DNA of 64,000 bases from Paracyclopina nana (Eukaryota; Arthropoda; Copepoda; Cyclopoida; Cyclopettidae), in contig JAGUCH010000001.1 of NCBI GenBank assembly GCA_019096065.1, positions 8,308,001-8,372,000 of the forward strand. Direction: 5' to 3'. Position numbers and translations under genes: made by a program. Below the pieces are notes generated by a model that searched no databases, had not been told where the DNA came from, and worked only from the letters and a program-made list of their open reading frames with translations. Position 1 is the first letter of the stretch; each line of letters begins with the position of its first letter. Positions 1 to 64,000 of this stretch are shown in pieces.

Positions 1-2468
1 TCATGATTGTCCTGCTATAAAAAGGCTGTCAAAAAAGAATTCCATTTTGGCAAAGATTTCCCAAGTCTACATTCCACCTATGCAATGGCCACAATCAACC
101 CCTAGCTAATGGCTACCTCCCACCAAAAACTTAGCAGAATTTGTGAATAACTCGGCTGGACTCCAACACATTGGAAGCACCAAAAAGATGGCTAACTCAC
201 TTTGCACCAAGCCTTAATTTGCATGATTATTTGCAAAAAATTCTATCCACGGAAAACGATTGAGGAATCCAAGTTGAAGTCGAGCCCATCCTGACCAAGA
301 TTGACCATGGAAAAGTGAAGAAGTCATTTATCGAGATGGACAATCTCAATAGACGAAAGTAACAAAGAAAATAACGGTTGAAGAGGGACATTTTACGATA
401 AATACGCAATGGACTTCCCAATTTTTTTCGAATTCACTAAAAATTGTCAGCACATGCTTCATTCCACTTTCATGGTCACACATAAATATAAAAGTCAACG
501 TAGTTTTACTTTTTTAGCTTAAAGATATCATCGCTCAAAGAAACATCAGATGGTGCTATGAAGATAACATTGTAATTGGAAGAAAACGCATTTTTACGAG
601 AAAGCATGCTCGTGACACATAATTCCAAATAGAAATTGACAATGTGCCCCAATATCCCGCTCAAGAATGCCCCAAAGAAAATGCATGAAAAACACCTGAA
701 GTAATTAAGCAGAAATTCTTGACAAGTTTCAGATCGTTTATAAGTCAACTTGATAGGCAACGAACATTTTTATGGCAACTTATTCTACAGTATCACTTAT
801 ATTTTCAGCTTAATTAAATATTATATCTCAAACCAAGAAACATGAACAGAGCTGATTCGTTTTGAGAAGAAATAGCAAAATGTGCCCATGAAAACGGTGC
901 TCGGCGCCAAGCTGAACCAGTAATCAGCAGCTAAGTCATCAGCAGACTCACTTTTCCCATTGACATATTTAATTCCACAAAGTACTAAATGGGTCTTTCA
1001 AGACCCATTAAGTTTCTTAATAAAAGTTTAAAGTTTACTTTTATAAGTAAGCTGACTTTTTTAGACAGCTCAAATCTCAGCAATCTCAGCTTAATGTTTA
1101 AATTGTTCAGCCCTCAAGAGATATGTAAATTGGCTGCAACTTGATAAAATGTTAGCATACAAATGGGGTTTTAGAGCATTGTCCCAGCTTTGTGACACAA
1201 GCAAGAAATTAGGAGGATTTATGGTACGTACGCATGGTTGGACCGCAAGTAGTGGCTCCGGCGTGCCCATGAATTGAGCTCGAGTTTCTTCGGGTTTCAC
1301 TTGTGCGACATGATGATGACTTCACATGTGAGAACCTCTTGACCAATTCAATTGACTTTGACCTCTAGAGGCGGAAACTAGCAAGTTTTCCGAACTCTGG
1401 CACCATCACAAGTTTTAGCATATGAAAGGACCCAGCCACGAAATGAGAAAATACTTGCTATTCACGGTGAGTTATAAACGCGGCATCAATGGCCTTTGTA
1501 AATAAAGGAGCTGCTTATTGTCATTCAGTAGATCCTTCCCAAAAAAGTAATTGTTTCCGCCAATACCATTGACGGAAAAGTCATATGGCATCAAGGGGAT
1601 GCAGAAGTGAACGTTTTGCCTTAGGTAAAAATGCATCGCTTTTTTGACTTTCAAACGAATTTATTTGCTGACCATATTACATCGGGAAATGGACGCAAAA
1701 AAAACCCAGAGCTCTATGAAAGGCTCTGTTTGAAGTTATGATGTCGAAAGCACCACAGGCATCATGGCTTCTAACGTGAGCAAGTACTTTTCAAAAATAG
1801 GTCTCAATTACTAATGAAACTCTTGAAACCTAAATAAAACTTTAGGCTGTTTTATGGAACTGAGGGGCGCAATCAAAGTCCAAAAATACCCGGGTATTGG
1901 CAAATTTGCTTAAAAAAATACCACTGCACTGAGTTTTATCAACTTCATGTCATTAATTTGAAAAAACGCCTCAAATTCGTCAAAAAATTACCGATATTAA
2001 GCTTTTTCCGGGCATTCTTAAATGTAGCGGCAATTTTTTATCAAGCCGCTGCACCCTCAAATGTAGCCGATGCGGCGTAAAATCGCCACATTTGCATATA
2101 TATTGGCAGCGCTGATTCTACAATTTTCTTGAAGCATTAGAAAATCAGATCGTTTAAATAGGCCGTTTCCGTGGAAACTGGCTTAACATTCCAAAAGGTC
2201 GAATTTAATGCTCTTGATTGAGCCTAAATGCCAAGCCAAAAGTATTCACCGAAAGAAAAGCTTCTCAGAAAACTAATTTCTCTGCTTTAAACTTTGCAAG
2301 CAACCTTTCGAAAGTCCAAATTCGGCCTTAACAAAAACCAGCCAATTTCGGTTTGTTGACATAAACAAACTCATAAGCAACAAACCCGCTGCTTCAATTT
2401 TCTCTGCTGTTGCTGACTTGCTGTTTTATCGCACTTGAGTTAATATCTTGATTTTTTTTAAATTCTAG
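1..2468. other. No supported gene; possible 5' region of gene 1
   Basis: Only short open frames without domain resemblance are present, mostly on the minus strand (60-84 codons). A hydrophobic minus-strand stretch at 506-760 was examined but has no recognisable family motif. The first exon of the Cys-repeat gene that starts at 2469 should lie here. A speculative candidate is ATG at 1764 with a donor GTGAGC after 1775, giving four codons in phase 0, but nothing else supports it. A TATATATA-like stretch lies near 2095-2102. Confidence 0.4.
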
Positions 2469-5400
2469 GTTCTCTTTGTTGGGCAATGTTTCTTGTTGAG
2501 TTCAACAACGCCTGTTAGGCCAGAAAACATATCCAACTTTCTTAGAAGAGAACGACAAGCTCTGACTCGCCGTCGCGAGCTCCTGAACTCGGCTCAAACT
2601 GACCCTGAAACTGTTAAACTGGAAGCTGAAAATGTTCTGCTGACCGAGGGCCTTCTGGAATGTCGCAACGCTTCCTTTGATACCATCGAGGCTTTCACAG
2701 AGGCTGGTTTTGATCCCAGGCAATGCAGCAATAGCTGTGGAAAAGATTGCACTTGCCAAGTAGAAGAGGTAGTAGATCCCAATTGTCAGCTTTGTGAGGA
2801 AGTCCAGGACGAAATATGCGAGCAAGTTGAGGAGCAGATTTGCGTGGACAACAATGTATCCCAACAGGTAATAAAGAAAGCAGTTCGTGAATCCAATATT
2901 GATGTTGGTGGAAGAGGCCTTTTATGATTTCTATTAACAGCTAGGCTACTTATGCACTTCAACAATCTAGCTTGGGTTAATTTAGAGCTTTCCTGGAACA
3001 ATTAAGCCTAATCTCTTTACTCTAGCTTTGGTGCGATTTAAGCTGTTGAGTGAGAAACTATTATCAAACTAAACTCGCATTTGACTCTCCATAAAAGATT
3101 ACTATAGCTTTTTTGTTGAACTTCAGACAACCCCATTTTATCCAGCAAATCCATAGAAAATAGAATGTATTAAAGCGCCTAAAGGATGAATCGGAAAATC
3201 CGTTTGTGCAGTAAACATGAGTCCAGCAATTCATAGCAATTATTTTTCTTTCATCCCAGCACTTATTGCGTGCTAAAAGTTGTTTGGGCTAAGGGGAATT
3301 TTTTTGCATCAACTCAAATCTTGTTATCTTGATCTGCCTTCACAAGATTACCTCGATTGTTTCCGAAAGCCCTAGCGCATGGCAAATTCTAAGAAAATCC
3401 TGGATGTAGGTGAGTGCCTTAGTGTCATGTCATAGCAAAACGTCTCATTTCCAGACAATAAACACTATCATGGTCGATGCAATGGCTCAAGCTCAATCTG
3501 CTCTACCTGATTTGACGCCTGAACAGAAAGAGTTGATTAGTTCGATAGAGAGGCAGCTTGCAAAAGCTATCGAAGCTCAAATAATTGCCATCCTTAAAGA
3601 GCAAAGACTCAAACAAGAGACCTTAGCCCAACCGAGATGTAGAGAGGTCCAAGACAAAGAATGCTCCGCAAGCCTAGAGAAACAATGTGAGGAAACCATC
3701 GGAGAGCAATGCTCCATAGAAAATGTTGAGACTTGCAAAGAAGCTGAGCAGGAGGAGTGTCAGTTAGTGGCAGTCGATGAGCAATGTCAAATTGTCGAGG
3801 AGACCGAAATCGAAGAGATATGTAGCGTTCAGGACACAGAGCAATGCACTGAAGTAGTAAAGACCATCGAAGAGTGCCCCGAGGTAGCTGATACCCAGGA
3901 GTGCTCGAATGCTGAGGAGCAAGAGTGCTCAGTTGTTCAGGAGGAGGTGTGCGAAATTAGAACTGTTGATGACACTGAGGAGCAATGCCAGCTAGTCAAT
4001 GACCAAGAGTGTACGGTTGTAAACGACCTGGTGTGCTCAATTGTCAACCAAATTCAGTGTGAAGTTGAGCAGACGGTCGAGCAAGAGTGCATTGACGTGA
4101 CTGAAACGGTTTGTGACGATGCTGCTGCTGCTTCATTGGGGCAGCCTCCTCAAGAGGAGGAAAATTGTGTCGTAAGATTCAATCTGGAGTGTAGCACGGA
4201 AACACGCTTGGCTAATAGGTAAGAATATTTGTGCCTAGCAACAATCATGTTGTTGTGCAACCATACTTCAGGGTAAACTCTGAATTTGTAAGTAATACAT
4301 TCTTCCACTTCTTAGGCAAAAATGCGAGCCGGTGCAAGAAGAGATTTGTAGTCAAGTTATTGAGGATGAATGCTTTCAAAACGAAGATTGCCAGGAGGTT
4401 ATCACTGAAGAAATTTGTGACGAGGAGTTTGGCCTTGCTGCTATGAATTGCACTGAAGTGGAAGACCAAGTTTGCGAGCTTGTCGAAGTTTGCGCAAATC
4501 CACAAGTGGATCTGGAGTTTTGTGAAGATCAAGACCAAGAGGAGATTTGCGAGGAGACTGGGGAGGAAGTGTGCACTGATGTCGTTGAGGAGGTGCTGGA
4601 AAAAGTGATCGAGCTTCAATGTTCAACTATCCTTGAAGAAGTTTGCGAGGACAACGAGGTGCCTCAGTATGGGCAAAAGTGCACTGAAGAGGAAACCGAG
4701 GTTTGTGAGCCTGTTCTTGCTGAGGTGTGTGAACCCGTTCAGAATTGCGAGGACGTGGTGAAGAGCACACCCGATCAGGTTTGCAGCACTGTCTTTGTGA
4801 GTAAATGCGAGACAATCTCCGAACAAATTTGTCAGCCAACCTACGAAAGCCAATGTGCTCCTCAGGTCATTGAATCCTGCAGGTAATGCATAATTAACTA
4901 TGTTTGCCTCCTTCTCAAGCCGGCGGCAATCAAATAACTATGCCTTAATTGCGTTTCAGCCCTCAGCCACAAACTGTGTGCGAGACTCATTTGAAGGAGC
5001 AATGCACAACTTCTGACCAGAAAACATGCTCCACTGAATACATCGATGATTGCTCAACGAGCTACAAACGCGAATGCTCGGTGGTGTATGATGACAAATG
5101 CTCAGCGGTTTATGAAGACAAATGTCACACTGAGTACGTCGAGGAGTGCGTGGAGGAAATAGAGCCGCCCACATATATGTCTTTGATTTACATGTTTAAC
5201 CCATCTGGAGAGGTCATCAAAAGGTGTACTCAAGTACCGAAGCAGGTAAAACTCAAATAATCAGAAAAAATTTATTCCTGAATTTCTGCTTCAACTTTGA
5301 AAAGGTGTGTGTTCCTAGTCATAGGAACCATTGCGAAAAAATTCCCAGGGAAATTTGCGCTTCCGTGCCGGTCACAAACTGCGTAAAAGTTCCAAGGGAA

Positions 5401-7985
5401 AACTGCGTTAACAATCCAGTCACCAATTGTAATCAAGTTCCTGTGGAGAGCTGCCATCAAGTGCAACAAATGGTTTGCTCTAATGTCACTAGCAATGTTT
5501 GCACTCCGGTGGAGAGAGTCAATTGTTGGGATCAGCCTAGGTAAAATGAGGCAATTTTGGCAATTCGGGAGAACAAAATTACTGGCTTCTTTTTTTGTAG
5601 GCAAATATGCAAAAATGTTCCCGAAGAAAGCTGCCAGACGGTAAATAAGCAAGAAATTCATCAAGAATGTTTCACGACTCAGGACTGCCAGCAGAGAATC
5701 GTCGACAATCTATGCCACGTGGAGAAGACAAATTTGTGTCAGAATGATGCAACGCTGCCTGCATATGGTGAACAGTGCAAGAGCGTGGAAAAGCAAGTCT
5801 GTGAAGAAGCTGAGAAAGAAGTGCCAAGAAGTGTCACGTCAAAGCAATGTGTCAAAGCACGTAATTGCAGGTAACTGCTTGCCAGAGAGCCTTCGTCTAG
5901 GAGACCGTACAAAAATGCTTTCATTTGTATGCTTTCCTGGTTTCACGAATTCATCCGCCTAGTGTTGAATGTTTGCTGATTTTCGTTTTTGCATCCGGGC
6001 GGATAAATAAGTTTGTAATTAAGCTTCGTATGTTGCTTGCTTGAGCAAGACATATCAGAAGCAGTAATGAGAGTGTACTTGGGTTGTTGACTTTAGCCCG
6101 GTTCCAACACGGGATATCAGTATAGTATAGTACGGTAAACTAGTTAAGTCAGGTTGAGCTGAGCGCGCGAGCTAGGTGTGACCTGACTATGCTAAAAAGT
6201 CAAGTTACGTCTCCTGACTATGCTGATTTTCCTTGTTGGAACCGGGCTTTTGATGGCGGAGACGTCAGCAGAGATCTATCAACAGCAACTACGCAACTGC
6301 CTCTAAGGAGGATCTATAAGGAAGAAGGCAAAATGAAATAGGCTTTTATCTGGTAGCTGCCTCGAGAGAGAGAGGCCTCAAAGTCTCTCCAACTTTTTTG
6401 CCTCAATCAACTGCATTTTTTTGCAGGCCTAAATGTGAGCCGAGAGATAGAGCTGTGGCAGATGATGCTAACCCAAGCTCCTGTTCAATGGAAGAAAAGT
6501 GCCGACCCGTGAGCCGACAAGTATGCCTTGAAGAGGGTTCCCGCGAGGAGCCCAATTGTAGAGTTGTTGAGAAATCCGTCAAAGTTGCTTGCGAAAAAGT
6601 TTGCGAGCCGAGGCTGAGAACCGTTTGTGAAACAGTCGTCAATCAGCAATGTCAAATTATCGCGGAGGAAGTGCCATTCGAGGTAAGTACTCTCTCCATA
6701 CGGAATAGCTTTCCCCATCTCCAAAGCTTCTTAAGTAATGCTTGGTTTTAAGTTTCGTGAAGAATCTAGGATGCGCAGCACAGTAGCAAAAGAGTATACC
6801 TTTTCATCCTGCAGGAATATGGACATTTAAGTTCGATCTCGTGCGTTAATTACTGCTCTCCTTTGCTCAACGACCACTATCCCCTCAAGCGTACGCCTTT
6901 GATGCATTAAAGTTTCATTTTTTAAGAATTGCCGAAATGTTGCGAACCGAATTTGCCAAGAATCAGCGTCAGGAGCTCAGAGTGGTGGGGAGAAAGAGTG
7001 CGAGGTCCGTGTTGTTGGCCAAGATTGCAAGGAAGTAACTCGCGAATCTCCGACCGAAGCTTGCTTTGAAGTGCCACAAAAAGTTTGCGAAAATGTTCCC
7101 ACGCAATTCTGCCAGCCCATTCAACGCAATGAATGTCGTGCAATTCCAGTGCAGAAGCAAGTGGAGGAATGCGGCCTTCAAACTCGGTATTATTTCAAGA
7201 AGAAATGGTCTTTTTGAATAATCATTTTTTGCTCTCTTTGTGAATGCAGGGAAGTTTGTGCTCCTGTCCTTCGAGAGATATGCCAACCCAAAGCCTCCTC
7301 CGAATGTCAGCTTGAAACGAGAGAAGTTAAGGAAACGCAATGCGTTCTGGTGCCTGACACAGTCTGCTCTCAAGTAGAAAAACCTGTGTTAAGGAACGTC
7401 TGTAATCTAATAGAAGAGCAACAATGCTCTCCCAAAGTTGTGCAAGAATGCTCAATACAACCAGTACAAACATGTGTCCAGGTAAAGAAAGCACAGATTT
7501 TTCTGAAAGTTACCTCATTTCGAAATTTTTAAAGCACTCATTGAGTTGGCCTATCATGAACGCTCTGATTTATAATAATTACGCAAGATTGAGCCAGGGC
7601 TTTCTAAAGTAAGCCAAGATTGCTTGTGAAAAGTTTTTTCTATTTGTGTTTGTTACAGGTTCCCTTGAAGGCGTGTGAAGAAGTTCCAATTGAAAAATGC
7701 CAACCTATTACTCGCCAAGCTTGCGAAAACGATGTTGGAGACTCATTTTCAAGTGTTTCCAACTCTGAAGCCATTTCCAACAACACCGAAAAAAATTGCC
7801 GGAAAGTTGCAAGACCAATGTGTCGACTCGAAACTCGGAAAGAATGTACTTGCGATAAAATTACGCGAACGCAATGTAAAACCAATGGCGGAGAGACGTG
7901 CTCAAATTGTAAATTTGACTGCTCCTCCTGTTTCTCTGACCCATTCTCTCAACTTGATTTGCGCCAATTCGGCAAAAAAGTCTAA
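2469..7985 (+). CDS. Secreted Cys-rich octapeptide-repeat protein, gene 1 (ten exons, 5' end incomplete)
   Basis: No enzyme domain is recognised; a structural extracellular protein is inferred. Ten exons join in frame: 2469-2867, 3455-4218, 4316-4882, 4960-5245, 5305-5540, 5601-5870, 6427-6682, 6927-7186, 7250-7481, 7659-7985. They total 3597 nt (1198 aa plus TAA), every junction is GT-AG, and all phases agree. Several junctions split an Arg or Ser codon (phase 2). The first listed exon opens with a hydrophobic VLFVGQCFLLSS, which looks like the second half of a signal peptide, so a short upstream exon is missing. From about residue 100 onward Cys recurs mostly every 8 residues, as in CREVQDKEC and CTVVNDLVC. 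Early exons are rich in Glu/Asp; later ones carry VPRENC and VPVTNC types close to gene 2. Gene 2 at 26-28 kb is the evident paralogue. An AATAAA lies 78 nt after the stop. Confidence 0.8.
6096..6247 (+). mobile_element. 152-bp MITE, copy 1, in an intron of gene 1
   Basis: The ends are inverted repeats beginning GCCCGGTTCCAACA. A second copy of the same length at 16887-17038 differs at only about 7-8 positions. The element lies in the 556-nt intron between 5870 and 6427, the second longest in the gene. No target duplication can be fixed with certainty. Confidence 0.85.
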
Positions 7986-8062
7986 TTACCTCACCCGCAT
8001 GCTGAACGTTTGCTGTAAAACTGCATTAAGTTTTTTGTGTATGACATTTTTGAGTCACTTTT

Positions 8063-8068
8063 AATAAA
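8063..8068 (+). terminator. Poly(A) signal of gene 1
   Basis: AATAAA lies 78 nt after the TAA of gene 1. The 3' end of the gene is therefore within about 20 nt of the left end of the transposable element at 8088. Confidence 0.7.
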
Positions 8069-8087
8069 ATCATTGTTGCTTCCTGTA

Positions 8088-9991
8088 CCCCACAAAACAA
8101 AAAATCAGTAGTAAATCAGTAGTAAACCCCGTTGCAAATTAAATACATATAAATTATAAAATTTTTGTGATAAATTACAAATATGGTGTGCGTAGATGTG
8201 TACAATGTCAAAAATTTACGTCAAATATTTTTATTTCCAAAGTTATGAATTTTTAAAATTTGACATTTTGTACTTTTTTGGTTATGTTTTTTGTTCCAAA
8301 ATACTTAATTTTTTATAACTTTTTGCCATTTTATGACTAATCAAGCATCCCGGTCTTCATTTTATGTGTTCATTATTTGATATTTGTCAAATTATGAATC
8401 ACATTTTATTTAGTTTTTTATCTGTAGTAAACAGATAAAATACTGATTTCAACGTCCTTTTTTTTAATCAGTATGTCAAAATATTTTTATTTATAAAATT
8501 GCATCAATAAAATCAGTATTTTTTGTATTTCATATACTTAAAAAACTGTATACTATATCTGTTTAAAAAATTAGTTTGTTTTTGATTAATTGTATACTAT
8601 ATCAGGTTGTTATCTAGATTTCTCTGATTTACTAGGTCAGTATTTCATGTACATTCTGGCACATAAGTCCCTTCAATTTCTGGCAGTTGTAAATCAGCTC
8701 TATTTACTATTCCTACTCACTACTTATTGTCTTTCATTGACTTTTTCAAATGCATCTTTAAGGTATACTATATCAGGTTTTCATCTAGATTTATCTGATT
8801 TAATAGGTCAGTATTTTATGTATATTGTTGTCCTGGGGTCATTGCAAAAAATCAATGTTCTTAATCACTTCTAAATACAGTTACTACTCTGCACTAATTG
8901 CCATCTACACATTATTGGCGCTACTGTCAATATGTTTATTAAATCAGGTGTAAATGTAGATTCTACTGATTTAATTAGTCACTACTAAAATCTAACTTAG
9001 TAAAATGTTCAGAGATGGCTCTGCTTGCAATTCAATAATTTTGCTAAATTGTTCTTATCAATAACTTTTAATGGCTTTAAGATTTCAAAAATCATCATTA
9101 ATAGATGTTATTTAGAACAACATGAAAACTGAGTTAGAAAGTGTCATGCTTCTTATTTTCAAAGAAAAACTGAGATCTTCAGTTTTATTCAAATATATAT
9201 CTTATGGAGCAAGATTGCTGACTTGTAGCAATTCAGTCATTTTATTTTATTACTGAAAACATAGTTCTTCTTGTCTGATGAGCTAGAATTAGTGATGGAG
9301 TGAGTCAGAAAATTTCTGGCTCATTTATTTTCCACCTATTTCCAAACTGAGCCTGATGGCTGATGCACTCCAAGGCAAGAGGGACAAAAGTATAATTGAT
9401 GTGTATATTAAACACAATAACAACTGAATTAATTGGGATTAAGAAATACATGAAAATATAAATGGTATGGTATATTAGTGACATTAAATTTAGATAAAAT
9501 ACACATAAAAAGCATTTACAGATTGTATTTGTATTCAGTTTCAACTACATTAACTACTGATTATATTTGTAAAAAACAATATTAAATGTATATTTAATCA
9601 GTATAATTGGCAATAAATAGGTAATAAATAGACAACTCCGAAAAGAAAAATTTGAAAAAAAAAATTCAAAAACAAATAAGTATTTAATGTGGTTGAAATC
9701 GATTTAAACCAGATAAAAACCAGATTTATTCAAAAGTAAATAATAATTATACAGACAACGATAAGTAATATAAAAAATTTTAAGGTGAATTTGATATCAG
9801 CACATCGCAATAGCAACGATAGAAATAAAAACTAGTCGATACAACCATTTTTGAAAAATCAGGTTTTGCGAAAAATTTTATGAAACGGTTGCGTTACGCT
9901 TTTATCAGGTTTCTTGTAACAAGAAACCCGATTTAATATACGTAGTAAATCAGGCTTAAATCAGGTTCATTTCGAGTTTTGTTTTGTGGGG
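8088..9991 (+). mobile_element. 1.9-kb non-autonomous DNA transposon, copy A (CCCCACAAAACA ends)
   Basis: The 12-bp ends CCCCACAAAACA / TGTTTTGTGGGG are perfect inverted repeats flanked by GTA at 8085-8087 and 9992-9994, a likely 3-bp target duplication. The left end continues with repeated AAATCAGTAGT words. An inverted copy at 23574-25828 shares both ends and internal blocks, for example around 9006 with 24401 and around 9170 with 24235. No transposase frame is visible. Superfamily is unassigned. Confidence 0.85.
8590..8990 (+). repeat. Diverged internal repeats of element A
   Basis: A block beginning TATACTATATCAGG and ending in a GGTCAGTATTT-like word occurs at about 8592 and 8764, with a weaker third copy near 8940. 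The spacing is about 170 bp. Related blocks occur in opposite orientation in element B near 24567, 25201, 25370 and 25545. Confidence 0.7.
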
Positions 9992-9994
9992 GTA

Positions 9995-10874
9995 CGCATT
10001 ATGGTTGCGAGACCAAGGAATTGTCAACGTTCCGAAGGTTATCTTTGCTGGCAATTACACGCGATGCATGAACATTCGCACGTCTACCGCTCAAAATAGA
10101 CGCTCGTACCATTTTTGCACTTTAAAAATGACTGTTATTAATCTCCTTAAGCGTTGCGCTGAAGGTCTCGCAATTGGCAGCAATATACGAATTATTTTCT
10201 GCCACAACTTTGATTGCTACATTATCAAAATGCATCGCTACATCCTTTTCGCCATAGGAGAAGAAGTGTGCGTTCGTGATAATTGAATGAGAGTCCAGGA
10301 AGACGCTTGAGCAACTCTAATTGATATGAAATCTCAGGAGTATTTTCAGGTTTGAGAAGCTTTTTCGGTGCATTTTCCCAAGATCGATTTTTTCAACTTA
10401 TGGACGATAGGAAACCCCATCGATTTGGCAGACCTACAATGGTCCAAAAATCCCTTAAGCTCCACAAATGTAACATAAATTGCAATTTTGTACTAAAGCC
10501 CTTTTTAACAGTGAAGCCGTTGGCTCTGTCACGAAAAACATTGCGACAAGTGTTGATCCTTTTGTACCAAGAACATTGATGCAATTTTAAAAGCTTTTGT
10601 TCTTTGCAAAAACAGACACCGTGACGAAGCAATTATTTTGCCCTTTGCTGAAAGGAATCATGGAGCATTTTAAAAATACCTAATTATTAATTTTTCTCAT
10701 GCTCAAAACTCAAGCCTAACTCAAACCTTGTTTGCCATGTTTTTTTAAAAAGTGACACGACGAAAGCTTAATTTTCTGTGCAGTTCTGCACATAATGCTC
10801 TGTTGATTTCTAAGCTCCTTAAGGAATCGGAATGCGAAAATAGAATATTAATCTTGTAAGTGTAAAATGAATTA
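9995..10874. other. No supported gene
   Basis: Short frames are open on both strands, about 100 codons on plus at 9984-10286 and a minus-strand stretch opposite it. Neither has recognisable motifs or convincing splice sites. It may hold a decayed gene fragment cut off by element A. Confidence 0.35.
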
Positions 10875-11478
10875 CTGTTGAAATCCGTATCCGCAATAAT
10901 CCGAACTGTTAAAATCCGTTCCGAAAAATCAGCTCTTTGGATATCCGCTCTGTAAATATTTCTCCGTGAAAATCAGCGCTAAAAATTTTATTTAAATGCT
11001 TTAGATATTTTCTTAGGCACCAAAAGTCCATCCGGCTGCATCACTAAAATGTTCGTTTTTTCAGCATTTCTCTTCAATATTTTGTTTAATGACTCTGAAT
11101 TCAAAGTAGTGCAATATTTACAAGACGATTAAAATGTGGATGGTATTCTATGCAAAAATTCAAGTCAATGATTTTGTGCCCAAGTCAACCAGCTTGGTTG
11201 CAAAGCACAAAAGTAGATCAAATAAATTATTCAAGTACATAAATATGGCCAAGGCCAAGGCTAGGATCAAGATTAATAAGTCGTTTTGAGATCCCATGTA
11301 TCTGTAAAGTCAAGCTATAGTGACAAACAAATTTTTATTCATCGAATTTTCAATTAACGGATAATTGCTGAGCGTATTTTAACGGCGACTGATTTTTACT
11401 GTGCGGATTTTAACGGCGACGGATTTTGCTGAGCGAATTTTAACGGCGACGGATTTTCGCGGACACGGATTTGATCAG
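10875..11478. mobile_element. 604-bp MITE-like element with AAATCCG-rich ends
   Basis: The outer 20 bp are imperfect inverted repeats (16 of 20 positions), and further AAATCCGT words repeat inverted just inside both ends. An internal block around 11030-11095 resembles the interior of the 222-bp element at 57460-57681. No target duplication was resolved. Confidence 0.55.
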
Positions 11479-14400
11479 ATATACCTGTAAAACTATTTCG
11501 AACGTATTGATAAATTACACAGGCGGCTCTTAGCAAATGAAGGTGTTGTGAGATAAGGCACCCCTACCCCTGGGTAGTCACTGTGCCAAAGGGTTTTGCC
11601 CTTAGCCCCCTGGAGGGGAGAATGCGCCCTCATGAAGTAAAACTTTGGACCCCTCTCACAGCGATAAGAACCAACTTTATGTACTCATTTTTTGTGCCTT
11701 GTTTGGCCAACTCTGGGTTTCTCAGATAATGCACAGTAGGCTCACTCCTAATAAGAAAGTCGCATCATGGAAAAATATGCAAAAACTCACCGCAACTTCA
11801 AAGCTGACAAAAATTGCACCAAATCTCAAAATATCGCAGACATAAGAATGCAAATGAGGCATTAAATAATTCCAAGTGTCCAACTGGTGTTTTTTAGAAA
11901 GTATTTTTGAGGGTTTGAAGTCCAAGGGATCTGGAGAAAAATTATTTTTTCCTTATTTTCAAGCAGCCATTTTGCAAGGAATTCATGAAAATGTTTTAAT
12001 CTTGATAAAATATTTGAGAACTTAATATTTTTACAACATAAAAACATAAAAGAAAGTAATTTTGAAGCTTTGATAGCTATTTGGAGACGAATTTCGGATG
12101 GTCTCTTTTGCTATGGTTTCTATGAAATGGATGCGACTTTTGCGTTAGGAGTGACCCTTGTGTGGAATGGGCTAAAACTTTTCGTCATGCATGCCCACTG
12201 TGCTCCAAAGGCTGAAATGAGGTTTTATATGCCTTGTTAATGTATTAAGAATGCCTTATGGTATGAAAAAAATTGTCTTATGGAAAAGTGAATCTGCTCT
12301 GCTGAGTGCCAATGTACGAGTTCAGCTTGGGGCCGAGCATCATTTTTTATTGCAATTTTTGCCATTTTTGAACATTTTTTCATGAAAAACAAGCTTTCTT
12401 CAAATTTCTTTGGTAAAAGGTGAAATTTAACTATTGATTTTGCTTATAATGTCTAAATTGTGGCCCATAAATTGCAAAAAGTAGATTTGTTGATTTTCAA
12501 GTTGGCTCAAAGTCGATCTGATTTTTTGTATCAGCTAGCGCGCTTGTCATAAGGCAATTTTTCTCCTCTCTTTAAGGTGCTTTTCGTGCAAAGGAGTTTG
12601 GGGTGAACATGAACTAGACATTAAGGAGGTAACATTAGGCTCGTATCGAGTGTGATTATTATAACTTGAAAAATTCAGAGTCACCTTTTAAAAGAAAATA
12701 GCCTTATTCCGGGCTCGTGAGATCAGGGTTGAAGCAACATTATGATAATCATTGTGAATTCATGGTCACCGCTTGTACTGTTGAGCCACTGAAGGTCAAA
12801 ATAGGCCCATGAAAAGTCCTAGTGTTGTCCTTTGCATGATAATTTAACTGTAAAGCAATTAATGCTCATTTGCATGTCTTATTAATGCAGTAAATTTCCG
12901 GATAAATCACTTGGACATTCTACAAATAAGAGGGAGGATTTAATAGCAGCCATTTAAATACCTGTTAATACATAGGATATTAAATACCCGTCACCTGGTA
13001 ATGATGAGAAAACCAGCTAAGGATCGGACCTATATGGTTGAGCAAAGAATGGGTTTTGGCCTTCGATTTTTTGAAATGTCACTTAAATTGAGCATTATCA
13101 TAATCTTGCCCTTTTACTTAGCATGATTACTGCTTTGAGAACTGTGATTTATCATGCGTCAACATGCTTGGTAAGTTGTTTGTTGACGCTCAAGATGAGA
13201 AAACCTGCTAAAGATCGGGCCCTGATCGCACTCTCTGCAGAGCAACGTCAAAAAAGGATGATGTTGAATAGTAATTCTGACTAGTAAACTTCACGGGTTG
13301 TTGGGCAAATCTGACAACATCATCTCAGTTGGTGAATCTTTTTGACCTTGGCAGATTTCTGTCCAACCCAAATCCTTATGAGTTGATTCCTATCATATGT
13401 GCCTTTTGAACGCGCCATCGTAACTTCTTGTCGTGGTCGTGACAAATGGCATTTTCAGCTACTTCAATTGCTATCTCTGCATACAACACAGTTCCCAGGA
13501 TGGGTTGTTAAATGTCAGCAGCTGACACATCTTGAATAAACATGGTTGGCCTTGCTTACCTGGGTGGCATTATAATGTCACAAAAAATGGTCAAACTTGA
13601 CATAAAAGTAATTCAAAAATGAGATTGGTCTGGTGTTGCTACACTGCTTTTTATGTCATCAAAATAAGAGTAGAAAATGAATCATGCTTGAATCTTATGC
13701 TTGGTTTGGGTACCATAAACTTATATGGTACCCGGAAGCCTTTAGTTGGTCAAATATTTGCGTTCCTTCTTCAAATCAAATGGGAAATGAAATCTGGTGA
13801 TTTACTCTCTACCATTTTGAGGCATATTGTTTCCTGCTTGCTCACAGTTTGTCATACGTTCCAAAATCGAATTGGCATCATATCTATAACTAATGGACTC
13901 AATGCAATCCCAAGAAAGTGCCCACGATGCATTATTATTGTTATTCTGTGAATAGAAGAATTCACTGAAAGCTGATTGAATGATTGCTGAAGGTCAGTGA
14001 CAATGAATTGAATATCAATAGCTGTTTTTGGAATTTTTGGATTAAGGGACATCAACTCATATCTCAGAACGAGCATATTAGCATCATCGGCAATGCTTGA
14101 AAAAGGAAAAGAAATGTTGTTTGCTTCATTTCATCTAACACTCGTACAATCGAGCTACTATAATTGATCTGAATGTGATGCAAACTTCAGCCCTCGTAAC
14201 TAGTGTTTGCTAGATCAGAATCCAGGTTTCTTTCTCGTTTATTATCACTTATTTTATAACGAAATTACTGAAAGTATTGTGCAATAGTTTAGCTCAATTG
14301 TTGACAATCCAATCGCCAAATTGAGTTGAACCTGATTGTTGCATGTATCCCTGAAAAATATGATGGTTATCTCGAGGCAAATTTGGCACATCGTCATGGC

Positions 14401-14638
14401 AACTGTATTAGTGATGTGGCTCTTTTCTTGTTTATAATATGACCTCAAAAGAGTAATTTGTCTTCGTCGCAAAGAATAGTCTCCGGAAGTTGGGCGCTCA
14501 GAGTATCACAAAATCACTCTCTTAAAAAGCTCACTAAGATGCTAACATAATCAAAATGGATTAGGTGGTAATCGTTTCAGTTATAAGAAACGGAAAAAAT
14601 CGTACCAAATAATATTTGAAAGTCTTTTTGATTCTTTA
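11479..14638. other. Intergenic, repeat-bearing, no supported gene
   Basis: It contains one inverted copy of dispersed repeat C (11552-11667). A block at about 12161-12225 recurs at 20297-20355. A short direct repeat GATGAGAAAACC recurs at about 13008 and 13195. Minus-strand frames at 13852-14076 and 14254-14472 are hydrophobic, but no family motif is visible. Confidence 0.4.
11552..11667 (-). repeat. Dispersed repeat C, copy 1 (inverted)
   Basis: This stretch is the reverse complement of parts of 16806-17140 and 20609-20800. Shared words include GTGAGAGGGGTCC and GGGCAAAACCC. Confidence 0.7.
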
Positions 14639-15540
14639 GTGCCTTGTTCATTTACAACGACTATTTCAGTCAGCGTCTTAACTGAAGCAATCTTACAAAA
14701 AATTTCGTTATTCTATAGCGACAAAAATTGCCTTATTTCCGTGTAAGACCAGTACGTCGTTAGCTTTTGAATCGTGTAAGCGCGTTGGTCAAGTTAAGCG
14801 CATGCTAGCTAGGGCTGACTAAATCAATTTTGATTTGCTTATGTTCAAGGGCTTACTTCCAACCTTCCTTTGGTTTAGTGTGTCCTAACGTAAGAATGAG
14901 TCTTACATAGTTCAACTCAATAAGCCTTGCATTTGAGCGTAAGAAACTATAGAGGGAGCTCATTTCCGGCATTTCAGAAAATTCCTCCGCTGATCTTAAG
15001 CCCCTGAATGCAGCACCTTTTCCTACAACTTTTATACAAAAACTGATGATATTGTAGCATAAAACCAAAATATGAGCTATCATTTGAAGACATTTACAAA
15101 ATGTTCCTGATTTCAGAGAATCTTCTCTTTGCCACAAACATAGTTCCGATGGATATTGAGTTCTTGGGTGAATATGACATACACAAAAGGTGATTTTTTT
15201 CACTAAAATTGCTGTTGAGAAAAATACTTACGAGTTTATTTTCAAGTTTATTTCAAATAACACCAAACTATACCTGAAATCAACATGGGATTATAAAGTC
15301 GAAGCTTTTTTAGAGACTGGGTATTATAGTTATTTATATACTGTAATACGATTTCCTCGTGTTATAATTCAGTTTACCGATCCGACTCAGCTCTTTTATA
15401 TCACAGTTCTTTCTAAGCAATTTGGGGGATATTAAATACTTAACGTCCCTGGAATCAAATTTGAGGGATTTTAAGTAGTTTTATGCCCCTCATATTCCAT
15501 GAAACTAATCAACATTCCAAAGAAGTTAGAAAGAGAGAAT

Positions 15541-15612
15541 CATCCAAGATTTGAACCTCAGCCAGTTGGATCAGCATTCCCATACTCTTGCCACTGAGCT
15601 ATGGTGACACCA
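15541..15612 (-). other. tRNA-like module 1, left arm outer
   Basis: On the minus strand an A-box-like TAGCTCAGTGGCAAGAG is followed about 30 nt later by the B box GGTTCAAATC. An anticodon-like stem with a 7-nt loop can be drawn, but the acceptor ends do not pair. It is a pseudo-tRNA or Pol III promoter module rather than a functional tRNA gene. Confidence 0.6.
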
Positions 15613-15680
15613 TGAAAATTGCATGCTATGTATAGGACTAAAACATAATTTAAGTCAGATAAAGAAACAAAACAAAATGA

Positions 15681-15750
15681 GGAATGACTGGGGTTTGAAC
15701 CCTAGACTGCGGAATCAAGAGCCAAGCCCTCTAACCACTATGCCATAGGT
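15681..15750 (-). other. tRNA-like module 2, left arm inner
   Basis: On the minus strand TGGCATAGTGGTTAGAG resembles an A box and GGTTCAAACCCC a B box, at tRNA-like spacing. It is the inverted partner of the module at 16109-16178. The acceptor stem is not conserved. Confidence 0.65.
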
Positions 15751-15943
15751 GCAATTCACATGAAATGCAATTTAAAAGTCTATTTTATTGCTCTCAAACC
15801 ACTGGATGCTAGCTGATGAGAGCCAGTGATACATAGCATAAAAACCGAGCAGCATTTTCTAGGGCACGGGGCAGCCCGGTAACTTCATTAAAACACTCGA
15901 AAATCGTATTACAGTATATAAAATTGTATATTTCGAGCTGGGG

Positions 15944-16109
15944 CACGTAAAATTGGGTCATTAAATAGCTGACCTCGGATTTTAAAATGGAAAAACACTC
16001 GTACAATTACAGCCCTCGCAGGCTCGGGCTAGTAAAGCTGTACTCGAGTTTTCCCATTTTAAAATCCTCGCTCAGCTATTTAATGACCCTACTTTACGTG
16101 CCCCAGCTC
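15944..16109. repeat. Inner hairpin of the palindrome spacer
   Basis: GAGCTGGGGCACGTAAAA at the left is repeated inverted at the right end. Pairing continues with small mismatches toward a centre near 16026. It is off-centre relative to the outer palindrome. Confidence 0.8.
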
Positions 16110-16178
16110 CTATGGCACAATGGTTAGAGCGTTAGGCTCTAGATTCAGTAGTCTAGGGTTCAAACCCCTGTCATTCCT
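16109..16178 (+). other. tRNA-like module 3, right arm inner
   Basis: TGGCACAATGGTTAGAGCG serves as an A-box-like word and GGTTCAAACCCC as a B box, 33 nt apart. It mirrors the minus-strand module at 15681-15750. No paired acceptor stem is visible. Confidence 0.65.
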
Positions 16179-16253
16179 TAACATTTTTTTTATTTCCTTA
16201 TCTGGCTTAAATTAAGGTAAAGTCCTATACATATCATGCAATTTTCATCATGT

Positions 16254-16320
16254 TTCCATAGCTCAGTGGTTAGATCATTGTCTTACTAATCCATCTGTCT
16301 AAGGTTTGAATCTTGAATGA
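16254..16320 (+). other. tRNA-like module 4, right arm outer
   Basis: TAGCTCAGTGGTTAGATC matches an A box, and a degenerate B box GGTTTGAATC follows. It mirrors the module at 15541-15612 and is the more degraded of that pair. Confidence 0.6.
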
Positions 16321-16805
16321 TCCTCTCTTTTTTTCCAACTTCTTTGGTATTTGAACTACTTCTATGGAAAATGAGGGCATTAAATTGCTTAAAATCCCTC
16401 AAATTTGATTCCAGGGCCGTTAAGTATTTAATATCCCCCAAATTACTTAGAAAGAAATGTGACATTAAAGAGCTGAGTCGGATCGGTAAACTGAATTATA
16501 ACACGAGGAAATCGTATTACAGTATATAAAAGTCGAAAGGGTAGGGTATTAAGTCCGATGGATTTTGAGTCTCAGGGTAATAAGATCGAACGGTGAATTA
16601 CAACACCAAACTATACCTGGATTTTAAGATGGAATCACCAGAAAGTAGTCAAACCTCATCTATGTAACCATAAAAGTTGCTTGCCACAGCCAATAATTAT
16701 AATTAAATTTCATTTTCAGAGGTGAAAAATGAATTATGTAGCATAAAAACTATCCCATTTCCAAAGACACCCTTAGGAATCCTAACAATGGCCAAAAAAT
16801 GGGTA

Positions 16806-17140
16806 AATAAAATTTGCTTCATATGGCTGTGAGAGGGGTCCAAAGTTTTACTTCATAAGAATTTCCCAAAACTTTGAGGGCCAATTGCCCGGTTCCAACA
16901 CGGGATATCAGCATAGTGCAGTGCGGTAAACCAGTTAAGTCAGGTCGAGCTGAGCGCGCGAGCTAGCTGTGACCTGACTATGCTAAAAAGTCAAGTTATG
17001 TCTCCTGACTATGCTGATTTTCCTTGTTGGAACCGGGCTAATATCTCCCCTTCCAGGGGCCAAAGGGCAAAACCCTTAGGCATGGTGACTATCTAGGGGA
17101 AGCCCCTCAAGATGGTCCAAAGATTTTCAAAAAGCTCTTG
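16806..17140 (+). repeat. Dispersed repeat C, copy 2, split by a MITE
   Basis: It shares TGTGAGAGGGGTCC, AATTTCC-AAAACTTTGAG and GGGCAAAACCC words with 20609-20800. The 152-bp MITE at 16887-17038 sits between the matching halves, so the MITE is the younger insertion. Confidence 0.75.
16887..17038 (+). mobile_element. 152-bp MITE, copy 2
   Basis: It has the same length and GCCCGGTTCCAACA inverted ends as the intronic copy at 6096-6247. Comparison with the empty relative at 20609-20800 supports insertion into repeat C. A fragment of one end recurs near 20891. Confidence 0.88.
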
Positions 17141-17658
17141 GTGCCGCTAGAGTGGTTGTTGAAAATTCTGCAAAGGCTTCCCTTAAAATCTATTGGGTTC
17201 AACTCTAAAATCAAGATGTTTCGACTTTAAAATCCAGGTAGAGGTTCATTTTTTGTTTTCCCGTTCGATCTTATTACCCAGTATCAATTTCAGTTCGATC
17301 TTAAAATCCAGGTGATTCGACTTTAAAATCCATTATCAATTCGGCTTTAAAATCCCCCCTAAATTCGATCTTAATACCGGCACCCGTAAGAACTGGTGTT
17401 ATTTTAGCGATCCCTCTAGGATTGACTAAACTAATGCAACTTTGGAAAGAATTCACCGAAATGATAGACCTGGTAGAATGTTTTACTCGGCCCTAGCAGG
17501 CCGGCTTTACTTGCAGTAAGCCTCATCCTTACTAAACCAAAGGACGACTGATCCTACGCTCACTTAAGACAATTTTTGTCGCTATAGAATTACGAAAAAA
17601 TTCGTAAGACTGCTAAAGTTAAGACTAAATTTGTCGTTGTAGATGAACAGGGCACTTA

Positions 17659-18319
17659 AGTTACGACTGCAACAGTCGTTGTAGGTGAACAGGACATTAA
17701 TCTAAGCAACCCAGTTATTTTTCTCAACATTTGACAGAAGCAGCTATTTTGAGCTTTTGTAAGGCGTTTTCGGGCTTCGCTTTACTTTTTGCGGTCAAAT
17801 GGGAACGGCCTCGATATCGGCCTACTTATGTGTTGACTTGTTGCGCGTTGTCTTTTAAGAAGACACCGCACTGTGTGAAGTCATACTATTCGAGAAATTT
17901 GGGCTGCCAAAAACACTGCACTTTAACAGCAACAACAGTCTGGTTTTTTTTAATGATGACTTGCGAAATTTTTAGGGGCTTTTTGATATTTCATGCTGCG
18001 AGTGTTGAGTGCGACTGCATAAATTGCTACCACTGCACTGCACAGCGTGGGGTTAGCCCCTGCAGCGAGTACAACAATGCAATGAATAAATTGCTTACGG
18101 ATGCTCAATACAGCTCAATTAGTGGTAATTAAATCAAACTTTTATCATAGGTGCAAGCTACTCGATCCTGGAAAATATGAAAGCAAGATTACGCTTTTAC
18201 GTCGCTTCGTTTGATGAGAGTAAAATATTGACACTTATAATATCGCAGGTGAACCAGGCCCTAATCCCTTACGACAATGCACACCGAATGCTTTACGGAA
18301 AGGAGAAAAATAGACTAAT
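17659..18319. other. Intergenic, no supported gene
   Basis: A plus-strand frame of 133 codons (17731-18132) has a non-ATG start and a Cys cluster near its end, but no recognisable domain. Solo ends of Harbinger-like elements are seen at about 17680-17695 and 18247-18262 (GTGAAC-AGG words). Confidence 0.35.
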
Positions 18320-18803
18320 CACATCAACCTGAGGGCTATTGCAACCCAGAAAAAATTGCTCACCTAAAATATATACATATTCTGAAAGCTTATGTGGGTT
18401 CATTTGGTAGTAATTTTAAAATCCTGGCCTAGCGCTTCCCATAGCATAAAATTTTAAAAAACTTCTAGCGTCGAAAATATAGACTTGGTCGGATTTTGCC
18501 TGTTATAATACCCCAGAATAAAATTGCAAGATCTATCTTTCTTTGTTTCATAAGAAAATTGCTAGGATGCCCTGGAATCGAGATACAGTGGTGGCAGGTT
18601 TCTTCTTTGTCAAATGGCATGAATTCATCAGTGGATGATCCGACCACAATATCTCGATTCCTGGGCACCCTAGCAACTTTTATATGAAGTAAAGAAATAT
18701 AGATCTCGCAATTCTAGTGGGGGTATATTAACATACAAAATCCGACCGATATATTTTAGGTGGGCAATTTTTTCTGGGTTGCAATAGCCCTCAGGTTGAT
18801 GTG
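18320..18803. mobile_element. 484-bp foldback MITE
   Basis: The ends CACATCAACCTGAGGGC are inverted, and pairing runs almost the full length, including internal words such as AATCGAGATA and its partner near 18650. TAAT flanks both sides (18316-18319 and 18804-18807), a likely 4-bp target duplication. Confidence 0.85.
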
Positions 18804-18807
18804 TAAT

Positions 18808-21147
18808 GACAAACACAAAAGACAACTTTATATAGCTGATGCTCATACTTTGGAAAAACGGGTTAATTTAAGGATTACTTAAAAGTAAGCAATCAAAAGT
18901 TACCTTCAATATCAATGCCAAACTGAATAAACATGTAATCTATGTAAACTAACTCTAAAATTGCAGACTCCAAAGATACAGCTAAAAAAATATCCTAGCC
19001 TTTCTGAATTTTGCCTTAACTGTGTCAACTTGATTATTGGCTCAACTTATAGATGAGGAGCCATTCAAGATGATCTATAGTATAAGGTGAGCTCTATAGG
19101 AAAGGGGAACCGATGTTTTCGGACGTCAGTTCAGCTGTAGTATCGTCAGGACGTGCGAGCGTAGTTGACCCATGCCTTATTGGTGTCACAAGACATGTAC
19201 TTAAATATCAGGCCAAAAGTAGCCAAATTCAACAAACAATACTGCCTCTTTTATTGTGCAAATCAATTCCGTAAGCACTTTCAAATGGTGCTTTGGCTTA
19301 CCCGAAAGCCAGCCTTAAAGCCAGCCTTAAATTTCACTAAAAATTGGAATTTCAGACAATGTAAGGCTCAAAATATGGTCAAATCATAATAAAGTATATC
19401 CATCTATTGCCTCAAAACAAGTGGAGCATGCTAAAATCCTACCTTGGCATAATCATGAGAAAAATTAGCTTAATACTGGCGTACGTCCCAACTTAGGCAG
19501 CAGAAAAACGTCCAAAAACTTACAAAATTAGTCGCTAGGCTAGATATGGGGTCTGTTTACTGTTTCCTATGCACAGCTTTACTATAGCACTTCATCAGAC
19601 TGTTCTATGGTAGGGTGCAAGACAAAATTTCTCTATAAATCTGTGATATTTTCTCTGAGCTAAATTACATGGATTCAAAATTATCCCCAGGATGCTGACT
19701 TTTGTCCGGACTATGCCTCGTTTCCTTAAAATCTTACATTATCCTTAAATGAAATGCCTAAGTTTTCGTACTTCTGATTAATCAAAACACTTCAAACTCA
19801 TGTGACCAAAAGAGGTGGGAAAAGTGGTTTAATTAAAGCTATCAAAAGTGAGTAATAACGATCAGTACTAAAATAGGAGGCTTAAGTAAAACGCAATTTA
19901 ACGCAAGGAAAAAATTTCCTTTATAGATAATCGTTTATGACTCATTTCTCTGAACCATTTGCGAGTACTTTGCAAAATCGCGCGATATAATGCCCTGTAT
20001 GCTTTGAAATTGAGAGTCTCGTGGGAGTGGTATACTGTCAATCACTGATAAATTAAAATTTGAGGCAAAAGGTCAAGGATCAGTTACTAAGTGTACTTCA
20101 GTGTAAAATGCCGAAGAAGAGACTTTTTATGCTGAAGCGAGGAATGACAGATAGTAATTTTCTTTTAGGTCAAAGGATCAAGTATGTCCCGAGCTGACAT
20201 CAAGCTTCTTCAACTTAGTTTATTTTACTGGTTGTGCTAGAACTTTTCATACGCACAACGGGCATTTTTTGTGCACCTCCTATGGGTGTCTCATAGAATG
20301 GGCTAAAAGTTGTCGTCTCGCATGCCCACTGTGCTCCAGGGGCTGAAATGTGTTTTAAGGGGGTAACTTTGGAGCAAATTTGAGCAACCTGCTCCTTGTG
20401 GAATTTTTTTTCTTTTTTTTGCGCAACGTAAGCAAAAGGTTGGTATGTTAAAAAAATACACTTTTTTCTTTGAGGGTAAATATAGTCCATCAAAGCTAGC
20501 CAATTTTGGCTCGTATAACTTTGTTAAACATACCTTGAATTAAACAATTATTATAATGATTTATATTGATAATTTTCCATTTTGATTGCATCTTGAGGAC
20601 AAAAATTGGGTAGATAAAAGTTGATTCATATGGTTGTGAGAGGGGTCCACAGTTTTCCAGCACAAGAATTTCCTAAAACTTTGAGGATCTATATCTCTCC
20701 TCCCGAGGGCCCGAGGGCAAAACCCTTTGGCACAGTGATTACCTATGGGTAGACCTTCTAAATTGTCCTCAATATTTTCAGAAAGCTCTCGGGTGTTAGT
20801 GCCAGTTAGCTCTTTGCTTAAGTTAAGTTATTGATTTTTCTTTCATTAACATCTTTTCTTTAAACGCAATGGCTAAATTATGACTTCATGCCTTGTTGGA
20901 ACTGGGCTAGCGGTTATTATAAGAAGCTCAATAGGCCCTAAGTTATGTGCCAAGAAATGAAAATGATGGTGACGCATGACAGCTCAGAAGTGAACTCATT
21001 TGAAGCATTGTTTCCTAAGCCACTTTTTAAATTATTCTCTGAATGGAAATTTTGCACAAATCTGTTCCGCTTTGAGGGCAACTTAAATTGATTGCAAGAC
21101 GAATAAGCATAATTTATTTTCAGAATCTGCTAGGAATGAGCAATTAA
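18808..21147. other. Intergenic, no supported gene
   Basis: It holds dispersed repeat C copy 3 and the block near 20297 shared with 12161. The remaining short frames are not convincing. Confidence 0.4.
20609..20800 (+). repeat. Dispersed repeat C, copy 3
   Basis: It matches 16806-17140 without the MITE and the inverted 11552-11667. Shared landmarks are TGTGAGAGGGGTCC and GGGCAAAACCC followed by a CAGTGATTACC-like word. Confidence 0.75.
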
Positions 21148-21149
21148 TA

Positions 21150-21434
21150 CCCAACCAGAAATTTTCCCAAGTTTTCTGAAAGTTATTGCAACGTGTTAGC
21201 ACTCCTTCGTTTTACCCAGGTTGAGTTTATGTCGTTATGTAACATTAACTTCCGTACCACCTATGAAAAAAATTTGAGAAAAATCGAATGTGACACGGAA
21301 AATTTGTATTTTCGATTTTACCTAGGTGTCAAGGCAGTTAATGTTACATAACGACTAGAACTCTATGTTGATAAAACGTATAAGTTTCACTGAGGATTTT
21401 TTTGCCGTATGAGGGCCCAGAATTTCTGGTTGGG
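21150..21434. mobile_element. 285-bp TA-flanked MITE
   Basis: The ends CCCAACCAGAAATT are perfect inverted repeats, with TA on both sides (21148-21149 and 21435-21436). That fits a Tc1/mariner-type target duplication. A second, perfect inverted pair lies inside it. Confidence 0.75.
21231..21355. repeat. Perfect 20-bp inverted pair inside the MITE
   Basis: GTCGTTATGTAACATTAACT at 21231-21250 is exactly inverted at 21336-21355, with 85 bp between. It may be a nested element or the stem of the host MITE. Confidence 0.85.
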
Positions 21435-21436
21435 TA

Positions 21437-23573
21437 TAGTATTTAATTATCCGATAAAATCAATTAGTCAATTTTGTATACCAGGATTAAGCATTAATTC
21501 CATCAATTGCTAGCATATCTTTTTCCAAGAACGAGCAATTTTGGTGGATACAAGGCCATCTTCAATTTTTTGGGGTCAACAGCAATAAACTTCAAAATGG
21601 GAAGTACTTCCTGGAGCAAATGTTGAATGAGCTCATTGTCAGCTGACATTTAACACTGTTTTTGGGGAAACCATTTTCAAAGCCCAATGCTAACCTTTGA
21701 CCTTCTTCGGATTTTCAATAAACCATCCTTTTTGCCTTTGATGTTGAGTGTCAACTGTGCAAAAGAAAGTAGCTTAAAGTAGCACTCAACAAAGATATGT
21801 CATACAAGTTTTGCAAAATATTGTCAAATATAGCATGGGACCACTCAAATCTTATATTGCCCAATAAGCCAGTGGAGGACTAAGTTTTTTGTTAGATGGT
21901 GCTGTTTGACCAAGTATTTTGGGAAAAATGTCTCGCACGAAACTTTTGCCGTGATTACTAGCGGCAATTTGATTGACGAAGCCAGGCTAGAAAAAGGTTC
22001 AAAAAAGTGCTTGAAAATTTGTGTGAGTTGAATATGGTTTTATGGCAGGAAGGGGTGCCATTTTGTCTGTAGATTATCTCATATTAATGAAACAATACCG
22101 TCGTAATGACGAGTCCATGCAGGGTTTTTCCAGAGAAGCATATTAAGAGAGATTGGCAAGCAGTTAGCTGTTACAAAAGGGTTCGAAAAATTGCTTGCTT
22201 CATTGGCGCGAATTCAAGGCAGGTAAAAAACTTACAGGCAATTTCTTGTGTATCGCAAATTGGGCTGGGGGTTGAATCTTTGCCTTACTTAAGCGGTTTT
22301 GCGTGAGTTGTGCCAGTAAATGTTGCGAGTCACAAGCTGACCGTACTTGCTGTTATTTATTTAGTTATTAACGTCAATCTTTTCTTCGCTCGTGAGTTGT
22401 CACCAAGTGGTGAAAAGATAGCTTATGAGTAGGTCGAGCCTTGCGTGCGCGCATCTTGAGGTAGCTACAAAAAAAGCTCAGCATTCCATCTTCTTACCAC
22501 AGCAATAAATTATTGAGAGTAAATCGTTCTCAAAACTCAGTTCCAAAAAGAGCCTAAAGGTGGCGGGCCTGTACTTTAGCACGACAACTGCCCATTTTTG
22601 TTCCACTGTTTATTATTTAATGCTATACTATATCTTATTTTGTATTTGGTGATCTTACCGAGAAGCCATGAATCAGCCTTAATTTAATGCGTAGAATTAT
22701 CAATTATCTATCTATATTTTATTTTTGAACAGATATTAATACTTAGTGCCGTTTTAGCATCCCTTCGCGAGGAAAAATTTGGCCTGTAACTTCAAGGTTG
22801 CGAAGCCTTTTGAGAGACGAAACTTAAATATGAATAATGGGACATAGTTTTACAAACTTACGACCACTCAAAGCTATTTTGGCATTTTGCAATGTCATTC
22901 TTGCATTCAAGTTTTGGTAGCAAATGAGGGGATAAGCCTTTGGCCATTTCAATGGTATGTTACCAATGAGAGAAAAAAACAATGTTGAGGTGGATGAAAC
23001 TGATAAGAAACCATCTTTTGTGAAAGGCTATCATTTTGTTAGAAAATCTTATAGCCTACGAAAATTGAGGACGAAAAGTTCTGCGCAAGTTGCAGATATT
23101 TCACACCCTTTTTAGAATACATCACCTGTCATATGTGAAGCATTGTTGCCTTTCATTACATCATCTCATTACGGCAAATGTGCTCATTTAATTTGGTGAA
23201 GCCTTTTCGTTTGTTTGCCCATCATGCTATGCTCAAAGTGTCAACAATGTCAGTGGCCGTGAAATGTAAATGGTGAAGGTAAACCCTCTTCCATGGACCT
23301 TTTAACAAGTCCATTTCCCGCCGAGACGATGACGCCTTATACTTGGATAGAGCGTCAATTGGCCGTCCAAGTCAAGTACATTAAGGCTCAGCATGCTGGA
23401 GCTGGGTCTTTTGAGCTATGAAATTGTGAGAACCATAAAAAAAGTGAATTGTTTTTAAGGGAAAATATAGCTAATTTCTAGCTTAACTGAGGCAACTTAT
23501 GTACAGCATTGCGCAATTGCGGTAGCTACTTGCGTTCACTTATTTGTGTGTAAAGCTTTGAATCAAATTACAA
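21437..23573. other. Intergenic, no supported gene
   Basis: No coding frame above 66 codons and no clear repeat architecture was recognised here. Confidence 0.4.
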
Positions 23574-25828
23574 CCCCACAAAACAAATCCGCAAACCATA
23601 CCGATTTGATCCTAATTTAGTACGTATTTTTCATCAGTATTCTTGCTACAATAATATACATAAAAGCATAACGCAACCGTTTCATAAAATTTTTCCAAGA
23701 AACTGATTTTTTTAAAATCATATATATGACTTTTTATTTATTTGCTATATGATATATACACTCTATATATGCTACATAAACACTAAAAAATTGACTATGC
23801 TAATTCATTTAAAAGTTATTAAGTTTTGAAAATGCACCTAGGCTGCATTTTATGCAGTTTTTATCTGTAGACTACACAAAAACACCTATAGTACAATTTC
23901 TTTATAGATTAAAATCGGTAGTTTAGTGTTTAGTTTACTTTAATATGTACTTCTGGTGGGGATATTGTATTATACTTAAGGTGAAAGTGTGCTAAAATAA
24001 CTGCTCAAAATAATTGGCATGAGCTATATAAATTTTCCATTTTTGTCACTTTTTGTGCATCAGATGCCCAGGTCAAAATGGATTTATGTTCCTTATGAGC
24101 CTTAAAATTTCAGTCTCACTCCATCTCCAATTCCAACTCTAGCTCATCAGACAGGATGAACTTACTATGCAGCAAATCATTTTTTGGTCTGAATCACTAT
24201 ATATAAACAATCTTGTTCAATAAGATATATATTTGAATAAAACCAAAGATCTCAGCTTTGCATTGAAAATAATGATCCTGGTGCTTTCAAATTCTGTTTT
24301 TATGTAATTTGCGAAAACATTTGTTGATGAATTTTTTTTAAATCTTAAAGCCATTAAAAGTTAGTGATAATACCAATTTCACAAATTATTGAATTGTTAG
24401 CAGAGCCATCTCTGAACAGTTTACAAAACTGAAATTATCAAATTCCTTAAAATAGGGAGAAAATTCACAATTTTAAAATACTACTAACTGAATTTAGTGG
24501 TGATAAAAGACTTACAATTTTAGTAAATATGCTGAAAAACAAATATTCATAAAATACTTACTAACTAAATCAGCTGAAACTACCTTAACTACTGAATAAG
24601 CATACATTTTTATGTATATGAGCAAATTGGCTGGGTCACAATTTTTATACTGTAGTAATTGTATTTAGTGGGGATTACACACTGCACAGTGGCTCAAAAT
24701 GCCTTCTGGACGCGCACGGGAAAAAAAACTCGCGAAATCGTAGGAGTCAATTTTCATAGGGCCGTAAGCTAAAAACTAACATTCTGGGCTCCCAAGTCCG
24801 CAAATTTCCGCAGCCAATTTTGATGAATAATCATTAAATGGGGTCTTATTGACCTCTCAGCCATAAAAGAACAATTCAATTCGATTCCCATCAAAAGTTA
24901 AGTATGCCCAAAAAATGTCCAAAAATGGCTATTCTACCATTTTTATTGCTGAACACTTTTTCAAGCAAAGTTTGATTTCGAAGTCAAATTTTAATATGTA
25001 TCTGTCAATTCAAACCATTTTTGGCTCTTTTCATTGCCTAGAAGTCAACACAATTAGAATTTGAAAATTGGTGGCTAAATGAGAATTCGGGCGATTTGGC
25101 GGATTTTCTCGTGCGTGTGAAAATGGCTTTTTGACCCACTGTGCACTGGCAATTTTTGTAGAGTTGCAAAATGACAAAACTAGATAAAATACCAACCAGC
25201 TAAATCAGTAGAATCTACCTTAACTGCTGAATAAGCATACATTTTTATTTTAATAAGATAATTGGTCTGGTTGCATTTCAAATCCATTACTACTTTTATT
25301 GTGTGGTGATAAAAGACTGGCAGTATTAGCAGTGATACAAAAAGACAAATATACTTTAAGTACTGACCAATTAAATCAGTAGAATCTACCTTAACTACTG
25401 AAAAAGTATACATTTTTTATTTAAATGAGCAAATTTGCTTGGTCACAGTCCACATACAGTAGTAATTGTATTTAGTGGTAATTTAATACTGGTAATTTCA
25501 GTAGAAGTGTTAATTGAAAAATCTACATTAAATACTGACCAACTAAATCAGTTGAATCTACCTTTACTACAGAAAAAGCATATACAATTCTTACTTTAGA
25601 ACCATAAAAGTCATACAGATAAAATGCACAACTTTTTATTAGTGGAGATACTGAAACTTTGAATATCAATTACTTCAAGAATATAAATAATACCGGGAAA
25701 ATAATTACATTGGAGGGTTTTATGGACTTGAAGGAAATTATCTTAAGTAATGTTTTTTTAAATTAAAAGCACTTTATTTTCCAACTGGGTTTACTACAGA
25801 TTTACTACTGATTTTTTGTTTTGTGAGG
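23574..25828 (-). mobile_element. Non-autonomous DNA transposon, copy B (inverted relative to copy A)
   Basis: Its left end matches the right end of element A, and its right end matches A's left end, including the CACAAAACAAAAAATC start and AAATCAGTAGT repeats. Its right end is TGTTTTGTGAGG, one base off the consensus. A clean 3-bp target duplication is not visible. A 459-bp element is nested inside. Gene 2's TATA box begins 163 bp to the right. Confidence 0.8.
24685..25143. mobile_element. 459-bp nested insert with CACAGTG ends and CACTG duplication
   Basis: The ends are CACAGTGGCTCAAAA and its imperfect inverse. CACTG flanks both sides (24680-24684 and 25144-25148). Known Transib elements have CACWRTG-like ends and 5-bp duplications, so Transib-like is a reasonable but unproven assignment. 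The flank also resembles the end sequence, which weakens the duplication call. Confidence 0.65.
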
Positions 25829-25990
25829 AATGTGTCACTTGGAGCAGCAGCGAGTAATTAAGCATCGGGTGATGCCAAGTTTCAGCAAGTTTTGCGCGCT
25901 TCTATTGGCTTAGTAACGATCGCGGCAACTCAGCAAACATTCGTGTAGCCTTGTGTACGCACATAAGCGTAGAATCGCGTACGTGCGCAC

Positions 25991-25998
25991 TATAAATA
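25991..25998 (+). promoter_or_regulatory. TATA box of gene 2
   Basis: TATAAATA is followed about 32 nt later by a CATTCA initiator-like word (26023-26028). The first ATG of gene 2 is at 26073, giving a 5' leader of about 48 nt. Confidence 0.7.
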
Positions 25999-26072
25999 CC
26001 GGCAACGAAGATGGACTACTCGCATTCAACTTCGTTTTTCGTTCTGTGGAGGAACGAAAAAAACAGACATTT

Positions 26073-28260
26073 ATGATGAAGTCCACATTTGTGGTAAGCA
26101 TAGGCATTTGGCAGCTGCGCAACTCCTAATAAACTCTTTGTAGGTAATTTTGGCTTCCTGCTTGCTAAGCCAGGCTTTGGCTGTCCCCATCACCCCTTTT
26201 GGACTCATTCAAAAGGCCTTGAGCAAAAGGCAGTCTAACTATGGGCAACCCACAGCTGTGATTGCAGCCGCCCCAGCTTCCTACGGAGCCAGCCAAGCTT
26301 GCCGAACTGTCAATGAGCAACAGTGTGACACTGTCAATGAGCAGCAATGCAACACGGTGAACCGCCAGCAATGTAACACTGTCAACCGCCAGCAATGCTC
26401 CACTGTCAACGAGCAGCAGTGCAGCACCGTCAACGAGCCGGTCTGCAACACTGTGCAGAGGCAACAGTGCAGCACTGTCAATGAGCAGCAATGCCGAGCC
26501 GTCACAGATACCGTCAACGAGGAGCAGTGCAGAACCGTCAATGAGCAGCAATGCCAAACTGTCAATGAACAGCAGTGCTCAACGGTGAATGAGCAGCAAT
26601 GCCAAACCGTCACGGACACAGTCAACGAGGAACAGTGCTCGACTGTCAACGAGCAGGTCTGCAATACCGTCAACGAGCAGCAATGTCGTACCGTCCAGGA
26701 CACCGTGACTGAGAACCAGTGCAGCACCGTCAATGAGCAACAATGCCAGACCGTCACTGATACCGTAAACGAGCAACAGTGTGACACTGTCAACGAGCAG
26801 GTATGCAACACTGTCTTTGATACCGTCAATGAGCAGCAATGCCGTACCGTCCAAGAGGAGAAGTGCGAGATCCAGTACATGACCCAATATGAGGAGCAAT
26901 GCCGCACTGTCCAGGAGCAGGAGTGCAACACCGTCAATGAGCAGCAGTGCAGCACCGTCAACGAGCAGGTCTGCGAAACTGTCCAAGAGCAGCAATGCAC
27001 AACTGTCCAGGAGCCCCAATGCACCACTGTGAACGAGCAGGTGTGCAGCACTGTCAACGAGCAAGTTTGCAACACTGTCACAGACACTGTCAATGAGCAG
27101 GTCTGCAACACCGTCAACGAGCAGCAATGTAAGACCGTTCAAGAGCAGCAATGCAACACTGTCAACGAGCAAGTTTGCCAAGAGGTCTGCGACAATCAAT
27201 CAACCTATGGTGGTGCTGCATCAGCACCTGCCAATTATGGTGGAGCACAATCTGCACCAGCTGGCTACGGAGCTGCTCCTGCCTGCAGGCAAGAGTGCAG
27301 AAGCGTCCCAAGGCAAGAATGCAGGAGCGTACCCCGCCAGGAGTGCCAGAATGTTCCCAGACAGCAATGCCAGAATGTCCCCAGACAAGTTGCTCGGCAA
27401 GTGTGCAACAACGTACCAAGGCAGCAATGCCAAAACGTGCCCAGGCAGCAATGCCAAAATGTTCCCAGGCAGCAGTGCCAGAATGTGCCCAGGCAGCAAT
27501 GCCAAAATGTACCCAGGCAGCAGTGCCAGAACGTCCCAAGACAGGAGTGCAGGAATGTTCCTCGTCAGTCTTGCGAGTCTGTCCCAAGGCAAGTGGAAGA
27601 GCAAGTCTGTCAAAACATCCCCAGGCAAGCTTGTGAAAATGTCCCCAGACAAGTTCCCAGACAGGAGTGCCAGAATGTCCCTCGGCAAGAGTGCAGGAAT
27701 GTCCCCAGACAAGTGGCCAGGCAGGAGTGCCAAAATGTCCCGAGGCAAGTGTGCAACCCAGTTCAGAGGCAGGTTCCAAGACAGGAGTGCAGCAATGTCC
27801 CCAGACAACAATGCCAAAATGTTCCTCGACAGCAGTGCCAAAACGTCCCAAGGTAACAAAGTCGAACGGCCTAATCATAACTCGTCATTGATTTGTTGCA
27901 TCTTTTTTCAGACAAGTTCAAAGGCAAGAATGTAGGAATGTTCCCAGACAGCAATGTCAAAATGTACCCAGACAGCAATGCCAGACCGTTCCTCGGCAAG
28001 CCTGCGAAAATGTCCCCAGGCAAGTACAACGGCAAGAGTGCCAGAACGTACCCAGGCAACAATGCCAGAATGTACCCGAACAGGTATGCAACAATGTCCC
28101 AAGACAACAATGCCGAAGCGTTCCCAAACAGCAATGCCAGAACGTGCCTGAACAAGTGTGCCAAAATGTACCCGAGCAGGTCTGCCAGAATGTCCCCAGG
28201 CAGCAATGCCGAACCATCCCAAGAGAAGTTTGCGACCAACAGTCCGGATATGCTGGTTAA
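26073..28260 (+). CDS. Secreted acidic/basic Cys-octapeptide repeat protein, gene 2
   Basis: No family name is recognised; an extracellular structural, matrix or adhesive role is inferred. Exons are 26073-26093, 26144-27852 and 27912-28260; all junctions are GT-AG and in phase (692 aa). A signal peptide MMKSTFVVILASCLLSQALA is split after residue 7 by the first intron, and a KR pair follows at 35-36. A Tyr/Gly/Ala segment leads to block A (from Cys60, about 35 Cys) of C-x-T-V-N-E-Q-Q units. A GY-rich linker follows, then block B (from Cys388) of C-Q-N-V-P-R-Q-Q units, ending in QQSGYAG. Block A is acidic and block B basic. Inserted VTDT or PRQV tetrads keep Cys at 4n spacing. The second intron lies within the repeat without disturbing the register. 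Tandem ATGs at 26073/26076 leave the exact start slightly uncertain. Confidence 0.9.
26300..27195 (+). repeat. Coding 24-bp minisatellite, acidic block A
   Basis: About 35 Cys-headed units, mostly 24 bp and some 36 bp, encode C-x-T-V-N-E-Q-Q/V. Third-position variation among units shows the array is not freshly expanded. Confidence 0.9.
27284..28233 (+). repeat. Coding 24-bp minisatellite, basic block B
   Basis: Units encode C-Q-N-V-P-R-Q-Q/E. A run near 27415-27545 is the most uniform. The array is interrupted by the 59-nt intron at 27853-27911. Confidence 0.9.
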
Positions 28261-29159
28261 TAAGGCCATTTTCTCCGATATCCTCTCTGAATATCTGCCT
28301 GGTGTTTTTCCCTCGCTCAATTCCTGGCACCGAATCTCTCTATTATTACCATTCTTCTACCACTCTAATATTTAACGCCTACTTTTTTGGCCTATATTTA
28401 TGGAATACAACCACTACATCCGAGAAATCAGTCTGAGCTAGCGACAAACTGCGTGAAGCTGCTTGCACATCGAAGGATGCACTCAAATAGGCGTAATTTG
28501 GTTATGTTCCTTCACATGGCTACCTTCGATGCAGTAGAAATAATTGATGATATTTGCTCCACAGCAGGTTGCCATTTTGCAAGCCATCATATGTTTACCA
28601 CCTTCAGATTTATATTAATTAATTAATAATCAGAGTAAGGTTTTATTTTTTTATGTGTTGCCCCGAGTGTAAAGGACACGCTTTGTTAAGTGAGTGCAGA
28701 TTTTATGCTGGTAAAATCAACGATGCTTTGCAAAAATGCAGAATTTACCGGCTAGCTTCGTGGAAAAAAGGTGAAAGAACAGTCATAAATGTAATTTTGA
28801 AACTGACATTTTCAGCGGGATAGCGTTCTCATCTAATCATGCAGCTTTTTTTCGTATTCTTTGCACAACTTTGCAGCAGATGACCACAAAGCCGAATGAA
28901 GACAAAAACGATCAGACTTTTTTACGAATTGGTGCACTTCCGCGTTAATGATGCATTATTCTTGCGTTTGATCTTTAAGGTCTTCATAATTGCCGTATCA
29001 CACAGGGTCTATCAAAAAGTACTTTATCTCCCAAAAGTCTTTGATGCGAAGTTTTAATTTATGAAACGCTGATGTGCCATTACTTTTCACACCTCCATGA
29101 GCACTCTATCGTTTCCAATGGATATCCTGAAAGGGGTTGATGATATATCATTTCAATGA
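28261..29159. other. Gene 2 3' region and intergenic DNA
   Basis: No canonical AATAAA was found close to the TAATAA stop of gene 2. No further gene is supported. Confidence 0.4.
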
Positions 29160-29539
29160 GTTTGGGTGTATCTCGGAGTTGGCTAAATAGATTTACCTAA
29201 AAATTGGCATACATGCTGAGAATTAGATTCTAAGCAACTTTTGCTTAAATAACTTTTTCCAAATACAATCCTTATTGAAACTATGATTTTTAAAACTCTT
29301 TAACTTTAACCACTATTATTTCAGTAAATATGACTTTTTGGCTCTAAAAAACTTATTTAATCTGATGATTTTACAAGTATCTTTGAGAAACATTTAATGA
29401 ATTATGATATTAAGTTGCTATTAATGCTACATTTTTAGTTTTTAGTTTTTGCAGTTTCAACCACTTTTCACCAGGTGGCACTCCAAAATCTGCTGACTCT
29501 TCAAAAGAGCGAAGCAAACTGAAATGTGGAGCACTGCAC

Positions 29540-30106
29540 GGGTACCAGTACTCTGACCTAAAAAGGGGTCCATTTTAAAACCTAAGTTCTAAGATCTAAT
29601 GGCGTCTGTTTTGTGACCTAAAGGTGTCGTTTTAACATCTAAATGGAAGATTTGTAAGTAATGTTCACCTGAGTTTTTCGATCTAAAATCGGGGGCAATC
29701 TTTTCAACTCCTATATTGATGCAAATGTTAGAGTCCTGTTGCTATTGCACTGATGGATGGAAAAACTAAGCCTATGTACCAATCACTTTTTAGGCTATTA
29801 GAGTTTTGTGTCCCAACTTTTCACGTCTTCAGCTTCAGCTGATTTTGAACAGGCAAGCAGAGATTCATTTTTGGAAATTTTCCCTAACACAAGGGGTTTT
29901 GGGCTTAGATACCACTACACGCAATGCCTGTATCGCAAAATTACAAAAATTGGCCATTAGATCTTAAAACAGACCCCATTAGATTTTAAAACACAGGTAT
30001 AAAGTTGGCTCCAGCTACTCCGCCTTAGGTATTAAAAATATGTTCTTAGGTCGTAAAACGTAAACAGCACGTAGGTATTAAAACTTAGGTCTTAGTATGG
30101 TTTCCC
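29540..30106. mobile_element. 567-bp nested element with 8-bp duplication
   Basis: CACTGCAC occurs directly at 29532-29539 and 30107-30114. The ends GGGTACC and GGTTTCCC are only partly inverted (about 12 of 19 positions). The interior repeats CCTAA and TTAAAAC words. An 8-bp duplication is typical of hAT and P superfamilies. Confidence 0.6.
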
Positions 30107-30487
30107 CACTGCACTAGCTACAAAAAATAACTTGTGTGGATTATTTTTTTTTATGAACTTCCCAACCTGTAATATTATTTTTGCTACTAAAAATATCATG
30201 AAATGAAGTTAAACTGCCTCACAATTACAATTAGTTATAAGAAAAAATACCTATAAGCTATTTTTATCAGGGATATAGCTGCTTGCATTTCATTTTTTGG
30301 AAAGGTTGAGTGACTTTAGATAAAAATGTTGAGAATCAATTTTTTGAGTTTGAATGTGACTTTGGACACCTAAACAAACAAAAACATGTGTCATGCCTCT
30401 AGGCGGGAAATTCAAACTCTGATTTTTAAAATGATATTTGTAAACAATATTAGATAACAATCATAAAAATAAACTTGCTTAAAACTG

Positions 30488-31106
30488 CACACAGGGCCAG
30501 TGACGCTTTATTTCGTCCGGTTTGATTTTTCCGTCAAATAGAAGCTGCTACAATGGCGCTCCAAAATAATAGCAAAATTTGACTTTTCGGCCTCCCAAAA
30601 CTTCCAAGGTTGCAAAATGTAGCAGCTAAATTCAACTGGAATCAAGTATTTGAGTGTCAGGGAGACTCATAAGCCATGAATTTTGGTGATCCATGCTGAT
30701 CCAAGAAAGAACAGCATATTTTGTTCTAATTTTGTTCTAGAAAATGAACAGCTTTTTTGAGGCTGATTTGGAGGCAATTACTTTTAGGCAAGATCAACTA
30801 CAATTGCTTGTATACTTTCAGCAAGATCAAAAATCATACTAAATGCAATTTTTTTAGGTGTGCAGCTTAAAACAGGTTGTTTGTCACCATTTTCTTAACC
30901 ATACTTTTTTGCTGCTTTTTTCCAAGTTTTGACTTGGTCTCAAAAATCAGACATTTATGATCAGCTGAACTGAGTTCATATGTCTCTGCTGAGTGAATTT
31001 GAATGAGTTGGACCATAAACTAAGTGTTGAAGCAAAAAAAGTTGAAAAATACTGATTTCCGATTTTGGCCAAAACGAACGAAATGAAGCCTCCCTGGCCT
31101 AGTGTG
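30488..31106. mobile_element. 619-bp nested element with 5-bp duplication
   Basis: The ends CACACAGGGCCAG and its imperfect inverse are flanked by AACTG at 30483-30487 and 31107-31111. Similarity of the ends continues for about 30 bp with a shared TTTCGT word. Confidence 0.65.
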
Positions 31107-31326
31107 AACTGGGATTTATCCAACATGTCAATTACTTTTGACAAAAAAGTGCACAAAACATCTTTAAAGTAGCTATTATGAAACTAATTATATTTTTTTA
31201 TTAAGATTCAGATAAAGTCATTCAATAAAAAAGTTATTGAGGCAAAAGTTGCTTAGAATCTAATTCTCAGTATGTATGCCAATTTTTAGGTAAATCTATT
31301 TAGCCAACTAAGAGATACACCCAAAC

Positions 31327-33443
31327 TGCACCATCATTGAAATTATATAGGATCCCCTTTTGCCTGTTAACTGATGATGAAATTTTGTAGTCTAGCCATG
31401 ATCCTCAGGGATGACAATTATTGGCGCATAACTGGCATCAAAATGAGCTGCAGTTTAATGGGCCATTTCAGTGGAGCCATTACAGAATGAATTTGCTATT
31501 CATTGATTACGAGTGACTAGCGCAGAATCATGGAACTTCTCAGACCGTGAAGCTAGTTCAAGATTACAAGTCAAGGCTTTAATAAAAAAGATCCATTTTA
31601 TTACTGATGCCATCAATGCCCCAAAATGCACGTCATTTCTGCAAACATGGCCACCATATGGTGTTGCTTTGTTCAACTGCTCAGTGCGCACAAAAACGAG
31701 AGGGCTATTTATCTTGGCAAAACCAATAAAAAGGAACCATTGCAATGACAGAACGCATGTAGCAAATAGCTCAACATTGCATTAGACTTAAAACTGCAGT
31801 CCGAAAAGAAATAAGGACCCTGTGAACACAATCTGGCCATTGCTTGAGGCAACAACAGCAACAGCAGTTGCACAGTTAATTTTATAAGAAAAAACATTTG
31901 CACGATAAAATATGAAGCTGGCTGACCGAGTGAGGCTTGGAGAGGATCTGAATTCTATATTGCTGATGGGGGACAAGGTGATTTTTTTATATAGCTGCAT
32001 TTTCTCACAGGCCAGATAATTATGTCCATAAAAATGGCACTGAGGATAGAAAAATAGTTATTGATGCCTCACAAAAATCCCACATATACGACTTTTACAA
32101 GCTGATCTTGGCGTGCGTAGCTGAGCCCATTTTGGATCAGATTAAAAATTCAAGTGTACATATTTATGGCACGAAAATCGTAAAATTGCTATTTGTATGA
32201 GAAGTATTGTTATAGGCCTGATACTCCACGTTGCTAATCTTGAACATTGATCATATGCTAAAACCTATGCATATGCTAAAGTACGCCCGCCATCTAGCCA
32301 TGGACGCATGAATTCTTTTCATGATACTGTGTGCAATATTTCAATGCAAGCATGCGTCAGATGGTGGTGACCAAAAGGTTAAAGTCAAAATTGCCGCAAA
32401 ATGAGCTCGGATTTCATATTAAAAGCAAAAAAACTTCAAAATCATGTCACGAGACGGTGATCATCTATAATAGAGGCTTGTAATTGGAATTTTCAGCTCT
32501 AATTAAGGAAGTAAGGTAGCAAGATTTCCTTTAATGCCTCGAGATAGACCTACATTGACATTTTACTACACTTGATTGAATTTTAAATATTTAGCCTAAA
32601 TCAGGCAATCAAATTGTTCTTATGAGTCATGAAATATGCATTGGTTGATACAGCAGTTTATATAGTTTGGTTCTGACCCAATGGATGAAAGCGGACGACA
32701 GTTGACCTTGGCCTTGCTGCAGCAAAATTGCAAAAAGTAATAAATATCCAAAATTTGCGATTTCGCTGCTGTTGGCGCGACTAATCCTTCCTCATAATTG
32801 ATACAAATCATCTATCTTAAGCGAGTGGTATTAAAAGTATTGTTTCAACCTTGAAAATACTTTACCCCAAACCACTTGTTATAAGTTAATAGGTCTTGTA
32901 TAGCTTTACTGAAAACAGCAAAAACACAATTGACCCTTGTCTGCAAGCTTCTTTCGCTAAAATGCTAATTAGCAAATTGCAGGCGCAAGCTGTAGTATAT
33001 TATTACAGCCATAAATCATGCCTAAAACAAATACGATGTGCCAATATTTCCTTGCTTTTCGGCTGGAAAAAAAATCAGAGTGAAATTATTACACCTCGAT
33101 TGCATCGTAAGTTGCACTATGAAAACCTTGAGAAAGAACTTGGCAATTGTGCTGCAGCTAGCACTGACATCATCAGGAAATGAAAAAATACCTTTTTTAC
33201 TCCTTCATCCAACCTTGCCATCATCATGGCATCCTTAGGCAGGCACAAATTAAAACTCTTTTTCTACTGTCGGACCATTGAATATACATTATTCAGTTCA
33301 ATTGAGCAATTAGCTGTAGACAATTGTTTCATTAAGATTTCTTTGTGTCCTTTGGTTTTTGCTATTGAACAACTTGATTAAAAAAATAAATACATAAACA
33401 AAAGTATTATAAATTGACTCAGTATAGATTCTCTCAGTGACAA
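31327..33443. other. Intergenic, no supported gene
   Basis: Frames of 60-95 codons occur on both strands without domains. No clear repeats were recognised. Confidence 0.4.
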
Positions 33444-36001
33444 TTAATAACGAAATCGAGTGGCTGCTGATGATTGTCTATTTGATCTGCTCTTTGTCGA
33501 GTGGTGGGAAAGTGGAAGGTTCACGGGATATGGTGGCATCTGAAGCCTCATTGATTGGCCCTAAAAGGTCAAAAATTAGGTCGACCTTACTTACACCCTC
33601 GATTCAAGCACTAATCTAAATAATGAAATCTTCGAGTACAGTCATATAAGTTTACCTGAATTCTTAGGGGCTGCTGGTGCAATGCTTTAGCATGATATTT
33701 CGACCTGGTAGGAAACCTTTTGAAAGCATTCCGACCTCTGATTAAATTGAACCTGGAGCCAAAGGAATTTCTCTTAAAAAACTCCGGCCTCCTTGGATAC
33801 CTCACTTCAATCTTTTTTATCGTTGAATGTGGATATTGCAGGAGGATGGCTGGTTTTCGCGTGGATTGAGGAGCCCAATCATCAGACCTAAATCAACAAA
33901 TTATGATTAAACGAACAACTGAAGCTGATAGAAATAAAAACGCCTCTTTGAAAGACCAAGCTTTGGAATTTAGGCCTAGATCAGCAAGTGGGTAGGTATG
34001 CAGCAGCCGAACCAAAAACACAAGTCAACAAAACCTGCCATAATTTGCTTTACAAATATTATTACTCAATTTATAAACCTTTTTTGATCAAGTAATTTGA
34101 TGCCTACCCAAAAGTACGAGAATACCTTCGTTATCTTCTGAGCTATGTTGAAGCTTACTGACTAAAGCCTGTTAAAGTTATTTTTTTGTGTGCATGTTGC
34201 TGACGTAAATGAAGAACAAATGCAATTTACGACAAAGCGTACTTGATGATGTTTTAAAGGTTGAAGACTTACCTCGAATCAACTGAAGGATTTTTCTGAC
34301 TTTCCGCCCGCATCTTCGTACCAAGTATTATTTCATGGCTCATTGAGCCCAATTCATCGTCACCAGAAGAGTTTTCAGGAAAGCTTTTTAATAAGGGAAA
34401 TATAGTGTTAACAGAAGTTGTCTTCGTGATAATGCTTACTTGAGCTCATTTTTGGGGCATGCTCCTAGGTCAGAGAAACCGCGTGATAAAAAGAACGTAC
34501 ATAAGGCAACGTTAATGACGTCAGTAGCTTCTTTAACATCGTTCACCGTTAACTTTATGGCTTCTTGGGTTTTTAGAGCCTCAGACACAATGAATTGAAC
34601 AGAGGACACCAAGCTGTCCTCCAAATTTTGCTTAACAACTGTTCCATCATCTCTTGGACCTGCTAAAGATCACCAATATAAGTGCTTGGTTAAAACGTAC
34701 GCTACCTCAATTGAGACTGAGCACAGTCGGAATGCTAATTGAAGGCTAAAAGTTTCAAAACTAAAATGTCGATCTTTCCGGACTTCGATGGCCTTGTTCA
34801 CATTCTTTTCTTTTATACCTGCTGTCTCAGTCATGTCATCCAGACGATTTTGGACATCCTCATTTTTGCCTTGGTGCTCTACAAAAGAAGAAAAAACGCC
34901 TGGGGCTCACTTTAAAGGCTCATGTTAAAGCAAAATTCACTTGGAGATCTCAAGTTGTGCTCCTCTGATCCAATGCTTGATGGTATCCGATTACTCGAGA
35001 GGGAATTTATGCCCAAACCAGGTGTTGTGGCTGCTGTATGAGGTATGCTTGTTGCATTGATTATGCTAGTGCTATCATCTATCTCACTAAAAACAGAATG
35101 TGATAATGGCCAGCAAATCGTTGGTCCTGGTTAGCATATTTGACCACCCACACACATAAATTTGGGAGCAATTATAGCACACCAAGTTTACCTTTCATCT
35201 TTTGCATTATGGCTGAAACTCCTCCCTGAAGCTTCCACGTTCAAATCTGCGAAAAAGAGCCTTTGATCATGATTCAGAGAATCGAAACATGAATTCATAT
35301 TTCTCGTCTGAGCTGATTCGCACCCTAGATAAATGTTTATGCTCACCGAGTTGGCCGTAATCCATATTATGGTAGCTTGGATCTTCAATCATCACATTAG
35401 GTGAGCCTTGAACTGGAAAATTGCTGAAAAGTTTCCTTTCCTTTCCATATCTATTCACTTCTTGGAGAAACCGTTTCACTGGGGATTTCGACATTGTCTT
35501 CACTACTAGATGACGATGAGGCCCAAGGGAGACCTCGGTGCTACTGAAAAGGAACGTAAAAAATGTGAAGAGAAAGGTATATGAACTTTTTCCCTCCAAT
35601 GCAATATTATAAGACGGCAAATGAGTGTTGTACTTGGATTTGAGGTGATTATCCATCCTCCTCCTTTCACCCTGAACTTTCCTCATAGCTGGGATTTCGT
35701 CTTCTTTAGCAAGTGCAATCATTTTTAGCCTTTGGCCCAAGGCAGCTAAACCTTCCTAAAGAAGAGCATTGAAAAACCGGATCGAAGAAGCATTTTTGTT
35801 TACTACTTGATATCCGAGATTGCGGTACTCGTAGAAAAAGTTAGGGTTTTCGTCCTCATATCGATATTCTTCGTGGTCTGGCTTATTTCCGGCGTAACCA
35901 AAACGAGGCCTAACTCCCATTTTCGATGTAATCTTAGAGGATGGTTTTGTGGCCATGACTAAGAATGTATCTGTTTCACAAGCTAGGATCAACCACATCA
36001 T
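33444..36001 (-). CDS. Unrecognised, probably secreted protein, gene 3 (ten exons)
   Basis: Function is unknown. Exons on the minus strand: 36001-35807, 35755-35634, 35543-35347, 35246-35192, 35086-34941, 34878-34819, 34662-34440, 34383-34273, 33887-33656, 33560-33444. They sum to 1458 nt (485 aa) with consistent phases and GT-AG borders. The start MMWLILACETDTFLVMA is moderately hydrophobic. A TTCTAG acceptor just upstream suggests a 5' UTR or leader intron. The middle is Ser/Thr/Asn-rich with possible N-glycosylation sites (NST, NATS). The C-terminal third is strongly basic with RR and KR pairs. The acceptor of exon 8 has a weak pyrimidine tract and the donor of exon 7 has an alternative at 34535, so those two borders are least sure. 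The neighbouring receptor genes are on the same strand. Confidence 0.6.
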
Positions 36002-36109
36002 CACCTAGAAAAATAGAAGCGATCACTGGCTAACTTTTTCCGCTTGTGTTCTTGAGATTTGCAAAAGATTGATTGATTTGTGATTTCTTCATTTTCCTAG
36101 CAAGTTGCA

Positions 36110-36142
36110 ACTGTATGCATTAGGAAAGTGAGCGATATTTAT
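36110..36142 (-). promoter_or_regulatory. TATA plus initiator of gene 3
   Basis: On the minus strand ATAAATAT (36142-36135) is followed 30 nt later by ACAGTT, an arthropod initiator-like word. The predicted start site near 36112 is about 110 nt upstream of the ATG at 36001. Confidence 0.5.
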
Positions 36143-36751
36143 GAATAGAAACTTTGGCATCAGGTATCCGTTATTAGTACTGTGCCAGAAACAAATTTTT
36201 GCCAACTAGGGTAAACAAAATTGATTATCTTTATTTTAAAAGCGGGCCAATTTTTTTTTCACCGACCTCTTTTTGAAAAATCAATGATTTTAGATGAGTA
36301 TTCTTTAAATAAAGTAGGATTATATTCATTTTGACTGTTGATGTTAAGGAATTCTTCAAAACTGGCTATCCGTGAAATTTGTCCTAGATTTTCGTTGCCA
36401 GCTGCACCTGACATGAGTCCCGATAATATTTGGCTTTATTTGCGGTAAACTGATGACTTTGAAGCTTTAATCTGCTTGACTAAAACAATTCAGCCTTCTA
36501 ATTTCTCGCTGGTCATTGCTCATTAGTTTCTTCAGTACTTCAGTTACTATCTTCAATTTAGCTGTATCTGTGTGGTGAAGTGCTTTAAATTCATGTCGAG
36601 AAAAGCTGTTAGCATCAGAATGACTAAGAATTCATAAGAAGCGAATGACTCTGTTGCCATTGTGACATTTATTGACTCATCATCCGATACTACGACAAAT
36701 ATCCTCTAACTTTCGAGTGAGTATTCTGTTACGCTTACTTATCTACGACTA

Positions 36752-37072
36752 TCAGAGAAAAAATATTCTTCTTACAATTAAAAAAAACTTCTGGAGGAGC
36801 ATAAAATCAATAGTATTATGAAGGTGTCGCATTGCCTTGCGATTATAAGGCTTGATTTTCTTACGCTGTTCGTAGTTTTGTGATAATTCAAAAAATTGGT
36901 AGATTATTTGATTATTCTTTTCACTTGACTTACCACTGTAAAAAAATGATTTATTTGGCTCATTTTGATGCCCACCACTACCAGCAAAAATGACCTGAAG
37001 GGGACTGAAAGTAGGAATGAGTGGCGGGAATTTCCCAAGCATTCGTTTGAGAATCCCTAAATGAAACGTCAT
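36752..37072 (-). CDS. Possible small unknown protein
   Basis: An ATG-started frame of 106 codons has a Lys/Arg/Asn-rich middle (EQRKKIKPYNRKAMRHLHN) and a hydrophobic tail. No homology is recognised. Splice-like sites inside it do not give a better model. It may be chance. Confidence 0.2.
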   Translation of the reverse strand: MTFHLGILKRMLGKFPPLIPTFSPLQVIFAGSGGHQNEPNKSFFYSGKSSEKNNQIIYQFFELSQNYEQRKKIKPYNRKAMRHLHNTIDFMLLQKFFLIVRRIFFL

Positions 37073-37298
37073 TGTTCACTCCCTTTTGGTCACAAAACTT
37101 CTTGAAGACCATTGCACTGAGGGGAGGAAAATACAAATCTTCCAGTTCGCTATTTAACCTTAGGAAAACATAAAAACGATCCGAGAAAGTCTTTTCGAGT
37201 CCCTTACTATGCCTTCGTATTTTTTTATTGAGTTTTTAGTGTCTTGTAACTTTAAAGTTGTGTTGTTACAGATGTCAACACTGACAATTCTTGAGTCA

Positions 37299-37304
37299 TT
37301 TATT
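37299..37304 (-). terminator. Candidate poly(A) signal of the receptor gene
   Basis: AATAAA on the minus strand lies about 145 nt after the receptor stop codon. A second AATAAA occurs at 37224-37229. Confidence 0.45.
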
Positions 37305-37448
37305 TGAAAAGTGCTCGTCATCCAATATAAATTAGAGCTTGGCCCGAGAGTGACCAATTTTTGGGAAAGTGTTCTCAGGATGAGCAATGAAGTAAAAGTG
37401 AAGCATTTCCTTTGATGCAGAGTTGTTTATTGGCCTTAGTACTTTGAA

Positions 37449-38675
37449 TTACTGTGCTTTTTCAGAGGCCCTAAATTGTATAAGCACAATGAGATACGTG
37501 ACAAAATTAGCTGATATGGAAGTGAGCAAAGGCTTATTCAAAACGAAATAGTCCATCGCAGATAATCCCTCAAAATTTCGCAGTTTTCCCAATATTTTCT
37601 CGGAAATGTCTTGACACTCGAGCTTATCTATGGCCTTGAGAAGTAATGCAATTGCATCAACAACGAGATGAGACTTTATAATTAAATTGTACAAAATGTA
37701 GATCTGAATCAAGCCAAACAGGATGAAGCTCGAAATAAATATGGCCTGATCATTGCTAACATGATTTCCACCCATCAAAAACGTAAACGACCGAAACAAA
37801 GAGCAAATCGAAGTGGTTGTGAAGCCCAAGCACATGATGAACAGCTGAGGAGCAAACATTTCATTGATTGCATGCAAAGCGTTAGCGAAGTCTTCAACAT
37901 GTGCAGATAAAGGGCAAAACTTCTTTTCCATCACAAGCTCAGTCAAGCCATCGCACCATGCCAAAAGCGAATTAATTTCCGAGTTGAAAATCGTCAAAAA
38001 TCCAAAGATGTGAAATGCGCTATAGAGAATCATGATGTAAAAGCAGGCACCCGACAAAATGAAGTAGCTCAATGGAATTTGAGGAAAGACATTCAACGAG
38101 CCGAAATAATGAAAGCTTCCAACTGACATTCCAATTGCAACCCAAGTGAACCCGAAGGCGCTAAAAAGGAACAAAAGACATTTTAGAGCTCATTATATGA
38201 AAGATGCTTACACTAAAATGGACGATATAGAATATTTCCTTGCATGAATGTTCGGAAATATGATCACTTCTTCTAGATGGGCCTCGAATGCTGCTAATCT
38301 GGACGATAAGCTGTATCCATTCCAATTTAGAGCAAACATTACGAACGATGTCAAAATTAAGGGTGCCAAAAATCCCAGCTTTTCGGTAGTAGTTCGTGAT
38401 GAGGACAGAAACATGTCCAGGTAGGTCATCATGTTTTGGTCAGGATTGAAGTATCTTGACATGTTCCAAATGTTCAAAGCAAGGCTCGCGTAAATAATGA
38501 GTAACCACGCGCCACTTTTTGCGTAGTACGCGAATCGGCTTTTGGGCTTGACCACGATCTTAATTCCATATTCTGAAGATTCTCTTTTTATTGTGCATGG
38601 GAAGCAATTAAAAAATTCGAATATCATTAAAATTGACGCGTTTTGCTGAACGAAACCAACTCCACTCTTGGCCAT
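37449..38675 (-). CDS. Gustatory receptor family protein (7TM chemoreceptor)
   Basis: It is a ligand-gated chemoreceptor of the arthropod Gr family, expected in the plasma membrane of sensory neurons with the N-terminus inside. Two exons, 38675-38212 and 38160-37449, join in phase 2 over a 51-nt intron (391 aa, usual for the family). Seven hydrophobic segments can be placed, at about residues 55-70, 103-122, 156-174, 183-213, 267-292, 300-322 and 360-384. The family signature TYLIVLIQF lies in the last one, just before the C-terminus RASEKAQ. No stop or frameshift is seen. The ligand cannot be inferred. A damaged relative lies directly upstream on the same strand, indicating a former tandem cluster. 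Confidence 0.85.
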
Positions 38676-39160
38676 GCCTTTCTTCGTATTAAATTATTCC
38701 ACGTTTGAAAAAGAAAGTCAAACAACTTGATGGCTATCCCAATATTGAACATTTGAGTTTTTGTAGTTAATATCTAATTCAATTTGCTACACCCCTCCAC
38801 AGTCATTTAATGGACGAATTGAAAAATTGCTTTTTCTGAGTTCATAAAGTAGACTTGCTTCTCCCCAAAAGTAATGTAACATACTATCAGCAAAACATTC
38901 GAGACATTCTTTTTTGAGTCCACCTCCGCCCACCAGAAACGAGCACGATCGGAATATTGTGCAGATCGATATTGACACGAGGCCCAAGCAAATATGTAAC
39001 AACTGTGGAACATACATTTTTTCGCCTCATTCAAGGCCAGGACAAATTGGCATAGGTAAACAGCGAACGAGGGATATTTTTGTAGCTGCAGCTCCTTCCT
39101 TTTACCGCGGGACCAAAGGCACAATGACCCAACCTCACAATTAAAGGTGTAAATGAAGAC

Positions 39161-39310
39161 ATAGGCTTAGTCTCTTCTGGAGATTTCATATTGGCATTGC
39201 CACGGTCATTATCGATTCTTATGTAGCTCCATCGCAACCTACTCAGTACATAAGAAACGGTAATGACCGTGGCTGGGTCACTATGAAATCTCCAGAAGAG
39301 ACTAAGCCAT
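39161..39310. repeat. Inverted duplication (hairpin) inside the receptor pseudogene
   Basis: GGCTTAGTCTCTTCTGGAGA and about 65 bp in all are repeated inverted, with roughly 85 percent identity and a short loop near 39225-39245. The right arm carries the receptor-derived sequence, so the left arm is the added copy. Confidence 0.85.
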
Positions 39311-39688
39311 ATATGTGAATAATGCAGTACCACATGAACAGCCACGCAACAACCATAGCCGGATCAAAATGAAGCCACGACATGTGTGGGAAATTAGTTT
39401 CCTTTCCCACTTGATGAACGATAGCTGCCGTAAAAATGGCAACACTAAAGGTCTGGAAGAATAGAAAATAAATTACGCCAATCTTTCCCAAGAAGAAAGA
39501 CTGCCTACAAATATACGATGCAACAAACATATCACCGAATGATGGATTGCCCGGTAAAATCATCTGAAGCCTTAACGAGAGCTCAAAATCAGCCAATTTT
39601 GGAAGTGAGCTTGTTACCAAGAAGTAAGAGAGCGGCTTGAATGTACCCAGTCACACAAAAGGGAGCAACAAATCCAAACTTTCCAGTG

Positions 39689-39770
39689 CACGGCCGAACA
39701 CAGCGAACACGGCCGAACACAGCAAACATGGGCTAACTCGGGCGGACACAGCGAAAAAATGCGGCCAGTG
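39689..39770. repeat. 76-bp GC-rich insertion in the pseudogene
   Basis: Short tandem CGGCCGAACACAG units interrupt the receptor homology. CCAGTG occurs on both sides (39683-39688 and 39765-39770), suggesting a 6-bp duplication. Confidence 0.6.
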
Positions 39771-39895
39771 GTCGTGTTTGAAATGCCAAAATAAATGGAC
39801 CCATAGTCAAACAAGGTGGGGTCAGGTTGCATGGCCTTGGAGAAATTCCTTAAGACGACCGATATCATGCCGTAGCAGACTAATGGGGCGTTCAC

Positions 39896-41079
39896 CTATG
39901 CCTCGTTTCCTTAACAGACCCTGGGCCTACCAGATTCCTAGTTTTGATACATTGATTCGGATTCGATTTTTCAATTTTGGGCCCAAACCCCTTGTCACTA
40001 TGTGGTTTGATGGGGTTTTGAGGTTGGCGGCCCCCAGGATGCTCTAAGGGGGTCAAATGGGGCCTGGTCTTATTAGCTGATTGAAACAAGGCAAATCTTT
40101 GCGGGGGCGTGGCTGGAGCCATGGGGGGGGGAGGGGGAGGGGGTGTCCAGATGTTCAGGGGAAAAAAGTTGGAAAAAGTCCTCAGCAAGGCCAAAAAAGC
40201 CAAAATTTGCGTTTTCAGACCCGACTTTGAGGTCGATTTTCTCCAAAGTCCCCAAATGGATTTTGGATTTTTTGCTTTGAATGGTAGATAAAGATCCAAA
40301 TTGTCACCAAAAAAAATTTGGGAGGGTGTTATTCCTCGTTTGTCCGCTACGAGCTCTCAAAGTTGGACTTTTTCACAGTAGTCAAAAATTCATGATTGGT
40401 CACAGTGGCCAAGTTGAGGGTTGGAATGTGGGCCACTTGGTCTGGAAGACAACTCTAGGGTCTCAGCAGTTGGTATCAGGTCCAACATCCATGGTAGGCC
40501 AAGGCCAGGCCTAGTCAGGAGCCTTAAAGCCGAGCCATCGCGACGGCCATTTCGTTTCAGTGGCAATTCCAAGGGCCTTGCTGCCAATTCTAAGGACAGA
40601 TTGTTGACCATTTGGCCTTGATCACTCCTTCAGGGTCACAGCAGATGATTTCAAGCCTAACATGCAAGGTACAGCAAGGCCAGCATAATCCAGGGGGCTT
40701 GGAGTTCACTTGTGGCATAGGCGATTTGGCTACAGAAAGTCTTTGAGGGTCTTGATGGCCAAGTTCTCTGATCAGGTGAGGATTTATTGAGCTATATCAC
40801 TCCTTTGTCATCCAGGGGCCAGAGCTTATTTGCCAACTCAGCTGCCAATGGTTCAATGAAAGGCAGCATGGATCACAGCCAAGACCAAGGTTGGAAAGTG
40901 GATTTTTTAGGCTGAATCAACTCAAATGGATGCAAGGAGATGAGAGAAAGTCTATTTTTCATGGTGTTATGCTCCCTTCTTCAACCAGGAGTGCCAAAGT
41001 TTCGTATGAACAAAAGTCAAAAATGGCTTCAATAAAGAGATCTTTGGATTGCAGCCCAGACAACTGATCGAACGTCACT
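39896..41079. other. Intergenic border of the satellite domain
   Basis: It holds a G-rich tract and faint ~180-bp repeats (compare 40455-40530 with 40632-40705). The word CTATGCCTCGTTTCCTTAA at 39896 also occurs near 19712. No gene is supported. Confidence 0.4.
40122..40143 (+). other. G-rich tract
   Basis: A run of nine G, then runs of five separated by single A or T, can form a G-quadruplex in principle. Confidence 0.6.
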
Positions 41080-44000
41080 TTTTTGGTCTAGCTCAGCTCA
41101 GCTGGTGCCAAAGAGAATTTAGAAGGTGCAAACTTTCAGGTGTTGTGCACCTGTCATGATTCTGGATGTGCAAAACTGTTCTGGAGCAACTGCCACTGCT
41201 ATGCTACATTTGCTGCGACTCGATAATGAAAAAGGTCTCGCTCTCGAAAAGTCCTCGATGGAATGTCCCTTTTTTGGTCTAGCTCAGCTCAGATGGTGCC
41301 AAAGAGAATTTAGAAGGTGCAAACTTTCAGGTGTTGTGCACCTGTCTTGATTCTGGATGTGCAAAACTGTTCTGGAGCAACTGCCACTGCTATGCTACAT
41401 ATGCTGCTACTTGATAATGAAAGAGGTCTCGCGCTCGAAAAGCCCTTGATGAAATGTCCCTTTTTTGGTCTAGCTCAGCTCAGCTGGTGCCGAAGATAAT
41501 TTAGAATGTGCAAACTTTCAGGTGTTGTGCACCTGTCTTGATTCTGGATGTGCAACACTGTTCTGGAGCAACTGCCACTGCTATACTACATTAATGCGTC
41601 TCGATAATGAGAAAGGTCTCGTGCTCGAAAAGTCCTCGATGGAATGTCCCTTTTTTGGTCTAGCTCTGCTCAGCTGGTGCCAAAGAGAATTCAGAAGGTG
41701 CAAACTTTCAGGTGTTGTGCACCTGTCATGATTCTGGATGTGCAAAACTGTTCTGGAGCAACTGCCACTGCTATGCTACACATGCTGCGACTCTATAATG
41801 AGAAAGACTCGCGCTCGAAAAGTCCTCGATGGAATGTCCCTTTTTTGGTCTAGCTCAGCTCAGCTGGTGCCAAAGAGAATTTAGAAGGTGCAAACTTTCA
41901 GGTGTTGTGCACCTGTCTTGATTCTGGATGTGCAAAACTGTTCTGGAGCAACTGCCACTGCTATGCTACATTTGCTGCTACTTGATAATGAAAAAGGTCT
42001 CGCGCTCGAAAAGTCCTCGATGGAATGTCCCTTTTTTGGTCTAGCTCAGCTCAGCTGGTGCCAAAGAGAATTCAGAAGGTGCAAACTTTCAGGTGTTGTG
42101 CACCTGTCATGATTCTGGATGTGCAAAACTGTTCTGGAGCAACTGCCACTGCTATGCTACATTAATGCGACTCGATAATGAGAAAGGTCTCGCACTCGAA
42201 AAGTCTTCGATGGAATGTCCCTTTTTTGGTCTAGCTCAGCTCAGCTGGTGCCAAAGAGAATTTAGAAGGTGCAAACTTTCAGGTGTTGTGCACCTGTCAT
42301 GATTCTGGATGTGCAAAACTGTTCTGGAGCAACTGCCACTGCTATGCTACATATGCTGCGACTTTATAATGAGAAAGGTCTCGCACTCGAAAAGTCCTCG
42401 ATGGAATGTCCCTTTTTTGGTCTAGCTCAGCTGGTGCCAAAGAGAATTCAGAAGGTGCAACTTTCAGGTGTTGTGCACCTGTCATGATTCTGGATGTGCA
42501 AAACTGTTCTGGAGCAACTGCCACTGCTATGCTACATTAATGCGACTCGATAATGAGAAAGGTCTCGCACTCGAAAAGTCTTCGATGGAATGTCCCTTTT
42601 TTGGTCTAGCTCAGCTCAGCTGGTGCCAAAGAGAATTCAGAAGGTGCAAACTTTCAGGTGTTGTGCACCTGTCATGATTCTGGATGTGCAAAACTGTTCT
42701 GGAGCAACTGCCACTGCTATGCTACATATGCTGCGACTTTATAATGAGAAAGATCTCGCGCTCGAAAAGTCCTCGATGGAATGTCCCTTTCTTGGTCTAG
42801 CTTAGCTCAGCTGGTGCCAAAGAGAATTCAGAAGGTGCAAACTTTCAGGTGTTGTGCACCTGTCATGATTCTGGATGTGCAAAACTGTTCTGGAGCAACT
42901 GCCACTGCTATGCTACATATGCTGCGACTTTATAATGAGAAAGGTCTCGCACTCGAAAAGTCTTCGATGGAATGTCCCTTTTTTGGTCTAGCTCAGCTCA
43001 GCTGGTGCCAAAGAGAATTTAGAAGGTGCAAACTTTCAGGTGTTGTGCACCTGTCATGATTCTGGATGTGCAAAACTGTTCTGGAGCAACTGCCACTGCT
43101 ATGCTACATATGCTGCGACTTTATAATGAGAAAGGTCTCGCACTCGAAAAGTCCTCGATGGAATGTCCCTTTTTTGGTCTAGCTCAGCTGGTGCCAAAGA
43201 GAATTCAGAAGGTGCAAACTTTCAGGTGTTGTGCACCTGTCATGATTCTGGATGTGCAAAACTGTTCTGGAGCAACTGCCACTGCTATGCTACATTAATG
43301 CGACTCGATAATGAGAAAGGTCTCGCACTCGAAAAGTCCTCGATGGAATGTCCCTTTTTTGGTCTAGCTCAGCTCAGATGGTGCCAAAGAGAATTTAGAA
43401 GGTGCAAACTTTCAGGTGTTGTGCACCTGTCATGATTCTGGATGTGCAAAACTGTTCTGGAGCAACTGCCACTGCTATGCTACATATGCTGCGACTTTAT
43501 AATGAGAAAGATCTCGCGCTCGAAAAGTCCTCGATGGAATGTCCCTTTCTTGGTCTAGCTCAGCTCAGATGGTGCCAAAGAGAATTTAGAAGGTGCAAAC
43601 TTTCAGGTGTTGTGCACCTGTCATGATTCTGGATGTGCAAAACTGTTCTGGAGCAACTGCCACTGCTATGCTTCATATGCTGCTACTTGATAATGAAGAA
43701 GGTCTCGCTTTCGAAAAGTCTTTGATGGAATGTTCCTTTATTGGTCTAGCTCAGCTCAGATGGTGCCAAAGAGAATTTAAAATGTGCAAACATTCAGGTG
43801 TTGTGCACCTGTCATGATTCTGGATGTGCAAAACTGTTCTGGAGCAACTGCCACTGCTATGCTACATATGCTGCTACTTGATAATGAAGAAGGTCTCGCA
43901 CTCGAAAAGTCCTCGATGGAATGTCCCTTTTTTGGTCTAGCTCAGCTGGTGCCAAAGAGAATTCAGAAGGTGCAACTTTCAGGTGTTGTGCACCTGTCAT

Positions 44001-45374
44001 GATTCTGGATGTGCAAAACTGTTCTGGAGCAACTGCCACTGCTATGCTACATTAATGCGACTCGATAATGAGAAAGGTCTCGCACTCGAAAAGTCCTCGA
44101 TGGAATGTCCCTTTTTTGGTCTAGCTCAGCTGGTGCCAAAGAGAATTCAGAAGGTGCAACTTTCAGGTGTTGTGCACCTGTCATGATTCTGGATGTGCAA
44201 AACTGTTCTGGAGCAACTGCCACTGCTATGCTACATACGCTGCGACTCGATAATGAAAAAGGTCTCGCACTCAAAAAGTCCTCGATGGAATGTCCCTTTT
44301 TTGGTCTAGCTCAGCTCAGCTGGTGCCAAAGAGAATTCAGAAGGTGCAAACTTTCAGGTGTTGTGCACCTGTCATGATTCTGGATGTGCAAAACTGTTCT
44401 GGAGCAACTGCCACTGCTATGCTACATATGCTGCGACTTTATAATGAGAAAGATCTCGCGCTCGAAAAGTCCTCGATGGAATGTCCCTTTCTTGGTCTAG
44501 CTTAGCTCAGCTGGTGCCAAAGAGAATTCAGAAGGTGCAAACTTTCAGGTGTTGTGCACCTGTCATGATTCTGGATGTGCAAAACTGTTCTGGAGCAACT
44601 GCCACTGCTATGCTACATATGCTGCGACTTTATAATGAGAAAGGTCTCGCACTCGAAAAGTCTTCGATGGAATGTCCCTTTTTTGGTCTAGCTCAGCTCA
44701 GCTGGTGCCAAAGAGAATTTAGAAGGTGCAAACTTTCAGGTGTTGTGCACCTGTCATGATTCTGGATGTGCAAAACTGTTCTGGAGCAACTGCCACTGCT
44801 ATGCTACATATGCTGCGACTTTATAATGAGAAAGGTCTCGCACTCGAAAAGTCCTCGATGGAATGTCCCTTTTTTGGTCTAGCTCAGCTGGTGCCAAAGA
44901 GAATTCAGAAGGTGCAACTTTCAGGTGTTGTGCACCTGTCATGATTCTGGATGTGCAAAACTGTTCTGGAGCAACTGCCACTGCTATGCTACATTAATGC
45001 GACTCGATAATGAGAAAGGTCTCGCACTCGAAAAGTCTTCGATGGAATGTCCCTTTTTTGGTCTAGCTCAGCTGGTGCCAAAGAGAATTCAGAAGGTGCA
45101 AACTTTCAGGTGTTGTGCACCTGTCATGATTCTGGATGTGCAAAACTGTTCTGGAGCAACTGCCACTGCTATGCTACATATGCTGCGACTTTATAATGAG
45201 AAAGGTCTCGCACTCGAAAAGTCTTCGATGGAATGTTCCTTTTTTGGTCTAGCTCAGCTCAGCTGGTGCCAAAGAGAATTTAGAAGGTGCAAACTTTCAG
45301 GTGTTGTGCACCTGTCATGATTCTGGATGTGCAAAACTGTTCTGGAGCAACTGCCACTGCTATGCTACATATGC
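41080..45374 (+). repeat. Satellite 1 array, block 1 (~191-bp monomer)
   Basis: About 22 head-to-tail monomers share landmarks GGTGTTGTGCACCTGTCATG, CAGCTGGTGCCAAAGAG and GGTCTCGCACTCGAAAAG. Most are 191 bp, and some lack 6-9 bp. Variant monomers (ATTAATGCGACTCG versus ATATGCTGCGACTTT) recur in blocks. A stretch near 42590-43200 reappears near 44290-44900, showing a higher-order duplication of about 1.7 kb. The 60-90-codon frames here are by-products of the repeat. Confidence 0.95.
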
Positions 45375-45390
45375 GGCCGCGTCTAAAAGC

Positions 45391-45488
45391 TGCGCCGACC
45401 CGCACCAACCTGCACCGACCCGCACCGACCCGCACCGACCCGCACCAACCCGCACCAACCCGCACCAAGCCGCACCAACCCGCACCAT
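45391..45488 (+). repeat. Decanucleotide repeat, left arm
   Basis: About ten units of CGCACCGACC / CGCACCAACC. They are the reverse complement of the run at 52567-52722. Confidence 0.95.
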
Positions 45489-45659
45489 ACCACACAAACC
45501 AAAAAAAAACACAATAAAAAGCAAACTAAACATAGATAAAGCACTTTATTAGTAGCAAGCTAAAGCTTAAAGGCACAACTGGCCATGAATAAAGCCATTT
45601 ATCAAAACTATCTAAAAATGAATAAATTCATGTGGAAATGTCAGGTGCTAGCTAGCATG

Positions 45660-47705
45660 AACTTAAAACTTCAAATTTTAAAGTGGTAACTGCAATGCCT
45701 GGCCAAGAAACAGCCATTTCTGCTCTCCTATGTAGCGAAGCAAAACTTCAAGTGCAATTTCAAACCCGCGCCAAGAAGTAACATTTTTCAAAGTGGTTAC
45801 TGCAAAAGTTAGCTAGTAGCATGACCTTTCTGGCACAAGTGGCCTTTTTGGCCTTTGCAAGAAAAGTTACTGCAATGGCTGGCCAAGAAACAGCCATTTC
45901 TGCTCTCCTATGTAGCGAAGCAAAACTTCAAGTGCAATTTCAAACCCGCGCCAAGAAGTAACTTTTTCAAAGTGGTTACTGCAAAAGTTAGCTGGTAGCA
46001 TGACCTTTCTGGCACAAGTGGCCTTTTTGGCCTTTGCAAGAAAAGTTACTGCAGTGGCTGGCCAAGAAACAGCCATTTCTGCTCTCCTATGTGGCAAGCA
46101 AAACTTCAAGTGCAATTTCAAACCCCGCCATGAAGTAACTTTTTCAAAGTGGTTACTGCAAAGTTAGCTAGTAGCATGACCTTTCTGGCACAAGTGGCCT
46201 TTTTGGCCTTTGCAAGAAAAGTTACTGCAGTGGCTGGCCAAGAAACAGTCATTTCTGCTCTTCTATGTGAAGCAAAACTTCAAGTGCGATTTCAAACCCG
46301 CGCCAAGAAGTAACTTTTTCAAAGTGGTTACTGCAAAAGATAGCTGGTAGCATGACCTTTCTGGCACAAGTGGTCTTTTTGGCCTTTGCAAGAAAGTTAC
46401 TGCAGTGGCTGGCCAAGAAATAGCCATTTCTGCTCTCCTATGTGTGAAGCAAAACTTCAAGTGCAATTTTAAACCCAGCCAGAAGTAACTTTTTCAAAGT
46501 GGTTACTGCAAAAGTTAGCTGGTAGCATGACCTTTCTGGCACAAGTGGTCTTGGCCTTTGCAAGAAAAGTTACTGCAGTGGCTGGCCAAGAAAAAGCCAT
46601 TTCTGCTCTCCTATGTAGCGAAGCAAAACTTCAGAAGCGATTTCAAACCCGTGCCAGAAGTAACTTTTTCAAAATGGTTACTGCAAAGTTAGCTAGTAGC
46701 ATGACCTTTCTGCCACAAAGTGGCCTTTTGGGCCTTTGCAAGAAAAAGTTACTGCAGTGGCTGGCCAAGAAACAGCCATTTCTGCTCTCCTATGTAGCAA
46801 AGCAAAACTTCAAGTGCGATTTCAAACCGCGCCAAAGTAACTTTTTCAAAGTGGTTACTGCAAAGATAGCTGCTAGCATGACCTTTCTGGCACAAGTGGT
46901 CTTTTTGGCCTTTGCAAGAAAAGTTACTGCAGTGGCTGGCCAAGAAACAGCCATTTCTGCTCTCCTATGTAAAGCAAAACTTCAAGTGCAATTTCAAACC
47001 CGCGCCAGAAGTAACTTTTTCAAAGTGGTTTCTGCAAAGTTAGCTGCTAAGCATGACCTTTCTGGCACAACTGGCCTTTTTGGCCTTTGCAAGAAAAAGT
47101 TACTGGAGTAGCTGGACAAGAAACAGCCATTTCTTCTCTCCTATGTAGCGAAGCAAAACTTCAAGTGCAATTTCAAACCCGCGCCAGAAGTAACATTTTT
47201 CAAAGTAGTTACTGCAAAGTTAGCTGGTAGCATGACCTTTCTGGCACAAGTGGCCTTTTTGGCCTTTGCAAGAAAAGTTACTGCAGTGGCTGGCCAAGAA
47301 ACAGCCATTTCTGCTCTCCTATGTAGCAAAGCAAAACTTCAAGTGCAATTTCAAACCCGCGCCAGAAGTAACATTTTTCAAAGTAGTTACTGCAAAAGTT
47401 AGCTGGTAGCATGACCTTTCTGGCACAAGTGGCCTTTTGGCCTTTGCAGAAAAGTTACTGCAGTGGCTGGCCAAGAAACAGCCATTTCTGCTCTCCTATG
47501 TAGCGAAGCAAAACTTCAAGTGCGATTTCAAACCCGCGCGCCAAGTAACTTTTTCAAAGTGGTTACTGCAAAGTTAGCTGGTAGCATGACCTTTCTGGCA
47601 CAAGTGGCCTTTTGGGCCTTTCCAAGAAAAGTTACTGCAGTGGCTGGCCAAGAAATAGCCATTTCTGCTCTCCTATGTAGCGATGCAAAACTTCAAGTGT
47701 GATTT
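45660..47705 (+). repeat. Satellite 2 array, left arm (~178-bp monomer)
   Basis: About 11-12 monomers carry GCATGACCTTTCTGGCACAA, GCAGTGGCTGGCCAAGAAAC and AGCAAAACTTCAAGTGC. Small indels are frequent between 46100 and 47600. Confidence 0.95.
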
Positions 47706-47890
47706 CAAACCTCAATCTGCTTTGCATTAAGCCTTATTATGGCACAGCTAAAGTCAACATTGTAAGTCCAACTTTTTTAGGTAGGACTTATGAAGTCCAA
47801 TCAGCAGTTGGGCCTAGAGATGCCTTAAAGTAATTTTTTGACTCAAATAGTTCCCAACTGCCTCAGCAAAAGTTAGGCCTCAAGAAAAAT
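47706..47890. other. Central loop of foldback element 1
   Basis: About 185 bp of sequence without similarity to satellite 2 lies at the point where monomer orientation reverses. It contains a small hairpin (AAGTCCAAC / AGGACTT words) and no useful frame. Confidence 0.75.
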
Positions 47891-50800
47891 CCTGCTTCGC
47901 TACATAGGAGAGCAGAAATGGCTGTTTCTTGGCCAGCCACTGCAGTAACTTTTCTTGCAAAGGCCCAAAAGGCCACTTGTGGCAGAAAGGTCATGCTACC
48001 AGCTAACTTTTGCAGTAACCATTTTGAAAAAAGTTACTTCTTGGCGCGGGTTTGTAATCGCTCTTGAAGTTTTGCTTCGCTACATAGGAGAGCAGAAATG
48101 GCTGTTTCTTGGCCAGCCACTGCATTAACTTTCTTGCAAAGGCCAAAAAGACCACTTGTGCCAGAAAAGGTCATGCTACCAGCTAACTTCTTTGCAGTAA
48201 CTACTTTGAAAAAAGTTACTTGGCGCGGTTTGAAATTGCACTTGAAGTTTTGCCTGCTACATGCAGGAGAGCAGAAATGGCTGTTTCTTTGGCCGGCCAC
48301 TGCAGTAACTTTTCTTGCAAGGCAAAAGGCCACTTGTGGCAGAAAGGTCATGCTACCAGCTAAATTTTGCAGTAACCATTTTGAAAAAAGTTACTTCTTG
48401 GCGCGGGTTTGAAATCGCGCGAGTTTTGCTCGCTACATAGGAGAGCAGAAATGGCTGTTTCTTGGTCAGCCACTGCAGTAACTTTACTGCAAAGGCCAAA
48501 AGGCCAGTTGTGCCAGAAATCATGCTACTTTGCAGTAACCACTTTGAAAAAAGTTTCTTCTTGGCGCGGAAATTGCACTTGGTTTTGTTCTACATAGGAG
48601 AGCAGAAATGGCTATTTCTTGCTAGCCAAAAAAAGGCCAGTTGTGCCAGAAGGTCATGCTACCAGCTAACTTTTGCAGTAACCACTTTGAAAAGTTACTT
48701 CTTGGCCGGTTTGAAATCGCACTTCGCGCGAAGTTTTGCTTTCAGGAGAGCAGAAATGGCTGTTTCTTGGCCAGCCACTGCAGTAACTTTCTTGCAAAAG
48801 GCCAAAAGACCACTTGTGCCAGAAAGGTCATGCTACCAGCCAACTACGTGGCTTGCAGTAACTACTTTGAAAAAAGTTACTTGGCGCGGGTTTGAAATTG
48901 CACTTGGTTTTGCTTGCCACAGCTATGGAGAGCAGAAATGGCTGTTTCTTGGCCGGCCACTGCAGTAACTTTTCTTGCAAGGCCAAAAGGCCACTTGTGC
49001 CAGAAAGTCATGCTACCAGCTAACTTTGCAGTAACCACTTTGAAAAAGTTGCTTCTTGTAGTTTGAAATTGCACTTGGCGAGCGCTTCGCATATGGAGAG
49101 GCAGAAATGGCTGTTTCTTGGCCAGCCACTGCAGTAACTTTTCTTGCAAAGGCCAAAAAGGCCAGTTGTGCCAGAAAGGTCATGCTACCAGCTAACTTTG
49201 CAGTAATACTTTGAAAAAGTTACTTCTTGCGCGGGTTTGAAATTGCACTTGGTTTTGTCGCTTACATAGGAGAGCAGAAATGGCTGTTTCTTGGCCAGCC
49301 ACTGCAGTAACTTTACTTGCAAAAGGCCAAAAAGGCCAGTTGTGCCAGAAAGGTCATGCTACCAGCTAACTTTGCAGTAACCACTTTGAAAAAGTTACTT
49401 CTTGGCGCGGGTTTGAATTGCACTTGAAGTTTTGCTTCGCTTATAGGAGAGCAGAAATGGCTATTTCTTGGCCAGCCACTGCATTAACTTTTCTTGCAAG
49501 GCCAAAAGGCCGCTTATGCCAGAAAAGATAAATGCTACCAGCTAACTTTTGCGGTAACCACTTTGAAAAAAGTTACTTCTTGGCGCGGGTTTGAAATCGC
49601 ACTTGAAGTTTTGCTTCGCTGTAGGAGAGCAGAAATGGCTGTTTCTTGGCCAGCCACTACAGTAACTTTTTCTTGCAAAGGCCCAAAAAGGCCAGTTGTG
49701 CCAGAAAGGTCATGCTAGCAACTAACTTTTGCAGAAACCATTTGAAAAAGTTACTTCTTGGCAGCGGGTTTGAAATCGCTCTTGAAGTTTTGCTTCGCTA
49801 CATAGGAGAGCAGAAAATGGCTATTTCTTGGCCAGCCACTGCATTAACTTTTCTTGCAAAGGCCCAAAAGGCCACTTGTGGCAGAAAGGTCATGCTACCA
49901 GCTAAATTTTGCAGTAACCATTTTGAAAAAGTTACTTCTTGGCGCGGGTTTGAAATCGCACTTGAAGTTTTGCTTCTACATGGGAGAGCAGAAATGGCTG
50001 TTTCTTGGTCAGCCACTGCAGTAACTTTACTTGCAAAGGCCAAAAAGGCCAGTTGTGCCAGAAAGGTCATGCTACCAGCTAACTTTTGCAGTAACCACTT
50101 TGAAAAAGTTTCTTCTTGGCAACGGGTTTGAAATTGCACTTGAAGTTTTGCTTCGCTACATAGGAGAGCAGAAATGGCTATTTCTTGGCCAGCCACACTG
50201 CAGTAACTTTTCTTGCAAAGGCCAAAAAGGCCAGTTGTGCCAGAAAGGTCATGCTACCAGCTAACTTTTGCAGTAACCACTTTGAAAAAAGTTACTTCTT
50301 GGCGCGGGTTTGAAATCGCACTTGAAGTTTTGCTTTGCTACATAGGAGAGCAGAAATGGCTGTTTCTTGGCCAGCCACTGCAGTAACTTTTCTTGCAAAG
50401 GCCCAAAAGGCCACTTGTGGCAGAAAGGTCATGCTACCAGCTAACTTTTGCAGTAACCATTTTGAAAAAGTTACTTCTTGGCGCGGGTTTGAAATCGCTC
50501 TTGAAGTTTTGCTTCGCTACATAGGAGAGCAGAAATGGCTGTTTCTTGGCCAGCCACTGCAGTAACTTTTCTTGCAAAGGCCAAAAAGACCACTTGTGCC
50601 AGAAAGGTCATGCTACCAGCTAACTTTTGCAGTAACTACTTTGAAAAAAGTTACTTCTTGGCGCGGGTTTGAAATCGCACTTGAAGTTTTGCTTCGCTAC
50701 ATAGGAGAGCAGAAATGGCTGTTTCTTGGCCAGCCACTGCAGTAACTTTTCTTGCAAAGGCCAAAAAGGCCACTTGTGCCAGAAAGGTCATGCTACCAGC

Positions 50801-52475
50801 TAACTTTTGCAGTAACCACTTTGAAAAAGTTACTTCTTGGCGCGGGTTTGAAATTGCACTTGAAGTTTTGCTTCGCTACATAGGAGAGCAGAAATGGCTG
50901 TTTCTTGGCCAGCCACTGCAGTAACTTTTCTTGCAAAGGCCAAAAAGGCCAGTTATTGCCAGAAAGGTCATGCTACCAGCTAACTTTTGCAGTAACCACT
51001 TTGAAAAAAGTTACTTCTTGGCGCGGGTTTGAAATTGCACTTGAAGTTTTGCTTCGCTACATAGGAGAGCAGAAATGGCTGTGTCATGGCTAGCCAGTGC
51101 AATAACTTTACTTGAAAACGACAAAAACGCAAGGAGTGCCAGAAAGGTCATGCTAACGGCTAACTTTTGCAGTCACCACTTTGAAAAAGTTACTTTTTGG
51201 CGCGGGTTTGAAATTGCACTTGAAGTTTTGCTTCGCTACATAGGAGAGCAGAAATGGCTATTTCTTGGCCAGCCACTGCATTAACTTTTCTTGCAAAGGC
51301 CAAAAAGGCCAGTTGTGCCAGAAAGGTCATGCTACCAGCTAACTTTTGCAGTAACCACTTTGAAAAAGTTACTTCTTGGCGCGGGTTTGAAATCGCACTT
51401 GAAGTTTTTGCTTTGCTACATAGGAGAGCAGAAATGGCTGTTTCTTGGCCAGCCACTGCAGTAACTTTTCTTGCAAAGGCCCAAAAGGCCACTTGTGGCA
51501 GAAAGGTCATGCTACCAGCTAACTTTTGCAGTAACCATTTTGAAAAAAGTTACTTCTTGGCGCGGAGTTTGAAATCGCTCTTGAAGTTTTGCTTAGCTAC
51601 ATAGGAGAGCAGAAATGGCTATTTCTTGGCCAGCCACTGCATTAACTTTTTCTTGCAAAGGCCAAAAAGGCCACTTGTGCCAGAAAGGTCATGCTACCAG
51701 CTAACTTTTGCAGTAACCACTTTAAAAAAGTTACTTCTTGGCGCGGGTTTGAAATCGCACTTGAAGTTTTGCTTCGCTACATAGGAGAGCAGAAATGGCT
51801 GTTTCTTGGCCAGCCACTGCAGTAACTTTTCTTGCAAAGGCCCAAAAAGGCCACTTGTGGCAGAAAGGTCATGCTACCAGCTAACTTTTGCAGTAACCAT
51901 TTTGAAAAAAGTTACTTCTTGAGCGCGGGTTTGAAATCGCTCTTGAAGTTTTGCTTCGCTACATAGGAGAGCAGAAATGGCTGTTTCTTGGCCAGCCACT
52001 GCAGTAACTTTTCTTGCAAAGGCCAAAAAGGCCAGTTGTGCCAGAAAGGTCATGCTACCAGCTAACTTTTGCAGTAACCACTTTGAAAAAGTTTCTTCTT
52101 GGCGCGGGTTTGAAATCGCACTTGAAGTTTTGCTTCGCTACAAAGGAGAGCAGAAATGGCTGTTTCTTGGCCAGCCACTGCAGTAACTTTTCTTGCAAGG
52201 CCAAAAAGACCACTTGTGCCAGAAAGGTCATGCTACCAGCTAACTTTTGCAGTAACCACTTTGAAAAAGTTACTTCTTGGCAGCGGGTTTGAAATCGCAC
52301 TTGAAGTTTTGCTTCGCTACAAAGGAGAGCAGAAATGGCTGTTTCTTGGCCAGCCACTGCAGTAACTTTTCTTGCAAAGGCCCAAAAGGCCACTTGTGCC
52401 AGAATGGTCATGCTAGCAGCAGTAACCACTTAAAAAAAAGTTACTTCTTGGTGCGGGTTTGAAATTTCTTTTGAA
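47891..52475 (-). repeat. Satellite 2 array, right arm (inverted)
   Basis: About 25 monomers lie in the opposite orientation to the left arm. Those from about 49.4 kb outward are regular, whereas 48.1-49.3 kb is full of small deletions. Confidence 0.95.
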
Positions 52476-52566
52476 GTTTTGATTAAAAGCTCATGCTGGC
52501 AGAAGCCTTTTTTAAGCTTTTTTTGTATTCTATTGGTTTGTGCGGTATGGTGCCGGTTTTTGTGGG

Positions 52567-52722
52567 TCAGTGCGTGTCGATGCGTGTCGGTGCGGCTTGG
52601 TGCGGGTCAGTGCGGGTCGGTGCGGGTCGGTGCGGGTCGGTGCGGGTCGGTGCGGGTCGGTGCGGGTCGGTGCGGGTCGGTGCGGGTCGGTGCGGGTTGT
52701 TGCGGGTCGGTGCGGGTTTTAG
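52567..52722 (-). repeat. Decanucleotide repeat, right arm
   Basis: About 15 units of GTGCGGGTCG form the inverted partner of 45391-45488 and are longer than the left run. Confidence 0.95.
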
Positions 52723-53296
52723 ACAACCCGAACATACGCTGCGACTTTATAATGAGAAAGGTCTCGCACTCGAAAAGTCCTCGATGGAATGTCCCTTTTT
52801 TGGTCTAGCTCAGCTGGTGCCAAAGAGAATTCAGAAGGTGCAACTTTCAGGTGTTGTGCACCTGTCATGATTCTGGATGTGCAAAACTGTTCTGGAGCAA
52901 CTGCCACTGCTATGCTACATTAATGCGACTCGATAATGAGAAAGGTCTCGCACTCGAAAAGTCTTCGATGGAATGTCCCTTTTTTGGTCTAGCTCAGCTC
53001 AGCTGGTGCCAAAGAGAATTCAGAAGGTGCAAACTTTCAGGTTTTGTGCACCTGTCATGATTCTGGATGTGCAAAACTGTTCTGGAGCAACTGCTATGCT
53101 ACATATGCTGCGACTTTATAATGAGAAAGATCTCGCGCTCGAAAAGTCCTCGATGGAATGTCCCTTTCTTGGTCTAGCTTAGCTCAGCTGGTGCCAAAGA
53201 GAATTCAGAAGGTGCAAACTTTCAGGTGTTGTGCACCTGTCATGATTCTGGATGTGCAAAACTGTTCTGGAGCAACTGCCACTGCTATGCTACATA

Positions 53297-53398
53297 CAGT
53301 ATGAGGCTCCGAAACTGCACACAGCGGGCTGCTCTGAAGTAGTAAATAAACCGGCCGAATTGGCTATAGCACGGTTGCATTTTCGGCGCTGCACCCTG
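53297..53398. mobile_element. 102-bp TA-flanked MITE in satellite 1
   Basis: The satellite reads ACATATGC when uninterrupted; here it is ACATA, insert, TATGC, so TA is duplicated. The insert ends CAGTATGAGGCTCCGAAACT and CAGGGTGCAGCGCCGAAAAT (inverse) are similar. A Tc1/mariner-type insertion fits. Confidence 0.85.
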
Positions 53399-55511
53399 TA
53401 TGCTGCGACTTTATAATGAGAAAGATCTCGCGCTCGAAAAGTCCTCGATGGAATGTCCCTTTCTTGGTCTAGCTTAGCTCAGCTGGTGCCAAAGAGAATT
53501 CAGAAGGTGCAAACTTTCAGGTGTTGTGCACCTGTCATGATTCTGGATGTGCAAAACTGTTCTGGAGCAACTGCCACTGCTATGCTACATTAATGCGACT
53601 CGATAATGAGAAAGGTCTCGCACTCGAAAAGTCTTCGATGGAATGTCCCTTTTTGGTCTAGCTCAGCTCAGCTGGTGCCAAAGAGAATTTAGAAGGTGCA
53701 AACTTTCAGGTGTTGTGCACCTGTCATGATTCTGGATGTGCAAAACTGTTCTGGAGCAACTGCCACTGCTATGCTACATATGCTGCGACTTTATAATGAG
53801 AAAGGTCTCGCACTCGAAAAGTCCTCGATGGAATGTCCCTTTTTTGGTCTAGCTCAGCTGGTGCCAAAGAGAATTCAGAAGGTGCAACTTTCAGGTGTTG
53901 TGCACCTGTCATGATTCTGGATGTGCAAAACTGTTCTGGAGCAACTGCCACTGCTATGCTACATTAATGCGACTCGATAATGAGAAAGGTCTCGCACTCG
54001 AAAAGTCTTCGATGGAATGTCCCTTTTTTGGTCTAGCTCAGCTCAGCTGGTGCCAAAGAGAATTTAGAAGGTGCAAACTTTCAGGTGTTGTGCACCTGTC
54101 ATGATTCTGGATGTGCAAAACTGTTCTGGAGCAACTGCCACTGCTATGCTATATTTGCTGCGACTCGATAATGAAAAAAGTCTCATGCTCGAAAAGTCCT
54201 CAATGGAATGTCCCTTTTTTGGTCTAGCTCAGCTCAGCTGGTGCCAAAGAGAATTTAGAAGGTGCAAACTTTCAGGTGTTGTGCACCTGTCATGATTCTG
54301 GATGTGCAAAACTGTTCTGGAGCAACTGCCATCTGCTATGCTACATATGCTGCGACTTTATAATGAGAAAGGTCTCGCACTCAAAAAGTCCTCGATGGAA
54401 TGTCCCTTTTTTGGTCTAGCTCAGCTCAGATGGTGCCAAAGAGAATTCAGAAGGTGCAAACTTTCAGGTGTTGTGCACCTGTCATGATTCTGGATGTGCA
54501 AAACTGTTCTGGAGAGACTGCCACTGGTATGCTATATTTGCTGCGACTTTATAATGAGAAAGGTCTCGCACTCGAAAAGTCCTCAATGGAATGTCCCTTT
54601 TTTGGTCTAGCTCAGCTCAGCTGCCAAAGAGAATTCAGAAGGTGCAAACTTTCAGGTGTTGTGCACCTGTCATGATTCTGGATGTGCAAAAATGTTCTGG
54701 AGCCACTGCCACTACTATGCTTCATTAATGCGACTTTATAATGAGAAAGGTCTCGCACTCAAAAAGTCCTCGATGGAATGTCCCTTTTTTGGTCTAGCTC
54801 AGCTCAGATGGTGCCAAAGAGAATTCAGAAGGTGCAAACTTTCAGGTGTTGTGCACCTGTCATGATTCTTTATGTGCATAACTGTTCTGGAGCAACTGCC
54901 ACTGCTATGCTACTTATGCTGCGTCTCGATAATGAGAAAGGTCTCGTGCTCGAAAAGTCCTCGATGGAATGTCCCTTTTTTGGTCTAGCTCTGCTCAGCT
55001 GGTGCCAAAGAGAATTTAGAAGGTGCAAACTTTCAGGTGTTGTGCACCTGTCATGATTCTGGATGTGCAAAACTGTTCTGGAGCAACTGCCACTGCTATG
55101 CTACATTAATGCGACTCGATAATGAAAAAGGTCTCGCGCTGGAAAAGTCCTAGATGGAATGTCCCTTTTTTGGTCTAGCTCAGCTCAGCTGGTGCCAAAG
55201 AGAATTCAGAAGGTGCAAACTTTCTGGTTTTGTGCACCTGTCATGATTCTGGATGTGCAAAACTGTTCTGGAGCAACTGCCACTGCTATGCTACATTAAT
55301 GCGACTCGATAATGAGAAAGGTCTCGCACTCGAAAAGTCCTCGATGGAATGTCCTTTTTTTGGTCTAGCTCAGCTGGTGCCAAAGAGAATTCAGAAGGTG
55401 CAAACTTTCAGGTGTTGTGCACCTGTCATGATTCTGGATGTGCAAAACTGTTCTGAAGCAACTGCCACTGCTATGCTACATATGCTGCGACTCGATAATG
55501 AGAAAGGTCTC

Positions 55512-55887
55512 GGGGGGAAGCCGGAATAGGATCTACCAGGACATACTGTGCTAGAAACTACTGTGACCGTACGGGAATAGAATCTACACCAAGACGGAGC
55601 GGAATAGGAACCACTGTGACGATACCGGTATAGAATCTACTCCATGACGGAGCAGGAATAGGAACTACTGTGACAGTACAGGAATAGAAACTACTGTGAC
55701 AGACCAGGAACAGCAATTTTTACCAGACTAGGAATGTAAACTGTTGCTAATACATACCATACTAGAATTTAGACTGACCAAATACTTTGAATTTGTTGAA
55801 ACTATAACTGATATGCAATTTACTTCACAACCTAGCTGATACTTCAGGACTTAGACAATGCACCAAGATTTGGCCTAAACTTCAAAT
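55512..55887. mobile_element. ~375-bp insert in satellite 1 with internal GGAATAG repeats
   Basis: Satellite similarity stops after GGTCTCG and resumes at GATAATGAAAAAGG. The insert's first half repeats GGAATAG-A-CTACTGTGAC units about 5-6 times with a ~40-50-bp period. The satellite word GATAATG..GGTCTCG lies on both sides, but tandem context makes a duplication ambiguous. Confidence 0.6.
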
Positions 55888-56291
55888 TGATAATGAAAAA
55901 GGTCTCGCACTCGAAATGTCCTCGATGGAATGTCCCTTTTTTGGTCTAGCTCAGCTCAGCTGGTGCCAAAGAGAATTCAGAAGGTGCAAACTTTCAGGTG
56001 TTGTGCACCTGTCATGATTCTGGATGTGCAAAACTGTGTTGTTCATTTGTAGCACTGATAAGACTCGAGTCCCATCAGTGACTAAATAAATGAGGACGGC
56101 CTGCACTGATGGGACGTACTGATGGGACCTCAAGGGAAAGTTGGGTCAAATGAGTTCCTGAGGTCAGTAGAATTCATTTGATACCAAATACTTGAAAATG
56201 GGTGGGTTGTCCCATCAATGCCATTAGCCATCAGAACGATGACCACTCCCTAATTTCATTTTTTGAATTATCTCGCAACCTTTCCCAATTA

Positions 56292-56412
56292 GGAGTGGTC
56301 ATTTCTTGGCCATCAGTGAGTGGTCATTTTTTTGGCCATCAGTGAGTGGTCATTTTTTGGCCATCAGTGAGTGGTCATTTTCTGGCCATCAGTGAGTGGT
56401 CAATGTCCTTCA
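56292..56412 (+). repeat. ~26-bp tandem repeats near the left end of structure 2
   Basis: Five units contain GAGTGGTCATTTTTTGGCCA followed by TCAGT. They decay at the right end. Confidence 0.9.
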
Positions 56413-56449
56413 AGGAGTGGTCAGTTATTTCAGCTCATTTTATAGGCAG

Positions 56450-57440
56450 ATCCACTGCATTTGACTTTGCCTCACGTTTTGTGTCAAGTTGACTCAAACT
56501 ATCAGCTGCAACTGACATTTTGACTGAAATTTGACTAAGTCAAGAATTTCAAGTTTTCATATCAGTCACCTAGTAGTATAACGCGATGCGCAAGTTTTGG
56601 CATTTGCGAATTCAAAAAGTGTCATAAGTTTGACTTTGCCTCACATTTTGAGTCAAGTTGACTCAAACTATCAGCTGCAACTGACATTTTGACTGAAATT
56701 TGACTAAGTCAAGTTTCGTGTTTTATTAGCAGTAAAGAGAAGTACGCGCGATGCATGAAGTTTTCCACTCTTACGAATTCAAAATGAAGCAAAAATTTGA
56801 CTTTGCCTCATATTTTGGGTCAAGTTGACTCAAGCTATCGACTGCAACTGACATTTTGACACAAAATTGACTTGGTCAAGAATTTCGTGTTTTATTAGCA
56901 GTAAAAGAGAAGTACCGCGCGATGCGCAAGTTTTCACTCTTACGAATTCAAAATGAAACAAAAATTTGACTTTGCCTCATATTTTGGGTCAAGTTGACTC
57001 AAACTATAAGCTGCAACTGACATTTTGACTGAAATTTGACTAAGTCAAGAATTTCGAGTTTTCATAGCAGTCACCTATAAGTATAACGCTATGCGCAAGT
57101 TTCGGTATTTGCAAATTCAAAAAGTGTCATACGTTTGACTTTGCCTCACATTTTGAGTCAAGTTGACTCAAACTATCAGCTGCAACTGACATTTTGACTG
57201 AAATTTGACTAAGTCAAGAATTTCGAGTTTTCATAGCAGTCACCTATAAGTATAACGCGATCCGCAAGTTTCGCCATTTGCGAATTCAAAAAGTGTCATA
57301 TGTTTGACTTTGCCTCACATTTTGAGTCAAGTTGACTTAAATTTTCAGCTGCAACTGACATTTTAGCTGAAATTAGACTCAGTCAAGAATTTCGAGTTTT
57401 CATAGCTGTCATCTAGTAAAAAAACGCGATGCGCAAGTTT
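56450..57440 (+). repeat. Satellite 3 array, left arm (~160-bp monomer)
   Basis: About six monomers carry TTTGACTTTGCCTCA, GAGTCAAGTTGACTCAAACT and CGCGATGCGCAAGTTT. Each contains opposed TGAGTCA and TGACTCA words. Confidence 0.93.
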
Positions 57441-57459
57441 ACCAAGCTTAGCCTATTAA

Positions 57460-57681
57460 GGCCCTGTTCACCTGCATTATTATCAGCAAAATAACGAGCG
57501 ATATTATGCTGATATTTGCAAATATCCGGTATTTGTAAAATCATTTTTCAGATTTTGACTTCGGAATCGATCTATTGGTACCAAAAGCCATCCTGCTCCA
57601 AAATAAAAATTCCCAGTTTCTCAGTATTTCTCTCCAATATTTTGCCAAAATAACGGCCATAATAAGCAGGTGAACAGGCCC
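57460..57681. mobile_element. 222-bp PIF/Harbinger-like MITE in satellite 4
   Basis: The ends GGCCCTGTTCACCTGC and GCAGGTGAACAGGCCC are near-inverted. TAA flanks both sides (57457-57459 and 57682-57684). The surrounding AAGCTTAGCC and AAGTTTT words are satellite 4, so the element split a monomer. Confidence 0.8.
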
Positions 57682-60200
57682 TAAGTTTTCATGGACTCAT
57701 TTACTCAAAGCATTGCTTTTTGAGTCTTAGCTTAAGCCATGCAAGTCTTTTTTTATGACTAGACTTTTGCATAAGTCAAGTCCAGTTCTTAGGAGCTTAA
57801 GAAAGCTTAGCCAAATAAGTTTTTGTGGACTAATTTTCTTAGAGCATTGCTTTTTGAGTCCAAGCTTAAGTCATGCAAGTCTTTCTTATGACTAGACTTA
57901 GCCTTGGGAGCCAAAGTCTCATCAAGGAGTGGTCATTTTTTCACTCAAGCTTGGAAATCTGTCTGGCTAGGAATAAATCTTATTAAAAGTCCCATCAAGG
58001 AGTGGTCTTTTGCATAAGTCAAGTCCAGTTCTTAGGAGCTTAAGAAAGCTTAGCCAAATAAGTTTTTGTGGACTAATTTTCTTAGATCATTGCTTTTTGA
58101 GTCCAAGCTTAAGTCATGCAAGTCTTTCTTATGACTAGACTTAGCCTTGGGAGCCAAAGTCTCATCAAGGAGTGGTCATTTTTTCGCTCAAGCTTGGATA
58201 TCTGTCTGGCTAGGAATAAATTAAAAGTCCCATCAAGGAGTGGTCTTTTGCATAAGTCTAGTCCAGTTCTTAGGAGCTTAAGAAAGCTTAGCCAAATAAG
58301 TTTTTGTGGACTAATTTTCTTAGAGCATTGCTTTTTGAGTCCAAGCTTAAGTCATGCAAGTCTTTCTTATGACTAGACTTAGCCTTGGGAGCCAAAGTCT
58401 CATCAAGGAGTGGTCATTTTTTCACTCAAGCTTGGAAATCTGTCTGGCTAGGAATAAATCTTTTTAAAAGTCCCATCAAGGAGTGGTCTTTTGCATAAGT
58501 CTAGTCCAGTTCTTAGGAGCTTAAGAAAGCTTAGCCAAATAAGTTTTTGTGGACTAATTTTCTTAGAGCATTGCTTTTTGAGTCCAAGCTTAAGTCATGC
58601 AAGTCTTTCTTATGACTAGACTTAGCCTTGGGAGCCAAAGTCTCATCAAGGAGTGGTCATTTTTTCACTCAAGCTTGGAAATCTGTCTGGCTAGGAATAA
58701 ATCTTATTAAAAGTCCCATCAAGGAGTGGTCTTTTGCATAAGTCAAGTCCAGTTCTTAGGAGCTTAAGAAAGCTTAGCCAAATAAGTTTTTCTGGACTAA
58801 TTTTCTTAGAGCATTGCTTTTTGAGTCCAAGCTTAAGTCATGCAAGTCTTTCTTATGACTAGACTTAGCCTTGGGAGCCAAAGTCTCATCAAGGAGTGGT
58901 CATTTTTTCACTCAAGCTTGGAAATCTGTCTGGCTAGGAATAAATCTTATTAAAAGTCCCATCAAGGAGTGGTCTTTTGCATAAGTCAAGTCCAGTTCTT
59001 AGGAGCTTAAGAAAGCTTAGCCAAATAAGTTTTTATGGACTAAATTACTTAAAGCATTGCTTTTTGAGTCCAAGCTTAAGTCATACAAGTCTTTCTTATG
59101 ACTAGACTTAGCCTTGGGAGCCAAAGTCTCATCAAGGAGTGGTCATTTTTTCGCTCAAGCTTGGAAATCTGTCTGGCTAGGAATAAATCTTATTAAAAGT
59201 CCCATCAAGGAGTTGTCTTTTGCATAAGTCAAGTCCAGTTCTTAGGAGCTTAAGAAAGCTTTGCCAAATAAGTTTTTGTGGACTAATTTTCTTAGAGCAT
59301 TGCTTTTTGAGTCCAAGCTTAAGTCATGCAAGTCTTTGTTATGACTAGACTTAGCCTTGGGAGCCAAAGTCTCATCAAGGAGTGGTCATTTTTTCGCTCA
59401 AGCTTGGAAATCTGTCTGGATAGGAATAAATCTTTTTAAAAGTCCCATCAAGGAGTGGTCTTTTGCATAAGTCAAGTCCAGTTCTTAGGAGCTTAAGTAA
59501 GCTTAGCCAAATAAGTTTTTGTGGAGTAATTTTCTTAGAGCATTGCTTTTTGAGTCCAAGCTTAAGTCATGCAAGTCTTTCTTATGACTAGACTTAGCCT
59601 TGGGAGCCAAAGTCTCATCAAGGAGTGGTCATTTTTTCGCTCAAGCTTGGATATCTGTCTGGCTAGGAATAAATCTTATTAAAAGTCCCATCAAGGAGTG
59701 GTCTTTTGCATAAGTCTAGTCCAGTTCTTAGGAGCTTAAGAAAGCTTAGCCAAATAAGTTTTTGTGGACTAATTTTCTTAGAGCATTGCTTTTTGAGTCC
59801 AAGCTTAAGTCATGCAAGTCTTTCTTATGACTAGACTTAGCCTTGGGAGCCAAAGTCTCATCAAGGAGTGGTCATTTTTTCACTCAAGCTTGGAAATCTG
59901 TCTGGCTAGGAATAAATCTTATTAAAAGTCCCATCAAGGAGTGGTCTTTTGCATAAGTCAAGTCCAGTTCTTAGGAGCTTAAGAAAGCTTAGCCAAATAA
60001 GTTTTTATGGACTAAATTACTTAAAGCATTGCTTTTTGAGTCCAAGCTTAAGTCATACAAGTCTTTCTTATGACTAGACTTAGCCTTGGGAGCCAAAGTC
60101 TCATCAAGGAGTGGTCATTTTTTCGCTCAAGCTTGGAAATCTGTCTGGCTAGGAATAAATGCTATTATAAGTCCCATCAAGGAGTGGTCATTTGTGGTCA
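57682..60200 (+). repeat. Satellite 4 array (~243-bp monomer)
   Basis: About ten highly similar monomers carry GAAAGCTTAGCCAAATAAG, GACTTAGCCTTGGGAGCCAA and CCCATCAAGGAGTGGTC. The latter word, or its CTCATCAAGGAGTGGTC variant, occurs twice per monomer. Confidence 0.95.
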
Positions 60201-60289
60201 TTTTTGGCTCAATCTTGAAAATCTGCCTAAAACATCCTGATGTACTACTATTTCGAAACTGCAAAGAAACTTGAAATTCTGGACAAGGA

Positions 60290-62640
60290 CAATTTTGAGC
60301 CAAAATGTCAGCTGTGGCTGAAAATTCGAGGCAGCTGGACTCAAAATGTGAGGCAAAAGTGTGACTTTGCCTCACAATAACTTGGCAAAGTCAATTTTGA
60401 GTCAAAATGTCAGTTGCAGTCGATAGTTTGAGTAAACCTGACTCAAAATATGAGGCAAAGTCAAACTTTTGACTCATTTTGAATTCGCAAGAGAGAAAAC
60501 CTGCGCATCGCGCGGTACTTCTACTTTACTGCTAATAAAACACGAAATTCTTGACCAAGTCAATTTTGAGTCAAAATGTCAGTTGCAGCTGAAAGTTTTA
60601 TTCAACTTGACACAAAATGTGAGGCAAAGTCATACTTTTGACACTTTTTGAATTCGCAAATGCCGAAACTTGCGCATCGTGTTATACTAAATCAGTCTGG
60701 ACTGAAAACGTATAAAAAAAGACAAAACAGAGTGACCACTTGCTAATGTGACATTGACCTCTTCCAAATAGAACATTAACCACTCTTTGATAGAACCTTG
60801 ACCATTTCTTACAAGGACATGCCAAAACTTGCGCATCGCGTTTTACTACTAGATGACAGCTATGAAAACTCGAAATTCTTGACTTAGTCAAATTTCAGTC
60901 AAAATGTCAGTTGCAGCTGAAAGTTTGAGTCAACTTGACTCAAAATGTGAGGCAAAGTCAAACTTATGACACTTTTTGATTTCGCAAATGCCAAAACTTG
61001 CGCATCGCGTTATGCTACTAGATGACAGCTATGAAAACTCGAAATTCTTGACTTAGTCAAATTTCAGTCAAAATGTCAGTTGCAGCTGAAAGTTTGAGTC
61101 AACTTGACTCAAAATGTGAGGCAAAGTCAAACTTATGACACTTTTTGATTTCGCAAATGCCAAAACTTGCGCATCGCGTTATGCTACTAGATGACAGCTA
61201 TGAAAACTCGAAATTCTTGACTTAGTCAAATTTCAGTCAAAATGTCAGTTGCAGCTGAAAGTTTGAGTCAACTTGACTCAAAATGTGAGGCAAAGTCAAA
61301 CGTATGACACTTTTTGATTTCGCAAATGCCAAAACTTGCGCATCGCGTTATGCTACAAGGTGACTGCTATGAAAACTCGAAATTCTTGACTTAGTCAAAT
61401 TTCAGTCAAAATGTCAGTTGCAGCTGAAAGTTTGAGTCAACTTGACTCAAAATGTGAGGCAAAGTCAAACTTATGACACTTTTTGAATTCGCAAATGCCA
61501 AAACTTGCGCATCGCGTTATACTACTAGGTGACTGATATGAAATTCTTGACTTAGTCAAATTTCAGTCAAAAGGACAGTTGCAGCTGATAGTTTGAGTCA
61601 ACTTGACTCAAAATGTGAGGCAAAGTCAAACTTATGACACTTTTTGATTTCGCAAATGCCAAAACTTGCGCATCGCGTTATGCTACTAGATGACAGCTAT
61701 GAAAACTCGAAATTCTTGACTTAGTCAAATTTCAGTCAAAATGTCAGTTGCAGCTGAAAGTTTGAGTCAACTTGACTCAAAATGTGAGGCAAAGTCAAAC
61801 TTATGACACTTTTTTATTTCGCAAATGCCAAAACTTGCGCATCGCGTTATGCTACTAGATGACAGCTATGAAAACTCGAAATTCTTGACTTAGTCAAATT
61901 TCAGTCAAAATGTCAGTTGCAGCTGAAAGTTTGAGTCAACTTGACTCAAAATGTGAGGCAAAGTCAAACTTATGACACTTTTTGATTTCGCAAATGCCAA
62001 AACTTGCGCATCGCGTTATGCTACAAGGTGACTGCTATGAAAACTCGAAATTCTTGACTTAGTCAAATTTCAGTCAAAATGTCAGTTGCAGCTGAAAGTT
62101 TGAGTCAACTTGACTCAAAATGTGAGGCAAAGTCAAACTTATGACACTTTTTGATTTCGCAAATGCCAAAACTTGCGCATCCCGTTATGCTACTAGGTGA
62201 CTGCTATGAAAACTCGAAATTCTTGACTTAGTCAAATTTCAGTCAAAATGTCAGTTGCAGCTGAAAGTTTGAGTCAACTTGACTCAAAATGTGAGGCAAA
62301 GTCAAACTTATGACACTTTTTGATTTCGCAAATGCCAAAACTTGCGCATCGCGTTATGCTACTAGATGACTGCTATGAAAACTCGAAATTCTTGACCAAG
62401 TCAATTTTGAGTCAAAATGTCAATTGCAGCTGAAAGTTTGAGTCAACTTGACCCAAAATATGAGGCAAAGTCAAACTTTTGATTAATTTTGAATTCGCAA
62501 GAGAGAAAACTTGCGCATCACGCGGTATTTTAACTTAACTGCTAATAATGCTCTTAATTCTTGACCAAGTCAATTTTGAGTCAAAAGGTCAGTTGCAGCT
62601 GACAGTTTGGGTCAACTTAACTCAAACTATAAGGCAATTG
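60290..62640 (-). repeat. Satellite 3 array, right arm (inverted)
   Basis: About 14 monomers are the reverse complement of the left arm, with GAGTCAACTTGACTCAAAAT and AAACTTGCGCATCGCG. The monomers from 60880 to 62380 are nearly identical, indicating recent amplification. Confidence 0.95.
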
Positions 62641-62727
62641 ATGTGCCTTTGGCCTTGCTGTTAAAAGTGGCTCTTAAAAGTCTTATTATGGAGTGGTTAA
62701 AGCTATTCAAGTACCATTATGGAGTGG

Positions 62728-62835
62728 TCTAATAGCATGTCCCATCAGTGTATAATAAGATAGGAAAAGTCAGACTGAGTCCCATCAGTGTATAATAAGA
62801 CCATAAGGTCCCATCAGTGTATAATAAGAATAGAA
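62728..62835 (+). repeat. CCCATCAGTGTATAATAAGA short repeats
   Basis: Three copies of CCCATCAGTGTATAATAAGA occur at 62740-62830 near the right end of structure 2. They are related to the CATCAGTG words at the left end. Confidence 0.85.
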
Positions 62836-63025
62836 TGTCTCAGATTTTGATGAAACTTGGCAAAATGATAGATTTTAGGGTCTAGTTTCCGAAAAAAATT
62901 ACCCCAGCTCCCCCTGACCACCAGGAGCTGAGAAATCGCCGAGTGGTCAATTTGTCCATCAGTGCTACATACCGTCCTTCCTTTAACCACTCGTCCTATC
63001 AGTGCTACAGTGCGCACGAATATAT

Positions 63026-64000
63026 GTTCTGGAGAGACTGCCACTGATATGCTATATTTGCTGCGACTCGATAATGAAAAAAGTCTCATGCTCGAAAAGT
63101 CCTCAATGGAATGTCCCTTTTTTGGTCTAGCTCAGCTCAGCTGGTGCCAAAGAGAATTTAGAAGGTGCAAACTTTCAGGTGTTGTGCACCTGTCATGATT
63201 CTGGATGTGCAAAACTGTTCTGGAGCAACTGCCACTGCTATGCTACATTAATGCGACTCGATAATGAGAAAGGTCTCGCACTCGAAAAGTCTTCGATGGA
63301 ATGTCCCTTTTTTGGTCTAGCTCAGCTCAGCTGGTGCCAAAGAGAATTCAGAAGGTGCAAACTTTCAGGTTTTGTGCACCTGTCATGATTCTGGATGTGC
63401 AAAACTGTTCTGGAGCAACTGCCACTGCTATGCTACATATGCTGCGACTTTATAATGAGAAAGATCTCGCGCTCGAAAAGTCCTCGATGGAATGTCCCTT
63501 TCTTGGTCTAGCTTAGCTCAGCTGGTGCCAAAGAGAATTCAGAAGGTGCAAACTTTCAGGTGTTGTGCACCTGTCATGATTCTGGATGTGCAAAACTGTT
63601 CTGGAGCAACTGCCACTGCTATGCTACATTAATGCGACTCAATAATGAGAAAGGTCTCGCGCTCGAAAAGTCCTCGATGGAATGTCCCTTTTTTGGTCTA
63701 GCTCAGCTCAGCTGGTGCCAAAGAGAATTCAGAAGGTGCAAACTTTCAGGTGTTGTGCACCTGTCATGATTCTGGATGTGCAAAACTGTTCTGGAGCAAC
63801 TGCCACTGCTATGCTACATATGCTGCGACTTTATAATGAGAAAGGTCTCGCACTCGAAAAGTCTTCGATGGAATGTCCCTTTTTTGGTCTAGCTCAGCTC
63901 AGCTGGTGCCAAAGAGAATTCAGAAGGTGCTAACTTTCAGGTGTTGTGCACCTGTCATGATTCTGGATGTGCAAAACTGTTCTGGAGCAACTGCCACTGC
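63026..64000 (+). repeat. Satellite 1 array, block 3 (continues past window)
   Basis: About five monomers are in the same orientation as blocks 1 and 2. The first ones match monomers near 54140-54200 and 52920-53180, so the blocks were one array. Confidence 0.95.

Follow-up and report, generated by a model that had tools for sequence, protein, structure and literature searches.

Satellite-armed foldback transposons in the genome of the copepod Paracyclopina nana

The window analyzed here, a 64,000-bp stretch of the Paracyclopina nana genome (C1:8308001-8372000), contains an array of satellite 1 that is interrupted by a foldback element whose arms consist of another satellite, satellite 2 (Table 1). 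In tandem- and inverted-repeat scans of the window, the satellite-2 arms are oppositely oriented around a loop of ~180 bp, and the tandem-repeat scan gave a satellite-2 monomer of 179-180 bp, close to the ~178 bp of a preliminary description of this DNA. That description had placed a foldback element with satellite arms inside satellite 1, and the repeat scans confirmed it at that place. Its extent, given as 45367..52739, needed refinement: the structure is as described, with the mobile unit at 45375-52730, and the outer segments 45367-45374 and 52732-52739 are target duplication. Elsewhere in the window, a 7tm chemosensory-receptor domain (PF08395) lies at 37449-38189, and Rfam gave no match in the window, L024, or L056.

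Table 1. Features of the foldback element and its satellite-1 surroundings (positions within the window)
Feature	Position	Strand	Details and basis
Satellite 1 (191 bp), host array, left flank	41066..45374	+	Repeat scan and empty site
Left target-site duplication, TACATATGC	45366..45374	.	Aligned copies and empty-site comparison
Foldback element, left GGCCGC end to right AACCCG end	45375..52730	+	7,356 bp; ends set by 25 aligned copies
Left tip, GGCCGC + GTCTAAAA	45375..45388	+	Copy alignment
Left decanucleotide array (ACCCGCACCA)n	45398..45487	+	Tandem-repeat scan
Left subterminal stretch, conserved among copies	45496..45690	+	Copy comparison
Left arm, satellite-2 array, 11 full monomers	45689..47711	-	Repeat scan and copies
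Loop, portion of a longer family loop	47712..47892	.	882 bp in the C4:8488700 copy
Right arm, satellite-2 array, 22 full monomers	47893..52481	+	Repeat scan and copies
Right subterminal stretch	52471..52562	+	Copy comparison
Right decanucleotide array (GGGTCGGTGC)n	52564..52717	-	Tandem-repeat scan
Right tip, GGTTTTAGAC + AACCCG	52715..52730	-	Copy alignment
Right target-site duplication, AACATACGC, 7/9	52731..52739	.	Aligned copies and empty-site comparison
Satellite 1, host array, right flank	52740..55512	+	Repeat scan and empty site

The preliminary description had named a lack of other copies together with a lack of a fitting empty site as grounds against its reading; both were looked for, and both were found. 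Across the genome (91.95 Mb in 10 contigs), the end pattern with up to three mismatches gave 30 matches, and the reversed pattern used as a control gave none. A broader, degenerate end pattern gave 105 matches vs 63 in its control, so that its 3-mismatch matches are largely background; 51 of 100 listed matches were without mismatch, mostly in inverted pairs. The left subterminal stretch had 34 genome matches. We read 35 places (34 genome loci and the window), of which 24 yielded the 25 complete copies that were aligned. The other 11 were excluded for an end that was missing, degenerate, or unmatched (C2:2993700, C2:2669000, C2:7693500, C5:7108500, C3:3293500, C2:10472000, C2:10584500, C1:10039500, C1:10008500, C8:1992000, and C3:5722000); at C2:7693500, both ends are present and one tip is degenerate.

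The complete copies measure 509-15,488 bp. Their left end reads GGCCGC-GTCTAAAAGC (GGCTGC in one copy) and their right end GGTTTTAGAC-AACCCG (one base altered in six copies). The part common to both ends begins GTCTAAAA, but the outermost 6 bp are asymmetric (GGCCGC on the left, CGGGTT on the right), and the tips do not form a plain inverted repeat. The target duplication, first described as 8 bp, is in fact 9 bp. It is perfect in 20 of the 25 copies and extends to a perfect 10 bp in one; in the window copy, 7 of the 9 positions match, and three copies have none. When flanks were paired across different copies, a 9/9 match occurred in 0 of 600 pairings. By analogy with the chimeric copies that the cited passages describe for Galileo (PMC3573991), the three copies without a matching duplication may be recombinants. 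For the empty site, 100 bp of each flank joined through one duplicate matched uninterrupted satellite 1 in 200 of 200 bases, at four places. The right duplicate of the window copy has two base differences, one of which recurs as a satellite-1 variant; TACATACGC is found once as such a variant within the window. Gaps ignored, the ~185-195 bp of the left subterminal stretch show no difference among certain copies located on separate chromosomes (C3:5024000, C4:9376400, and C1:6815500 are examples), which indicates that movement is probably recent. The structure in the window is a real transposable element.

All of this family is built on a common plan. From the left, a copy has its tip, decanucleotides, the left subterminal stretch, satellite 2 reversed, and the loop; satellite 2 forward, the right subterminal stretch, decanucleotides, and the other tip follow. 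Foldback elements are defined by long inverted arms of tandem repeats that surround a variable loop; here, both arms are present and inverted in 22 of the 25 copies, and three of these 22 have no loop. Of the other three copies, two very short ones are missing the right arm and one the left. Of the 156,703 bp in the 25 copies, 127,737 bp are satellite 2, with 671 full monomers in total and from 0 to 59 per arm. DNA outside tandem repeats amounts to at most 2,038 bp per copy, and none of the 25 copies can code for a transposase of ordinary size, the longest mostly non-repeat frame having 125 residues. On both counts, these copies are non-autonomous.

Satellite 2 is tied to the element. A genome-wide search for a 24-base word that occurs about once per monomer, in which one mismatch was allowed, gave 712 matches and none in the control. 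Of these, 696 fall inside the 35 places read, each of which also has an element end or subterminal stretch. Six further matches lie between paired ends, three at C1:1355889-1357364 and three at C1:10001507-10010406. At least 702 of the 712 are therefore at element loci, with at most 10 unaccounted for. The search with this word found no sizeable free satellite-2 array, and this assembly gave no sign of satellite 2 released from the element. Satellite 2 is confined, near-strictly, to element loci.

We think it likely that these are non-autonomous foldback DNA transposons, most likely of the Mutator (MULE) type, whose arms grow and shrink in place after landing. Evidence on growth came from the 671 full monomers, out of 748 monomer matches, for which distances and runs were calculated. 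Monomers of the same arm differed on average by 4.2-4.4%, those in opposite arms of a copy by 5.0%, and those of different copies by 5.7-5.9%. A run was defined as consecutive full monomers with no more than 1.2% difference, and the longest run per arm pair was counted. Runs of at least three monomers were found in 35 arm pairs (17 within an arm, 3 across the two arms of a copy, and 15 across copies) and runs of at least four in 10 (8, 2, and 0, respectively). The longest within-arm run reaches ten monomers, and runs between copies stop at three. Since all 10 of the longer runs lie inside single copies, the arms probably grow in place. Loops were comparable in 18 of the 25 copies, and 5 of them, the window's included, are inverted relative to the other 13. 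Together, the runs, distances, and loop inversions fit arms that lengthen where they landed through the copying of blocks and that now and then exchange sequence with each other.

Alternatively, long satellite arrays might transpose whole, in which case the satellite would itself be the mobile cargo and each copy would inherit its arm length from the copy it came from. Copies of up to 15.5 kb do carry perfect target duplications, and the lengths of the left and right arms show a moderate correlation (Spearman 0.55). The three-monomer runs common to different copies, in 15 of the 35 arm pairs, also tell against growth in place. A register test in 19 of the 25 copies, with three subfamilies drawn from subterminal identity, bears on this alternative in both directions. 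The 5-copy subfamily to which the window element belongs has outermost monomers that resemble each other more on register than off it, and a short outer part of the arms may thus be inherited. In the 11-copy subfamily, however, monomers that occupy equal positions are scarcely more similar than those off position (left arm, outer anchor: 0.0471 on position vs 0.0489 off position; right arm: 0.0473 vs 0.0470), and runs of four or more matching monomers are never common to different copies. This makes transport of whole arrays an unlikely account of the family, although for some long arrays a move in one piece, with reshuffling afterwards, is conceivable.

A second, sister family follows this plan with a different 180-bp satellite. 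Another end type (GGCCGCGACTAAATACTGCACC and CGGTGTGTCTAAATACTGCACC) was found at 21 places (control 0); twenty of these make up ten inverted pairs, spaced 2.15 to 22.5 kb, and the last stands alone. The one pair of the ten that was read, C3:3703642-3705791, is a 2,150-bp element flanked by a perfect duplication of 9 bp (TTTTACTAC); it has decanucleotide-like repeats, and its 180-bp satellite arms make a 98% palindrome. The sister monomer can be aligned with satellite 2 over 37 bp only, where 34 of 37 bases are alike. Directly upstream of this block, each family has a word like its own end repeat (CCCGCGCCA, CACTGCACCA), and ACCCGCGCCA, a word like the terminal decanucleotide, is present in 511 of the 671 satellite-2 monomers. 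Galileo tandem repeats hold secondary transposase-binding sites, according to the sections cited (PMC3688188), and the parallel suggests that the monomer here carries a putative binding site as well. The word is a lead only, given how weakly it stands out in shuffle tests: 55 of 5000 simple shuffles match as well as the satellite-2 consensus does, and with rotations and dinucleotide shuffles, 92 of 2000 do for satellite 2 and 390 of 2000 for the sister monomer, a weak match.

These data bear on whether the transposon captured a free satellite that already existed instead of giving rise to it. In favor of capture, other kinds of satellite array are common in this genome. However, the element loci account for nearly every match of the satellite-2 word, and the 37-bp block that the sister family's own 180-bp monomer has in common with satellite 2 fits descent inside a transposon lineage. 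We regard capture as improbable.

Which superfamily mobilizes the element can be approached through its target duplications, tips, and candidate genes. P-superfamily transposons duplicate 8 bp of their target. Affinity to the P type was one option offered in the preliminary description; it does not agree with a 9-bp duplication, compared with 7-8 bp for P elements and Galileo. A Galileo-like, P-superfamily foldback mobilized by a THAP-type transposase would have precedents for its architecture, since Galileo has long TIRs, ~210 bp tandem repeats in one subfamily, and extra transposase-binding sites in the passages cited (PMC3573991, PMC3688188). Galileo duplications are nonetheless 7 bp in those passages, and with 9 bp in four-fifths of the copies here, this origin is quite improbable. 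MULE target duplications are described as 8-11 bp and often 9 bp (PMC6446971), a range into which the duplication here falls, and the asymmetric outer tip motifs (GGCCGC vs CGGGTT) are of the kind that marks the Tm1/Phantom type. Both the 9-bp duplication and the split tips favor a foldback of the Mutator type, such as Tm1 and Tetris, over one of the P/Galileo type.

A profile search found five PF10551 loci, that is, MULE genes, in the genome, and 15 places are similar to one of them, that locus included. One MULE gene encodes MULE and RING domains, with no FLYWCH within the 526 residues scanned, and is not linked to these ends. Between paired element or sister ends, there were no MULE matches except for a 49-residue piece. 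This piece sits within the loop at C9:4277000 and was considered as what might be left of a transposase belonging to the element; that reading was rejected because the piece lies in a nested, palindromic 667-bp insert that has a 9-bp repeat of its own (AATTAAAGG). No autonomous element turned up in the sequence read, which takes in all but ~7 kb of the interior of the C1:10001507-10010406 pair and one of the ten sister elements. The Mutator profile PF20700 had no match here or in control genomes and is hence uninformative. As no MULE gene is tied to these ends, the Mutator assignment is one that we infer.

An assembly artefact, that is, a false inversion or mis-join within satellite DNA, was the remaining ground on which the preliminary description might have failed, and although tandem and inverted repeats are prone to assembly error, identical ends in 25 copies at different sites, 21 with perfect 9-10 bp duplications, and an exact empty site make it so very unlikely as to be nearly negligible. 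The assembly may nevertheless have the length of the arms wrong in individual copies.

In the Mutator-type reading with growth in place, a transposase acting in trans, of presumed source and type, would recognize the ends and insert the element with a 9-bp target duplication, and the decanucleotides would presumably be its binding sites. After landing, the arms of 180-bp monomers would lengthen or shorten in place as multi-monomer blocks are copied, possibly via unequal exchange or replication slippage. Each arm would change largely independently, and occasional exchange between arms would also flip the loop. The transposon would thus plant a small, two-armed founder array at each locus, and each of these could become its own satellite array, still inside the element. 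The earlier suggestion that a satellite is born and spread by a transposon holds in part: satellite 2 has spread to many loci and apparently grows in place, but it stays at element loci.

Several known systems resemble this one in part. Drosophila FB / NOF elements are foldbacks with short tandem repeats inside inverted arms, and the likeness drawn here is by description alone. Closest is Tetris of Drosophila virilis, for which the idea of a transposon-born, transposon-spread satellite has already been published and for which the authors argue a Mutator origin from 8-10 bp duplications (PMC4079207). As its published description has it, Tetris is likewise a non-autonomous foldback whose TIRs hold ~220-bp tandem repeats, its arrays change size through repeat duplication, and its monomer has a 37-bp stretch in common with the outer domain (PMC4079207). 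However, three structurally complete Tetris copies are described there, compared with the 25 aligned here, and 408 of 610 TIR-220 repeats are on contigs without a flanking domain, satellite-like (PMC4079207), whereas at most 10 of 712 matches are unaccounted for here. Arms of up to 59 monomers, asymmetric tips, and decanucleotide arrays also set the present element apart from Tetris as described in those passages (PMC4079207).

Tm1 of Meloidogyne, a Mutator/foldback family, has in the sections cited asymmetric outer motifs inside mostly 9-bp duplications, followed by a common short motif; arrays of a short tandem repeat (~14 bp in Tm1, 10 bp here); and a non-autonomous majority (PMC3169594). 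Unlike the present family, Tm1 has a transposase-coding member of the Phantom type, with FLYWCH and MULE domains, and its arms as described there are without long satellite monomers (PMC3169594). Drosophila Galileo resembles the element in its long TIRs, tandem repeats, two TIRs that change independently, and chimeric copies without matching duplications, and differs, in the same excerpts, in its 7-bp duplications, P-superfamily transposase, and two or three internal repeats (PMC3573991, PMC3688188).

Foldback arms made of satellite-like repeats are therefore already known from Tetris. What is new is the extent of the arms (up to 59 monomers), the number of complete copies (at least 25), the near-strict confinement, the evidence of growth inside single copies, and the parallel sister family. 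Among open-licence papers, we found no description of these elements, and a literature search on crustaceans or Daphnia found no similar ones. Satellite origins are usually reconstructed from old arrays. Here, at least 25 copies of the same design, at known insertion points and with 0-59 monomers per arm, together with a sister family that has another monomer, make growth, inter-arm exchange, and loop flipping directly measurable. The family also allows testing whether satellites can begin as transposase-binding arrays.

More tentatively, foldbacks of this genome might serve as satellite nurseries: each insertion would plant a two-armed founder array of ~170-190 bp monomers that then grows in place by block duplication, in parallel in at least four families, and the monomers would keep a transposase-binding word. 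We consider this possible, if doubtful. If true, selection on transposition would explain both how a satellite starts and why its unit is retained. The four families would be satellite 2, its sister, and the 169-bp and satellite-1-like foldbacks. The inverted pairs of the latter two are candidate transposons only, and we treat them as a lead. The window has a second inverted structure, at ~56048-63009, with 169-bp arms, and the 169-bp repeat occurs in both orientations a few kb apart at no fewer than 8 other loci among the 40 of 177 candidates that were scored (for example, C7:5142828-5146405). Relatives of satellite 1, mostly at 71-79% identity, recur as adjacent inverted pairs, such as that at C2:2372523-2374310.

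Satellite 1, the 191-bp tandem repeat whose array hosts the main foldback element in the window, also holds a second inverted structure, at 56048-63009, for which no target duplication was established.

Parts of the second inverted structure in the window
Feature	Position	Remark
Ends		TGTAGCACTGATARGA
25-bp repeats		Close to left end
169-bp satellite arms	56459-57440 and 60389-62637	Opposite orientation
243-bp repeat array	57764-60194	Centre

Elsewhere in the genome, relatives of satellite 1, mostly 71-79% identical to it, form short adjacent inverted pairs (C1:3760780-3761992, C2:2372523-2374310 and C5:1639900-1641105, among others). Such pairs suggest that a further foldback family may exist in which satellite 1 makes up the arm.

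At C4:8181500-8183599 (L040), a gap of 360 bp separates two minimal copies of the main element, one of 1,231 bp and one of 509 bp, and the 509-bp copy is without a target duplication. The copy at C5:7108500-7114500 (L046) has one end only, with a decanucleotide array of 27 units, and the frames around it resemble, by eye, C2H2 zinc-finger repeats. In the copy at C9:4277000, the loop (L031/L032) contains a palindromic insert, 667 bp long, that has a 9-bp repeat, AATTAAAGG. This insert includes a 49-residue piece resembling the C-terminal part of a Mutator-superfamily (MULE) transposase, and short pieces resembling it occur at C7:2557152, C1:10571819, C3:9284613 and C1:10470249.

The window also contains a long frame with cysteine-rich repeats (TVNEQQC, NVPRQQC) at 26144-27856, whose sole Pfam match scores under the cut-off of that family. 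In another stretch of the genome (L055), a MULE transposase frame at 324-1901 is open, extends over 526 residues within that stretch, and carries a C-terminal RING finger.
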